Shown here: piece by piece, positions 1 to 64,000 of the stretch
How the letters are laid out: every line of letters starts with the position of its first letter
Numbering within the stretch: the first letter of the stretch is position 1
Translations under genes and position numbers: made by a program
The notes under the pieces: model-generated
Told to the model about the DNA's origin: nothing
The model's input: the letters and a program-made list of their open reading frames with translations, nothing else
The model's database searches: none
Source of the DNA: an uncultured Erythrobacter sp.
Lineage (GTDB): Bacteria; Pseudomonadota; Alphaproteobacteria; Sphingomonadales; Sphingomonadaceae
Direction: 5' to 3'
Assembly: GCA_947488155.1 (NCBI GenBank)
Contig: CANKYK010000001.1
Location: 1,444,439-1,508,438, forward strand
DNA length: 64,000 bases

Positions 1-1476
1 AGCCTGCATTTCGCCATTCCCAATCACCCTTGGGTTGATGAGAAGGACGGTGCCGCCGTCCGGATAGCCATGACCGTAGCAGCCAAAGGCAAGGCAGGGG
101 GGCGCTTGCTAAAGGTTGCCGATGAGCGCGGCGCACCGGATCATATCGTTTACACTGAGAGCGCTGGCATGATCGGCCCAGATTTGCGCGTGGGTGCAGA
201 TGTGACGTCCACAGTTCCGCTGAAGGCGAATAATGAACTGTGCTCACCCGGTGTGAAGCTCCATGGCAACGGATTTATCGTAACGTCTGAGGAAGCGGCA
301 GCTCTCAATGCTCCTGCGAAGCCACAAACCATCCGCACTGGCGTCAAGGACGGCGATGCGGTGATCTTTGATTATCGCAATGGCCGCGACCTTGCCTCGC
401 GTCCGCGCGGGGTGAAGGTGATCGACCTTTATGGCCTTACCGAAGCGCAGGTGCGTGAACACCATCCGGCGGTGTATCAACGTGTTGTCTCAAACGTGAA
501 ACCCCACCGCGATCAGAACAATAGAGCTAGCTATCGTGAAAATTGGTGGCTGTTTGGAGAGCAACGATCAGAACTGCGAAAAGCGCTGCGGGGAGTGAAC
601 CGCTACATCGCTACAATCGAAACCGCCAAACACCGCGCTTTCCAGTTCCTGCCGATGACGATTCTGCCCGACAATATGTTGGTCTGCATTGCGCTCGACG
701 ACGCATTCCACCTTGGCGTGCTTTCGAGCCGGTTCCATGTGCCATGGGCCTTGGCCAGCGGTGGTAGACTCGGCATGGGGGATGATCCGCGTTACAGCAA
801 AACCCGTTGCTTTGACCCCTTCCCCTTCCCTGCAGACGTACCCGAACCCCTGAAAAGCAAAATTCGCACAGAAGCCGAAGCGCTTGATGCACTGCGCAAG
901 CGGGTGCTAGCCGAACATGGGGACCTGACCCTCACCAAGCTATACAATGTGCTCGAAGCCTTGCGCGCCAATGACGGCAAGGGCCGCGCGCTGACCGATG
1001 ATGAACGCGACATCCATGATCGCGGCCTTGTCACTTTGATCCGCCAGCATCACGATACAATCGACTGCCAAGTCGCCGAGGCATATGGCTGGCCCGCCGA
1101 CCTTTCCGATGAAGAGATCCTCACCCGTCTGGTCGCGCTCAATAAAGAGCGTGCAGCTGAAGAGGCCAAAGGCTTAATCCGTTGGCTGCGCCCGGACTAT
1201 CAGGCCCCCGACTATCAGGCACCGGTTTCGCAAACGCTTGACCTTGGCGAAGCCTCCGCTCCCGTGCCCGATAATGTCGTGCCGTGGCCCAAAAAGCTGC
1301 CCGAACAAGTCAGCGCCGTCGCCGCTGTCCTTTCTTCATCAACAGTACCGCTCGCCCCGCAAGATGTCGCCCGAACCTTCAAAGGCAAACGCGCCACCAC
1401 CGTGCGCCCAATCCTCGACTCGCTTACTGCTATCGGCCAGGCAAGACGTTTGAAAGATGGGCGATACGCGGCGTAA
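1..1476 (+). CDS. Class I SAM-dependent DNA methyltransferase, MmeI-like, C-terminal part (5' truncated by window edge)
   Basis: The open frame continues upstream of the listed ATG to base 1 (SLHFAIPNHPWVDEKDGAAVRIAMTVA...). Motifs NRASYRENWWLFGEQRSELRKAL..RYIATIETAKHRAFQFLP..ILPDNMLVCIALDDAFHLGVLSSRFHVPWAL are typical of the target-recognition/C-terminal region of MmeI-family methylases. Confidence 0.8.
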   Translation, partial: SLHFAIPNHPWVDEKDGAAVRIAMTVAAKGKAGGRLLKVADERGAPDHIVYTESAGMIGPDLRVGADVTSTVPLKANNELCSPGVKLHGNGFIVTSEEAAALNAPAKPQTIRTGVKDGDAVIFDYRNGRDLASRPRGVKVIDLYGLTEAQVREHHPAVYQRVVSNVKPHRDQNNRASYRENWWLFGEQRSELRKALRGVNRYIATIETAKHRAFQFLPMTILPDNMLVCIALDDAFHLGVLSSRFHVPWALASGGRLGMGDDPRYSKTRCFDPFPFPADVPEPLKSKIRTEAEALDALRKRVLAEHGDLTLTKLYNVLEALRANDGKGRALTDDERDIHDRGLVTLIRQHHDTIDCQVAEAYGWPADLSDEEILTRLVALNKERAAEEAKGLIRWLRPDYQAPDYQAPVSQTLDLGEASAPVPDNVVPWPKKLPEQVSAVAAVLSSSTVPLAPQDVARTFKGKRATTVRPILDSLTAIGQARRLKDGRYAA

Positions 1477-1524
1477 CGAAAGGCGGCGGCTGAGCGGCAA
1501 GCCCGTCCATGGGCGTCTTATACG

Positions 1525-2445
1525 TTACTTGATGCCGCCCCATAACTTGTAGTCAGCCCAGTCGTTTGGGAAGCCCATCATTTGTGGGTCGCCAAAGGGC
1601 ATTTCACCAACCAGCCTCTGCAAGCGTTCGCGCCACGTGTTGCCCAGTTCTGCGCGGTCCAGACAGTGCTGGATCATCGCCAGCGTGTTGTAGATCTTTT
1701 TCGGCGCGCCACGGTTCAAAGCCGTTGCCAAGTCCGGTGGCGATTTCTTCGGAAGTTTGAGTGAAACGTCGAGAGTTCTGTTCCACAACCGCCCGTGATG
1801 GGCGCAGATGTTCCGGACAATCGCCAACTGGTGGAGGAACGTCACGAAGATCACTTCGTCGAGATCAAAGGGATCCGCGACTTTTTGCCGGAGGCTCGGC
1901 TCCTTGAGCGCCGCATACCATTGCGACAACAGTCCGAACGATAGCAGTTCCGATGACATCCAAACCGGTGGCCTAGCCGGACCAGAATATTCTCGTTTGT
2001 AGTGACGGACAAACGTGTCTTTTGATCGGGCAACTTCCTTATCAAGTCGAGCGCAGTTGCGATTGAACTTGTTCTGATCGGCATAGATCGCTTGATTGAG
2101 GTAGGAGAAGCCATCTCCCAGCATCGCCATCTCGTATGCCCAAGCACCACGAGCCGCCACTTCAACCCGCTCGACTGCGTCGAGAACGAGCAGGCGCAAT
2201 TTGCGATCGAATTCGTAGAGCTCGAGTACGGTCTGGAAGTTGGTGCCTGTCTGGAATCTCGGACCAGCTTGGCCCTTTGGATGCTCGAACGGAAGCCAGT
2301 AGGCGCTTAGCCTGTAGTAGCTGATGTGCTGCAAACAGTGTTCTGCAATGGCATGATCGTCGATCACCATGCCATTTGCTTCAAGCTTGGCTATTTGATC
2401 AGCCAACGAAAGTGAGGGCTTGTTGTAGAGAGGCTTAGGCGGCAT
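1525..2445 (-). CDS. Abi family protein (Abi_2/AbiD/F-like)
   Basis: MPPKPLYNKPSLSLADQIAKLEANGMVIDD..AEHCLQHISYYRLSAYW..FDRKLRLLVLDAVERVEVAARGAWAYEMA is the typical Abi_2 N-terminal pattern. Start placed at 2445, preceded by an AGGAG RBS, rather than at the longer ORF start 2562. Confidence 0.85.
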   Translation of the reverse strand: MPPKPLYNKPSLSLADQIAKLEANGMVIDDHAIAEHCLQHISYYRLSAYWLPFEHPKGQAGPRFQTGTNFQTVLELYEFDRKLRLLVLDAVERVEVAARGAWAYEMAMLGDGFSYLNQAIYADQNKFNRNCARLDKEVARSKDTFVRHYKREYSGPARPPVWMSSELLSFGLLSQWYAALKEPSLRQKVADPFDLDEVIFVTFLHQLAIVRNICAHHGRLWNRTLDVSLKLPKKSPPDLATALNRGAPKKIYNTLAMIQHCLDRAELGNTWRERLQRLVGEMPFGDPQMMGFPNDWADYKLWGGIK

Positions 2446-2706
2446 CAATCGGGCCTCCTGCCATACGGATTTTGGGCAAAAATGACCCGCCTGGTGCGCA
2501 TCGTTGAGAGGCGTGGCGGGTTCTGTTAGCCAATTGATATGCGCGAGAGGTGAAAAAGTCAATCAGAAGTTGACCTTCGGTCCAATGCAGCCGAGCGTGG
2601 CTTTCCGCATTCGGGTGCGCTGGATCACATGCCGATCCCGATGCTCCAAATTCATTCAAATCGTAATATTCACTGCGCAGCGAATATCGCTCCAAGACCG
2701 TCAGCA

Positions 2707-3954
2707 TCAGTTCGCGGCCACGATCTTGAGGTGCGGTCTGGGCTTGTCGAGGACCTCGACAGCTTCGCGTCGGTGCTCTGGAGCCAAGTGAGCATAGCGC
2801 AAAGTCATGCTGTAATCGCTGTGGCCAAGCAGTTCGCGGATGGTGTTGAGGTCTACCGCACCCATGGCAAGGCGTGAGGCGAAGTGATGGCGCATGTCGT
2901 GCCAACGAAAGTCCACGATCTTCGCATCAGTGAGCAACTTCTTCCACGATGAGTTGACGTTGTCGAAGCGCGCGCCGTCTTCGCTTTCGAACACACGGCT
3001 GTTGCCGAGCTCGCATTGAGAGCGCCAGGATTTAAGAGTCTCATAGGCCTCTGCGTTGAGCGGGATATGTCGTGTCTTGCGCGACTTCGCAGTCTCCGCC
3101 GACACAGTGACGATCTGCCGGTCAAAATTCACATGCGACCATTTGAGGTCGAACAGTTCACCGCGCCGCATACCCGTATTGAGCGATAGAAGGACCATCG
3201 GCATCAGGTGATCGGTGAACGGAACGGCGCGCAAGCTGGGCAATAGCTCTCGGTCACGTTCAAGCCGCCACTGGTTGGCTGTGTCGCGCTCGCTGCGCAT
3301 TCTGTCTTCGCGCGTCTTGAGTTGGGCGCGCAGACGATATTCTTCGGCTTCGTCCAGGTATCGAACACGGACTTCCTTGTTCTCGCGCGCCTTCTTGACC
3401 TTGGCGATCGGGTTCACTGCAATCAGTTCCCATTCGACAGCCCGGTTGAGCGCCGCCTTGATCGCCGTGATGTCGCGATTGACCGTGTTGGGCTTGACGC
3501 CGTCTTTCATGCGCTGGGCGCGCCAGCGCTCCATATCGAGTGGCGAGATGGTCGCCATCGGCATCTTGAGAAACTTCTTGAAGGCAACCTTGAGGCGTTT
3601 GAGAGTGGCCTCTGCAGTTTTCTGGTGAACCCGCGCCCAGTCAGCGTAATGTTCGTCAATGAACTCGCCGAAAGTCGAAACCTGTTTGCGCTTCTGGCGC
3701 TCGATGCGCGGATCGACACCTGCCCAGTAAGGGCCAAGTGCACTCTTTGATGCCTCGACTGCTTGGGCGTATCCCATGCTGGTCAAGCGACCGAGCCGGA
3801 TGCGCTTTCCGCGCTCGAATTCGAGATACCATGCCTTTACGCCGGAGGGCTGGACCCGCAGCAGAAGTCCACTGAATTTAGGGTCGCGCAATTCATAAGG
3901 CTTCGCCTTTGCGGCTGCTTTTAATGCTACAGAATTGTTTAGCGCGGGATGCAT
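2707..3954 (-). CDS. Tyrosine-type site-specific integrase
   Basis: Arm-binding-like N-terminus (KPYELRDPKFSGLLLRVQPSGVKAWYLEF). Catalytic pattern NTGMRRGELFDLKW ... RWHDMRHHFASRLAMGAVDLNTIRELLGHSDYSMTLRYAHL. Confidence 0.93.
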   Translation of the reverse strand: MHPALNNSVALKAAAKAKPYELRDPKFSGLLLRVQPSGVKAWYLEFERGKRIRLGRLTSMGYAQAVEASKSALGPYWAGVDPRIERQKRKQVSTFGEFIDEHYADWARVHQKTAEATLKRLKVAFKKFLKMPMATISPLDMERWRAQRMKDGVKPNTVNRDITAIKAALNRAVEWELIAVNPIAKVKKARENKEVRVRYLDEAEEYRLRAQLKTREDRMRSERDTANQWRLERDRELLPSLRAVPFTDHLMPMVLLSLNTGMRRGELFDLKWSHVNFDRQIVTVSAETAKSRKTRHIPLNAEAYETLKSWRSQCELGNSRVFESEDGARFDNVNSSWKKLLTDAKIVDFRWHDMRHHFASRLAMGAVDLNTIRELLGHSDYSMTLRYAHLAPEHRREAVEVLDKPRPHLKIVAAN

Positions 3955-4140
3955 TGCGATCTATCCTTCGATCACAAAGTAGCGAATCCGTAAGTGAAAT
4001 GTAAGTGCAGGAGGGGTGAACGCAGTGCAACAAATGCGAACGATTCGCAACTTTGTAATACCAAAATAAAGCAATAAAAATAATTATTTATGGTTCATTT
4101 GCGTTCTGCTGCGTTGCAACAAAATGCACCATTTTTACAG

Positions 4141-4185
4141 CTCCGAAGGCAGAGGCCAGAGGTTCGAATCCTCTCGGGTGCGCCA
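4141..4185 (+). repeat. Displaced 3' half of a tRNA-Arg(CCG) gene, probable att core of the integrative element
   Basis: CTCCGAAGGCAGAGGCC-AGAGG-TTCGAAT-CCTCT-CGGGTGC-G-CCA: anticodon loop CT-CCG-AA, 3' anticodon strand, complete T arm and 3' acceptor strand plus CCA. No matching 5' half immediately upstream; integrase gene about 190 bp away. Confidence 0.8.
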
Positions 4186-4288
4186 TTTTGGTGTGGTGCT
4201 TTGAGATCTCAGATCTCGGCGCGTGCCACACTCCACACGCTTCTCACAAAGCAGCCTTCACTCGCACGCACCCTCACAAGTCCCGCAA

Positions 4289-6457
4289 TTACGCCGCTTT
4301 CCTGAATGAGAGCAGCCGACCGCCGCGCTGTTTGATCGATTTGGACAGCCAGCCGCCTTTTTGCCGTGAGGTGATTTCTTTCAGCTCTGCTGCGGCGCGT
4401 TGCAGGGACACCTGCTCCGCGATCAGCGCCTTGTAGATTTTGTCAGAGGTACGGCGGCGGCGCACGGCATCGCTCGGGTCGATAAAGCCCTCCGCCATAT
4501 TGATCAGGCGATCAGCGGCATCTTTAAGGGCGCTACGCGCTTCATCATCGCTGCCGTCGTCATTCGCGTCGATCGGATCCTGCGCGCGCACTTGTTTGTC
4601 GAGCCGCGCGGCCAGAGCGTCCAATTGCGCTGGCGAAATGCTCACCAGGGAATTGAGGTGCGTGCGGGCAGAAGCGATACTTTCCAGAACCGCCCGTTCG
4701 CTCAGAATGCCAAACTCCTGGAAGCTGGCGAGCGCGCGGTATCCGCGCTCAATCTCGACTGCCTCGTCAGAGCCGAGCTGCTCGCACGCCTTGGCGACCG
4801 TTTCCCACGCCTGCCAGCGGTAAACCCAGTCAAGGCCAGTGCCCTTGATGTTCTGCATGCCCATGATGCGATTGGTTAGGCCCGGTGGGGTGCTGTCGGC
4901 GACCAGGCGCACAATCGCCTCGCCCTTCGTATAGGTGTCGCGTACCGGCAGCAGCTTGGCCTTGAAGGCTTTGCCCAGCAGCGCGTGCATTTGTGCATCA
5001 AGCGCAGCCGGATCGCCGCCTTTAGCGACTGCTTGCTGGAGCTCGGCGAGGGCGCGCGTGTTTTCTGCCATGGCTTCGTAATGCGCGAGAATGGCCTCGT
5101 AGTTTTGGACACCGGCGCCGCTCAATGTCTCGGCGAGTTGGCCAGATTTGGCCGCTGCAATCGCGTCTGCTGCGCTCAGCACATCCGCCTGCGGTGCAAG
5201 CATAGCTGCCAGCAGTCCGTCGAGACTCGCCTGGTCCTGAGCGATGCGCTGATGCTTGGTCAGGGCTTCCAATTTCGCCAGTGGCGCGGTGTCATCTTCA
5301 AACAGGGTGAGGTTGGCGGCATAGGCCTCCCATTCCTCGTTGATGAAGCCGATCAGCCCCTCGACATTCGATCCGATCAGCACGTGGCGATCAGCCGCGA
5401 CATCATGCACCAGCATGCGCGCGAACACGCGGCTGCGCGGAACGCGGTCGGCGCGGTTGTTGACGACGGTGCTGATGAAGATCTCTGGGTCTTTCGCAAG
5501 GTCATGCTCGGCCATGCCCATCCGGTCCCAATTGCCCATCGCGCCAAAGCGTTCATTGGCCGACATGCCCATGATAAATTCCAGTGTGCGGCCATTGATC
5601 GTGGAACGCGGATAGGTTTTGAGCACGCCCAAATCGGCCACCACCCGGTCCGACATTTCGCGCACGCAGTAATCGTGTTCCAGACCCAGCTCATCGCCCA
5701 TCGCGGTTACCAGGGCGATGTTATAGGGGTGCTCTTCATAGGGGAAACGGTCGAGCAGATCCCGATGCACCAGTCCGGCCTCTTTCCAGCCTACAGTGCG
5801 CATGTCTGTCTGGCCTTTGGCTGCGCCCTCTTGCAGGATAGGCAGCATTTCCTCTTCGGTCGTGAGCAGCTGCGATCCGTTCGGAATGAACTCGCACATG
5901 ACCTCTGGAATATTGCGTCCAGCCGGGCCTTGGACGTCCTCATGATCGGGATAGGTGTTGGTGATGGTGCCAATATCGTCGCGCATCCAATCCTGCTGCA
6001 GCACGCGAACATAATCGGGATTGAGGCCCATGCATTCCCATAGGAACACGCGTGTTTTCAGACCCTTGGAGGTTTTCATCAGGTTGAACTGTTCCCAGAT
6101 GGTCGCCTTGTCATAGGGGCGGAACAGGAACATTTCGGTGAGGCCGCCAAACGGCGTGCCGATCAGGAACATTGCCTCGCAGCCAGTGGTTTTCGAGACG
6201 ATGGATGGGCCTACCGCATTCATCAGGCCCGCTTTCAGCCGCTCCGTACCGGATTTGCCGCGCGTGCCCCAACCGCCCAGCACCAGGCTCAGCGATTTGC
6301 GCAGACGCCGGGCGTACCAGCCAAGCGCGATATGCCGGGTGAAGAACCACAGGCTGGCGGCGATAAGGAAGATCGCCAGCTCGATGAGATTGTTCTCATA
6401 GACCGTGGAGGCATAGACCAGAGCCTTGTCCGCGAGAGGGGCGAGCGTATCGATCAT
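4289..6457 (-). CDS. PgsB/CapB-like poly-gamma-glutamate synthase-type protein (Mur ligase fold) with C-terminal extension
   Basis: N-terminal TM segment, P-loop LGGWGTRGKSGTERLKAG, WECMGLNPDYVRVLQ..DWMRDDIGTITNTYPDHEDVQGPAGRNIPEVMCEFIPNG as in PgsB/CapB. Confidence 0.8.
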   Translation of the reverse strand: MIDTLAPLADKALVYASTVYENNLIELAIFLIAASLWFFTRHIALGWYARRLRKSLSLVLGGWGTRGKSGTERLKAGLMNAVGPSIVSKTTGCEAMFLIGTPFGGLTEMFLFRPYDKATIWEQFNLMKTSKGLKTRVFLWECMGLNPDYVRVLQQDWMRDDIGTITNTYPDHEDVQGPAGRNIPEVMCEFIPNGSQLLTTEEEMLPILQEGAAKGQTDMRTVGWKEAGLVHRDLLDRFPYEEHPYNIALVTAMGDELGLEHDYCVREMSDRVVADLGVLKTYPRSTINGRTLEFIMGMSANERFGAMGNWDRMGMAEHDLAKDPEIFISTVVNNRADRVPRSRVFARMLVHDVAADRHVLIGSNVEGLIGFINEEWEAYAANLTLFEDDTAPLAKLEALTKHQRIAQDQASLDGLLAAMLAPQADVLSAADAIAAAKSGQLAETLSGAGVQNYEAILAHYEAMAENTRALAELQQAVAKGGDPAALDAQMHALLGKAFKAKLLPVRDTYTKGEAIVRLVADSTPPGLTNRIMGMQNIKGTGLDWVYRWQAWETVAKACEQLGSDEAVEIERGYRALASFQEFGILSERAVLESIASARTHLNSLVSISPAQLDALAARLDKQVRAQDPIDANDDGSDDEARSALKDAADRLINMAEGFIDPSDAVRRRRTSDKIYKALIAEQVSLQRAAAELKEITSRQKGGWLSKSIKQRGGRLLSFRKAA

Positions 6458-8472
6458 GCTGGCTCCTCCGACCCGAAAAACTTGGCGATTTCAGGATTGA
6501 CTGGGCTGTCCGCGTCATAGCCGCGATACGTGGTCTCGATCCCATGGTCGCGCAGAGCCTCAAGGAATTCCGCAGGCTCTCGGTTGCGCTGATTGGCGAG
6601 CGGCGCAAACCCGCGCGAGATGCGCCAGAATGCGCGCGCACGGCTGTACAGGCCAGCGGGCGGGGTCAGGGTTGTGATCCCGGCACTGGTGAAGATCTCA
6701 ATCGGCTCGCCTTGGTCCAATGCAGCCAGCACCATATCGATCAGCGGCAGGTAATTGCGCCAGCCGCCCTCGCTGCTTTCAAACAGGGGTTCGCCCGGAA
6801 CTTTAGTGGGGGCGAGTTCGGCCATGCGTGCGCTTGGGGCCAGTATCGCGCCGAAATAATGGCGTCCGGTGGTGTGAATATGCGCCTGACGTTTATCGGT
6901 GGCGGAATTGCGCCCTTCGAACAGGACGCGCCAAAGCCGCCGTTTGATCCATTCGCCACGCTGAATGCGCGGACGGCGACCGGTCTTAAGCGAGAGGCCA
7001 AAATCGTTCTGAGCGAGCACGGCCATCACCCTACCGACCTGCTCCCTGTCTTTGTCGAGCCAAGGTTTGAGTGCTTTGATCGGGCGGATATCCGCCTCCA
7101 ACTGATCGCGGGTGACCTCTCGGATGGCTTCGGCAATCTCGAGCGCATCAAGGCCTGACATCAGCCATGCCCGTTCAGCCGCTTCATCGGCCCAGCGCAG
7201 CAGCTTGGGCGAAAGGCGGCGCGCCTGAAACATGGCAATATGCTGGCGGATTTGAGCGATGGTCTGGTCACATCCCAGATCGTCCGACCAGCGGCAGAAG
7301 GCGGCGAGAGTTGATGCTGCATCGAGTGTGATACGCAGCACGAATTCGTCGCTTTCATGAGCCAGAATATGGCCGATATGTGCGGCGTAAATGTCCGGCG
7401 TCGTCGCCCGCAGCATGCGCGGGACATCGGCGAAGATTGCGGCGCGAACTTGCGTGTCGCTATCATCGCGCAGGGCGACAATCGTCTCAGCCGCGACGGG
7501 CTTTGGCAGCAGGTGCAGTGTATCGGCGAGCGATTGACGCACGGCGCCGCTTTCGTCTTCGCCCAGTTTCTTCAGCAACCTCGCAAACGCTTCATCGAGC
7601 GCAAAGTTTGCGCTCAGCAGGCGCACCAGATGGCGACGCAGGAACAGCTCATTGTCCGCCGCACGCGCCGGCTTGGCCGAGAGCGGCTGCTTCAGCCGAG
7701 CGTTCACTGCCGTCGCGATGGACTTGGGCGAAAGTGCGAGCAGTGCGTCAAAGGCGGCGCATTGCACCCATACATCTTCGCTTTCATCCAGGCACACCCG
7801 GCGCGTCGCGCTCAGCACAGCCTCCAGCCAGGCGCCAAAGGGCCAATGATCGATTTGCTTGGCGATGGTCGCGAGGCAGGTGTGAGCGGCGTAGCGGATG
7901 CGCGCATCCCCGCGCCAGCTGCGCATCGCGTCCAGCAGATCGTCGAACAGATCGACGAAGAACGCGGTGTGGACCATCATCGGGTCAGCCGCGACCGCAT
8001 CGGCGGCGATCAGGCCGAGCCGCTCAACCGCATGGGCCAGGGCGCGCTCGCGCTCACCAACGCGTTTATGGAACCGCTCAACCGCCGCATCGGCATCGAA
8101 ATAGGTATCGAACGCCTTGCGGTCGCTGTTCAATTGCTTGCGGTCCGCGCCCAATGCACGGGCGAAATCAAGGATCGCGGCGCGCTGTTCGGCCTGGTCA
8201 ATGGCGTTGGCGTGGCGGGTCTGAAACTCGCGCTCAGCATTGGTCAGAGCGGCGATGGAATCGCTTTGTTTGGCGCAATATCGCGCGAGCAATTCGGCGT
8301 GCGTACGCGGATCGGCAAATTCACTTTGCTTGGATGCCATCGCCAAGATTTCAGCGTGCACATCCTCGAAAACGGGGCGCATTTTAGGCGCGAGACCGGC
8401 TGCCAAGCGGTCCGCAAGCATGCGCTCCTGAGGTGCGGCGAGCCCAGCTTCAATTTTGGTGTGGACGCTCAT
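6454..8472 (-). CDS. HEAT-repeat-like helical protein of Pgs-like operon
   Basis: Long alpha-helical ORF with repeated A..AL..L units (DESGAVRQSLADTLHLL, DDSDTQVRAAIFADVPRML, ESDEFVLRITLDAASTLAAF). 4-bp ATGA overlap with 4289..6457. Start taken at MSVHTK. Confidence 0.6.
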   Translation of the reverse strand: MSVHTKIEAGLAAPQERMLADRLAAGLAPKMRPVFEDVHAEILAMASKQSEFADPRTHAELLARYCAKQSDSIAALTNAEREFQTRHANAIDQAEQRAAILDFARALGADRKQLNSDRKAFDTYFDADAAVERFHKRVGERERALAHAVERLGLIAADAVAADPMMVHTAFFVDLFDDLLDAMRSWRGDARIRYAAHTCLATIAKQIDHWPFGAWLEAVLSATRRVCLDESEDVWVQCAAFDALLALSPKSIATAVNARLKQPLSAKPARAADNELFLRRHLVRLLSANFALDEAFARLLKKLGEDESGAVRQSLADTLHLLPKPVAAETIVALRDDSDTQVRAAIFADVPRMLRATTPDIYAAHIGHILAHESDEFVLRITLDAASTLAAFCRWSDDLGCDQTIAQIRQHIAMFQARRLSPKLLRWADEAAERAWLMSGLDALEIAEAIREVTRDQLEADIRPIKALKPWLDKDREQVGRVMAVLAQNDFGLSLKTGRRPRIQRGEWIKRRLWRVLFEGRNSATDKRQAHIHTTGRHYFGAILAPSARMAELAPTKVPGEPLFESSEGGWRNYLPLIDMVLAALDQGEPIEIFTSAGITTLTPPAGLYSRARAFWRISRGFAPLANQRNREPAEFLEALRDHGIETTYRGYDADSPVNPEIAKFFGSEEPA

Positions 8473-9332
8473 GCCGCGGCCTCCACCAGGCATGCGGCCA
8501 GCTTTGCGCGCAAGGCGCCGTCTTCGACCATTGCGGCGCGCAGGCCAGCGGAGATTTCGATATGGACAAAACCGTCAAACCCGGCTTCGCGCAGCAATTG
8601 CCCTTGAGCATTCGAGAGCGCGCCCAGCTCCCCAGTGTCGCCGGGATAGACGAGCACAGGAACGGGCGCGAAGGCGATGCTTAGGCAATCCGCCAGATCC
8701 AGCAGCCGTTCGCTCGGTTCTTCGGTGCCATTGCTGAGGATCATGCCGGCGCTCTGCGCAGCTATGCTGTCTCGGCGTTCCCCGTCGAAACCGTGCAACT
8801 GCACATTCAGGCCGTTTGGCGCGGCTTCAGCAAAGCCAAGTGCGAAGGCGCTGAACAAATGATCCTTGGTGCGGGCCAGATCGAGCGCGTGCTCGCACCC
8901 GCTGGTCTTGCGACGCGGCGCAGAATTCCAGGCGGCGGCCTGCGCGCCTGTTTCCAGAAACAGAGCGGAAGCGAGGCTACCGGTGTGACGGTCTGATCCG
9001 CGGTGCGGCGCGGTGATCGCCAGCGGTTGCGCGGCTCCTTCGCGGACCCAGTAGATTCCGCGTGCCTGACAATCGCCAGCGCCTTCGCTCAGCAGCACAG
9101 CGTCCGGCGCGCCGGGCACGGCCGAAGCCTCGAGACCCAGCTCTGCCAGGTCCGACAAACGATAAGTGTCCCCGCCAAGCAGTGCGGCAAAGGTGCTTTG
9201 CGCGCGGGCGAGTTCAGCATTATCTGCGAAGGCTGTGCCTTGGACCTCGCCAAATGGAGGAAACAGATAGGCCGCGCCCGCGAGAATAGCTGCCGCTGCG
9301 CCGCCTGCCAAGATAGGCTTCGCGCGGCTCAT
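8469..9332 (-). CDS. Membrane-anchored periplasmic protein, possible metallohydrolase-like domain
   Basis: N-terminal hydrophobic anchor. Motifs LAITAPHRGSDRHTGSLASALFLETGAQAAAWNSAPRR and NVQLHGFDGERR. 4-bp overlaps with both neighbouring genes. Confidence 0.55.
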   Translation of the reverse strand: MSRAKPILAGGAAAAILAGAAYLFPPFGEVQGTAFADNAELARAQSTFAALLGGDTYRLSDLAELGLEASAVPGAPDAVLLSEGAGDCQARGIYWVREGAAQPLAITAPHRGSDRHTGSLASALFLETGAQAAAWNSAPRRKTSGCEHALDLARTKDHLFSAFALGFAEAAPNGLNVQLHGFDGERRDSIAAQSAGMILSNGTEEPSERLLDLADCLSIAFAPVPVLVYPGDTGELGALSNAQGQLLREAGFDGFVHIEISAGLRAAMVEDGALRAKLAACLVEAAA

Positions 9333-10114
9333 GGCGCATCACCTTCGCCAAAGCTCTCGGAGATGTCGTCGCGCGATGCCTCGTATAGAACCAGCATGGT
9401 GTAATCGCGCCCGCTAATGCCCAATGGACCCACCGCACGCCATTGGTTGCGGCCGAGGTAAAGACGCTCATTGCGTGTCAGCATGTCGGCCGGAAAGGCA
9501 TTGGCCTCAGTCAGTCGGTCGCGCGTTTCATCGCTCAATCGTTGGTAAGCAGCCAGAGATTGGGAGCCGAGATAGGTGCGCTGCTCAAACACCTGCACAT
9601 CGACGCCCAGAATGCCGCGATCAATGTCGAACATCTCCAGTTCCAACCTTGCGGCGGGCACGGGGCTTTCGACCAGCAATTGGTCTTGCTCGGCGACCAA
9701 TTCGGGCTGGGTACGGAAAAACCGCCAGGTGTTGCCCGAGGCAAAAACCACGTCGGGCGAATCCGCTTGCAGATAGGCGTCATGGACGGAAACCTCTTGG
9801 CCATTCGCCCCGATCCAGCGCATCCGCAGGCCGTAGACAAAGCCTTTTTCAAGGCCGCGCACTTCCTTTGTCACCGAGGGTGCGAGCAGGATTTTGGCTT
9901 TGGTTACCGGCTGGGAGAAGGTGAAGGCCAGCGGGTCATTTTCCGGGATGCGGTAGACAATGGAGCGCTTTGAAATGCGGGCATCGCGCGCGGTGATATC
10001 GCGCACATCGGTAAGGTAGCTGGCGAGTGGAAGCGCGTATTCGCGCCCAGCCCAGCCAGATGCCAGGGCCAGCAACGCAAACAGCAAAGACTTGGCAAAC
10101 ATAGACAGTGTCAT
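9329..10114 (-). CDS. Membrane-anchored periplasmic protein of Pgs-like operon
   Basis: N-terminal TM (MTLSMFAKSLLFALLALASGWAG), then soluble beta-rich sequence. 4-bp overlaps with 8469..9332 and 10111..12672. Confidence 0.55.
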   Translation of the reverse strand: MTLSMFAKSLLFALLALASGWAGREYALPLASYLTDVRDITARDARISKRSIVYRIPENDPLAFTFSQPVTKAKILLAPSVTKEVRGLEKGFVYGLRMRWIGANGQEVSVHDAYLQADSPDVVFASGNTWRFFRTQPELVAEQDQLLVESPVPAARLELEMFDIDRGILGVDVQVFEQRTYLGSQSLAAYQRLSDETRDRLTEANAFPADMLTRNERLYLGRNQWRAVGPLGISGRDYTMLVLYEASRDDISESFGEGDAP

Positions 10115-12672
10115 TCTGCGCGCTCCCCGATGCCAGGGAACATCAACCAGCCAAAGGCATAGCGCCGCTCGCTGGTGCTTTCGATATAGCGCAGCGACAT
10201 GCTGGGGCGGGCTTCCATACCTGCCTGATCATAGGCATTGGTCACCGTTTCAGCGCGCAGCCCGGCGCTGCGCAGGGCGGAGATGACCTCGCTAAACGCA
10301 GGCTGTTCTGGCCCAATGCGGTCTTTCGCGACCAGCACATCGACGCCGCCCTGATAGTTGACCGCCTCGCGTGGGCGAGCGCGCAATTGGAAGATCATGG
10401 GATCATCCACGCCCTCTTGGCTGCGGACCCATTCCTGCCATGTGACATCAAAGATCGTGTGCGGATCGCGCAGGAAACTGTCGCTTCGGGTGGCTACAAA
10501 CAAAGCGCCCGAATCCCATTCCCGGTGCACGGCCACGCCAATCCGGGCGGGCAGGACGCCGCGCGAGTTTTCAAAGGTCAAAACCGCCTTTTGCGGCTCT
10601 TGCCCCTCGGCGAGGAAGATATTGCCTTCATCGCGACCAGCAGCAGACAGGCTCCAATGCATTTTGGAACCAAAGCGGCAGCGGGAGATGTCCATTCCCG
10701 CCATTTGCGCCGCGGCGCTGGCAATTTGAGGTGTTTGCCCAGCGCGCACGCGCTCGATCATAGGCGCAGCGATTTCAAACCGGGCAAAGGCGAGTTGGGG
10801 CAGGCCGTCCCAATGGCTGCCCTCTGCCGCACTGCGAGACAGAGCGCACACTTTGGGTTGCTCGGTCGGCTGAGCGGGCGTGGTCAGGCGTGCGATATGG
10901 CGCAAAGACGCCTTGCTCAGCTCCAAGGTTGCATAATCGCCGCGAAGCCCGCGTCCCTCGCCAGCCAAGCTGACTTTCAGGTCAGGCGCCACTTGGCGCA
11001 AAGCCGCGACATTGGCGGCGGCGCCTGCGCCATCGGCAAAGGCAAAGCGCGATGCGGAGCCGGGTTCCGCTGCGCTGACCACAATATGCGCGGTTTGCGT
11101 GGCATCGATAAAGATCTGCGCGACATTGCTGTCGCTGTTCCGTCCGGCTGGCGCAGGAGCGGCGAGCACCAGCCAGCGCGCATCCTGATTGCGCTGCAGG
11201 GCGAGGGCGGCATTGGCGAGACCCGGCATGGCTGTCGGGTCAGGCAAGATGATTGCCTGATCACGCGCAGCTTTGGGGTCAAACACCAGCAATTCTGCGC
11301 CCTTATCGTCATCGCGGATAATCGCGAGGCGGCCATCCTCGATCCTGAGCAAGCGCCAACCGCTGGCGCGCTGATGAAATTCGGGTGCGATTTCAGGCAC
11401 GCCTTCTTCGATCAGTTCGACCAGCCGCGATAGGGTTCTGCGGCCCTCATTCGACAAGGGTTGGGCCGCGCCGCGCATCACGCGGGTGTGCGCATCGCCG
11501 ACCGCGTTCACGATCAGCGCGTTGAGCTGAGGCGAATTGCCAGAGCGCAGGCCGTCTGCCTGAACCGGGCCATCGTTCCATGGCGCGCGCGCGGTTGCAG
11601 CGGTCAACGTAAAGCCGACAAAATTGCCGATTACCGCGCCGGCCAGGCTGACCTGCAAGGTGGAGCGGGCAACGCGCGGGAAGATGTCTTTGTCATGCGC
11701 CTTGATCGCGATAAGCGTGGAAAGCAGATAGCCGAAGCCGAAGAAGTCGGTCGTCTTCACGTCGATCCCCTGCCACACGATGAACCAGCCCAGCGCCATT
11801 TTCCAAGCAAAGCTGATGTTGAAGAAGAGCAGCAATTTGCGCCCGCCCTCCAGCGTGACATTGGCCATAAACGGCAGCTGCAGGATCATTCGCGCGATGC
11901 AACAGATCAGGATCGCTTCGCCGAACGAGGTCAGGATTTTGGTTGGCTGATACCATTGCAGCGCGATTAGCGCCGGGATCAGAATACCGGAGAAATCCCA
12001 GCCATATTTGACGTTGTAATGGCTCGCGATCAGCGCGGTCAGTGTCAGGATGATATAGGCTTTGGGACCGGCGAGGATCGAGCTTGCCAGCCCTTCATAG
12101 AGGTAGAACACGCCGCTGATGCGGAAATTGGTAATCTCCATCAGGCCGTAACGCACGATCAGATAGGTGAGGCCAATCGTAACGCAGGCCATCGGCAGGC
12201 CGCGCTTCAGCCCTGGCTTCCAAAACTGGTTCGCCATCAGCGAGATGATGACGAGGCCGAAGCTTTGCAGATTGTTTTCCCAATCGATCCGCCGGTCAAA
12301 GTTTTCCTCTAGCCAGCCGGAAAATTCCGGCAGCAGCAGGCCATCAAACGACAGTCGTACCGCTATGCTGGCGAGTATGAGGCCCATAAAGCGGTCGCGG
12401 CCAAACAGGCTTGGGAAGCGGCCCGGCGCGAGCTTTTGAGAAAACACCCAGACGATGAGGTAAGCAACCACCGCCTCGACGCTGATCACGAGCGCCGCAA
12501 ACGGCTTCACGATCATCAGCGGTACGAGATAGCCTGGCACCACCAGACCTGACAGCACCCAGCCATAGCGCAGGTTGAAAAAGCACATGACGAACACACC
12601 GACCCACACGGTCGTGATGATCGATCCGGCCAATCCGCCTTCAGGAAATATGGTGAGAGGAAAAAGGTCCAC
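10111..12672 (-). CDS. PgsC/CapC-like polytopic membrane protein with tandem CapC units and large C-terminal extramembrane region
   Basis: NLRYGWVLSGLVVPGYLVPLMIVKP resembles the PgsC/CapC signature (..GLVVPGYLAL..). A second copy is NVKYGWDFSGILIPALIALQWYQP. 853 aa, against about 150 aa for PgsC. Confidence 0.75.
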   Translation of the reverse strand: MDLFPLTIFPEGGLAGSIITTVWVGVFVMCFFNLRYGWVLSGLVVPGYLVPLMIVKPFAALVISVEAVVAYLIVWVFSQKLAPGRFPSLFGRDRFMGLILASIAVRLSFDGLLLPEFSGWLEENFDRRIDWENNLQSFGLVIISLMANQFWKPGLKRGLPMACVTIGLTYLIVRYGLMEITNFRISGVFYLYEGLASSILAGPKAYIILTLTALIASHYNVKYGWDFSGILIPALIALQWYQPTKILTSFGEAILICCIARMILQLPFMANVTLEGGRKLLLFFNISFAWKMALGWFIVWQGIDVKTTDFFGFGYLLSTLIAIKAHDKDIFPRVARSTLQVSLAGAVIGNFVGFTLTAATARAPWNDGPVQADGLRSGNSPQLNALIVNAVGDAHTRVMRGAAQPLSNEGRRTLSRLVELIEEGVPEIAPEFHQRASGWRLLRIEDGRLAIIRDDDKGAELLVFDPKAARDQAIILPDPTAMPGLANAALALQRNQDARWLVLAAPAPAGRNSDSNVAQIFIDATQTAHIVVSAAEPGSASRFAFADGAGAAANVAALRQVAPDLKVSLAGEGRGLRGDYATLELSKASLRHIARLTTPAQPTEQPKVCALSRSAAEGSHWDGLPQLAFARFEIAAPMIERVRAGQTPQIASAAAQMAGMDISRCRFGSKMHWSLSAAGRDEGNIFLAEGQEPQKAVLTFENSRGVLPARIGVAVHREWDSGALFVATRSDSFLRDPHTIFDVTWQEWVRSQEGVDDPMIFQLRARPREAVNYQGGVDVLVAKDRIGPEQPAFSEVISALRSAGLRAETVTNAYDQAGMEARPSMSLRYIESTSERRYAFGWLMFPGIGERAE

Positions 12673-12684
12673 GGCGCGCTCGTC

Positions 12685-13092
12685 TCAGCCCTGCTCCGCT
12701 GCTGTGCCAGCCGAGACAGGCGCGGTTCCGCCAGCCAGCGCGCGCGCGGCGCGCTTGACCAGCTCAGCAGGCTCCACCGGCTTTCGGGCAATATCGACCA
12801 CACCCAGGGCGAGGTGCTGCTCGGTCAGCTTCTCTTCGGTTGCAGAGGACACGATCATCACCGGCGGGCGATGCGCGTCGCTCTCCGCTAGCAGACGCAG
12901 GAATTTGATTCCGTCAATCTTCGGCATGACAAGATCGAGCAGGATCAAGTCAAAGCGTGTAGCCTTCACCTGTTTAAGGCCCGCATCTCCGTCGCTCGCC
13001 ACGTCAACTTCATAGCCTTCGAGCTGCAACGTCAGCTGCAACAGCCCCGCCAGAATGGGATCGTCATCGATCACCAGAATACGCGCCGCCAT
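12685..13092 (-). CDS. Single-domain response regulator (REC)
   Basis: ILVIDDDPILAGLLQ...FDLILLDLVMPKIDGIKFLRLL...PPVMIVSSA...DIARKPVEPAELV. Confidence 0.93.
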   Translation of the reverse strand: MAARILVIDDDPILAGLLQLTLQLEGYEVDVASDGDAGLKQVKATRFDLILLDLVMPKIDGIKFLRLLAESDAHRPPVMIVSSATEEKLTEQHLALGVVDIARKPVEPAELVKRAARALAGGTAPVSAGTAAEQG

Positions 13093-15731
13093 CAGCCGAC
13101 CCCTCGCAAATCTACGTTAAAACCAAAGCCATTGGACTGGCTGCCCCAATAGGAAACGCTGGCCGACCAGCGCGTGACCTTGGCCATACCCTCGCCAATT
13201 ACGCGGTATTCGCCGACCGCGCCTTCTTCGTAATTGGCGATCAGCCACAATAGCCGGTCAAAGCCGATCCCAAAGCCGCCAGAAATCCGGATGTGGGTGC
13301 GCCCTTGCAGCTCCTCGAGCTTCAATTTTACCACGCCGTGCTGTGGCGTATCGGCGATCACCACGCGCAGCATTGCGACCAGCATATCAGCCAGCGCATT
13401 GGGCTCTGCCAGAGTGAAACCGCTGACGCTTGGGTGCTCCGCTTCGATAATAACGCCTAGCTCATCTGCCAGAGTAGAGGCGCGGGCAATCGCATCTTTG
13501 GCAACAGCGGCGGCGTCGACTGGATAGCAGGCCTCGGTCAGATCACGCGTTTCAGAGCGGATCAAGCCAGCAACCTCATCAAGGCGGCTGGTCGCGCGGC
13601 GGGCGGTCTCGCTAATGCGGTCAACCACGCTGCGCACTTGCTCGCTGGCCAGCCGCTCGTCACTGGCGAGCTGAGAGCCGAGCAGGATCGCCTCAAAATC
13701 ATTGCGCAATTGCAGATCGATGAACTTCGCCACCGCTTTGCGCAGGTCAGCGGCGCGGTTCACATCGCGCATATCAATCGCTTCCAGCACCAGAATACGA
13801 TCCGCGCCGTGCGCATGGCTGACAGGTGCGGCGAGGCGCAGCATCCGCTCGCTCTGGCGATTGCCGTCGCCCAGATCACGCATCGGCATGCGCATTTCAG
13901 AGCCGTTCAGCATCAGGTCTTCGATCAGCGCCTCGACACGCTCTGCGTCGAGTTCTGTGAGCGCCAGCAAAGCCTCCGACAGCGAGGTGTCGAACAGGTT
14001 GAGCCCTGCCTCACGGTACAGCTCCTGCATCGCTTCATTGGCGTGCAGGGGAGAGCCGATCAGGTGGAAGATGATAACTGCGGTGTCGATCGTGTCGAAC
14101 CCGCGGCGCACTTGCTCAGATTCGTTGGCGACCAGTGCGATGGCGCTTGCGACCTTATCATCGAGCGGCAGATAGCGGCTTTCCTGGCTGGCCCGCGCGT
14201 TGAGATCAGCGCGCCAGCGGAACAGCTCGCGGAAACTTGTGACAATTGCGCGCACCAGATGCGCCGATTTGCCCGGTGTGGCGGTGTCTGGTCGGGTGTG
14301 GAGCCAGAACAATTGCTGATCGCCCGCGCCGACCCAGCCGATCCGTGCTTCGCCTGCCCAGCTAGGCACGATATCGGCGGCATCGCGCACCGCAAAGGTC
14401 GCGCGCAGGTCTTTCAAGATCGCGGCGAGCTGTTTGGGCGCAATAGCAATATCTTCGATTGAGGCGTTGTTGGCCGCGACCGGCTGTAGCTGGCCATTGG
14501 GCAGCAATTCGACCAACAGGCTGCGCTCAACCCCTGCATATTGTGCGGCGGAACCCAGCAGCTGCGGCAGGCGTGCGCCTTCACGCAGGGCCGAGCGATT
14601 GAATGAGCTTTGCACCGCGCGCGAGGCGGTGCGTTCCAAGCGGCGATCTTGCGAAGTTTCACGCTCGATCACGCGCTGGAATGTGATGATCCATGGGGCC
14701 AGCATCAGCGCGGCCACGGGCAGCAAAGTGCCCGTAAACAGCAAAACGGCCCAGCAGGCCGCGGCGATCAGCAGGCTGAAACTGATAGGTATGAGCACTG
14801 CCAGCCGCTTGGGATCGGTCTCGCGGTAGACCAGCGATAGCAGCGCGCCGAGCGCGAGCAGCATTACCCACACCTGCCAATCGTGGGCGTAATAGCTGAT
14901 TTGATCTGTCCTGAGTGCGTTCACTGTGTGAGCGCGGAAAATCGCCTCGCTGGTGGAATGATCATTCGGACTAAGCGGTGTGCTGAGCGATCCGCGCAGC
15001 GCCTCTGGCTGAACCACCATGGCGACCAGACCGGCTAACTCGCCCGGCTGGATCTCGCCGCTGGTTAGTTGGCTGGCCTTCAGGATCGGGATGCTTTGAC
15101 GGTTTGGCATCGGCACCAGAAATTCGCCGCGTACCGGTTTTTTGCCAGCGAGTGCTGCGTCAAACACCGGTATGGTCTCGCTGCGCCCAGGAAGGGCCGC
15201 CGATTGCACGCGGTTGATGCCATATTGCGCCGGAGCCAAGGTCCGCGCCGTGGGTATGGCCGATCCGACATTGCCTGTGGCTTCCAGCTTCCAGCTTTCA
15301 TTTTCGGGCAATTGCTGCGCTGGCAGGCCAATGATGACGGGAACAGCGCTTGAGGCGACGCGGCCACGGTCAGCGCTAAGATAGCCGATCCGCTCAACGC
15401 CAAGATTGGCAAGCGAGCGTTCCAATGCTGTGAACTTGGCTGGGTCTTGCGCGGCGAAAGCGGGATCGCGCTCAATCACCACGACGCTGGGCTGGCTGCC
15501 CGCTTGGTTGACGGTGACGGCATCGAAGAACCGCCCATCCACTTGCGTAAAGGCGCCAAGCTGATGAAGGGCAGCCAGCGCAATCGCGACCAATAGCGGG
15601 CCGAGCCATTGGCCCAGCAGCTCGCGCCGGACAGCGCGCATGCGCCGCGAGCTGCGCGAATTCGTGCGCGCAGAAGCGGAGCCTGATGGCTTGCTGTCTT
15701 CCAGAGCAGGTGTGGGCGAAAGCGCGGTCAC
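13092..15731 (-). CDS. CHASE2/PAS sensor protein with degenerate histidine-kinase-like C-terminus
   Basis: CHASE2-like periplasmic domain (GRFFDAVTVNQAGSQPSVVVIERD...), three TMs, PAS-like segment (DTIDTAVIIFHLIGSPLHANEAMQELYR), coiled segment and HATPase-like end (RTHIRISGGFGIGFDRLLWLI). TGATG overlap with the REC gene. Confidence 0.7.
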   Translation of the reverse strand: MTALSPTPALEDSKPSGSASARTNSRSSRRMRAVRRELLGQWLGPLLVAIALAALHQLGAFTQVDGRFFDAVTVNQAGSQPSVVVIERDPAFAAQDPAKFTALERSLANLGVERIGYLSADRGRVASSAVPVIIGLPAQQLPENESWKLEATGNVGSAIPTARTLAPAQYGINRVQSAALPGRSETIPVFDAALAGKKPVRGEFLVPMPNRQSIPILKASQLTSGEIQPGELAGLVAMVVQPEALRGSLSTPLSPNDHSTSEAIFRAHTVNALRTDQISYYAHDWQVWVMLLALGALLSLVYRETDPKRLAVLIPISFSLLIAAACWAVLLFTGTLLPVAALMLAPWIITFQRVIERETSQDRRLERTASRAVQSSFNRSALREGARLPQLLGSAAQYAGVERSLLVELLPNGQLQPVAANNASIEDIAIAPKQLAAILKDLRATFAVRDAADIVPSWAGEARIGWVGAGDQQLFWLHTRPDTATPGKSAHLVRAIVTSFRELFRWRADLNARASQESRYLPLDDKVASAIALVANESEQVRRGFDTIDTAVIIFHLIGSPLHANEAMQELYREAGLNLFDTSLSEALLALTELDAERVEALIEDLMLNGSEMRMPMRDLGDGNRQSERMLRLAAPVSHAHGADRILVLEAIDMRDVNRAADLRKAVAKFIDLQLRNDFEAILLGSQLASDERLASEQVRSVVDRISETARRATSRLDEVAGLIRSETRDLTEACYPVDAAAVAKDAIARASTLADELGVIIEAEHPSVSGFTLAEPNALADMLVAMLRVVIADTPQHGVVKLKLEELQGRTHIRISGGFGIGFDRLLWLIANYEEGAVGEYRVIGEGMAKVTRWSASVSYWGSQSNGFGFNVDLRGVG

Positions 15732-16164
15732 GATATGTGTGGGATCAGCAGATAATGGGATGACGCAGCCTCATTCGCTCTTGCCGCTATGCGGACGGAT
15801 GCGAGAATGATGGCGATGCTTACCCAACTGCCAATATGCCCCAGACCCCCTTAGTTTTCCCAGTCAAACTGGCCGTTCATTCGGCCATGTCTTGGTGGGC
15901 GCGGCCGAAACAATCCGGCCAAGCAGCCAGCAAAGCTGCCTTTCATGGTTACTATTCAGGGTCTGGCGCTAAGGAATTATCACTAATTATACGTTAATCA
16001 TCACGGGCTTGTTTATTAAGGGGGCTACACGGCCCACGTACCACCGGTGGCTGTATGGCGCACGGCACCTAAAATGACGTCACGAAGGAGTGAACGCTTT
16101 TAGGGTTCTGGCTTAGGCAAACATCGTTAGCTCGGTCTTAATCATATTCTTACATAAGCGCCGG

Positions 16165-16932
16165 GTGAAAGAAGCATCAAACACCCAGTGGACGACCGCG
16201 AAAGCCGGTGCCAGCGCAAAAGCGCTGCGCGTGCTGTTGGCCGAAGATACGCCGATCAGCGCCGAGGCGATGCGGGCGATGGCTGAGCATTTCTCGGTCG
16301 ATATGGACATTGCCGCCAATGGGCTGGAGGCGATTGACATGGTCGAGACCGCGAAAGCCGACGGACGGCCGTATTCGCTAATGTTGGTCGATGTAATGAT
16401 GCCGATTTTGGACGGTGTTGAGACGACCAGGCGTCTGCGCGCTCGCGGGTTCGATGCTGAGGCATTGCCTATTATCGCAGTCACCGCCGCCACCAGCTTT
16501 GACGAAATCCGCTCTTACCGCGCTTGCGGAATGCAGGCTTTCCTGGCCAAGCCGGTCGCGCTCAAGGATCTGGGTGCGACGCTGGAGGCTTGGGGCCACA
16601 AGGCTGACAAGCAGTCGGCAAAATCAACCACCACCATTGAGCCAGCATTACTCGAGGCGCTGGAGCAGCAATTTCGAGATCGTAATACGCGCACGCTCAA
16701 ACTGGTCGAAGCTGCGCTTAAGAACTCTGACTTTAGCGACGCAACCGTCAATGAAATTAGGCACTTGCTTCATCAGATAGCGGGGACCGCGAGCACTTTT
16801 GGCGATCCCAAACTGAGCGAGATGGCGCGCACGCATGAGCATTCGCTGATCGAAGCAGGAATGAATGAGGAGGAGCTCCAAGAGCATCTCCGGAAGGCTG
16901 CAAAAAGCCTCAAAGAAAGGATCAAACCGTGA
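16165..16932 (+). CDS. REC-HPt protein (response regulator receiver plus histidine phosphotransfer)
   Basis: RVLLAEDTPISAEAMRAM...YSLMLVDVMMPILDGVETTRRLR...; HPt-like RHLLHQIAGTASTFGDPKLSEMA. GTG start. Confidence 0.85.
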   Translation: MKEASNTQWTTAKAGASAKALRVLLAEDTPISAEAMRAMAEHFSVDMDIAANGLEAIDMVETAKADGRPYSLMLVDVMMPILDGVETTRRLRARGFDAEALPIIAVTAATSFDEIRSYRACGMQAFLAKPVALKDLGATLEAWGHKADKQSAKSTTTIEPALLEALEQQFRDRNTRTLKLVEAALKNSDFSDATVNEIRHLLHQIAGTASTFGDPKLSEMARTHEHSLIEAGMNEEELQEHLRKAAKSLKERIKP

Positions 16933-17906
16933 AGTTTCCGTTCTGGATGTCGATGCCGCAGCGCATGACATGGCTGGCGCCAGCGTTTGCCCTGGCTGTA
17001 CTGGGTTCGCCTGCGGGCGCACAGGTGGTCGAACCACAAGAAGAAGTGGCCGTTGAAGAAGCTGCCTCAGTGGATCGCGTCCAATTTGATGGGTTGGTCG
17101 AAATTCGCGGGGTCGAATCCGACGTGGATTTTGATCAGGGCGATGCAATCGACAGCTCTGGCGTGGGCGTGCGCGCCCGGCTTGGCGTGACATTTGACCT
17201 CAGCGAGACGACAAGTGTTCGGGCGGAGGCCGAAGGACGTATCTTTGAGTTTCGCGACGAGGCCCGCGATGGATTGGAAACCGCGGTTGGCCGTTTGCAC
17301 GTGACGCATCAAGTCTCTGAGGAAGTTCAGCTTCGCGGCCATCTGCGCCGCTTTGAAAATATCGCTGTTTTGGAGGCATTTAGCGCAGATCAAACGAGCA
17401 TAGGCGCGCGCGTTCAATGGCAAAGTGGCAACGATCGGGTGCGCGTAACCGCCGAATACCGTGAGCGTGAGTATGATACGAGCGTGGGCGGTGATGGTGA
17501 TGGCTATCAGGTGACTGCGCAATACAACCGCCGCCTTGGCCGCTATCACTGGATCCGTTTGGATGTTCGCCAAGAAGACATGCAAAGCGATAACGAGCCG
17601 CGCCGCAGCTTTGAACGCCAAAGCGCGCGGGTGAAATACAGCCTACCGATTGCCAAGCGCCTGCGGCTGCGCCCGTCGCTCGAATATCGCCAGTGGGATT
17701 ATGACGCTCGTATCGCTCAAGGTGACCCAAGCGGCGCATTGCGCGAAGACAGCTATGTTGCGCCCGCGGTTGAGCTTGCCTGGGGCCGCGCATCGCGCGG
17801 GCTCTATGCCAATGCCAGTGCGGAATACCGCATCAAATCCTCCAATGATGAACGCTTTGATGATGATGCAATCCGTGTCGGCGTCCGAATTGGCTATCGC
17901 TTCTAA
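16929..17906 (+). CDS. Outer-membrane beta-barrel protein
   Basis: Signal peptide (..FALAVLGSPAGAQ). Alternating amphipathic strands to the C-terminus ending IRVGVRIGYRF, with terminal Phe as in BAM substrates. 4-bp overlap with the REC-HPt gene. Confidence 0.75.
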   Translation: MKFPFWMSMPQRMTWLAPAFALAVLGSPAGAQVVEPQEEVAVEEAASVDRVQFDGLVEIRGVESDVDFDQGDAIDSSGVGVRARLGVTFDLSETTSVRAEAEGRIFEFRDEARDGLETAVGRLHVTHQVSEEVQLRGHLRRFENIAVLEAFSADQTSIGARVQWQSGNDRVRVTAEYREREYDTSVGGDGDGYQVTAQYNRRLGRYHWIRLDVRQEDMQSDNEPRRSFERQSARVKYSLPIAKRLRLRPSLEYRQWDYDARIAQGDPSGALREDSYVAPAVELAWGRASRGLYANASAEYRIKSSNDERFDDDAIRVGVRIGYRF

Positions 17907-18136
17907 GGGGGCAAAGAGCACGTGATCACCGCTCAAACGGGGAGTGGTTGCGATTCGTTTTGGCACGATCCAACAGACCAAAATTAAGGGGCTTAAAACC
18001 CGCTCTACCGGGCGTGAGGACCCCAAAATTAACTTCCTTTTAGGTACATAGGTTTCCCTTTTGTAACAGGGTTCCTCCGTATTGTTGCTGAGCGACGGGC
18101 ACATCGGTGTCCACGATTCGTTTAGGAGACCAAGCA

Positions 18137-18748
18137 ATGAAAACTGCAATCTTTGCCGCTGTTGCTGTACTAGCGACCAGCACCTCAGCTTTCGCTCAGG
18201 ACGCTGCCGGCTCGACCACTGACGTCGACGTCGACAACGATGTTGTAGTCGTGGACACAGACGTGACGGTTGTTGAAGACAGCTTCGACAACTTCAACGA
18301 CAGCTTCGATGACAATTCGGACAACAACAGCTTCAACGACAACTCAAACCGTGAGTTCAACGATAGCTTTGACGACAACCGCGATTTCGTTGACAGCAAC
18401 AATGACAATTCGGTCAACAGCAGCGACAACTCAGAGCGCACGTTCAATGACAGCTTCGATGACAACTCGGACACCTTCACTGCGAACACCAACTTCAACA
18501 GCAACAATGTCTTCAATGACAATGCGATCGTTGCAGAAGCGACCCTGTCTAACGTTGTAACCGGCGTTGATGTGGACTTTGGCGATGTTGAAGATTCGGC
18601 TCGTTTCGTGAACCGTCTTAGCAACTCAGGCAATGCCTTCCGCAACTATTCAGGCCTGAACGCTCTCAACCAAAACACCGGCGTTGGCGCTTCGCAAAAC
18701 GCGAGCGTTACGATTGCCGTGTCGAGCGAAAACTTCGACGTAAACTAA
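18137..18748 (+). CDS. Secreted Asn/Asp/Ser-rich repeat protein, candidate functional-amyloid subunit (FapB/C-like)
   Basis: Signal peptide MKTAIFAAVAVLATSTSAFAQ. Three FNDSFDDN repeats and C-terminal GLNALNQNTGVGASQNASVTIAV. RBS TAGGAG upstream of 18137. Confidence 0.65.
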   Translation: MKTAIFAAVAVLATSTSAFAQDAAGSTTDVDVDNDVVVVDTDVTVVEDSFDNFNDSFDDNSDNNSFNDNSNREFNDSFDDNRDFVDSNNDNSVNSSDNSERTFNDSFDDNSDTFTANTNFNSNNVFNDNAIVAEATLSNVVTGVDVDFGDVEDSARFVNRLSNSGNAFRNYSGLNALNQNTGVGASQNASVTIAVSSENFDVN

Positions 18749-18753
18749 GTCGC

Positions 18754-26963: not shown

Positions 26964-28909
26964 TGGATTCGCTGTTTCGCGACACTGAGGGGGAGGCCCG
27001 CGACGAAGCGGGGGTAAATGCACCCGTTCAGTCCAGCGAAACAGAAACGGATGAGCGCCAGCCCAGTCTTGCGATCCCGCTGCCCGATGGTGATGAGCGG
27101 TTGATTGCATCGACTGGTGATGGTCCTGACGGCGCACCCAAATATGGCGAGGCGCCTGCTCCATTGGCCGCCGACCGCGCGCTCGCGCTAACCGATGTCA
27201 TTGCCCCGCGGGCCAGCCCGGGCGAGGCTATGCTCCGCTTTGCTTACCGTCTTGGCGTGCCGGGTCATGCTCTGTCGGCTCCGTTTCGTCGCCCGCGCAA
27301 GACGCGCGTTTTGGCAACGGTCGACAGCCCGCTCAAAGGGGACCGGTCTTCTGGTATTGCGCTTAGGGCGGGGCATTTCCTGATCAATGGTGCGAAATTG
27401 CCCATCGCCCGGGTTGAATTTGATTCGTCCAACCGCCTTGGCCCAGTGTTTGATCAGCTGGTTCACGGATTTGGCTGGCTGCGCGATCTCGCGTGCAGCG
27501 CACCGCGCGAAGACTGCGTGCCTGTGGCTGAGCGGATCACACGTGCCTGGCTCAATGCCTGCCCATCGACCGGCAAAGGCCGGGCATGGGATGTGGAGCT
27601 GACCGGGCAAAGACTGCTCGCCTGGCTGGTTCATGCGCCGCTAGTGCTGGCGGGCGGCGATCCAAAGCTCAAGGCGCGGCTGCTCAGCGCGATCGAGGAT
27701 ACTGCGCGCTGGCTTGATCGTAATGTCTCAAACAGCGGGGTCAGCGGCCTGGGTCAGCTTGCGGGCTGGTCCGCGATCACTGCTGCGGGATTGCTGCTGC
27801 CAGAGGGGCGCCCTCGCCGGCTTTATGGCGAGGCTGGCCTGATCCGTGCGCTGGGCGATCTGGTGGCGGAGGATGGCGGCGTGTTGTCGCGCTGTCCCGA
27901 TGCCCAAATGCTCAGCCTCGCGCTGCTGATCGATCTTGATGCTTGCTATGAAGCGGCGAATATTGAGCCTCCGCAAGCCTTTGGCGTGATGCGTGAATTG
28001 CTCGTGCCGCCGCTATTGACCTTACGCCACGGCGATGGAGCTCTGGGCAATTGGCAGGGCAATGGTGCGATCAGCGCGGACCGGGTTTCGGCCTTGATTG
28101 CGGCCAGCGGCATTCGTGCTCGTCCGCTAAAAGATGTCGAACATTGGGGGTATCAGCGGCTGCGCGGCGGCCAAACGGTGGTGCAATTTGACGCAGCCCC
28201 GCCGCCCCGTGCGCGCCATACCCGCTGCGGCTGCGCATCCACATTGGCGTTTGAAATGTCCGACGGGCCTAAGCGTCTGGTCGTCAATTGCGGTGGTTCG
28301 GCGCTGGCTGGCGGCCAAATTCCTGCACGCATTCGCCAGGGCCTGCGCGCAACGGCGGCGCATTCCACTCTGGTGCTAAACGATGCCAATTCCACTGCGG
28401 TCAAACTGCATGGTAAGCTGGGCAAAGGTGCCGAACTGGTAGAGGTTGAGCGGCGGCTGATTGGCGAGGGCAGCTCTGGCAAAGGCAGCCATGCGGCGGT
28501 TTTGATCGAGGCCAGTCACGATGGCTATGCCGCTCGCTTTGGCTTGACTCATCGTCGCACATTGGCGCTGCGCAGCGATGGCACGGAGCTGTCCGGTCAG
28601 GACGTATTGCTGCCCGCTTCGCGCAAGACCAAGCGGGGCAAGATCAGCTTTGCCATCCGTTTCCACCTGGGGCGCGGGGTTGAGGTGCATCTGTCCGATG
28701 ATAAGCGCGGGGCGAGCCTGCTGCTGCCAGATGGCGGCCTGTGGCAATTCCGCATGCGCGGCGATGATGAGACGGCGACTTTGAACTGCGAAGACAGTCT
28801 CTGGGTCGACGGCGCGGGCGCGCCGCATGCGACCGAGCAATTGGTTATCGAAGGTATGACATCGCGCAGTGGAGGAGAATTCTCCTGGCTGCTTAAGAAA
28901 ATGGGGTAA
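26960..28909 (+). CDS. Heparinase II/III family protein
   Basis: Alpha/alpha toroid N-terminal region plus C-terminal RAHGH-like region ([29 protein letters not shown]...[15 protein letters not shown]). 4-bp overlap with rpe. Confidence 0.85.
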
Positions 28910-28928
28910 GGCCCAAGGGCCGACATCT

Positions 28929-30551
28929 ATGGCTGATAAAACGATCAAACGGGCACTGCTTTCGGTGTCCGACAAAAGCGGATTGGCAGAGCTGGGCAAG
29001 GCCTTGGCGGCACGCGGAGTGGAGCTGGTCAGCACTGGCGGCACGGCAAAGGCGCTGCGTGAGGCAGGGCTGGAAGTGCGGGATGTTTCTGGACTCACTG
29101 GCTTTCCAGAGATGATGGATGGCCGGGTGAAGACCCTGCATCCAACGGTGCACGGCGGATTGCTCGCGCTACGCGACAATGACGAACACGTTGCCGCGAT
29201 GAATGAACACAGCATTGGCGCGATCGATCTGGTTGTCGTCAATCTCTACCCGTTTGAGGCAACCGTCGCGAAGGGCGCGGACCGAGCCGAGATAATCGAG
29301 AATATAGACATTGGCGGGCCAAGCATGGTTCGCTCTGCCGCGAAGAACCACGGTTTTGTGACGATCATGACCGATGCCGCTGATTACGCAGAGCTGCTGG
29401 AAGAGCTAGACATCAATGATGGCGCGACGTCAGATGCGTTTCGCATCCGTATGGCGGGCAAGGCCTATGCTCGCACGGCCGCCTATGACGCAGCAATCGC
29501 CAATTGGTTTGCTTTTGGCGACGCCTTTACCAATCCGCTGGGCGCAGAGGCGCTGAAGGCGACGCTCTTTGTCGACACTATGCCGCTGGCGTTCAAACGC
29601 TCCGACACTTTGCGCTATGGCGAGAACCCGCATCAGCAGGCGGCCGTCTATGTTCCTCAATCAGTTGGCGCAGCGGGCGTCCCACAGGCGGAGCAATTGC
29701 AGGGAAAGGCGCTCAGCTACAACAATCTGAATGATGCCGATGCGGCACTGGAATTGGCGGCGGAATTCGCTGGCAGCGACCCTGCGGTCGTGATCGTTAA
29801 ACACGCCAATCCATGCGGTGTTGCCCAAGGTTCCAGCCTGGTCGAGGCATGGGACGCGGCACTCAAATGCGACAGTGTTTCTGCCTTTGGCGGGATTGTG
29901 GCGGTCAATACAGAGCTGGACGGCGCAACTGCAGAGCAGATCGCCAGTATCTTCACTGAAGTCATCATCGCGCCAAGGGTGAGCGCTGAGGCGCGTGAAA
30001 TCTTCGCCAAGAAGAAGAATTTGCGCGTACTCGAATGCGGTACGCTGCCTGATCCGCGCCGCGGCGGCTTTATGATGAAGACCATTGCGGGCGGTATGCT
30101 GCTGCAGATGCGTGACAATGGCGCTGTCCTGCCGGATGATTTGAAGGTGGTCACAAAGCGCGCTCCAACAGAGCAAGAGCTGAAGGATTGCCTGTTCGCC
30201 TGGACAGTTGCTCGGCATGTAAAGTCCAACGCAATTGTCTATGCTAAGGACGGGGCAACCGCTGGTATTGGCGCTGGCCAAATGAACCGGCGCGATTCGG
30301 CCCGGATTGCCGCGATCAAAGCGGCAGAAGCGGCTGAGACCTATGAATGGGATGCGCCGCGCACTCAGGGCAGTGCAGTTGCTTCAGACGCTTTTTTCCC
30401 GTTTGCTGACGGCCTGATCTCAGCCGCCGAAGCGGGGGCGACCGCCGTCATTCAACCGGGCGGATCGATCCGCGATGAGGAAGTGATCGCAGCAGCAGAT
30501 GAGGCAGGCCTGGCGATGGTGTTAACTGGGATGCGGCACTTTAGGCATTAA
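28929..30551 (+). CDS. purH: Bifunctional AICAR transformylase/IMP cyclohydrolase
   Basis: [37 protein letters not shown]...VVNLYPFE...[14 protein letters not shown]...KHANPCGVA. Confidence 0.98.
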
Positions 30552-30637
30552 TTTTGCGTGGGCGCATCCGCGCCCTCGTCCTCGGCAATATTCCTCCGCT
30601 TTGCTACGGATCGCCTGCGGGCGCCCGGTCGGACTTG

Positions 30638-30864
30638 CGGTCGGCTAGTCGCCGACCGAGTTTCGCGACCAAAGCAGTAGAATTGGACTGAATCGACGCC
30701 GTAAGCGTCGCAAGGGCGACTGCCCGCCCGGAGCGCTTTGCGCGGAGGATAGCCAAGTGAGCGGATGCGAACGCCGGCGCTTGAGGCGAAACAAAAATTC
30801 CGAGGATATCGCAGCACGGAGGTGCTGCGGAAACCAAAAGAAGCAACTTTTGCGCGTTCACGCG
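30638..30864. repeat. Cluster of short perfect inverted repeats (hairpin array)
   Basis: CGGTCGGC-tagtc-GCCGACCG (30638-30658), CGACGC-cgtaa-GCGTCG (30694-30710), GGGC-gact-GCCC (30714-30725), GCGC-ttt-GCGC (30733-30743), CGCAGCAC-ggag-GTGCTGCG (30810-30829), CAAAAG-aagcaa-CTTTTG (30835-30852), CGCG-ttca-CGCG (30853-30864). Confidence 0.75.
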
Positions 30865-30977
30865 TAACTTTTGCGAGTGATTTAGCGAAACACAGTCTGA
30901 AGCCATCGTTCACGAGTTGGAAAGCGCTGGGTGCTAAAGCCCTCCGCTGACAACAACCAAACCGCAAGAGACGCCCC

Positions 30978-31163
30978 ATGGGACTGTTCAAATCTGACCT
31001 TTATCGCAGCTTCGCCGTCGGCTTTGCCGTTGGCGCTGTTCTGGTGGGTTTGAGCGCAACCGATGGGTTGAGCGGCGAATTCGCTAGCCCGGCTCAGGCG
31101 GCGGAAATGCAGGAATTTGATCCGGTTCCAGCTTCAAGCGAGTTTATCATCGCGGCTGAGTAA
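30978..31163 (+). CDS. Small membrane-anchored hypothetical protein
   Basis: MGLFKSDLYRSFAVGFAVGAVLVGLSATDG...: 61 aa, single hydrophobic segment, plausible RBS (AAGAGACGCCCC) upstream. Confidence 0.5.
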   Translation: MGLFKSDLYRSFAVGFAVGAVLVGLSATDGLSGEFASPAQAAEMQEFDPVPASSEFIIAAE

Positions 31164-31233
31164 GTCCGTGACGACTTAGATCTGTTCCCCATACATCTGG
31201 CGTAATCTGCCAAGCATGGCTATATCCTGAGCC

Positions 31234-31704
31234 ATGGCAACAGCGCACGATCACCATTCACACGAAGAGCATTCTGGCGAGAACCTGATTGAGGCCGCCC
31301 GAACCGCATTAATCGCGGCGGGCGAGCAATGGACCGGCATGCGCGAGGCGGTGTTTACCGAGCTCGCCAAGCATGAACGGCCTGCCTCCGCTTACGATAT
31401 AGCCGACAACCTTTCTGCATCACGCGGAAAGCGCGTCGCGCCCAACAGCGTCTATCGTATCCTTGATCTGTTCGTGAGTAACAATCTCGCGCTAAGGGTA
31501 GAAAGCGCAAATGCCTATCTCGCGAACACGCATCCTGGCTGTGCCCATGATTGCATCTTCCTCGTCTGCGACGAATGCGGCGATACCGCGCATATTGACG
31601 ATGATGAAGTCAGCCGCACAGTGCGCAGCCTTGCCAGCGCGCGGGATTTTCAAACGCGCCGCCCGGTGTTGGAGATTCGCGGTCTGTGCCGCGCATGCAC
31701 CTAA
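31234..31704 (+). CDS. Fur-family transcriptional regulator (Zur-like)
   Basis: HERPASAYDIADNLSASRGKRVAPNSVYRILDLFVSNNLALRVES...CIFLVCDECGDTAHIDDD...GLCRAC. Confidence 0.9.
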   Translation: MATAHDHHSHEEHSGENLIEAARTALIAAGEQWTGMREAVFTELAKHERPASAYDIADNLSASRGKRVAPNSVYRILDLFVSNNLALRVESANAYLANTHPGCAHDCIFLVCDECGDTAHIDDDEVSRTVRSLASARDFQTRRPVLEIRGLCRACT

Positions 31705-31819
31705 ACGACAGGTGGGCGACACAGCGTTGCATTTGCCGCATGCGATGACGATAAACCGTGCCTCACTAGCGACAAAGCGTTCATCGACAGTTTTGTTTTG
31801 AAGGTGTAAGGCTCTTCAA

Positions 31820-33754
31820 ATGACATCCAAGCCTGACACTCCGCTGCTCGATACCGTCGATAATCCTGCGCAACTTCGGGAGCTTAAGGCCGAGCAACTC
31901 CGCCAACTTTCCGATGAATTGCGCGAAGAGATGATTGATGCGGTCAGCGTCTCTGGCGGGCATCTCGGCTCTGGTCTTGGCGTGGTCGAACTGACCGTGG
32001 CGATCCACTATGTGTTCAACACACCCGACGACAAGCTGGTGTGGGACGTGGGCCACCAATGCTACCCGCACAAAATCCTGACCGAGCGTCGTGACCGCAT
32101 TCGCACCTTGCGTAGCGGCGGCGGCCTGTCTGGTTTCACGAAGCGGACGGAAAGCGAATATGATCCGTTTGGCGCCGCGCACAGTTCCACCTCGATCTCG
32201 GCTGCGCTTGGCTTTGCGGTGGCGAACAAGTTGAAGGGGGAGCCAGGGCGCGGGATCGCAGTGATCGGCGATGGCGCGATGAGCGCCGGCATGGCCTATG
32301 AGGCGATGAACAATGCGGCTCAGGCCGGCAACCGTTTGGTCGTGATCCTGAATGACAATGACATGTCGATTGCGCCGCCGGTTGGCGGGCTGTCGGCCTA
32401 TCTTGCGCGGATGGTCTCCTCCAGTGAGTATCTCGGCCTGCGCAGTCTTGCGAGCCGGGCGGTCAAGAAAATGAGCCGCCGGATGCATGAAGCGATCGGC
32501 AAGGCAGAGGAATACACGCGCGGCATGGTGACCGGCGGCACTTTGTTTGAAGAGCTAGGCTTTTATTATGTCGGCCCGATCGATGGCCACAATCTCGATC
32601 ATCTGATCCCAGTGCTGGAAAATGTGCGCGACACATCCGAAGGTCCAGTTTTGATCCATGTCGTTACCACCAAGGGTAAGGGGTACAAATTTGCTGAGGA
32701 AAGCGCCGACAAATATCACGGCGTACCGAAGTTTGACGTGGTCACGGGTGAGAAGAAAAAGGGCGCGGCTGGCCCGCCCGCGTACCAAAACGTGTTTGGG
32801 GACACTCTGGCGAAGCTGGCCGAGACGGATGATCGGATCTGTGCGATTACCGCTGCCATGCCATCCGGTACTGGGGTGGACCGTTTTGCGACCGCACATC
32901 CGGAGCGCAGCTTTGACGTCGGCATTGCTGAACAGCACGGCGTCACCTTTGCCGCTGGGCTGGCGGCGCAGGGCATGCGGCCCTTCGCAGCGATTTACTC
33001 AACCTTCCTTCAGCGCGCCTATGACCAGGTGGTGCATGATGTCGCGATCCAAAACCTGCCAGTGCGCTTTGCGATTGACCGCGCAGGCCTAGTCGGAGCC
33101 GATGGCGCGACCCATGCGGGCAGTTTCGACATCACCTATCTCGCCACTCTGCCGAATATGGTGGTGATGGCGGCGGCTGACGAAGCAGAGCTGGCGCATA
33201 TGACCTACACTGCGGCGGAATATGACGAGGGGCCAATCGCTTTCCGCTATCCGCGCGGTAGTGGCGTCGGCGTACCGATGCCAGAGACGCTGCAGAAGCT
33301 GGAAATCGGCAAAGGCCGGATCGTGCGTGAGGGCAGCAAGGTTGCAATCCTCTCGCTCGGCGCACGCTTGGAAGAGGCCAAGAAGGCCGCCGATCAGCTA
33401 GAGGCGAAGGGCCTGTCGACGACCATCGCCGACATGCGCTTTGCCAAGCCGCTGGATGAGGATTTGATCGCCAGACTGATGCGCACGCATGAGGTTGTGG
33501 TGACGGTCGAAGAGGGCGCGATTGGCGGGCTGGGCGCACATGTGCTGACCTATGCCAGCGATGAAGGCCTAACCGATGGCGATAGCGGCACCGCTTTGAA
33601 GGTCCGTACTTTGCGCTTGCCCGATATTTTTATTGATCAGGATTCGCCAGATAAGCAATATGACGAAGCTGGCCTCAACGCGCCGCAAATGGTCGATTGC
33701 GTGCTGAAAGCGCTGAAGCACAATTCAGCAGCGGTGGAAGGTGCGCGGGCTTAG
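31820..33754 (+). CDS. dxs: 1-deoxy-D-xylulose-5-phosphate synthase
   Basis: [43 protein letters not shown]...[16 protein letters not shown]...[19 protein letters not shown]. Confidence 0.98.
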
Positions 33755-33839
33755 AATTGGTTGGGTAGCGCTGGCGGCCGACCGTCCAATTGCAGAGTAG
33801 CATAGCCGCTTTAGAAGCTCTTGAGCTCGGTCGCTGTGT

Positions 33840-34484
33840 TTAGACACGCTCAAGCGGCAAGAAAGGCGGGTTTGGCAACTCGACTTCAATGTTGTTCCCG
33901 GGACGGACCGTTCCGCCTTGCAGCACAATGGCCATAATTCCAGACTTGCGTATCAACTCACCGTTTGCTCCTTTATCGAGCACGGCTGCGAGAAGACCTT
34001 TCTGAAATCTGTCAATTTGAGCGCAGGGGTTGCGCAGCCCAGTCACTTCCAATTGAGCCTCTTTCCCGATCTTCAGGATAGTGCCGCGCGGCAGCCCGAG
34101 CAGGTCAATTCCTCTAGTGGTAATGTTCTCACCCAAGTCGGCTGGCATAATTGTGAATCCCTTTTCGGCAACTTCATCGAAAAGCTCTGAGTGGATCAAA
34201 TGCACTTGGCGGAGATTTGCTTGAGTTGGATCAACTTTGACTCGCGATCGGTGCTTCACCGTCTTCCCGTTATGCGCGTCATCTTCAACGCCCAGGCCAG
34301 CAATGATCGCGATTTCCGGCACAATTTGCTTGGAAAAATTGTGGCCTGCATCTTTGGCAACTGCGACTACTTTCCCGAGCACTTCTTTGGACCTCGCAAC
34401 TTCTTGGCATCTAGCTTTACCTAACCGCAGCAGGAAAGGCGATGGGCTGCCAACTCTGCCGGGGTGACGAAGCGGATAAGACAT
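33840..34484 (-). CDS. MOSC domain-containing protein
   Basis: GLGVEDDAHNGKTVKHRSRVK...LRQVHLIHSELFDEV...PADLGENITTRGIDLLGLPRGTILKIG...LEVTGLRNPCAQID. Start codon uncertain. Confidence 0.85.
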   Translation of the reverse strand: MSYPLRHPGRVGSPSPFLLRLGKARCQEVARSKEVLGKVVAVAKDAGHNFSKQIVPEIAIIAGLGVEDDAHNGKTVKHRSRVKVDPTQANLRQVHLIHSELFDEVAEKGFTIMPADLGENITTRGIDLLGLPRGTILKIGKEAQLEVTGLRNPCAQIDRFQKGLLAAVLDKGANGELIRKSGIMAIVLQGGTVRPGNNIEVELPNPPFLPLERV

Positions 34485-34498
34485 GGCAGAGACGCCAA

Positions 34499-35296
34499 AT
34501 GACCCTCCTCAAAATAACCCGTGACGGTCCCGTCACCACACTGACCATCGACCGCGCGGACACCATGAATCCGCTGGGTGCGCCCGGCGACGGCGATGAA
34601 TTTCGCGCCGCCTGCGATGCGATCAACCGCGATATGGACGTGCGCTGCGTCATATTGACCGGGGCTGGCCGTGCCTTTTCGGCGGGTGGCGATGTTAAAG
34701 CGATGCAGAGCAAGACCGGCACGTTTGGCGGGTCGGCGCCCTCTATATCGGACGGTTACCGCGATAACATCCACCTCATGCTGCGGGCACTTTATGGCTT
34801 GCGCGTGCCCGTAATCGCGGCGGTCAATGGCCCGGCAATCGGGCTTGGCTGTGATGTCGCCTGCCTTGCCGATATCCGCATCGCCTCCGACAAAGCGAAA
34901 TTCGGTGTCACCTTCCTAAAGCTTGGCATTATTCCCGGCGATGGCGGCACGTGGATCCTGCCGCGCGTCATCGGGCAAAGCCGTGCGTCCGAGCTGTTTT
35001 ACACCGGCGACGTGATCGGCGCAGCTAAGGCAGAAGAATGGGGTCTGGTCAGCCACATGGTCGAACACGACATTTTGATGGAGGAGGCCCGCGCCTTGGC
35101 GACCAAAGTCGCGGCCATGCCGCCGCATGCCCTACGCCATGCCAAGATGCTGCTGCGCCAGGGTCAACAAGTCAGCTATGACAGTGCTCTCGAAATGGCG
35201 GCCAACACCCAAGCGCTGATGCACACGACCGACGATCATGCCGAAGGTGTCGCGGCCTTGATTGAGAAGCGCGTGCCTGAGTTCAAAGGCGAATAG
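34499..35296 (+). CDS. Enoyl-CoA hydratase/isomerase family protein
   Basis: VTTLTIDRADTMNPL...CVILTGAGRAFSAGGDVKAM...VPVIAAVNGPAIGLGCDVACLADIRIAS. Confidence 0.93.
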   Translation: MTLLKITRDGPVTTLTIDRADTMNPLGAPGDGDEFRAACDAINRDMDVRCVILTGAGRAFSAGGDVKAMQSKTGTFGGSAPSISDGYRDNIHLMLRALYGLRVPVIAAVNGPAIGLGCDVACLADIRIASDKAKFGVTFLKLGIIPGDGGTWILPRVIGQSRASELFYTGDVIGAAKAEEWGLVSHMVEHDILMEEARALATKVAAMPPHALRHAKMLLRQGQQVSYDSALEMAANTQALMHTTDDHAEGVAALIEKRVPEFKGE

Positions 35297-35302
35297 TTCA
35301 GC

Positions 35303-36133
35303 ATGACTGCTATCCTGATCCGCTTGCTTGTGGTGGGCGCGGCGCTGTATCTGGCGTTGATTATTCTGCTTTGGACGATGCAAGCGAAGATGATCTATCC
35401 TGCCCCGCAGGAGGCCGCACCGCTGATCCCCGGTTATGAAGAGGTCTCGCTGACAACCGAGGATGGTTTGGCATTGCGAGCGTTTTATCGTGTGGCGAGC
35501 GACGGCTTACCAACGCTGGTGTACTTCCACGGTAATGGCGGATCACTGACCGGGGCGGGCGTGGCCAATGTTGCGCTGGCAGAACGCGGATTTGGTGTGC
35601 TAATGGTCGAGTACCGCGGCTATGGCGGCAATCCGGGTGAACCATCCGAGGAAGGTCTCTATAAAGATGGCGATGCAGCCATTGCTTGGTTGAGCGCGCT
35701 CGGCATACCGGCTGCGCAAACCGTGATTGTTGGCAATTCCATTGGCGGCGGGGTGGCGACGGAAATGGCTCGGCGCCATGATCCAGCGGCGCTGATTCTG
35801 GTGTCGCCGTTCACGTCTCTGCCAGAGGCAGCGGCGGCCAATCTTTGGTGGCTCCCGGCAAAGCCACTGGTCCGTGATCAATACCGCAATCTGGATAAGA
35901 TTACGCAGCTCAGTATCCCGGTGCTGGTGCAGCACGGAACAAGAGATGGCCTAATCCCGCAAAGACAGGGCCGCGCTCTGGCTGAAGCGGCGTCCAATGC
36001 TCAGTTTCAATCCTTCGATGGGCTGGGTCACGAGCTGTCGTTTGTGCGTAGCTCTGGCGAGGCGCGGGCCGATTGGATTTTCGCTCTGGAACTGACGGCT
36101 GCAAACGATGTGGCGGAGCGAGTGTTGCCCTAA
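35303..36133 (+). CDS. Alpha/beta hydrolase
   Basis: LVYFHGNGGSLTGAG...MVEYRGYGGNPGEPSEEGLYKDG...VIVGNSIGGGVATEMA. Confidence 0.92.
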   Translation: MTAILIRLLVVGAALYLALIILLWTMQAKMIYPAPQEAAPLIPGYEEVSLTTEDGLALRAFYRVASDGLPTLVYFHGNGGSLTGAGVANVALAERGFGVLMVEYRGYGGNPGEPSEEGLYKDGDAAIAWLSALGIPAAQTVIVGNSIGGGVATEMARRHDPAALILVSPFTSLPEAAAANLWWLPAKPLVRDQYRNLDKITQLSIPVLVQHGTRDGLIPQRQGRALAEAASNAQFQSFDGLGHELSFVRSSGEARADWIFALELTAANDVAERVLP

Positions 36134-36804
36134 AACCAACGCCAGATGCCTGCGGAAATTCCACCGAGCGGCGTGTGCAGCCAGCTCAGGAACACGAACA
36201 GGATCAGCCCGGCGGTCCATGGCAAAGCGCCAGCACCGAGCAGCTTGCCCCAACGCGGCCAATAGCTTGTCTTGCTTTCCCATTCGACCCAGGCATCGCC
36301 CATTAGGACTTGCTTCTTGCGATCCTGCATTTTCGCGCCCACGAGCGCCAGAAACCCCATCGACAGCGCAACGATTATGGTGCGCCAGGACCACAGAATG
36401 ATGATGTGCGATGCCGCCCACAGAGCAAAGCTCCACATCATCGGGTGGCGGGTGACGGCGAAAACACCCTTGGGCTCGGCACGGGCCTGCTCCTCCGCCA
36501 TGGGAGTGGGCAAGGCCGGATTGCCGATGTAGGACCCGGCGAACAAGACCAGCGCTGGCAAGATCAGCAAAGTCGCGATGATCCATCCGATCTCACCTGA
36601 TCCGGGCAAGTCGCCGCCCGGCGCCTCCACAAAGGCGAAATAGACCCAAGCGAACGCCGCCGCGCTAATCAGCGAGTAGAGGATCTGGAAACCGATTTTG
36701 CCTGTTATGCGGACGAGGCCCGCGCGCAGCGGGTGCGACATGGCAAAATGCGTGCCGACAAAGGCGGCGTTGGCGACGGCGAGTTCAACCAAAGCGCTAT
36801 TCAT
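36130..36804 (-). CDS. NnrU family membrane protein
   Basis: FVGTHFAMSHPLRAGLVRITGKIGFQILYSLISAAAF...GVFAVTRHPMMWSFALWAASHI. Confidence 0.88.
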   Translation of the reverse strand: MNSALVELAVANAAFVGTHFAMSHPLRAGLVRITGKIGFQILYSLISAAAFAWVYFAFVEAPGGDLPGSGEIGWIIATLLILPALVLFAGSYIGNPALPTPMAEEQARAEPKGVFAVTRHPMMWSFALWAASHIIILWSWRTIIVALSMGFLALVGAKMQDRKKQVLMGDAWVEWESKTSYWPRWGKLLGAGALPWTAGLILFVFLSWLHTPLGGISAGIWRWF

Positions 36805-36865
36805 GAAGGACAGTCTAACATTGAAGAGGCTCGTGCGGCAAATCGCCTCAGCTATGCGGCGAGTG

Positions 36866-37318
36866 TCACGGCACTTTTTGCGAGGGTATGCCAGTTGGAA
36901 TGATGGTCGCCTGCGCTGTGGCCACGTGCTGGGCCTCATCTCCGCCTTCGCTCCAAACGTCGGCTCGGACAACGACTTGGCGTTTGCCCGGTTTGATCAC
37001 TATACCTTTCGCGCGCAGCTTTGTGCCCTTGGCTGGGCGCAGGAAATTGATCGTATAACTTCCGGTGACAACGTCGCCCACGACAGAAGCGCCGGCCCAG
37101 GCGCAGGCATTGTCGGCCATCAAACCGACGATTGCCCCATGCGCAAAGCCGTGATGCTGCTGCATTTCAGGCCGCAGTTCTAGGGTTAGCTCGCTTTCGC
37201 CCTGCCACACTTTGATCGGCTCCACGTCCAGCCAGTTGCTGAAGCCTGATTTCTTGACCGCGACCGCTTTCATATAAGCGATGGCGGCTTCAGGGCTGTC
37301 AAATCGGCTCCGGCTCAT
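36866..37318 (-). CDS. PaaI family thioesterase (hotdog fold)
   Basis: LELRPEMQQHHGFAHGAIVGLMADNACAWAGASVVGDVVTGSYTINFLRPAKGTKLRAKG. Confidence 0.85.
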   Translation of the reverse strand: MSRSRFDSPEAAIAYMKAVAVKKSGFSNWLDVEPIKVWQGESELTLELRPEMQQHHGFAHGAIVGLMADNACAWAGASVVGDVVTGSYTINFLRPAKGTKLRAKGIVIKPGKRQVVVRADVWSEGGDEAQHVATAQATIIPTGIPSQKVP

Positions 37319-37337
37319 AAGGTTTCTCCACATAAAG

Positions 37338-37396
37338 TCTGTAAAACAGATGTTATGTGCCACTTGCTATGATTTCACGCAAGTCTGATATACAGA
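37338..37396. promoter_or_regulatory. Two similar palindromes TCTG-N5-CAGA, candidate HxlR operators
   Basis: TCTGTAAAACAGA (37338-37350) and TCTGATATACAGA (37384-37396), centres 46 bp apart in the divergent thioesterase/HxlR intergenic region. Confidence 0.45.
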
Positions 37397-37430
37397 CACA
37401 TTACTGACACTGGCTTTCAGGAATGCCTGT

Positions 37431-37784
37431 ATGAAGACGTATCGTGCCTCCCGCGCCCCATGCCCAATTGGCCGTGCAGCGCGGCTGCTGGGAGACCGTT
37501 GGATCTTGCTGATCTTGCGAGAGGCGTTCTTGGGCGCTGAGCGATTTGAAGAATTCATTGCTCGGCTCGACGTCAACCGGGCTGCGCTCACATCGCGCCT
37601 TGCGATCCTGCAAGAAGCGGGGCTGATCACGCGCGAACCCACGACAGGAAAGCGCGCACGCTATCTACTTACCGAAAGCGCTTGCGCCTTGGTCCCGCTC
37701 TATGCCGAGATGGCCAAATGGGGTGCAGAGCACCTGTTCGATGATGGCGAAGCGCCGGGGCAATGGTCCGCCGCGCCGGCCTGA
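37431..37784 (+). CDS. HxlR family transcriptional regulator
   Basis: CPIGRAARLLGDRWILLILREAFLGAERFEEFIARLDVNRAALTSRLAILQEAGLITR. Confidence 0.92.
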   Translation: MKTYRASRAPCPIGRAARLLGDRWILLILREAFLGAERFEEFIARLDVNRAALTSRLAILQEAGLITREPTTGKRARYLLTESACALVPLYAEMAKWGAEHLFDDGEAPGQWSAAPA

Positions 37785-37803
37785 CTTACCTGCGCAGCCG
37801 CTC

Positions 37804-38304
37804 CTATTCAGCGATCCCGATCAGCTCTACTTTGAAGATCAGCGTTGCATTGCCCGGAATAGACCTGCTGCCTTGTGCTCCATAGGCAAGATCTGCCGGA
37901 ACAGCGATCTCAATGGTCTCACCCACTGCCATTTGCGGGATGGTAAGCTGCCACGCCGGGATCAGCCGCGCCAGTGGGAAAGTGGCTGGCTGTCCGCGCC
38001 GATAGGAGCTGTCAAATACAGTCCCATCGATCAGCGCGCCTTCGTAATGAACTGTGACAGTGTCCGAGACGCTGGGGCGGTTTTCGCCGCCATTGTACTC
38101 CAGCCAGCGCCAACGAATGCCACCATCGATATAGCGCCAACCATCGGCGGGTTTCAGGCCCAGCAGATAGGTTTGCTGAGCGGTGTGCCATGACAGGCTC
38201 TGCGCATTGTCAGCGGTGCTTTCCGGCGCTTCGCCTTGCGCGAAGACGGGCGTGGTAGCGAGGAGTGAGGCGCAAAAAACGGCGCTAGCGAGAACCCGGC
38301 TCAC
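37804..38304 (-). CDS. FKBP-type peptidyl-prolyl cis-trans isomerase
   Basis: Signal peptide. VTVHYEGALIDGTVFDSSYRRGQPATFPLARLIPAWQLTIPQMAVGETIEIAVPADLAYGAQG. Confidence 0.93.
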   Translation of the reverse strand: MSRVLASAVFCASLLATTPVFAQGEAPESTADNAQSLSWHTAQQTYLLGLKPADGWRYIDGGIRWRWLEYNGGENRPSVSDTVTVHYEGALIDGTVFDSSYRRGQPATFPLARLIPAWQLTIPQMAVGETIEIAVPADLAYGAQGSRSIPGNATLIFKVELIGIAE

Positions 38305-39599
38305 CAGTCATACGCCTTTGGCAACTGGCTCTCATCCAGATCGAGATAGCGTTTGGCCAGCTCGCTCTGATGATTGTCCAGCGGTTGTTCGATACCGGCA
38401 ATGAACACTCGGCTTGGCACAGAATCGACCTCCAAGGGGTCGCCGTCCCAGATCACGACGTCGCCGATTGCGCCCGCTTTCAGAACGCCGAACTTGCCGC
38501 CATGTCCAGCAATCTCCGCCGGGATGGAGCTGATCGTGGCGAAGGCCTGACCCCAGGAAAGTCCGCTCGCGCCGGGAACCTTGCCCAAAGCTACAAGGTT
38601 GCCAGCAAATTGTGCGGCGCTACGCGGATGGCCATCTGTGCCCCCGGACATTCGCCCAATCGCGACCTTTACGCCCGCTGCTGCCATGCGGCCAACATTG
38701 GACTGGGTTGCGCCCAACTGCTCAAAGCTGGCAGGTAGATCATCTAGCGCATCGGCGATCACCGGCACGCGGGCAGCGGCAATTTCGCTCGCAACCAGCC
38801 AGCCCTCGCTTGCGCCAACCAGCACCAGATCAAGCTTTAGATAGGTCCGCTTCAGGCCCAGCACATTGCGAATATCGGCGGCGCGCTCAACCTCGACATA
38901 GAGCTGCTGCGAGCCATTGATCACCGGCACCAGAGCGGCGGCATCAGAGCGAGTAAGCAGCGCTTCTCCCCCCTCCCACGATCCAGCGGCAAAGGCACGG
39001 GCTTCGCGCAGCGCGTTTTCCAGCTCAACGTAGGCGGCCGTGCGGCTGCCTCCGGATAGGCGCGCACCCGTCTCGCCAAGATCGACCAGTTGGAAAGCCC
39101 TGGCTTGCATCACGGCATTGGCATCAGCCCCAAGGTCAATCACTGCGCCCTGTCCCGCGAACAGCGAATTGCCGTGCGACGGAGTAACCAGCGCTCGGGT
39201 GACGCCGCCAGCGCGGCTGACCTTAACATGCTGAGAGCTGGGATTGATTGCCGGTGCCACATCAAGCGCCGCATTGAAGCGAGCATCGCCTGCGGATTTG
39301 TCATTGCTCGCGCCAACTGCGCCAACATCATACAGGCCGAGGTCGGTGACGGCAGCGACGATGCCAGGCGTGACGAACGCGCCGCCCGCATCGATTGTTG
39401 GAATATTGGCGGGCACTGGAGCGTTGGGGCCAACGACCGACACCGTTCCATTGCGGACGATGACCCGGCTGCCGGCGACAGGCTCGCTGCCATCACCGCT
39501 GGCGACCGTGGCATTCACGATGGCCACATCCTGCGCAGCGGCAGGAGCGGCAAGTGCTATGGCGGCACAGGCCGCGCTGGTCAAAAGACGCTTCATCAT
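38301..39599 (-). CDS. Amidohydrolase-superfamily protein lacking the HxH motif (probable pseudoenzyme)
   Basis: IPTIDAGGAFVTPGIVAAVTDLGLYDVGAVG...; C-terminal AGAIGDVVIWDGDPLEVDSVPSRVFIAGIEQPL. 4-bp overlap with its paralog. Confidence 0.8.
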   Translation of the reverse strand: MMKRLLTSAACAAIALAAPAAAQDVAIVNATVASGDGSEPVAGSRVIVRNGTVSVVGPNAPVPANIPTIDAGGAFVTPGIVAAVTDLGLYDVGAVGASNDKSAGDARFNAALDVAPAINPSSQHVKVSRAGGVTRALVTPSHGNSLFAGQGAVIDLGADANAVMQARAFQLVDLGETGARLSGGSRTAAYVELENALREARAFAAGSWEGGEALLTRSDAAALVPVINGSQQLYVEVERAADIRNVLGLKRTYLKLDLVLVGASEGWLVASEIAAARVPVIADALDDLPASFEQLGATQSNVGRMAAAGVKVAIGRMSGGTDGHPRSAAQFAGNLVALGKVPGASGLSWGQAFATISSIPAEIAGHGGKFGVLKAGAIGDVVIWDGDPLEVDSVPSRVFIAGIEQPLDNHQSELAKRYLDLDESQLPKAYDW

Positions 39600-41035
39600 T
39601 TCACATCTCCTGCACCGGGTTGGCCAAGCTCAAAATCGCTCACCGGCCTGCGTTTTGGATCATTCGCGTCGTAGAGCAGCGCCCCATCGACCCAGACTTT
39701 CTCTGGGCGTGAATACACGCTCAGCGGATCGCCATTCCACAGTACGACGTCGGCCATTTTGCCGGGCTCTAGGCTGCCGGTCATATCGTCAATGCCCATC
39801 GCCTTGGCTGCGTTCAAAGTGATCCAGCTGATCACATCGGCATCGCTGATGTTGACCCCCATGCGAGCGCCAGCGGCCTGCGCTTTCGCAGCTTCTTGGT
39901 TCAAACGCTGGATTGAGTTTTCATCATCTGAGTGGATGACCACACAGGCGCCTTCGCGTTGAAGATAGGCGGCGTTTTGCGGAATGCCGTCATAGCTTTC
40001 CATCTTGAAGCCGTACCAATCGGCCCAGATCGCGCTGCACACGCCGTTTTCGCGCAGCAGATCACCGATCTTATAGGCCTCAACCGCGTGGTGAAACGCG
40101 CTGACTTTATAGCCCATTTCCTTGGCCATATCCATCACCAGCGCCATCTCATCGGCGCGGTAGCAATGGTTGTGAACCAGGATATCGCCATCGAGCACGC
40201 CGACCAATGTTTCCTTGCCAAGATCGCGCTTGGCATCGTCGTTTTCGCCGTACGCAATCGCATCAAGCCAGGTTTGGCGATTGACCGCGAAATTGCCCAT
40301 CCGGGTCGAAGGCTTACGCCCGCGTCCGCCGTAAACCCGCTTCGGGTTCTCACCGCAGGCCATCTTGAAGCCGTAAGGCGCGCCGGGAAACTTCATGCCC
40401 TGCACCGTGCGGCTCGGCACATTTTTCAGCGTAACCGAGCGCCCGCCCATTAGATTGGCAGAGCCGGGCAGGATTTGCAGTGACGTGATCCCGCCATTGG
40501 CCATCGCGCGGCTGAAGCCGGGGTCTTGCGGCCAGACCGAATGCTCGGTCCATACGTCCGGTGTGGTGGGCGAGGTGGCTTCATTGCCATCGCCGTGCGC
40601 CGGAACAGATGGGGAGGGGTAATCGCCCAGGTGTGAGTGAATATCGATGATGCCGGGGGTTACGAACTTGTCCGAACCATCGACGACATTGGCGACCTCT
40701 GGCGGAGCGGTGGTTGGCCCGCCAACTGCCACGATCTTGCCATCGCGAAAATGCACCCAGCCGTTGTCGATCCGCCCGCCTGCACCGTCAAAAACGGTGG
40801 TGGGGATGATCAAAGTGTCCGCACCGGGATAGGCGCGGTAGGTCGAGGGGAAGGGCACATTGCCGTCTTCGCCCAGAAACTCCGTGCGCGTATCGCCGGT
40901 GTCGGCGGCAGAGGCCGATTTAAGCGAGCCCTCGCCCGATCCGGCCGCAGTGCAGGCGCTGAGCGCAAAAGCGCCCCCCATACACATGAGAAGCGCTTTT
41001 GCTCGCGGTAATCGCACTGTATCTGGTAAAAACAT
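39596..41035 (-). CDS. Amidohydrolase (imidazolonepropionase-like), lipoprotein/secreted
   Basis: KFVTPGIIDIHSHLGDYPSP (HxH), ILVHNHCYRADEM, VSAFHHAVEAYK, VVIHSDDENS, LEPGKMADVVLWNGDPLSVYSRPEKVWVDG. Confidence 0.9.
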   Translation of the reverse strand: MFLPDTVRLPRAKALLMCMGGAFALSACTAAGSGEGSLKSASAADTGDTRTEFLGEDGNVPFPSTYRAYPGADTLIIPTTVFDGAGGRIDNGWVHFRDGKIVAVGGPTTAPPEVANVVDGSDKFVTPGIIDIHSHLGDYPSPSVPAHGDGNEATSPTTPDVWTEHSVWPQDPGFSRAMANGGITSLQILPGSANLMGGRSVTLKNVPSRTVQGMKFPGAPYGFKMACGENPKRVYGGRGRKPSTRMGNFAVNRQTWLDAIAYGENDDAKRDLGKETLVGVLDGDILVHNHCYRADEMALVMDMAKEMGYKVSAFHHAVEAYKIGDLLRENGVCSAIWADWYGFKMESYDGIPQNAAYLQREGACVVIHSDDENSIQRLNQEAAKAQAAGARMGVNISDADVISWITLNAAKAMGIDDMTGSLEPGKMADVVLWNGDPLSVYSRPEKVWVDGALLYDANDPKRRPVSDFELGQPGAGDVK

Positions 41036-41144
41036 GAGTATTCCCGATCTTAAAGTGTAATGTCTTTTGATCGGACGTATAACAAATGTCTAGCCAAGAT
41101 AAGCGAACAACCAAGGGCGCATCAAAACTGCCCCGGTATCGGTT

Positions 41145-41306
41145 TTAGAGTTCCTGGCAGGTCTCAGTTAGACCGAAAACCCACCACCCAATCAGGCAGC
41201 CTATTGCGTAACCGGCTTCGCCATCTTTTGCGGCATAAGCAGGGGTCGCAATAGTCATTGATGTAGCTGCCGCTAAGGTAACACCCATTTTCACGAGTTT
41301 TTTCAT
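41145..41306 (-). CDS. 53-aa secreted small protein (not in supplied ORF track)
   Basis: Reverse strand reads MKKLVKMGVTLAAATSMTIATPAYAAKDGEAGYAIGCLIGWWVFGLTETCQEL*. Signal peptide with AYA-A cleavage pattern and GGAG RBS 9 nt upstream of ATG. Confidence 0.7.
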   Translation of the reverse strand: MKKLVKMGVTLAAATSMTIATPAYAAKDGEAGYAIGCLIGWWVFGLTETCQEL

Positions 41307-41469
41307 ATTGAGTTCTCCATTATCGGGAGTTCCACCTTACAAACCAGGCTTATACTGTCAAGTTAGCTTATCCGTAGCGAAAAACGTCATTAGCAGATAA
41401 TTATTTTCGATAGATTTTTGGTCACATCAATGAAGGCATTCAGCGCGTACTGCCAGTTTTAATAACTCT

Positions 41470-43074
41470 CTATTGAACTTTCAATTCGGCTTCTTCTGTT
41501 CCATCATCTTGCAATGTATCAAGGTGCATCAAGCGTTTGACCAATGGCGAAATGACCATGACGGCGACGCCGATACCAACAGCATACCAACCCACAGTTG
41601 AGTACACATCTAGCACCAGCTGCTTGCCCGCTTCTTCGCCAACGCCATCGCCGCCTGTCGCTGAAGCGATCAGGCCTGCTGCAAAGTTGCCAGTGGCCGA
41701 GGCAAAGAACCAAGTACCCATGATTAGCGATGCCATGTGGCCTGGCGAAAGCCGGTTCATCGCGGACAAGCCAACCGGGCTGAGGCACAGCTCACCAGTG
41801 GTGTGCAGTAGGTAAATCAGGAAGATGAAGATCACCGGCGTTGGCACATTGATGCCAGCGGTTTCCGCGCCCCACACAAGCACGAGGAAGCCAAGGCCGA
41901 CCTGAATAACGGCGAGACCGAACTTCATTGGCGTCGATGGTTCAGCGCCTTTCGACGCGAGCCCTTGCCATAGCATGGCGAAGATCGGAGCAAGCAAGAC
42001 GATGTAAATCGCATTGATCGATTGGAACATCGACGCGTTGACCCCTTGGGTGTCAACATGGCGGTCGGTGAATACGTTGAGCGACGATCCTGCTTGCTCA
42101 AACAGTGCCCAGAACACGATCGACACCAAGATAAGGAACATGGCCGCGAAGATTCGATCGCGCTCTTCCGGGGCCAATTTCGCGACCGCCGTGTAAAGCA
42201 CGTAAAGCACGAGAGCACCGCCAAAGATGCCAAGTACGGCGCCAACCAGATCCTGATATTGGATGGCGAGCCAGCACAAGCCTACCATCGCAAGGCCGGC
42301 GCCATAGATGCCCCATTCTTTCCCGCCAGCAATCTTGGCCGGGTCTTTGGGTTCGCCTTTGCCAAGCAGCAATGGCTTGCCAACGATGAAGAAAATAAGG
42401 CCGATAAGCATACCGACACCTGCGAGACCAAAGCCGTATTCCCAGCCATAGGTCTGGCCTAGGAAGCCGCAGATGATTGAGGCAGTGGCGGCGCCAACAT
42501 TAATGCCCATGTAGAAAATGGTGTATGCTGGATCGCGCCGGATGTCCGTGCGCTCATAAAGCTGACCGACGATCACAGAGATATTTGCTTTCAGGAAACC
42601 TGAGCCGACAATGATCAATGCCAACGCCAGCCAGAAGACATTGATCATGGGATCATCCTGTCCTCCACCTCCTTCGAAAGCCATGAAGAAGTGACCTACC
42701 GTCAGCAGGACCGCACCAAACAGCACGGCTTTGCGCTGGCCGATGAACTGGTCAGCGAGGTAGCCGCCCACAACCGGCGCAATGTAAACCAGCGCGGTGT
42801 AGGCGCCGTAGATGACGTAGGCCTTGTCCTCTGCAAACATCCAATGTTGGATGAGGTAGAAAATCAGCAGAGCGCGCATTCCATAGTAGGAAAAGCGCTC
42901 CCACATTTCTGCCATGAACAGCAGAAACAGACCCTTTGGATGGCCGATGACTTCCGCCTCGGGGCGAGTAATCAAAACCAAGCCGCCCAGCAGAAAGCCC
43001 GCCAGGGCGACTACGGCGATCCAAAACGTCCACATCTCGAACGCAGAATCGAATGTGAAAATTAGCTCATGCAT
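41470..43074 (-). CDS. POT/PTR family peptide MFS transporter
   Basis: HPKGLFLLFMAEMWERFSYYGMRALLIFYL...GAYTALVYIAPVVGGYLADQFIGQRKAVLFGA...GELCLSPVGLSAMNRLSP. Confidence 0.95.
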   Translation of the reverse strand: MHELIFTFDSAFEMWTFWIAVVALAGFLLGGLVLITRPEAEVIGHPKGLFLLFMAEMWERFSYYGMRALLIFYLIQHWMFAEDKAYVIYGAYTALVYIAPVVGGYLADQFIGQRKAVLFGAVLLTVGHFFMAFEGGGGQDDPMINVFWLALALIIVGSGFLKANISVIVGQLYERTDIRRDPAYTIFYMGINVGAATASIICGFLGQTYGWEYGFGLAGVGMLIGLIFFIVGKPLLLGKGEPKDPAKIAGGKEWGIYGAGLAMVGLCWLAIQYQDLVGAVLGIFGGALVLYVLYTAVAKLAPEERDRIFAAMFLILVSIVFWALFEQAGSSLNVFTDRHVDTQGVNASMFQSINAIYIVLLAPIFAMLWQGLASKGAEPSTPMKFGLAVIQVGLGFLVLVWGAETAGINVPTPVIFIFLIYLLHTTGELCLSPVGLSAMNRLSPGHMASLIMGTWFFASATGNFAAGLIASATGGDGVGEEAGKQLVLDVYSTVGWYAVGIGVAVMVISPLVKRLMHLDTLQDDGTEEAELKVQ

Positions 43075-43282
43075 TAGCCAGAGGCCCCTTTGCTTAAATG
43101 ATCTAAGCTCTCCCTCCCAAGGGCGCTTCAAGCGGCGCACCCTAGCGCCTGTTTCTCGCCTGTGAAGCCTTAGTTACACGCAAATGGGGCGCGGCTGGCC
43201 GCAAAATTGCAGCCAAAGCGGATTGTTCGGGAACTTGACGCGCATGAGTGTATTATGTCACTGATGCACCTAGCGAGGACCT

Positions 43283-43630
43283 ATGAGCCAAAGTCGACCC
43301 GTTTATCTTAAGCTGCGCGATCAAATCGCCGCCGCCATTATCGAAGGCAAATACCCGGAAGGGGAGATGTTGCCATCGGTTAGAGCGCTCGCGGCGGAGC
43401 AGGGGGCCAACCCGCTGACAGTCGCCAAAGCCTATCAGCAATTTCAAAATGACGGGCTTGTGGAGGTCCAGCGCGGGGTCGGCATGTATGTCGTTGCTGG
43501 CGCGGCCGGGCGGCTGTGTTCGAGTGAGCGTGAGCAGTTTTTGCGCGAAGAATGGCCAGAAATCCGCAATCGGATGGAGCGGTTGGGCATTGATCTGGCG
43601 GAACTCGCGGGCACCTTAGAGGCAAATTAA
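43283..43630 (+). CDS. GntR family transcriptional regulator (YtrA-like, short)
   Basis: RPVYLKLRDQIAAAIIEGKYPEGEMLPSVRALAAEQGANPLTVAKAYQQFQNDGLVEVQRGVGMYV. Confidence 0.92.
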   Translation: MSQSRPVYLKLRDQIAAAIIEGKYPEGEMLPSVRALAAEQGANPLTVAKAYQQFQNDGLVEVQRGVGMYVVAGAAGRLCSSEREQFLREEWPEIRNRMERLGIDLAELAGTLEAN

Positions 43631-43865
43631 GCAAATACGGGGTGAGTGTTTGCTTGCAAATACAATATATTAAACGCTTTAGACTCGCCCATTGGACAGT
43701 TTTGGACTATTCAGTTCGGTAATATTTTGGTGCTGACTTGCAGGAATGGCTCCGCTCTGCCAGTGTGCGTTGCATAGTTCGCAACCCAGCGGGTCGGGGT
43801 TAGGCAATAATTTGGGGGAGACCCCGCGGGCGGCGTCGCAAAAAGACGTAGGCCAGGAGTTCGAC

Positions 43866-44147
43866 ATGATCAGATCCGAATTGCTCCAAGCGCTGCACAA
43901 GGACAACCCTGAGCTGCGCGCTGAAGAAATTGAGCAAGTCGTCGACATTTTCTTTGATGAAATCTCGCAGCGATTGGCCGAAGGCGGCCGGGTCGAGCTG
44001 CGCGGGTTCGGGGCGTTTTCGACACGCGAACGCGAAGCACGTCAGGGTCGTAATCCGCGCACTGGCGAGTCCGTGAGTGTCCCTGCGAAACGCGTGCCTT
44101 ACTTTAAGGCAGGCAAGGAAATGCGCCGCCGCCTCAACGGCGAGTAA
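43866..44147 (+). CDS. ihfB: Integration host factor subunit beta
   Basis: MIRSELLQALHKDNPELRAEEIEQVVDIFFDEISQRLAEGGRVELRGFGAFSTREREARQGRNPRTGESVSVPAKRVPYFKAGKEMR. Confidence 0.93.
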   Translation: MIRSELLQALHKDNPELRAEEIEQVVDIFFDEISQRLAEGGRVELRGFGAFSTREREARQGRNPRTGESVSVPAKRVPYFKAGKEMRRRLNGE

Positions 44148-44196
44148 GCATCCACCAACATTGCGAATGTTATGGCCTGCGCTGCGGCGCGCAGCT

Positions 44197-45870
44197 TTAT
44201 GCTGCGTCCTGCAGTATGCCCGCGTGGTCTTCGCCCGGTGCGGTTTGGCGCTTGCGCTCTACGCCAAGTGCCGAAAACACAGCGTCAACGACCTGCTCAA
44301 TTCCGCCCTGCGCTGTCACGTCGATGATGCTCGCACGGCTGTCGCCAAGCGCGGAAACTTCGGCCGGTCCGCGCGCTGAGACGACCCGGCGCACATCCGG
44401 CAGCCGTTCTTCGACCAGTGGTGTCAGTTCGCGAGTGATCTGAACATTGCCCGTCGACACGAGTACAACCTCGCGTTTGGCCATGCCCAGCGCATCCCAA
44501 CTGCGGGGGTCCGCGGCAATCGCATGATGCACGTGATAGCCATCGGCGAGCGCGATTTCGAAGCGCGCAGTTTCCGATTCCACTGCGAGATAGCCAATTC
44601 CATTCAGCGTCAGCGCATCGGCCACCGCCCGTCCCGAAGGGCCTAAGCCCACAATAACCACTGGGGCATTGTCACCGGCGAGTTTCTTGTCCGCTGGCCC
44701 GGTGCGCAGCTTACCAGCAAAGGTTCGCCCGAGGTTTGAAATGAACGGTGTGACCGCCAGACTGATCGCAATGGCTGTCACCAATATCGCCAGCATGCGT
44801 GGCTCAATCAGTCCAGCGATGGCCGGTAGGGCAAACAGTACCAGCGCAAACTCGCTGCCTTGCCCCAACAGAAAGCCGAGCTGAATCGAGCCTGGAACAG
44901 ACCAGCGATTGGCAAGGCCTGCCAGCACGTTGAACAGGCATTTGAGCGTGATGAGGCCCGCCGCTGCTGCGAGGACCAGCATCCAGTTTTCCGCAAGCAG
45001 CACCGGATCAATGCTCAAGCCCACAGAGATGAAGAAAAAGCTCAGGAACAATCCGCGAAAGGCGTCGATCTCTGTCTGGACCATGATCCGATAGCGCGAA
45101 TCTGCGACCGCCATTCCGCCTAGAAACGCCCCGAGTGTGAGCGATAGTCCAGCGATCCCGGTCGCATATCCAGCGGCGAGTGCAATGAATAGTGCGGTTG
45201 CGGTGTAAACCTCAGAGCTGCCTGCCCGCGCGATCAGGCGGAACAATGGCCCCGTTAGGTAACGGGCGAAGAGTACGGCGATGGCAAAGGCGGCGAGTGC
45301 TTTTGCGCCAGCTAAGCCCAATTGCGGGGCCAGCGCGCCGCCTGTGCCCAATGCGCCAGCAGCAACGAGTAACAGGATCGCGGCGATATCCTGGAAGATC
45401 AGGATCGATTGTGAAGCGCGCCCCACCGGGCAATCTTCCTGATCGCGCTCCCGCACGAGTCCAATAACCACGGCGGTGGAGGACAGGCCCATGGCGAACC
45501 CGCCGATGATCGCGAAGGCCGCCGGCAGACCAATAGCGAGGAAGATCAGCGCAAAGCCCCCACCGGCCACCAGCATCTGAAGGCTGCCAAACCCGAAGAT
45601 ATTGCGTGCCTCCGCCCGGATCCGGCCAAGCGAAAAGTGCAGGCCTAGGTTAAAAAGCAGAAACATCACCCCGGCCTCGGCCAAGGTTACCACAACTGGC
45701 CCGCTGAATTCGTCCTTGTATCCCAATGCGGCAATGGCGAGGCCAAGCCCAAGATAGCCAACGATGGGGTTAAGGCGGCAGGCGCGCGATACCAGCGCCG
45801 CACCAATTCCCAACCCTAGCAGGGTGACCGCAGGCTGGATCGTTTCAATGATTTCGCTGGCATCTGCCAC
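44197..45870 (-). CDS. Cation:proton antiporter (CPA2) with TrkA-N domain
   Basis: NPIVGYLGLGLAIA...FLLFNLGLHFSLGRI...GAFLGGMAVADSRYRIMVQTEIDAFRGLFLSFFFISVGLSID...VVIVGLGPSGRAVADAL. GTG start at 45870. Confidence 0.9.
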   Translation of the reverse strand: MADASEIIETIQPAVTLLGLGIGAALVSRACRLNPIVGYLGLGLAIAALGYKDEFSGPVVVTLAEAGVMFLLFNLGLHFSLGRIRAEARNIFGFGSLQMLVAGGGFALIFLAIGLPAAFAIIGGFAMGLSSTAVVIGLVRERDQEDCPVGRASQSILIFQDIAAILLLVAAGALGTGGALAPQLGLAGAKALAAFAIAVLFARYLTGPLFRLIARAGSSEVYTATALFIALAAGYATGIAGLSLTLGAFLGGMAVADSRYRIMVQTEIDAFRGLFLSFFFISVGLSIDPVLLAENWMLVLAAAAGLITLKCLFNVLAGLANRWSVPGSIQLGFLLGQGSEFALVLFALPAIAGLIEPRMLAILVTAIAISLAVTPFISNLGRTFAGKLRTGPADKKLAGDNAPVVIVGLGPSGRAVADALTLNGIGYLAVESETARFEIALADGYHVHHAIAADPRSWDALGMAKREVVLVSTGNVQITRELTPLVEERLPDVRRVVSARGPAEVSALGDSRASIIDVTAQGGIEQVVDAVFSALGVERKRQTAPGEDHAGILQDAA

Positions 45871-45991
45871 TGTGCGCCCTCGCCTTTTCGCTGCCGGTTT
45901 GCTTGAGGCTCTGCTGGCGCATGACGGCGCGGTTGTCCATGGCTGCTCGCGCATTGCAGCGCGTCAAATCTCTCGCTAGGGCAGCGCCAAA

Positions 45992-46077
45992 GCGGGTGTG
46001 GCGGAATGGTAGACGCCGGGGACTTAAAATCCCCTGATCTTTTGATCGTGCGGGTTCGAGTCCCGCCACCCGCACCA
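45992..46077 (+). tRNA. tRNA-Leu(TAA)
   Basis: GCGGGTG...GGGGA-CTTAAAA-TCCCC...variable arm...GCGGG-TTCGAGT-CCCGC-CACCCGC-A-CCA; anticodon TAA; 86 nt. Confidence 0.95.
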
Positions 46078-46251
46078 TCTCTCATCCGGGCATTGCGGCG
46101 CTCTGAACTCACAGAATATCGCGATCTATCAGGCCCCTATGACGACGTTATCCTGCTCTTAACCCGATTTGCTTTAATCCTATCCTTAGAGTTGGCCCGT
46201 GGAATGGGCAGGCGCGCCAGATCATCTGGCATTTAAGGTCGGTAATGCAGC

Positions 46252-46884
46252 ATGGATCACGCGGCAAAAACGCCTGAGTTTGACGACACCGCACCAAATG
46301 CGGTTGATGACGCACGCCGGGCGCAGCGGGTGACTATTCTCATTCGTGCGGCGAAGTTAATCTCCGGCCAAGGCGAATTTGTCTGCGTCATTCGCGACGT
46401 CTCTGAAACCGGCATCAGCGTTCGCATGTTTCACAACCTGCCTTCGTGCGAGACGATGGAGCTGCATATGCCCAGCGGCGCGATCTATGAGATCCGCAGC
46501 GTGTGGGAGCGCGGCAATGAAGCCGGGTTTGAGTTCGCTCAGCCAGTGGATGTCGCAAAGCTGGTTGAGGAGGCCGGTGAATATCCCAAGCGCGGGATGC
46601 GGCTGGGCATGTACTTCCCGGTGGATGTGGCGACCATTGCCGGAAAGTATGAGGCGTTTGTTGAGAACTTATCCCAGCAAGGCGCACGGCTTGAATGTGA
46701 TGGCTTGTTTGCGATCGATCAGACCGTCACAATCTCAGGTGAAGGCCTCAAAGAAGTACGCGCAAAAGTGCGTTGGCGCCGTGACAACCATTATGGCGTG
46801 GTGTTTGATGACACCTACACTTTAGGTGAGTTCGCGCGGCTGGCCGCGGAATTGCAAGCGCCCGTTTTGCTAAGCCATGACTAA
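46252..46884 (+). CDS. PilZ domain-containing protein
   Basis: DDARRAQRVTILIRAAKLISGQGEFVCVIRDVSETGISVRMF...VENLSQQGARLECDGLFAIDQTVTI: two PilZ-like units. Confidence 0.75.
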   Translation: MDHAAKTPEFDDTAPNAVDDARRAQRVTILIRAAKLISGQGEFVCVIRDVSETGISVRMFHNLPSCETMELHMPSGAIYEIRSVWERGNEAGFEFAQPVDVAKLVEEAGEYPKRGMRLGMYFPVDVATIAGKYEAFVENLSQQGARLECDGLFAIDQTVTISGEGLKEVRAKVRWRRDNHYGVVFDDTYTLGEFARLAAELQAPVLLSHD

Positions 46885-46976
46885 GCCCACAGCACATTCG
46901 TAAATTCTATGCTACGCCGACGGTACGTTTACGGCCTGCTAACCATTTTCCTTCACTCCCCAGGATGCAAATCTAA

Positions 46977-48602
46977 ATGGGGGCCCGAATGCAACAGGGT
47001 GTTACGACACAGAACGGAATTCTTGACGTCGATGTAGCGATCATCGGTGCAGGTCCGGCTGGTCTGACGGCTGCTTATCTGCTGACAAAGCAGGGAAAAA
47101 CAGTCGCAATTATCGAAAAAGACGAAACCTATGTTGGTGGCATAAGCCGGACGGTGGAGCATCAGGGCTATCGCTTTGACATTGGCGGGCACCGCTTCTT
47201 TTCAAAAAGCCAACAGGTCGTTGATCTGTGGAATGAGATCCTGCCGGATGATTTCATCCAGCGCCCGCGCATGAGCCGCATCTATTACGAGGGCAAGTTC
47301 TACAGCTACCCGCTGCGTGCGTTCGAAGCGCTCGGCAATCTTGGCATCCTGCGCTCGACCGCGTGCATGCTGAGCTATCTGCGTTACAAGCTGTTCCCGA
47401 TCAAAGATGTGAAGAGCTTTGAAGACTGGACCACCAACCAGTTTGGCAAGAAGCTCTATTCGATCTTCTTCAAAACCTACACTGAGAAGGTGTGGGGCAT
47501 GCCGTGTGATGAAATGAGTGCCGATTGGGCGGCTCAGCGGATCAAGGGCCTTTCACTATGGAGCGCTGTCACCGATGGTCTCAAGCGTTCGCTCGGCCTT
47601 AACAAGAAGCCGAACGATGGCATGGAAACCAAGACGCTACTCGAAACCTTCCGTTATCCGCGGCTTGGCCCGGGCATGATGTGGGATGCGGCGCGCGATA
47701 AGATTCTGGCGACCGGCAATGGCCAGGTGCTGATGGGCCATGCGCTCGATCAACTCGCCAGCGACGGCAATGGCGGCTGGTCGATGACGGCTCAGGGGGC
47801 GAACGGCAAAGTTCAAATCCGTGCCAGGGACGCGATCAGCTCTGCGCCAATGCGTGAGCTGTCCAAGCGGCTTCATCCGCTGCCGCAATCAAGCCTGCAG
47901 GCGAACGAGCTCAAATATCGCGACTTCCTGACCGTGGCTCTGATGGTGAAGTCAGAAGATCTGTTCCCGGACAATTGGATCTATATCCATGATGACCGCG
48001 TGCAGGTTGGCCGCGTGCAAAACTTCCGCAGCTGGTCACCGGAAATGATCCCTGACGATGAAATGGCCTGTGTTGGCCTCGAATATTTCTGCTTTGAAGG
48101 GGACGGCCTATGGTCATCCTCTGATGAAGATCTGATCGCGCAAGCGACCAAGGAAATGGAAATCCTCGGCCTGTGCGATCCAAAGATGGTCGTCAGCGGC
48201 GCGGTTGTCCGCCAGGAAAAAGCCTATCCGGTTTACGACGACGAATACGAGACCAATGTTGATTCCATGCGAATGGAGCTGGAAGAGAAGCATCCGTCAC
48301 TCCACCTCGTTGGCCGCAACGGTATGCACCGCTACAACAATCAGGATCACGCGATGATGACCGCGATGCTGACGGTTGAGAACATTCTGGCTGGTGAGCG
48401 CGTTTACGACACCTGGTGTGTCAACGAAGACGCTGAGTATCACGAAGCGGGCGATGAAGGCGAAGAAGTGGCTCTGCCAGCGCGCGAAGCCGCGCCGGAA
48501 ATGGCGCCTGATGTTGCCGCCAAGAAGCCAGTGACCGAAGATCAGGCCGCCGCGCTCAATTCGATGCGCGACGTGCCAGAGCGGATCAAGAAATCTGCGT
48601 GA
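46977..48602 (+). CDS. NAD(P)/FAD-dependent oxidoreductase (UDP-galactopyranose mutase/amine-oxidase-like)
   Basis: VDVAIIGAGPAGLTAAYLLTKQGKTVAIIEKDETYVGGISRTVEHQGYRFDIGGHRFFSKS...LVGRNGMHRYNNQDHAMMTAM. Confidence 0.88.
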   Translation: MGARMQQGVTTQNGILDVDVAIIGAGPAGLTAAYLLTKQGKTVAIIEKDETYVGGISRTVEHQGYRFDIGGHRFFSKSQQVVDLWNEILPDDFIQRPRMSRIYYEGKFYSYPLRAFEALGNLGILRSTACMLSYLRYKLFPIKDVKSFEDWTTNQFGKKLYSIFFKTYTEKVWGMPCDEMSADWAAQRIKGLSLWSAVTDGLKRSLGLNKKPNDGMETKTLLETFRYPRLGPGMMWDAARDKILATGNGQVLMGHALDQLASDGNGGWSMTAQGANGKVQIRARDAISSAPMRELSKRLHPLPQSSLQANELKYRDFLTVALMVKSEDLFPDNWIYIHDDRVQVGRVQNFRSWSPEMIPDDEMACVGLEYFCFEGDGLWSSSDEDLIAQATKEMEILGLCDPKMVVSGAVVRQEKAYPVYDDEYETNVDSMRMELEEKHPSLHLVGRNGMHRYNNQDHAMMTAMLTVENILAGERVYDTWCVNEDAEYHEAGDEGEEVALPAREAAPEMAPDVAAKKPVTEDQAAALNSMRDVPERIKKSA

Positions 48603-48712
48603 AGAGGAAGCGGGCGAGGCAAGGCGGTCTGCCTGAATTGCCGCGCCGCCCTTAGTTTCTACGACTCTGCAATCGGCGAACTTGAAGCAAAAGACAGAAG
48701 ATGGAGGGCCGG

Positions 48713-49129
48713 ATGACCGAGATTTTTGTCAAACTGCGTGACCTGCGTTTTCTGCGTTACATTTTTGCCAGCGTTGGCGCTTTGGCCGTCGATGTTGGCA
48801 GCTTTCTCGCGCTGCTATCTTTGGGCATGATCGCCGCTGTCGCTTCGGCGATTGGCTATAGCCTGGGGATCCTCGCGCATTGGTTGATGTCGAGCCGCGC
48901 AGTCTTTCAGGACAATGTGGCTGAGCGCGGCAGCGCTCGCACCCGGCAAAAGGCGCTGTTTGTCGCCTCGGCTCTGGTTGGCCTTGGCCTGACGATCACG
49001 ATTGTGGGCTTGGGTGATTGGGCCGGATTGGATCCGCGTATCGCCAAGGGCATTGCGATTGTTGTCGCCTTCACTGCGACGTGGCTGCTGCGCAGCAAAG
49101 TTGTTTTCCGTTCCGAGGCGCAAGGGTAA
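48713..49129 (+). CDS. GtrA family protein
   Basis: LRFLRYIFASVGALAVDVGSFLALLSLGM...AIGYSLGILAHWLMSSRAVF...GIAIVVAFTATWLLRSKVVF. Confidence 0.85.
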   Translation: MTEIFVKLRDLRFLRYIFASVGALAVDVGSFLALLSLGMIAAVASAIGYSLGILAHWLMSSRAVFQDNVAERGSARTRQKALFVASALVGLGLTITIVGLGDWAGLDPRIAKGIAIVVAFTATWLLRSKVVFRSEAQG

Positions 49130-49133
49130 AGCG

Positions 49134-50924
49134 ATGCTTACCGAGCGCCGCCGATCTTTGTTTGCACCCGGCCTGTTGATGCGGGTTGGGATTGTGTGGC
49201 TTGCGCTGTCCGCGTTCCTGATTACCGTGAAATGGGGCGCCATTACAGGAATGCAGTTTTCGGGACCTGACGATGCCCTGCGCCTTGTTCAAGTGCGCGA
49301 TTTGCTGGCCGGGCAAAGCTGGTTTGACCTCACGCAATACCGCGCTGATGCGATAAATGGCGGCGTGCCCATGCATTGGTCGCGCTTGGTCGATCTGCCC
49401 TTGGCGGCGATCATCTTTGCTCTCACCCCGTTGATCGGCGGCGCCCATGCGGAAACTGCGGCCTTGATCATAGTGCCGCTTGTGACCCTGGCGTTTGTGA
49501 TGTTGTTCGCAGCCCGCATCGCCTGGCGACTTTTGGGCGAAGGTGAGACATTTACCACCTGTCTGGTCTTGGCGGTTTCGATGCCGCTACTGTTTCAGCT
49601 TTCACCAATGCGGATCGATCATCACGGTTGGCAAATTGTATGCGCTTTGGCGGCGATAAACGGCATGATGGCGCGCAATGCATGCATGGGCGGCTGGGCC
49701 ACGGGCGGGGCGCTTGCGATCTGGCTCTCGATCTCGATTGAGGGTCTGCCGCTGGCAGCGGTGATTTGCGGCGTCATGGCACTGCGCTGGCTGTGCAATC
49801 GCAATGATCGCATCTGGCTGCTCGCGACCATGCAATCCCTGGCGCTGTTGAGCTTCGCTTTGTTTCTCTCCACACGAGGGATCGGTGATCTAGCGGTCTA
49901 TTGCGATGCGATTGGCCTGGTGCATCTTGGCATGTTCGGCTGGGGCGCGCTTGCTCTCACGGTTTTGGCGCGCGCTGAACCCATGCCTCTACCTGCTCTG
50001 CTGCTTGGATTTGGCGTGGTTGGCGGCGGCGCAATTGCGATTTTGCTTGGCACTGCGCCGCAATGCGCAGGCGGCGGGTTTGCCACTCTCGATCCTGTCG
50101 TGGATAAGCTGTGGCATGACCGTATTCGCGAAGGGCAGCCGCTTTGGAGCCTGTCCTTCAGTCCGGCCCTGCATCTGATTGTCACACCAATCATTGGCAT
50201 TTTTGCGGCCCTCAATCTGGTGTCGCGTTCGCATGAATGGCTGCGCCGGTTCTGGACCGAATATACGCTGGTGCTGATTGCGGCCACGGCGATTGCTTTG
50301 CTGGTTTCCCGCGCTGGGGCCGCCGCGATTACGCTCGCCGCTGTGCCTTTGGCATGGCAGGCGGGCCAATGGCTGCGCGCCATCCGGGTGATGCAGCAAG
50401 TGCCCAAGCGGGTGATGGCTTTGGTTGGCGTGATGATGGCTCTGTTGCCAACGATCCCCATCATGCTGCTCGGCCTCGCGATCCCGGCGCGCGCCACGTT
50501 GCTGGGCGGTTCATTGCCGCCTTCACCGCCGCCCGCCTCCAAATGCGAAATCGCCGCAGCGGCAGAGCAATTGCGCGCCTTACCCGCCGGTGAAGTATTC
50601 TCCCCGCTCGACATTGCCCCGCGCCTGCTTCTGGAAACAGAGCACACGATTGTTGGCTCGGGCCATCATCGCGGCGATGCCGGCATTCGCTTTGTGATTG
50701 AGACCTGGATGGCCAGTCCCGATGAGGCGCGCGAAAAATTGATCAGTCGCGGCAGCGCCTATGTGGCCGTCTGTGCCGATCGCAGAGAGCCGATGTTCTA
50801 CGCCGACAATGCGCCAGATGGACTTATCGCCCGCGTGCGTGATGGCGCCGCGCCGCAATGGCTGGAGCCGGTCAAGCTAGAGACAAAAGGCAGCCTGCAA
50901 GTCTGGCGGATTAAGCGCGACTAA
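49134..50924 (+). CDS. Polytopic membrane protein, GT-C/oligosaccharyltransferase-like
   Basis: GPDDALRLVQVRDLLAGQSWFDLTQYRADAINGGVPMHWSRLVDLPLA...LSPMRIDHHGWQIVCALAAI. Multiple TMs and a C-terminal soluble domain. Confidence 0.55.
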   Translation: MLTERRRSLFAPGLLMRVGIVWLALSAFLITVKWGAITGMQFSGPDDALRLVQVRDLLAGQSWFDLTQYRADAINGGVPMHWSRLVDLPLAAIIFALTPLIGGAHAETAALIIVPLVTLAFVMLFAARIAWRLLGEGETFTTCLVLAVSMPLLFQLSPMRIDHHGWQIVCALAAINGMMARNACMGGWATGGALAIWLSISIEGLPLAAVICGVMALRWLCNRNDRIWLLATMQSLALLSFALFLSTRGIGDLAVYCDAIGLVHLGMFGWGALALTVLARAEPMPLPALLLGFGVVGGGAIAILLGTAPQCAGGGFATLDPVVDKLWHDRIREGQPLWSLSFSPALHLIVTPIIGIFAALNLVSRSHEWLRRFWTEYTLVLIAATAIALLVSRAGAAAITLAAVPLAWQAGQWLRAIRVMQQVPKRVMALVGVMMALLPTIPIMLLGLAIPARATLLGGSLPPSPPPASKCEIAAAAEQLRALPAGEVFSPLDIAPRLLLETEHTIVGSGHHRGDAGIRFVIETWMASPDEAREKLISRGSAYVAVCADRREPMFYADNAPDGLIARVRDGAAPQWLEPVKLETKGSLQVWRIKRD

Positions 50925-50948
50925 GCTCGCGCCCATCTGGACGCTTCA

Positions 50949-51455
50949 TCAGGCCGGGACAAAATCCATCGCTAGACCATTGATGCAATGACGCTTGCCG
51001 GTCGGCTCTGGCCCGTCACCAAAGATATGGCCCAAATGCCCGCCGCAATCGGCGCAGTGCACTTCGGTTCGGGGATAACCAATCTTATAATCGGTGGCCG
51101 TCCCGACCGCTCCTGGCAAAGCCTTCCAAAAGCTCGGCCAACCGCTCTTGCTGTCGTATTTGGTGGCAGACGAATAGAGTTCGTTGCCGCAGCCAGCACA
51201 AAGGAACGTGCCCTTGCGCTTTTCATTGTCGAGCGGAGAGGTGAACGCGCGCTCCGTGCCTGCCTCGCGAAGAATGCGGTATTCTTCGCGGGTCAACCTT
51301 TTGCGCCACTCTGCGTCGCTGCGCGCGATGGGAAAACTCTTGGCCTGCGCCGGCGAGAAGCCACAAGCGGCGAGCGTTGGCATAGCCGCGCCTAGGCCGA
51401 GTAGGCCGAGGAACGTGCGGCGGTGCGAGACAAAGTCTTGTCTGGTGTCTGTCAT
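50949..51455 (-). CDS. msrB: Peptide-methionine (R)-S-oxide reductase, exported
   Basis: YRILREAGTERAFTSPLDNEKRKGTFLCAGCGNELYSSATKYDSKSGWPSFWKAL...GGHLGHIFGDGPEPTGKRHCINGLAMDF. N-terminal export/lipoprotein-like signal. Confidence 0.93.
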   Translation of the reverse strand: MTDTRQDFVSHRRTFLGLLGLGAAMPTLAACGFSPAQAKSFPIARSDAEWRKRLTREEYRILREAGTERAFTSPLDNEKRKGTFLCAGCGNELYSSATKYDSKSGWPSFWKALPGAVGTATDYKIGYPRTEVHCADCGGHLGHIFGDGPEPTGKRHCINGLAMDFVPA

Positions 51456-51553
51456 GGCGTAACTCTTTAGATTTAGGAATTCTATCATCCGTAAATACGC
51501 ACACGCAGGTTAAAAGGTTACATTCGTCGCGAAAAATTCGACCCTAAATATGC

Positions 51554-52903
51554 CTAGAATTCGGTGATTTCGACTTCCAATGTGCGGAAGCCATGGACAA
51601 AGTTTGCGCGCACCCGCTCAACATCGCCGGCGACATGCACGCGCATGCGCCGTTTGTGCATCTCTTCGAGCAAGACCTTCAATTGCAATTCGGCCAGCCG
51701 CGCCCCGACGCAGCGGTGAATACCGTAGCCAAAGGCGATGTGTCGCCGTGCATTATCGCGCGTGATGTCGAGCTTGTGCGGGTTCTCAAACACCGTCTCT
51801 TCACGGTTCGCGCCAAGATACCACAGGACGACCTTGTCGCCCTCTTTGATGGTCTGGCCAAACACCTCGGTGTCCTCGGTGCAGGTGCGGCGCATATGTG
51901 CCAGCGGCGTTTGGAAACGGATGCATTCTTGCACCGCATTGGGGATCAGTTCCGGCTGCTCTTCGAACAATTTGCGCTGATCAGGAAACTTGTCGAGGGA
52001 ATGGACGATCCCGCTCATCGTGTTGCGAGTGGTGTCATTTCCGCCCACGATCAGCAGCACCAGATTGCCCATAAATTCCTGCGGACTCATTTGGTTCATC
52101 GCATCGGAATGGATCATCATTGAGATCAGATCATCGCCGGGTTCTTCCTGCGTTTTTCTGACCCAGAGCTGCTGAAAATAGGCCGCCATTTCGTGCAGGA
52201 TGCCGCGCCTATATTCGTCCAACTCGCGGATTGAACCCAATTCTGTATCGCCTGACCAGTCCGACCAGAATGTCAGCAATCGGCGGTCTTCCCATGGGAA
52301 ATCGAACAATAGGGCGAGCATGCCAGTGGTCAGCTCGATTGAAACCTTGTCGACCCAATCAAACACTTCGCCCCGCGGCAGCGAATCCAGCAATTCGCCG
52401 GTCCGCGCGCGGATGTCGGTTTCCATCGCGGTCATCGCGCTGGGCGTGAATTTGGGCGCAACTGTGCGGCGCTGTCCGGTGTGTTTGGGTCGGTCCATGG
52501 CGATGAACATCGGCAATTCGAAGCGCTCTTCTTCTGGCTTCAATTCTTCATCTTCTGGCCGTTCCAGAATGGTGATGCCGCCATATTCCCAGCTAGAGGA
52601 AAACGCCTCTGGCAGAGCCTCAATGTGCTGGATCGCCTTGTGTCCGACGACCGCCCAATAGGGGCCGTAAGGGCTTTCCGGGATGTAATGCAGCGGGCCT
52701 GCATCCTGCATTTCCTTGAAGATCGGCTGCCAGCGATCTTCGTAATAGATGTCTGATCGGCTGACGTCCCATTTGTGCGAATGCTGCGGACGTTCTTCGG
52801 GATGCTTGGCAAAATGTTCCATCAACGCTTCATGCGCCGTGGGCGACGTGCGCCATTCAGGTGCGGAATTCTGATCGCTCGCGGGCGGCGCAATCGTTGC
52901 CAT
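51554..52903 (-). CDS. Cytochrome P450, CYP153-like
   Basis: FMGNLVLLIVGGNDTTRNTMSGIVHSL...QECIRFQTPLAHMRRTCTED...HIAFGYGIHRCVGARLAELQLKVL. Confidence 0.88.
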   Translation of the reverse strand: MATIAPPASDQNSAPEWRTSPTAHEALMEHFAKHPEERPQHSHKWDVSRSDIYYEDRWQPIFKEMQDAGPLHYIPESPYGPYWAVVGHKAIQHIEALPEAFSSSWEYGGITILERPEDEELKPEEERFELPMFIAMDRPKHTGQRRTVAPKFTPSAMTAMETDIRARTGELLDSLPRGEVFDWVDKVSIELTTGMLALLFDFPWEDRRLLTFWSDWSGDTELGSIRELDEYRRGILHEMAAYFQQLWVRKTQEEPGDDLISMMIHSDAMNQMSPQEFMGNLVLLIVGGNDTTRNTMSGIVHSLDKFPDQRKLFEEQPELIPNAVQECIRFQTPLAHMRRTCTEDTEVFGQTIKEGDKVVLWYLGANREETVFENPHKLDITRDNARRHIAFGYGIHRCVGARLAELQLKVLLEEMHKRRMRVHVAGDVERVRANFVHGFRTLEVEITEF

Positions 52904-52995
52904 GTTTCTCTCCTATCCGGCGGCTTTGGCCGCTCTGGTGAGTCGCATGGTGCCTTAACTGACAGCAGTGTCAATAGTCAGTTGCGATAAGGAAC

Positions 52996-54285
52996 CTATT
53001 CAGCAGGTTCAGCCGCTTGCGGTTTGCGCTGCCAAAACCGGCGCCTTTTCACGCCGCCTGGTCCCGATTTCATCACTCGCTTGCGGAACAGGGTGGAGCC
53101 GCCCTTGATCAGGATGAATACGGCAAATGCCTGCCAAACCAGCGCGACTGCATGCGTCCATAGCGTTTCTTCCAACGCGGCTCTGGCCATCATCGCGAAG
53201 GGCGATGAAAGCGGGAAAACCACGGATGTCAGTTCCAACGGTGTGCCGGTCTGCCCGATATTCGCGGCCGATAGAAAGAACACCATGATTTGAAGCATGG
53301 TGACTGGCATCGACATGGTCTGGACCTCGCGCACACTGCTGGCCATGGCGCCAATGGTGAGGAACAGCGAGCCGAGCAGCAGATAGGCCATCGAGAAATA
53401 GATGATGCCGAGCGCGATGAACATTGGCCAGCCGATTGCCGGGCCGGGAAGCTCGCGGAAATTGGTCTGCGTCACGGTGACAATGGCGTCCTCGGCCACC
53501 GCCCAGAAAGCCCATCCGGTTGTGCCCCACACCGCAATTCCGACAAAGGAAACGCCCAGCATGGCGAACAATTTTCCCATAAACACTGCGTCCATCGGCA
53601 GGGCGGCGGCGAGGATTTCAATGATCTTATTGCCTTTTTCTTCGGCAAGGTTGGACAGCACCATGCCGCCCAGCAAAATGGTCAGCAGGAACAGGACCAT
53701 TTGCGCAGCCTGCGCGGTTCGCACCCGGCTATACCGGTCGGATGCTCCGCTGGAGACGACGATCTCGCTCGCCGCATCGGGATAGCGGCTGGGCGCAGAG
53801 GCGCTGGCTGTGGCCGCGAGCAGTTCAATCCGGCCTTTCCAGCGGTCGACCTGGCTTTGCGTGCCGACCAGCTTGGGTTCTTCGAGCGTGCCGGTCAGGA
53901 TCGCGACATAGCTGCGCCCACCGGTGTCGAGGAAGGCGCGGGCGTCGAACTCAGCGGAGCTTTCAGCTTCGGGCACGCGTTTGAGGACAGGCGAAGCGCC
54001 GCCCAATTGCGGGCGGAGCGTTTCGGCGGCGGCCTCCATCGCGGCGTTGTCTGCCGCGCTCATCGCGAGGCCAATCTCGACGCTGACGGCCTGCTGAGAT
54101 GTGGTTTTGCCGATGCTACCAGCCAGTCCGCCGATCAGCACTGGGAACAGCGGCCCGATCAGGAAGAACAGGAATGCGCGGCTGAACAGGACAGCGACGA
54201 AATCGCGCCGGGCCACAACCCATGCGGCCTGGAAATAGCTTAGCCGAGGTTTGGCGGCGATTGCTGCTTGATCGAAATTGCTCAT
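52996..54285 (-). CDS. ABC transporter permease (NatB/ABC-2 type)
   Basis: LSYFQAAWVVARRDFVAVLFSRAFLFFLIGPLFPV... with ABC-2 membrane topology (VLFLLTILLGGMVLSNLAEEKGNKIIEILAAALPMDAVFMGKLFAM). Confidence 0.88.
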   Translation of the reverse strand: MSNFDQAAIAAKPRLSYFQAAWVVARRDFVAVLFSRAFLFFLIGPLFPVLIGGLAGSIGKTTSQQAVSVEIGLAMSAADNAAMEAAAETLRPQLGGASPVLKRVPEAESSAEFDARAFLDTGGRSYVAILTGTLEEPKLVGTQSQVDRWKGRIELLAATASASAPSRYPDAASEIVVSSGASDRYSRVRTAQAAQMVLFLLTILLGGMVLSNLAEEKGNKIIEILAAALPMDAVFMGKLFAMLGVSFVGIAVWGTTGWAFWAVAEDAIVTVTQTNFRELPGPAIGWPMFIALGIIYFSMAYLLLGSLFLTIGAMASSVREVQTMSMPVTMLQIMVFFLSAANIGQTGTPLELTSVVFPLSSPFAMMARAALEETLWTHAVALVWQAFAVFILIKGGSTLFRKRVMKSGPGGVKRRRFWQRKPQAAEPAE

Positions 54286-55277
54286 CAGCTTTGCTCCCCG
54301 CCGGCGGCATCCACTTCGAGCTGCCGCGCAGCCGCCTCGCCCGCGATATGGACGAAGGCATCGTGCAAACCGGCGCGTTCAATCGAGAGCGAAAGAATGC
54401 CAGCTTCGCCTTCGATCAATGTCCGCAGCAAAGGTTCAATCCCGCTGTCGGGCAGAGAGAAGGTGAAGAAATCACCCGTGCGCCGTGTGTCGTCTGGCAG
54501 GGCAGCGGTCCAGCCGCCCTCGCGCGCGCGCGTTTCCAGCCGGACTTGCGCTGGGATACGGTCGCGAGCGGCCTCGACACTGCCAGCATAGGGCACTTCG
54601 CCCCCAGCTATGATCGCCACGCCTTCGCACAGGCGCTCTGCATGGTGGATCACATGGGTGGAGAAGATTACCGTTACACCGTCATCGGCCAGAGCACGGA
54701 TCATCCCTTCCAGCTTGCCTTGGTTGATCGCATCGAGCCCTGAAAACGGCTCATCCAGAACAACCAGACGCGGTTGATGCACTAGCGTGCCGAGCAATTG
54801 CACCGTCTGCGCCATGCCTTTCGATAGCTGACGAATTTGGCGTTCGGCGGCATGGCCCAGCCCGTGGCGTTCGAGCAATTCCAGCCCGCGCACGCGTCCT
54901 TCGGCCAGAGGAAGGCCGCGCAAGGCGCCCATGAATGCAATCGCTTCGATGGATTTCATCGCCGGGTACAGGCCGCGCTCTTCCGGCAAATAGCCGATCA
55001 GGCGGCCAATATCGTGCGGTTGGTCATATCCGAACACGCGGCGGACGCCTTCGTCTGGATCAATAATGCCCAGCAGCATGCGCAGCGTCGTGGTCTTGCC
55101 CGCGCCATTGGGGCCGAGCACACCATAGATCGCGCCTTCTGGCACTTCGAGGTCGACCCCGCCCACGGCCAATGTGCCGTCAAAGCGTTTGACGAGTCCG
55201 CGCGCTTCGATCGCGAGAGGTTTCTGCTCATTGCTCAAGATTGATTGATCGCTTACCGCCATATCCATGGCCAGCAC
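54285..55277 (-). CDS. ABC transporter ATP-binding protein
   Basis: GVLGPNGAGKTTTLRMLLGI (Walker A), LSKGMAQTVQLLGTLVHQPRLVVLDEPFSGLD. Confidence 0.95.
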   Translation of the reverse strand: MLAMDMAVSDQSILSNEQKPLAIEARGLVKRFDGTLAVGGVDLEVPEGAIYGVLGPNGAGKTTTLRMLLGIIDPDEGVRRVFGYDQPHDIGRLIGYLPEERGLYPAMKSIEAIAFMGALRGLPLAEGRVRGLELLERHGLGHAAERQIRQLSKGMAQTVQLLGTLVHQPRLVVLDEPFSGLDAINQGKLEGMIRALADDGVTVIFSTHVIHHAERLCEGVAIIAGGEVPYAGSVEAARDRIPAQVRLETRAREGGWTAALPDDTRRTGDFFTFSLPDSGIEPLLRTLIEGEAGILSLSIERAGLHDAFVHIAGEAAARQLEVDAAGGEQS

Positions 55278-55314
55278 CGTTAGTGGGTCGGCCTAAACGG
55301 GAGTAACCCTAAGC

Positions 55315-56373
55315 GTGGTTAACGCAGGCGCAACACTTGATCTTGGCAAACGCCTTGAAAACAAAGCGCGCGAGCTTGGCTTTGCTGCCTTTGGAGTGAC
55401 GAGTGCGGCAGAAGATCCGGTGCGCGCAGAGCGGCTGGAGCAATGGCTGGGCGAGGGGCATCACGGCTCTATGGAGTGGATGGATACTCGCCAGCATCAC
55501 CGCCGCTCGCCGCAGGGGCTATGGCCAGAGGCGCAGCGGGTGATTGCGCTTGGCATGAGCTATGCGCCGTCTCATGATCCCTTAGCTTTGGAGGCGTATG
55601 GAGAGCGGGCGCGCATCTCTGTTTATGCGCAGGGCAAGGATTATCACGATCTGGTCAAAAAACGCCTTAAAGCGTTGGCGCGCTGGCTGGTGGCGGAGGC
55701 GCCGGAGGCCGAAGTCAAAGTCTTCGTCGACACAGCGCCGGTAATGGAAAAGCCGCTGGGCGAAGCGGCCGGGATCGGGTGGCAAGGCAAGCACAGCAAT
55801 CTGGTCAGTCCGCAGCATGGTAGCTGGCTGTTCCTTGGGGCGATCTACACCACGCTGGGCTTGCCCTTAACCGAGCCACAGCGGGACCAATGTGGATCGT
55901 GCCGCGCGTGCCTCGATGCCTGCCCAACCGACGCCTTTCCAAGTCCCTATCGGCTCGATGCGCGGCGCTGCATTTCCTACCTAACGATTGAGCACAAGGG
56001 CCCCATTGCGGAGGAGTTTCGCGGCGCGCTGGGCAACAGGATCTATGGCTGCGACGATTGCCTGGCGGTGTGTCCATGGAACAAATTTGCGCAGGCCGCT
56101 CATGCTGCACGCGAATTTCTGCCGCGCGCTGAACTCGCCGCGCCGCGTCTGGCTGAATTGCTAGCGCTAGATGACGCTGGTTTCCGCAGCCTATTTTCCG
56201 GTTCCCCGATCAAGCGGATTGGCCGCAATCGGTTTGTGCGCAATTGCCTTTATGCCGCAGGAAATAGCGGTGATGCCGAACTGATTGCACCCGTGGAGGC
56301 CTTACTAGGCGATGCCGATCCCGTAGTTGCGGACGCCGCGCGCTGGGCTTTGAAGCAGCTTCCCACTGGCTAA
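55315..56373 (+). CDS. queG: Epoxyqueuosine reductase
   Basis: [30 protein letters not shown]...[39 protein letters not shown]...[19 protein letters not shown] start. Confidence 0.95.
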
Positions 56374-56383
56374 GGCCAAGACC

Positions 56384-57538
56384 CTAACTATCGAAGCCGT
56401 CCGAAATGTCGCCCAGATTGGGCGCTGGTCGCGGCTCTGTGGGGCTCCATTCGGAGAACCGGGTCGGTTCGCGCAGGTTCAGCACCGTGCCCTCGGTCGG
56501 ATGCTCGCTGCGTTCGAAAAAGCCAACAGCGTCCAAATGTGGGTCTGCGGTCATATCCTGCATATCGCGCACTGGCATGGCGGGCATTTGCGCCGCGCGC
56601 ATTATCGCTAGCACTTCGTTGGTAGTTTTTTGCGCGCTCAGCTCGCCAATGCGGCGATAAAGATCACTGCTGCCTTCGACGATCCCTTTGACGCTTTGGA
56701 ACCGCGCCTCCTTCGCAAATTCCTCATCGCCGAGCAGTGCCACAACCTTCAGAAAATGGTCGATTTGATAGGGGACGATGGAGATATAGCCGTCGCTGGT
56801 CGGGAAAGGCTGGCGGTCTGGATCAATTTGACGGGCATAGCAGGCTGGGCCGACTGGCGGATCGAATGTCAGTCCGCCCAAATGCTCTTTCAGCATAAAG
56901 TTCGAAAACGCCTCAAACATCGGCACCTCGAGGAATTGTCCCTTCCCCGTGCGCAGCTTGTGGATCATCGCCGCCATTGAAGCATAGGCGGCGTGTAATC
57001 CGGCGACTTTGTCTGCAATCAGCGAAGGCAGATAGCGCGGCTTTTCATTGCCATCGACGCGGGGCAGCAGGGTGGCCGCGCCGCTCGCCGCCTGAATCAC
57101 ATCGTCATAGGCATGCAATCCGCCATATGGGCCATCGGAGCCAAAGCCGACACAATGAACGTAAATGATATCGGGGTTGAGCGTCTTGACCGTCTCATAT
57201 CCGAACCCCAACCGTTCGATCGCCTCTGCGCGGATATTGTGGATCAGCATATCTGCTTCTGCCACCAGTTCGCGCAATTGCGCTTTCGCCTCGTCGTCCT
57301 TCAGGTCGAGCGGCAGCGATTTCTTGCCGCGATTGAGAGCGAGAAAGCTCGGCGCCATCCCGGCCGTCTTTGCGGGCCTAGCGGAATGTCTCAACGCATC
57401 GCCGCCCGGTGCCTCGACCTTGATTACGTCAGCACCAAGGTCAGCAAGAATTTGCGTGCAATAGGGGCCAAACACAACCGTAGTTAGGTCCAGTACCTTC
57501 AGCCCCTGAAGCATGGAGCCGCCATCCTCTGTTTGCAT
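56384..57538 (-). CDS. CaiB/BaiF family CoA transferase
   Basis: LKVLDLTTVVFGPYCTQILADLGADVIKVEAPGGDALRHS...LNRGKKSLPLDLKDDEAKAQLREL...ADMLIHNIRAEAIERLG. Confidence 0.95.
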   Translation of the reverse strand: MQTEDGGSMLQGLKVLDLTTVVFGPYCTQILADLGADVIKVEAPGGDALRHSARPAKTAGMAPSFLALNRGKKSLPLDLKDDEAKAQLRELVAEADMLIHNIRAEAIERLGFGYETVKTLNPDIIYVHCVGFGSDGPYGGLHAYDDVIQAASGAATLLPRVDGNEKPRYLPSLIADKVAGLHAAYASMAAMIHKLRTGKGQFLEVPMFEAFSNFMLKEHLGGLTFDPPVGPACYARQIDPDRQPFPTSDGYISIVPYQIDHFLKVVALLGDEEFAKEARFQSVKGIVEGSSDLYRRIGELSAQKTTNEVLAIMRAAQMPAMPVRDMQDMTADPHLDAVGFFERSEHPTEGTVLNLREPTRFSEWSPTEPRPAPNLGDISDGFDS

Positions 57539-57583
57539 GAAAATGTCTCTTTCGGATTGTCGTGTAGAACCGTCACTAACGGT

Positions 57584-58813
57584 TTAGCGGAGCTCTTTTA
57601 GCTGCACTTCGGGATCAGCGAGCAGGGCCTTATCGACTTCCTTGACCTCGCTTTCGAGCAATTTTCGCCCTTGAACATAGTCTTTCATTGCGTTGACGCA
57701 GTCGAAGGCTATCGGCCGCCCCTCTTTCAAATAGACGATCGAGAATTTGCGTGCAGCTGGATCGCCGCGCAGGATCGTCTCGTCGTAACCCAGGCTGAGG
57801 CCTGCGGTTTGCAGCTTAAGGTCATATTGGTTCGACCAGAACCATGGCAGGGCGTGATAGGGTTGCTTATCACCCATAATCGCGCGCGCTGCTGTGTTCG
57901 CCATATCATGCGCGTTTTGCACCGATTCCAGACGGATCACTGCGCTGTCGGCAAAATCATTGGCATGAGCAGCGCAATCGCCGATCGCATAAATGTCGTC
58001 CAGGGTTGTGCGGCAATAGATATCGACGTCAACGCCGCTCGATCCAGCAGCACCCGCCGCGATCAGAGGCGCTACAGAGGGGATAATGCCAATCCCTGCG
58101 ACAACCATGTCGCACTCGAGCATTTCGCCGCTTTCCAGCAATACGCCGCTGGTCTGGCCGTCTGTTTCGGATATTTCCTGAACGTTTGTGCCAAGCCGAA
58201 TGTCGACGCCATGACTGCGGTGCTCCGCCGTGTAGAAATCCGACAATTCCTCGCCAGCAACGCGGGCCAGCAGGCGCGCCTGAGCCTCTACCAAGGTAAC
58301 CTCGACGCCCAGCTTGCGCAGCACAGCGGCTGCCTCCAGCCCGATATAGCCGCCGCCGATCACAACTGCGCGCTTCGCACCGCCGTCTATCGCAGCCATC
58401 ATCGCATCGGCATCGCGCTTGTCACGGACGTAGAAGACACCGTTCAAATTGGCGCCTGGGCAAGGGAGCCTGCGCGGATCGCCGCCGCCTGCCCAGATCA
58501 GCTTGCGATAGCCAATCCGGTTGCCATCCATCAGTGCGACTTCATGCGCCATCCAGTCAATTTCGGTCACCCCTTGGCCCAGACGCAGGGTGATATCCTT
58601 GTCTGCCCAGAACTTCTCGGGCCGGATTAAAATCCGCTCAAACGGCTTGTCCCCGGCGAGGTATTCCTTCGACAAAGGCGGGCGTTCGTATGGCGGCGCG
58701 GCGTCACGCCCAACCAGCACAATCGAACCCTCATGCCCCTGTTGGCGCAAGGCAATGGCCGCTTGCGCGCCGCCATGCCCGGTGCCCACGATTACGATAT
58801 CGGCGCTATCCAT
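57584..58813 (-). CDS. FAD-dependent ferredoxin/rubredoxin reductase
   Basis: [49 protein letters not shown]...[29 protein letters not shown]...[12 protein letters not shown]. Confidence 0.93.
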
Positions 58814-58883
58814 GGCGCGAACGCTTGCCCCAAAATTGGCTTAGGTCAAGCGTATTGCGCGCATTGGACCGGGCGATGATGAC

Positions 58884-64000: not shown

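Follow-up and report, generated by a model that had tools for sequence, protein, structure and literature searches.

Polyglutamate capsules and slimes have been studied almost entirely in one-membrane cells of the Bacillus type. The distribution of PgsB/PgsC or of PGA capsules has been surveyed (PMC4497714, PMC5542703), and from Cloacimonadota a CapBCA operon of the canonical kind is on record (PMC13082233). In a literature search that left preprints and most subscription journals outside, we found no published description of a PgsB-PgsC architecture with HEAT, CHASE2 and outer-membrane barrel components, and no description of how such a polyanion crosses the outer membrane of double-membrane bacteria. 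The cellulose (Bcs), PNAG (Pga) and alginate (Alg) systems each combine an inner-membrane synthase, a periplasmic hydrolase-like protein and an outer-membrane barrel, and the barrels of synthase-dependent exopolymer secretion have 16 or 18 strands.

The locus described here lies in the window (the whole stretch of 64,000 nucleotides that was analysed) in the 3.2 Mb, 100% complete genome of an uncultured Erythrobacter sp. With the Bacillus PgsBCA(E)/CapBCA(D,E) systems it shares Mur-type ligase motifs, a CapC membrane protein, a CapA-like partner and an associated candidate polymer hydrolase; it departs from them in having a HEAT fusion, an extra C-terminal ligase domain, a doubled CapC with a long soluble half, a protein Y, an outer-membrane barrel and CHASE2, REC and REC-Hpt proteins, in an unlinked CapA (which is in-cluster in Silicimonas), in scores below the equivalog cut-offs, and in that no PgsE was recognised. 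The synthase, hydrolase-like protein and barrel are also the common ground with Bcs, Pga and Alg, but here the synthase is an ATP-dependent Mur-type amide ligase rather than a glycosyltransferase, the predicted barrel has fewer strands, and no TPR or PilZ domain was detected. We consider it likely that the locus encodes a system, with a PgsB/PgsC-type synthase at its core, that makes a polyamide and secretes it across the cell envelope; the polymer is probably poly-gamma-glutamate-like. What the computations show is gene content, synteny, ligase motifs, the predicted folds of X and OMb325 and the co-occurrence of CapA.

The operon and the genes that travel with it

All seven open reading frames of the block are present with tight junctions on the minus strand at 4289–15731 (Table 1), as a preliminary description of the sequence had claimed. 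The direction of transcription puts the CHASE2 sensor (15731) first and PgsB (4289) last, in agreement with that description, which has a sensor at the start and a CapB-like ligase at the end. Overlaps of 4 bp (ATGA) join PgsB to HEAT, X to Y, and Y to PgsC2, the REC and CHASE2 genes overlap by 1 bp (TGATG), and a gap of 12 nt separates PgsC2 from REC. The HEAT and X genes overlap by 4 bp if HEAT begins at its second ATG (8472) and by 25 bp if it begins at the first (8493); this choice of start is the one nuance to the reported pattern of five 1–4-bp overlaps and a 12-nt gap.

Ten order-level genomes have a full-length PgsB, and every one of them shows synteny over the entire block; parts of it are found again at the GTDB loci, and it is confirmed as a real arrangement and not a chance one. 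Seven genes is nevertheless too small a unit: the REC-Hpt and barrel genes (16165–17906, plus strand), which are coupled by 4 bp, travel with the block, and the conserved set is at least nine genes. These two genes accompany it in nine order-level relatives as well as in the window; in some genomes they point away from the block, while in others they sit behind PgsB in convergent orientation. Nearly all Erythrobacteraceae and Sphingomonadaceae GTDB loci with enough flank carry the barrel gene, the REC-Hpt gene or both; neither was detected in the cluster of Silicimonas (Paracoccaceae). The proposal that this is a PgsB/PgsC-type system of a Gram-negative cell, in which the core proteins are enlarged and a pair of periplasmic proteins anchored in the membrane is present along with signalling genes, is supported. 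Overall the earlier interpretation is partly supported, and its core idea stands.

Table 1. Features of the block, its neighbours in the window, and the CapA-like gene
Feature	Coordinates	Strand	Basis
PgsB/CapB-like Mur-family ligase, 722 aa	4289..6457	-	TIGR04012 (175 bits), conserved motifs
HEAT-repeat protein	6454..8472 (second ATG; ORF opens 8493)	-	PF13646; fused to PgsB in most relatives
X287, membrane-anchored periplasmic protein, candidate polymer hydrolase	8469..9332	-	AlphaFold2, Foldseek, conservation
Y261, N-terminally anchored periplasmic protein	9329..10114	-	A4 profile
PgsC2, 853 aa, two CapC membrane units and a long soluble C-terminal half	10111..12672	-	PF14102 x2
Stand-alone receiver (REC) domain	12685..13092	-	PF00072
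CHASE2-type sensor that opens the operon; its histidine-kinase core is degenerate	13092..15731	-	CHASE2 and HATPase_c in orthologues
REC-Hpt phosphotransfer protein	16165..16932	+	PF00072 and PF01627; synteny
OMb325, outer-membrane beta-barrel with 14 strands by prediction, candidate for the exit channel	16929..17906	+	AlphaFold2, Foldseek, synteny
Two candidate amyloid subunits	18107-18748 (Asn/Asp-rich), 18828-19205	+	
C39 peptidase, FapD-like	19220-19939	+	weak against NCBIfam cut-offs
FapF-like barrel	20489-21952	+	weak against NCBIfam cut-offs
CapA-like protein, 693 aa, beside recN-like gene	L154 7324-9405, G000 contig C2	+	

Distribution and gene order

A search for the gene order in other genomes, which the preliminary description had suggested, points to about 320 relatives in GTDB genomes and to similar sets in hundreds of sequenced genomes, with the order partly altered outside the window's group. 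The GTDB scan gave 361 pattern matches, 320 of them encoding relatives, of which the best 80 were kept for listing. Among the matches listed, relatives occur in the alpha-, beta-, gamma- and zetaproteobacteria, Nitrospirota and Desulfobacterota (Thermodesulfobacteriota), and also in metagenome-assembled genomes (MAGs) labelled Myxococcota and Planctomycetota; the closest PgsB proteins among these best 80 of 320 are 95% identical and come from uncultured Erythrobacter. Occurrence is sparse: of 398 genomes sampled across the phylum 7 are positive, and of 201 genomes of the family 10 have a full-length PgsB. All of the TIGR04012 matches above 50 bits, found in 299 Pseudomonadota genomes, are of this system's type. 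A genome from another family of the order (G013) encodes a canonical PgsB of 402 aa, and the two forms of PgsB are therefore distinguishable.

Outside the window's group the order is CHASE2-(REC)-PgsC2 (about 1080 aa)-Y (about 820 aa)-X-large protein(s)-HEAT::PgsB, as found in Methylovulum, Halomonas, Thiodiazotropha, Nitrospirae, Sulfuricellaceae and one Planctomycetia MAG. The large protein is either a single polypeptide of 1700–1900 aa or a pair of 1060–1120 and 720–740 aa. By strand periodicity its C-terminus is barrel-like, exceeding the shuffled mean in 8 of 8 cases, six of which stand clearly above it (by at least about 1.8 SD), and within the set one member has OmpA and another a SPOR domain. 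TPR repeats had been guessed by eye in the gammaproteobacterial protein, and none were detected in the gammaproteobacterial barrel-like proteins or in the window. In Vreelandella massiliensis (G203) a single contig has the cluster twice (L132 and L133); in the L133 copy Y is followed directly by the large barrel-like protein, X being absent, and that protein has extra C-terminal sequence. No meaningful matches came from searching PDB sequences with profiles of PgsB, PgsC2, X, OMb325 and the gammaproteobacterial barrel.

The ligase and its HEAT-repeat partner

The PgsB-like protein matches TIGR04012 with 175.3 bits (E 1.5e-51, 306 of 380 positions), below the equivalog cut-off of 222.7 bits. 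A transmembrane segment at about residues 27–45 is followed by the P-loop GTRGKSG at 64–70, E141, N167/D171/H172, H243 and N333–R338; all of these motifs from the P-loop onward, together with K89/G92/E94, are invariant in 29 diverse members, and the Mur-ligase motifs align with those of a PgsB of canonical length. A CapB-like protein lacking ligase active-site geometry would have refuted the preliminary description, and because the motifs are both invariant and shared with canonical PgsB, that refutation does not arise. The C-terminus carries an extra domain of about 320 aa with a conserved RQKGGWL motif; the HEAT half has a further conserved block, and no named domain matched either of the two.

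The HEAT assignment is weak in the window's protein (PF13646, E 9e-4) and above cut-off in the fused relatives L124 and L130; in the C-terminal part of the HEAT protein lies an invariant block, KRQ..H..GR / TKVPGEPL. Beyond the clade of the window, HEAT and PgsB are joined in a single protein of about 1400 aa. In the PgsB tree, six split Erythrobacter-type sequences make up one supported clade nested within the fused ones, which most simply suggests that HEAT and PgsB were ancestrally one polypeptide of about 1400 aa that underwent a single late fission in this Erythrobacter lineage, and that the two proteins very likely function as one unit. Two further split entries come from metagenome assemblies and may be sequence errors. 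One member of the family (L157, G608:C1) has a decayed HEAT::PgsB gene at 1942-4470 on the minus strand, in which the frame runs on but the part of the ligase core beyond the P-loop has been lost.

PgsC2, Y and the candidate hydrolase X

PgsC2 contains two copies of PF14102 (138 bits, E 2e-40, above cut-off), and its match to TIGR04011 (52.6 bits) is below the equivalog cut-off of 96.45 bits. In gammaproteobacterial orthologues the soluble half includes two degenerate X-like domains (hhalign 1.9e-9 and 4.5e-7, as single-comparison values) that do not retain the metal His and may be polymer-binding pseudo-enzymes. The match is confined to these orthologues, the direct comparison of X with the C-terminal half of the window's own PgsC2 being not significant (E 0.034). 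Y261, for which Pfam gave no identification, is homologous to the first approximately 250 aa of the 820-aa protein in other phyla (A4 profile, 53–112 bits at non-alphaproteobacterial loci).

Ten members of the X family matched no Pfam family. The AlphaFold2 model of X (pLDDT 84) has a fold resembling zinc carboxypeptidases and N-formylglutamate amidohydrolases in Foldseek comparisons made with this predicted model (E 8e-5 to 1e-3, TM 0.32–0.45), and a search of viral structures likewise returned matches of these types. Its neighbours include CCP5 (a deglutamylase; E 8e-5), Csd4 (an enzyme of peptidoglycan-peptide trimming) and Atu2144 (2odf); PghP itself is absent from the 50 best structural matches. 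The zinc-carboxypeptidase-like class is that of the gamma-PGA hydrolases PghP and PghL, and 2odf is also a near Dali neighbour of PghL (PMC6506827).

Residues P109, H110, D114, N136, R140, H180, E235, H257 and E259 are invariant in 18 of 18 members, gammaproteobacterial ones included. They resemble two known arrangements, the H/E/H with its distal E in PghL and the Asn/Arg pair in carboxypeptidase A. The metal-site-like set (H110, D114, H180 and E259) has an Asp in place of Glu and a different spacing (H-xxx-D, compared with H-xxxx-E in PghP), and because of these departures from the PghL and carboxypeptidase A site the activity is a prediction: X is predicted to be a metal (zinc) hydrolase rather than merely an anchored protein. 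Compared with PghP and PghL (MEROPS M86), X shares the fold class by prediction and the proximity to 2odf and has a similar His-acid-His arrangement with a distal Glu, but it has no sequence match to them, has D at H+4 and not E at H+5, is membrane-anchored, and is encoded with the synthase.

A predicted outer-membrane barrel encoded with the synthase

The AlphaFold2 model of OMb325 has 14 strands (pLDDT 86) and matches OmpT (a Vibrio porin), OmpC, OmpG and CymA in Foldseek. On the evidence of model and synteny, a dedicated outer-membrane barrel is encoded with the synthase, as in synthase-dependent secretion, and OMb325 is a candidate for the channel. It also resembles EpsL of the XrtB/PEP-CTERM EPS clusters, weakly (NCBIfam, E 4e-8, far below the equivalog cut-off); the context of EpsL is polysaccharide, whereas here it is a ligase. 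That a barrel is present in both the alphaproteobacterial systems and those of other phyla we infer, rather than read from an alignment, because homology between OMb325 and the barrel-like domain of the gammaproteobacterial large protein is undetectable (hhalign E 0.08).

Adjoining the block in the window is a Fap-like functional-amyloid cluster (18107-21952, plus strand), weak against NCBIfam cut-offs and possibly an alphaproteobacterial variant of Fap.

An unlinked CapA-like protein

CapA/PgsA had been described as absent, which is correct for the operon and incorrect for the genome, where an unlinked homologue lies at G000:C2:1015323-1017401. The adjoining gene we take, from reading its translation, to be recN; in relatives a bamD-like gene is also nearby. 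The protein is co-linear over 614 aa (28%) with a CapA-like protein that lies inside the Silicimonas cluster. Among 201 genomes of the family the long CapA-like form is present in 7 of 10 with PgsB and 3 of 191 without it (Fisher p 6e-9, with kinship ignored), and all seven CapA copies with at least 47% identity are in PgsB-positive genomes; three PgsB-positive family genomes are without the long form. In Bacillus subtilis, gamma-PGA can reportedly be made by PgsBC in the absence of pgsA (PMC6029982).

Signalling genes

The stand-alone REC domain (PF00072, E 1.3e-27) conserves the phospho-acceptor Asp and the Lys in alignment. Pfam did not detect CHASE2 in the window's sensor, and it is above cut-off in the orthologues L123, L124 and L128, as is HATPase_c in some orthologues. 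In sensors of the window's group the kinase-like core is kept, but the His of the H-box is gone, replaced by Asn in most, and so is the Asn of the N-box; the sensor is for this reason probably not a conventional kinase. A degenerate-kinase sensor co-encoded with a stand-alone REC and a REC-Hpt protein is an unusual signalling set.

A proposed trans-envelope machine

We infer the polymer chemistry, topology, order of steps and regulation as follows. At the cytoplasmic face HEAT::PgsB would use ATP to activate an amino acid, most likely glutamate, and would extend an amide-linked chain, which the double-CapC protein PgsC2 would hold and thread across the inner membrane. Y, X and the soluble half of PgsC2 would handle the chain in the periplasm, with X trimming or releasing it, and OMb325, or the larger barrel-like protein in other phyla, would let it out through the outer membrane. 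The unlinked CapA/PgsA-like protein would probably assist, and the CHASE2 sensor, REC and REC-Hpt proteins would switch output. For each of these steps the cluster offers a candidate, among them a channel through the outer membrane, an enzyme to cut the chain in the periplasm, and a sensor. Within the block we recognised no gene that would supply substrate, whether a racemase or another. Because the equivalog cut-offs are not reached and no CapA gene is linked, the system is not filed as a member of PgsBCA, though it would work like one. The broader proposal, of a multi-phylum class of trans-envelope polyamide secretion systems in which HEAT::PgsB and a double CapC with tandem pseudo-hydrolase domains synthesise, a paralogous active hydrolase cuts, and outer-membrane barrels export, we hold to be evenly balanced between right and wrong.

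The same machine might instead make another product, from a different amino acid or as a chain on a lipid, glycan or protein acceptor of the envelope, with the barrel serving something else. The sub-cut-off PgsB score and the approximately 320 extra C-terminal residues with their own invariant block are in keeping with this, as is the mention of CapB-like genes in a study of archaeal pseudomurein biosynthesis (PMC11915815); however, the double CapC, the CapA-like partner and the fold class of X, that of gamma-PGA hydrolases, point to a free gamma-glutamyl-type chain, and we think a different product rather unlikely. It is very improbable that the locus is a canonical gamma-PGA capsule operon with acquired neighbours, the barrel, X and Y being unconnected with the polymer: the core PgsB, PgsC and CapA genes are indeed all present, but X, Y and a barrel-like gene hold their positions across phyla, the HEAT fusion is ancestral, and the PgsB matches from the 299 Pseudomonadota genomes are uniformly of this type. 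Least credible of all is that the block belongs to, or is co-regulated with, the Fap-like cluster, since despite direct adjacency in the window and the FapD- and FapF-like genes, synteny weakens this reading (no Fap-like gene lies in the 20-kb loci of ten relatives, and the block is conserved without Fap), and we reject a direct link.

If synthesis and export of a polyglutamate-type polymer proves correct, the hundreds of carriers, which include marine, sulfur-oxidising, methane-oxidising and halophilic bacteria, would have an overlooked matrix or capsule polymer, the ligase would offer a new architecture for biopolymer engineering, and the missing outer-membrane route for such polymers in Gram-negative bacteria would be supplied.

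Sequence flanking pgsB

Positions 1-4190 of the window contain an integrase gene (2707-3954, minus strand), an Abi_2 gene (1525-2562, minus strand) and an MmeI target-recognition fragment (70-1476, plus strand), with a sequence like a tRNA 3' end near 4140-4185. It seems that a genomic island abuts the 3' end of pgsB.
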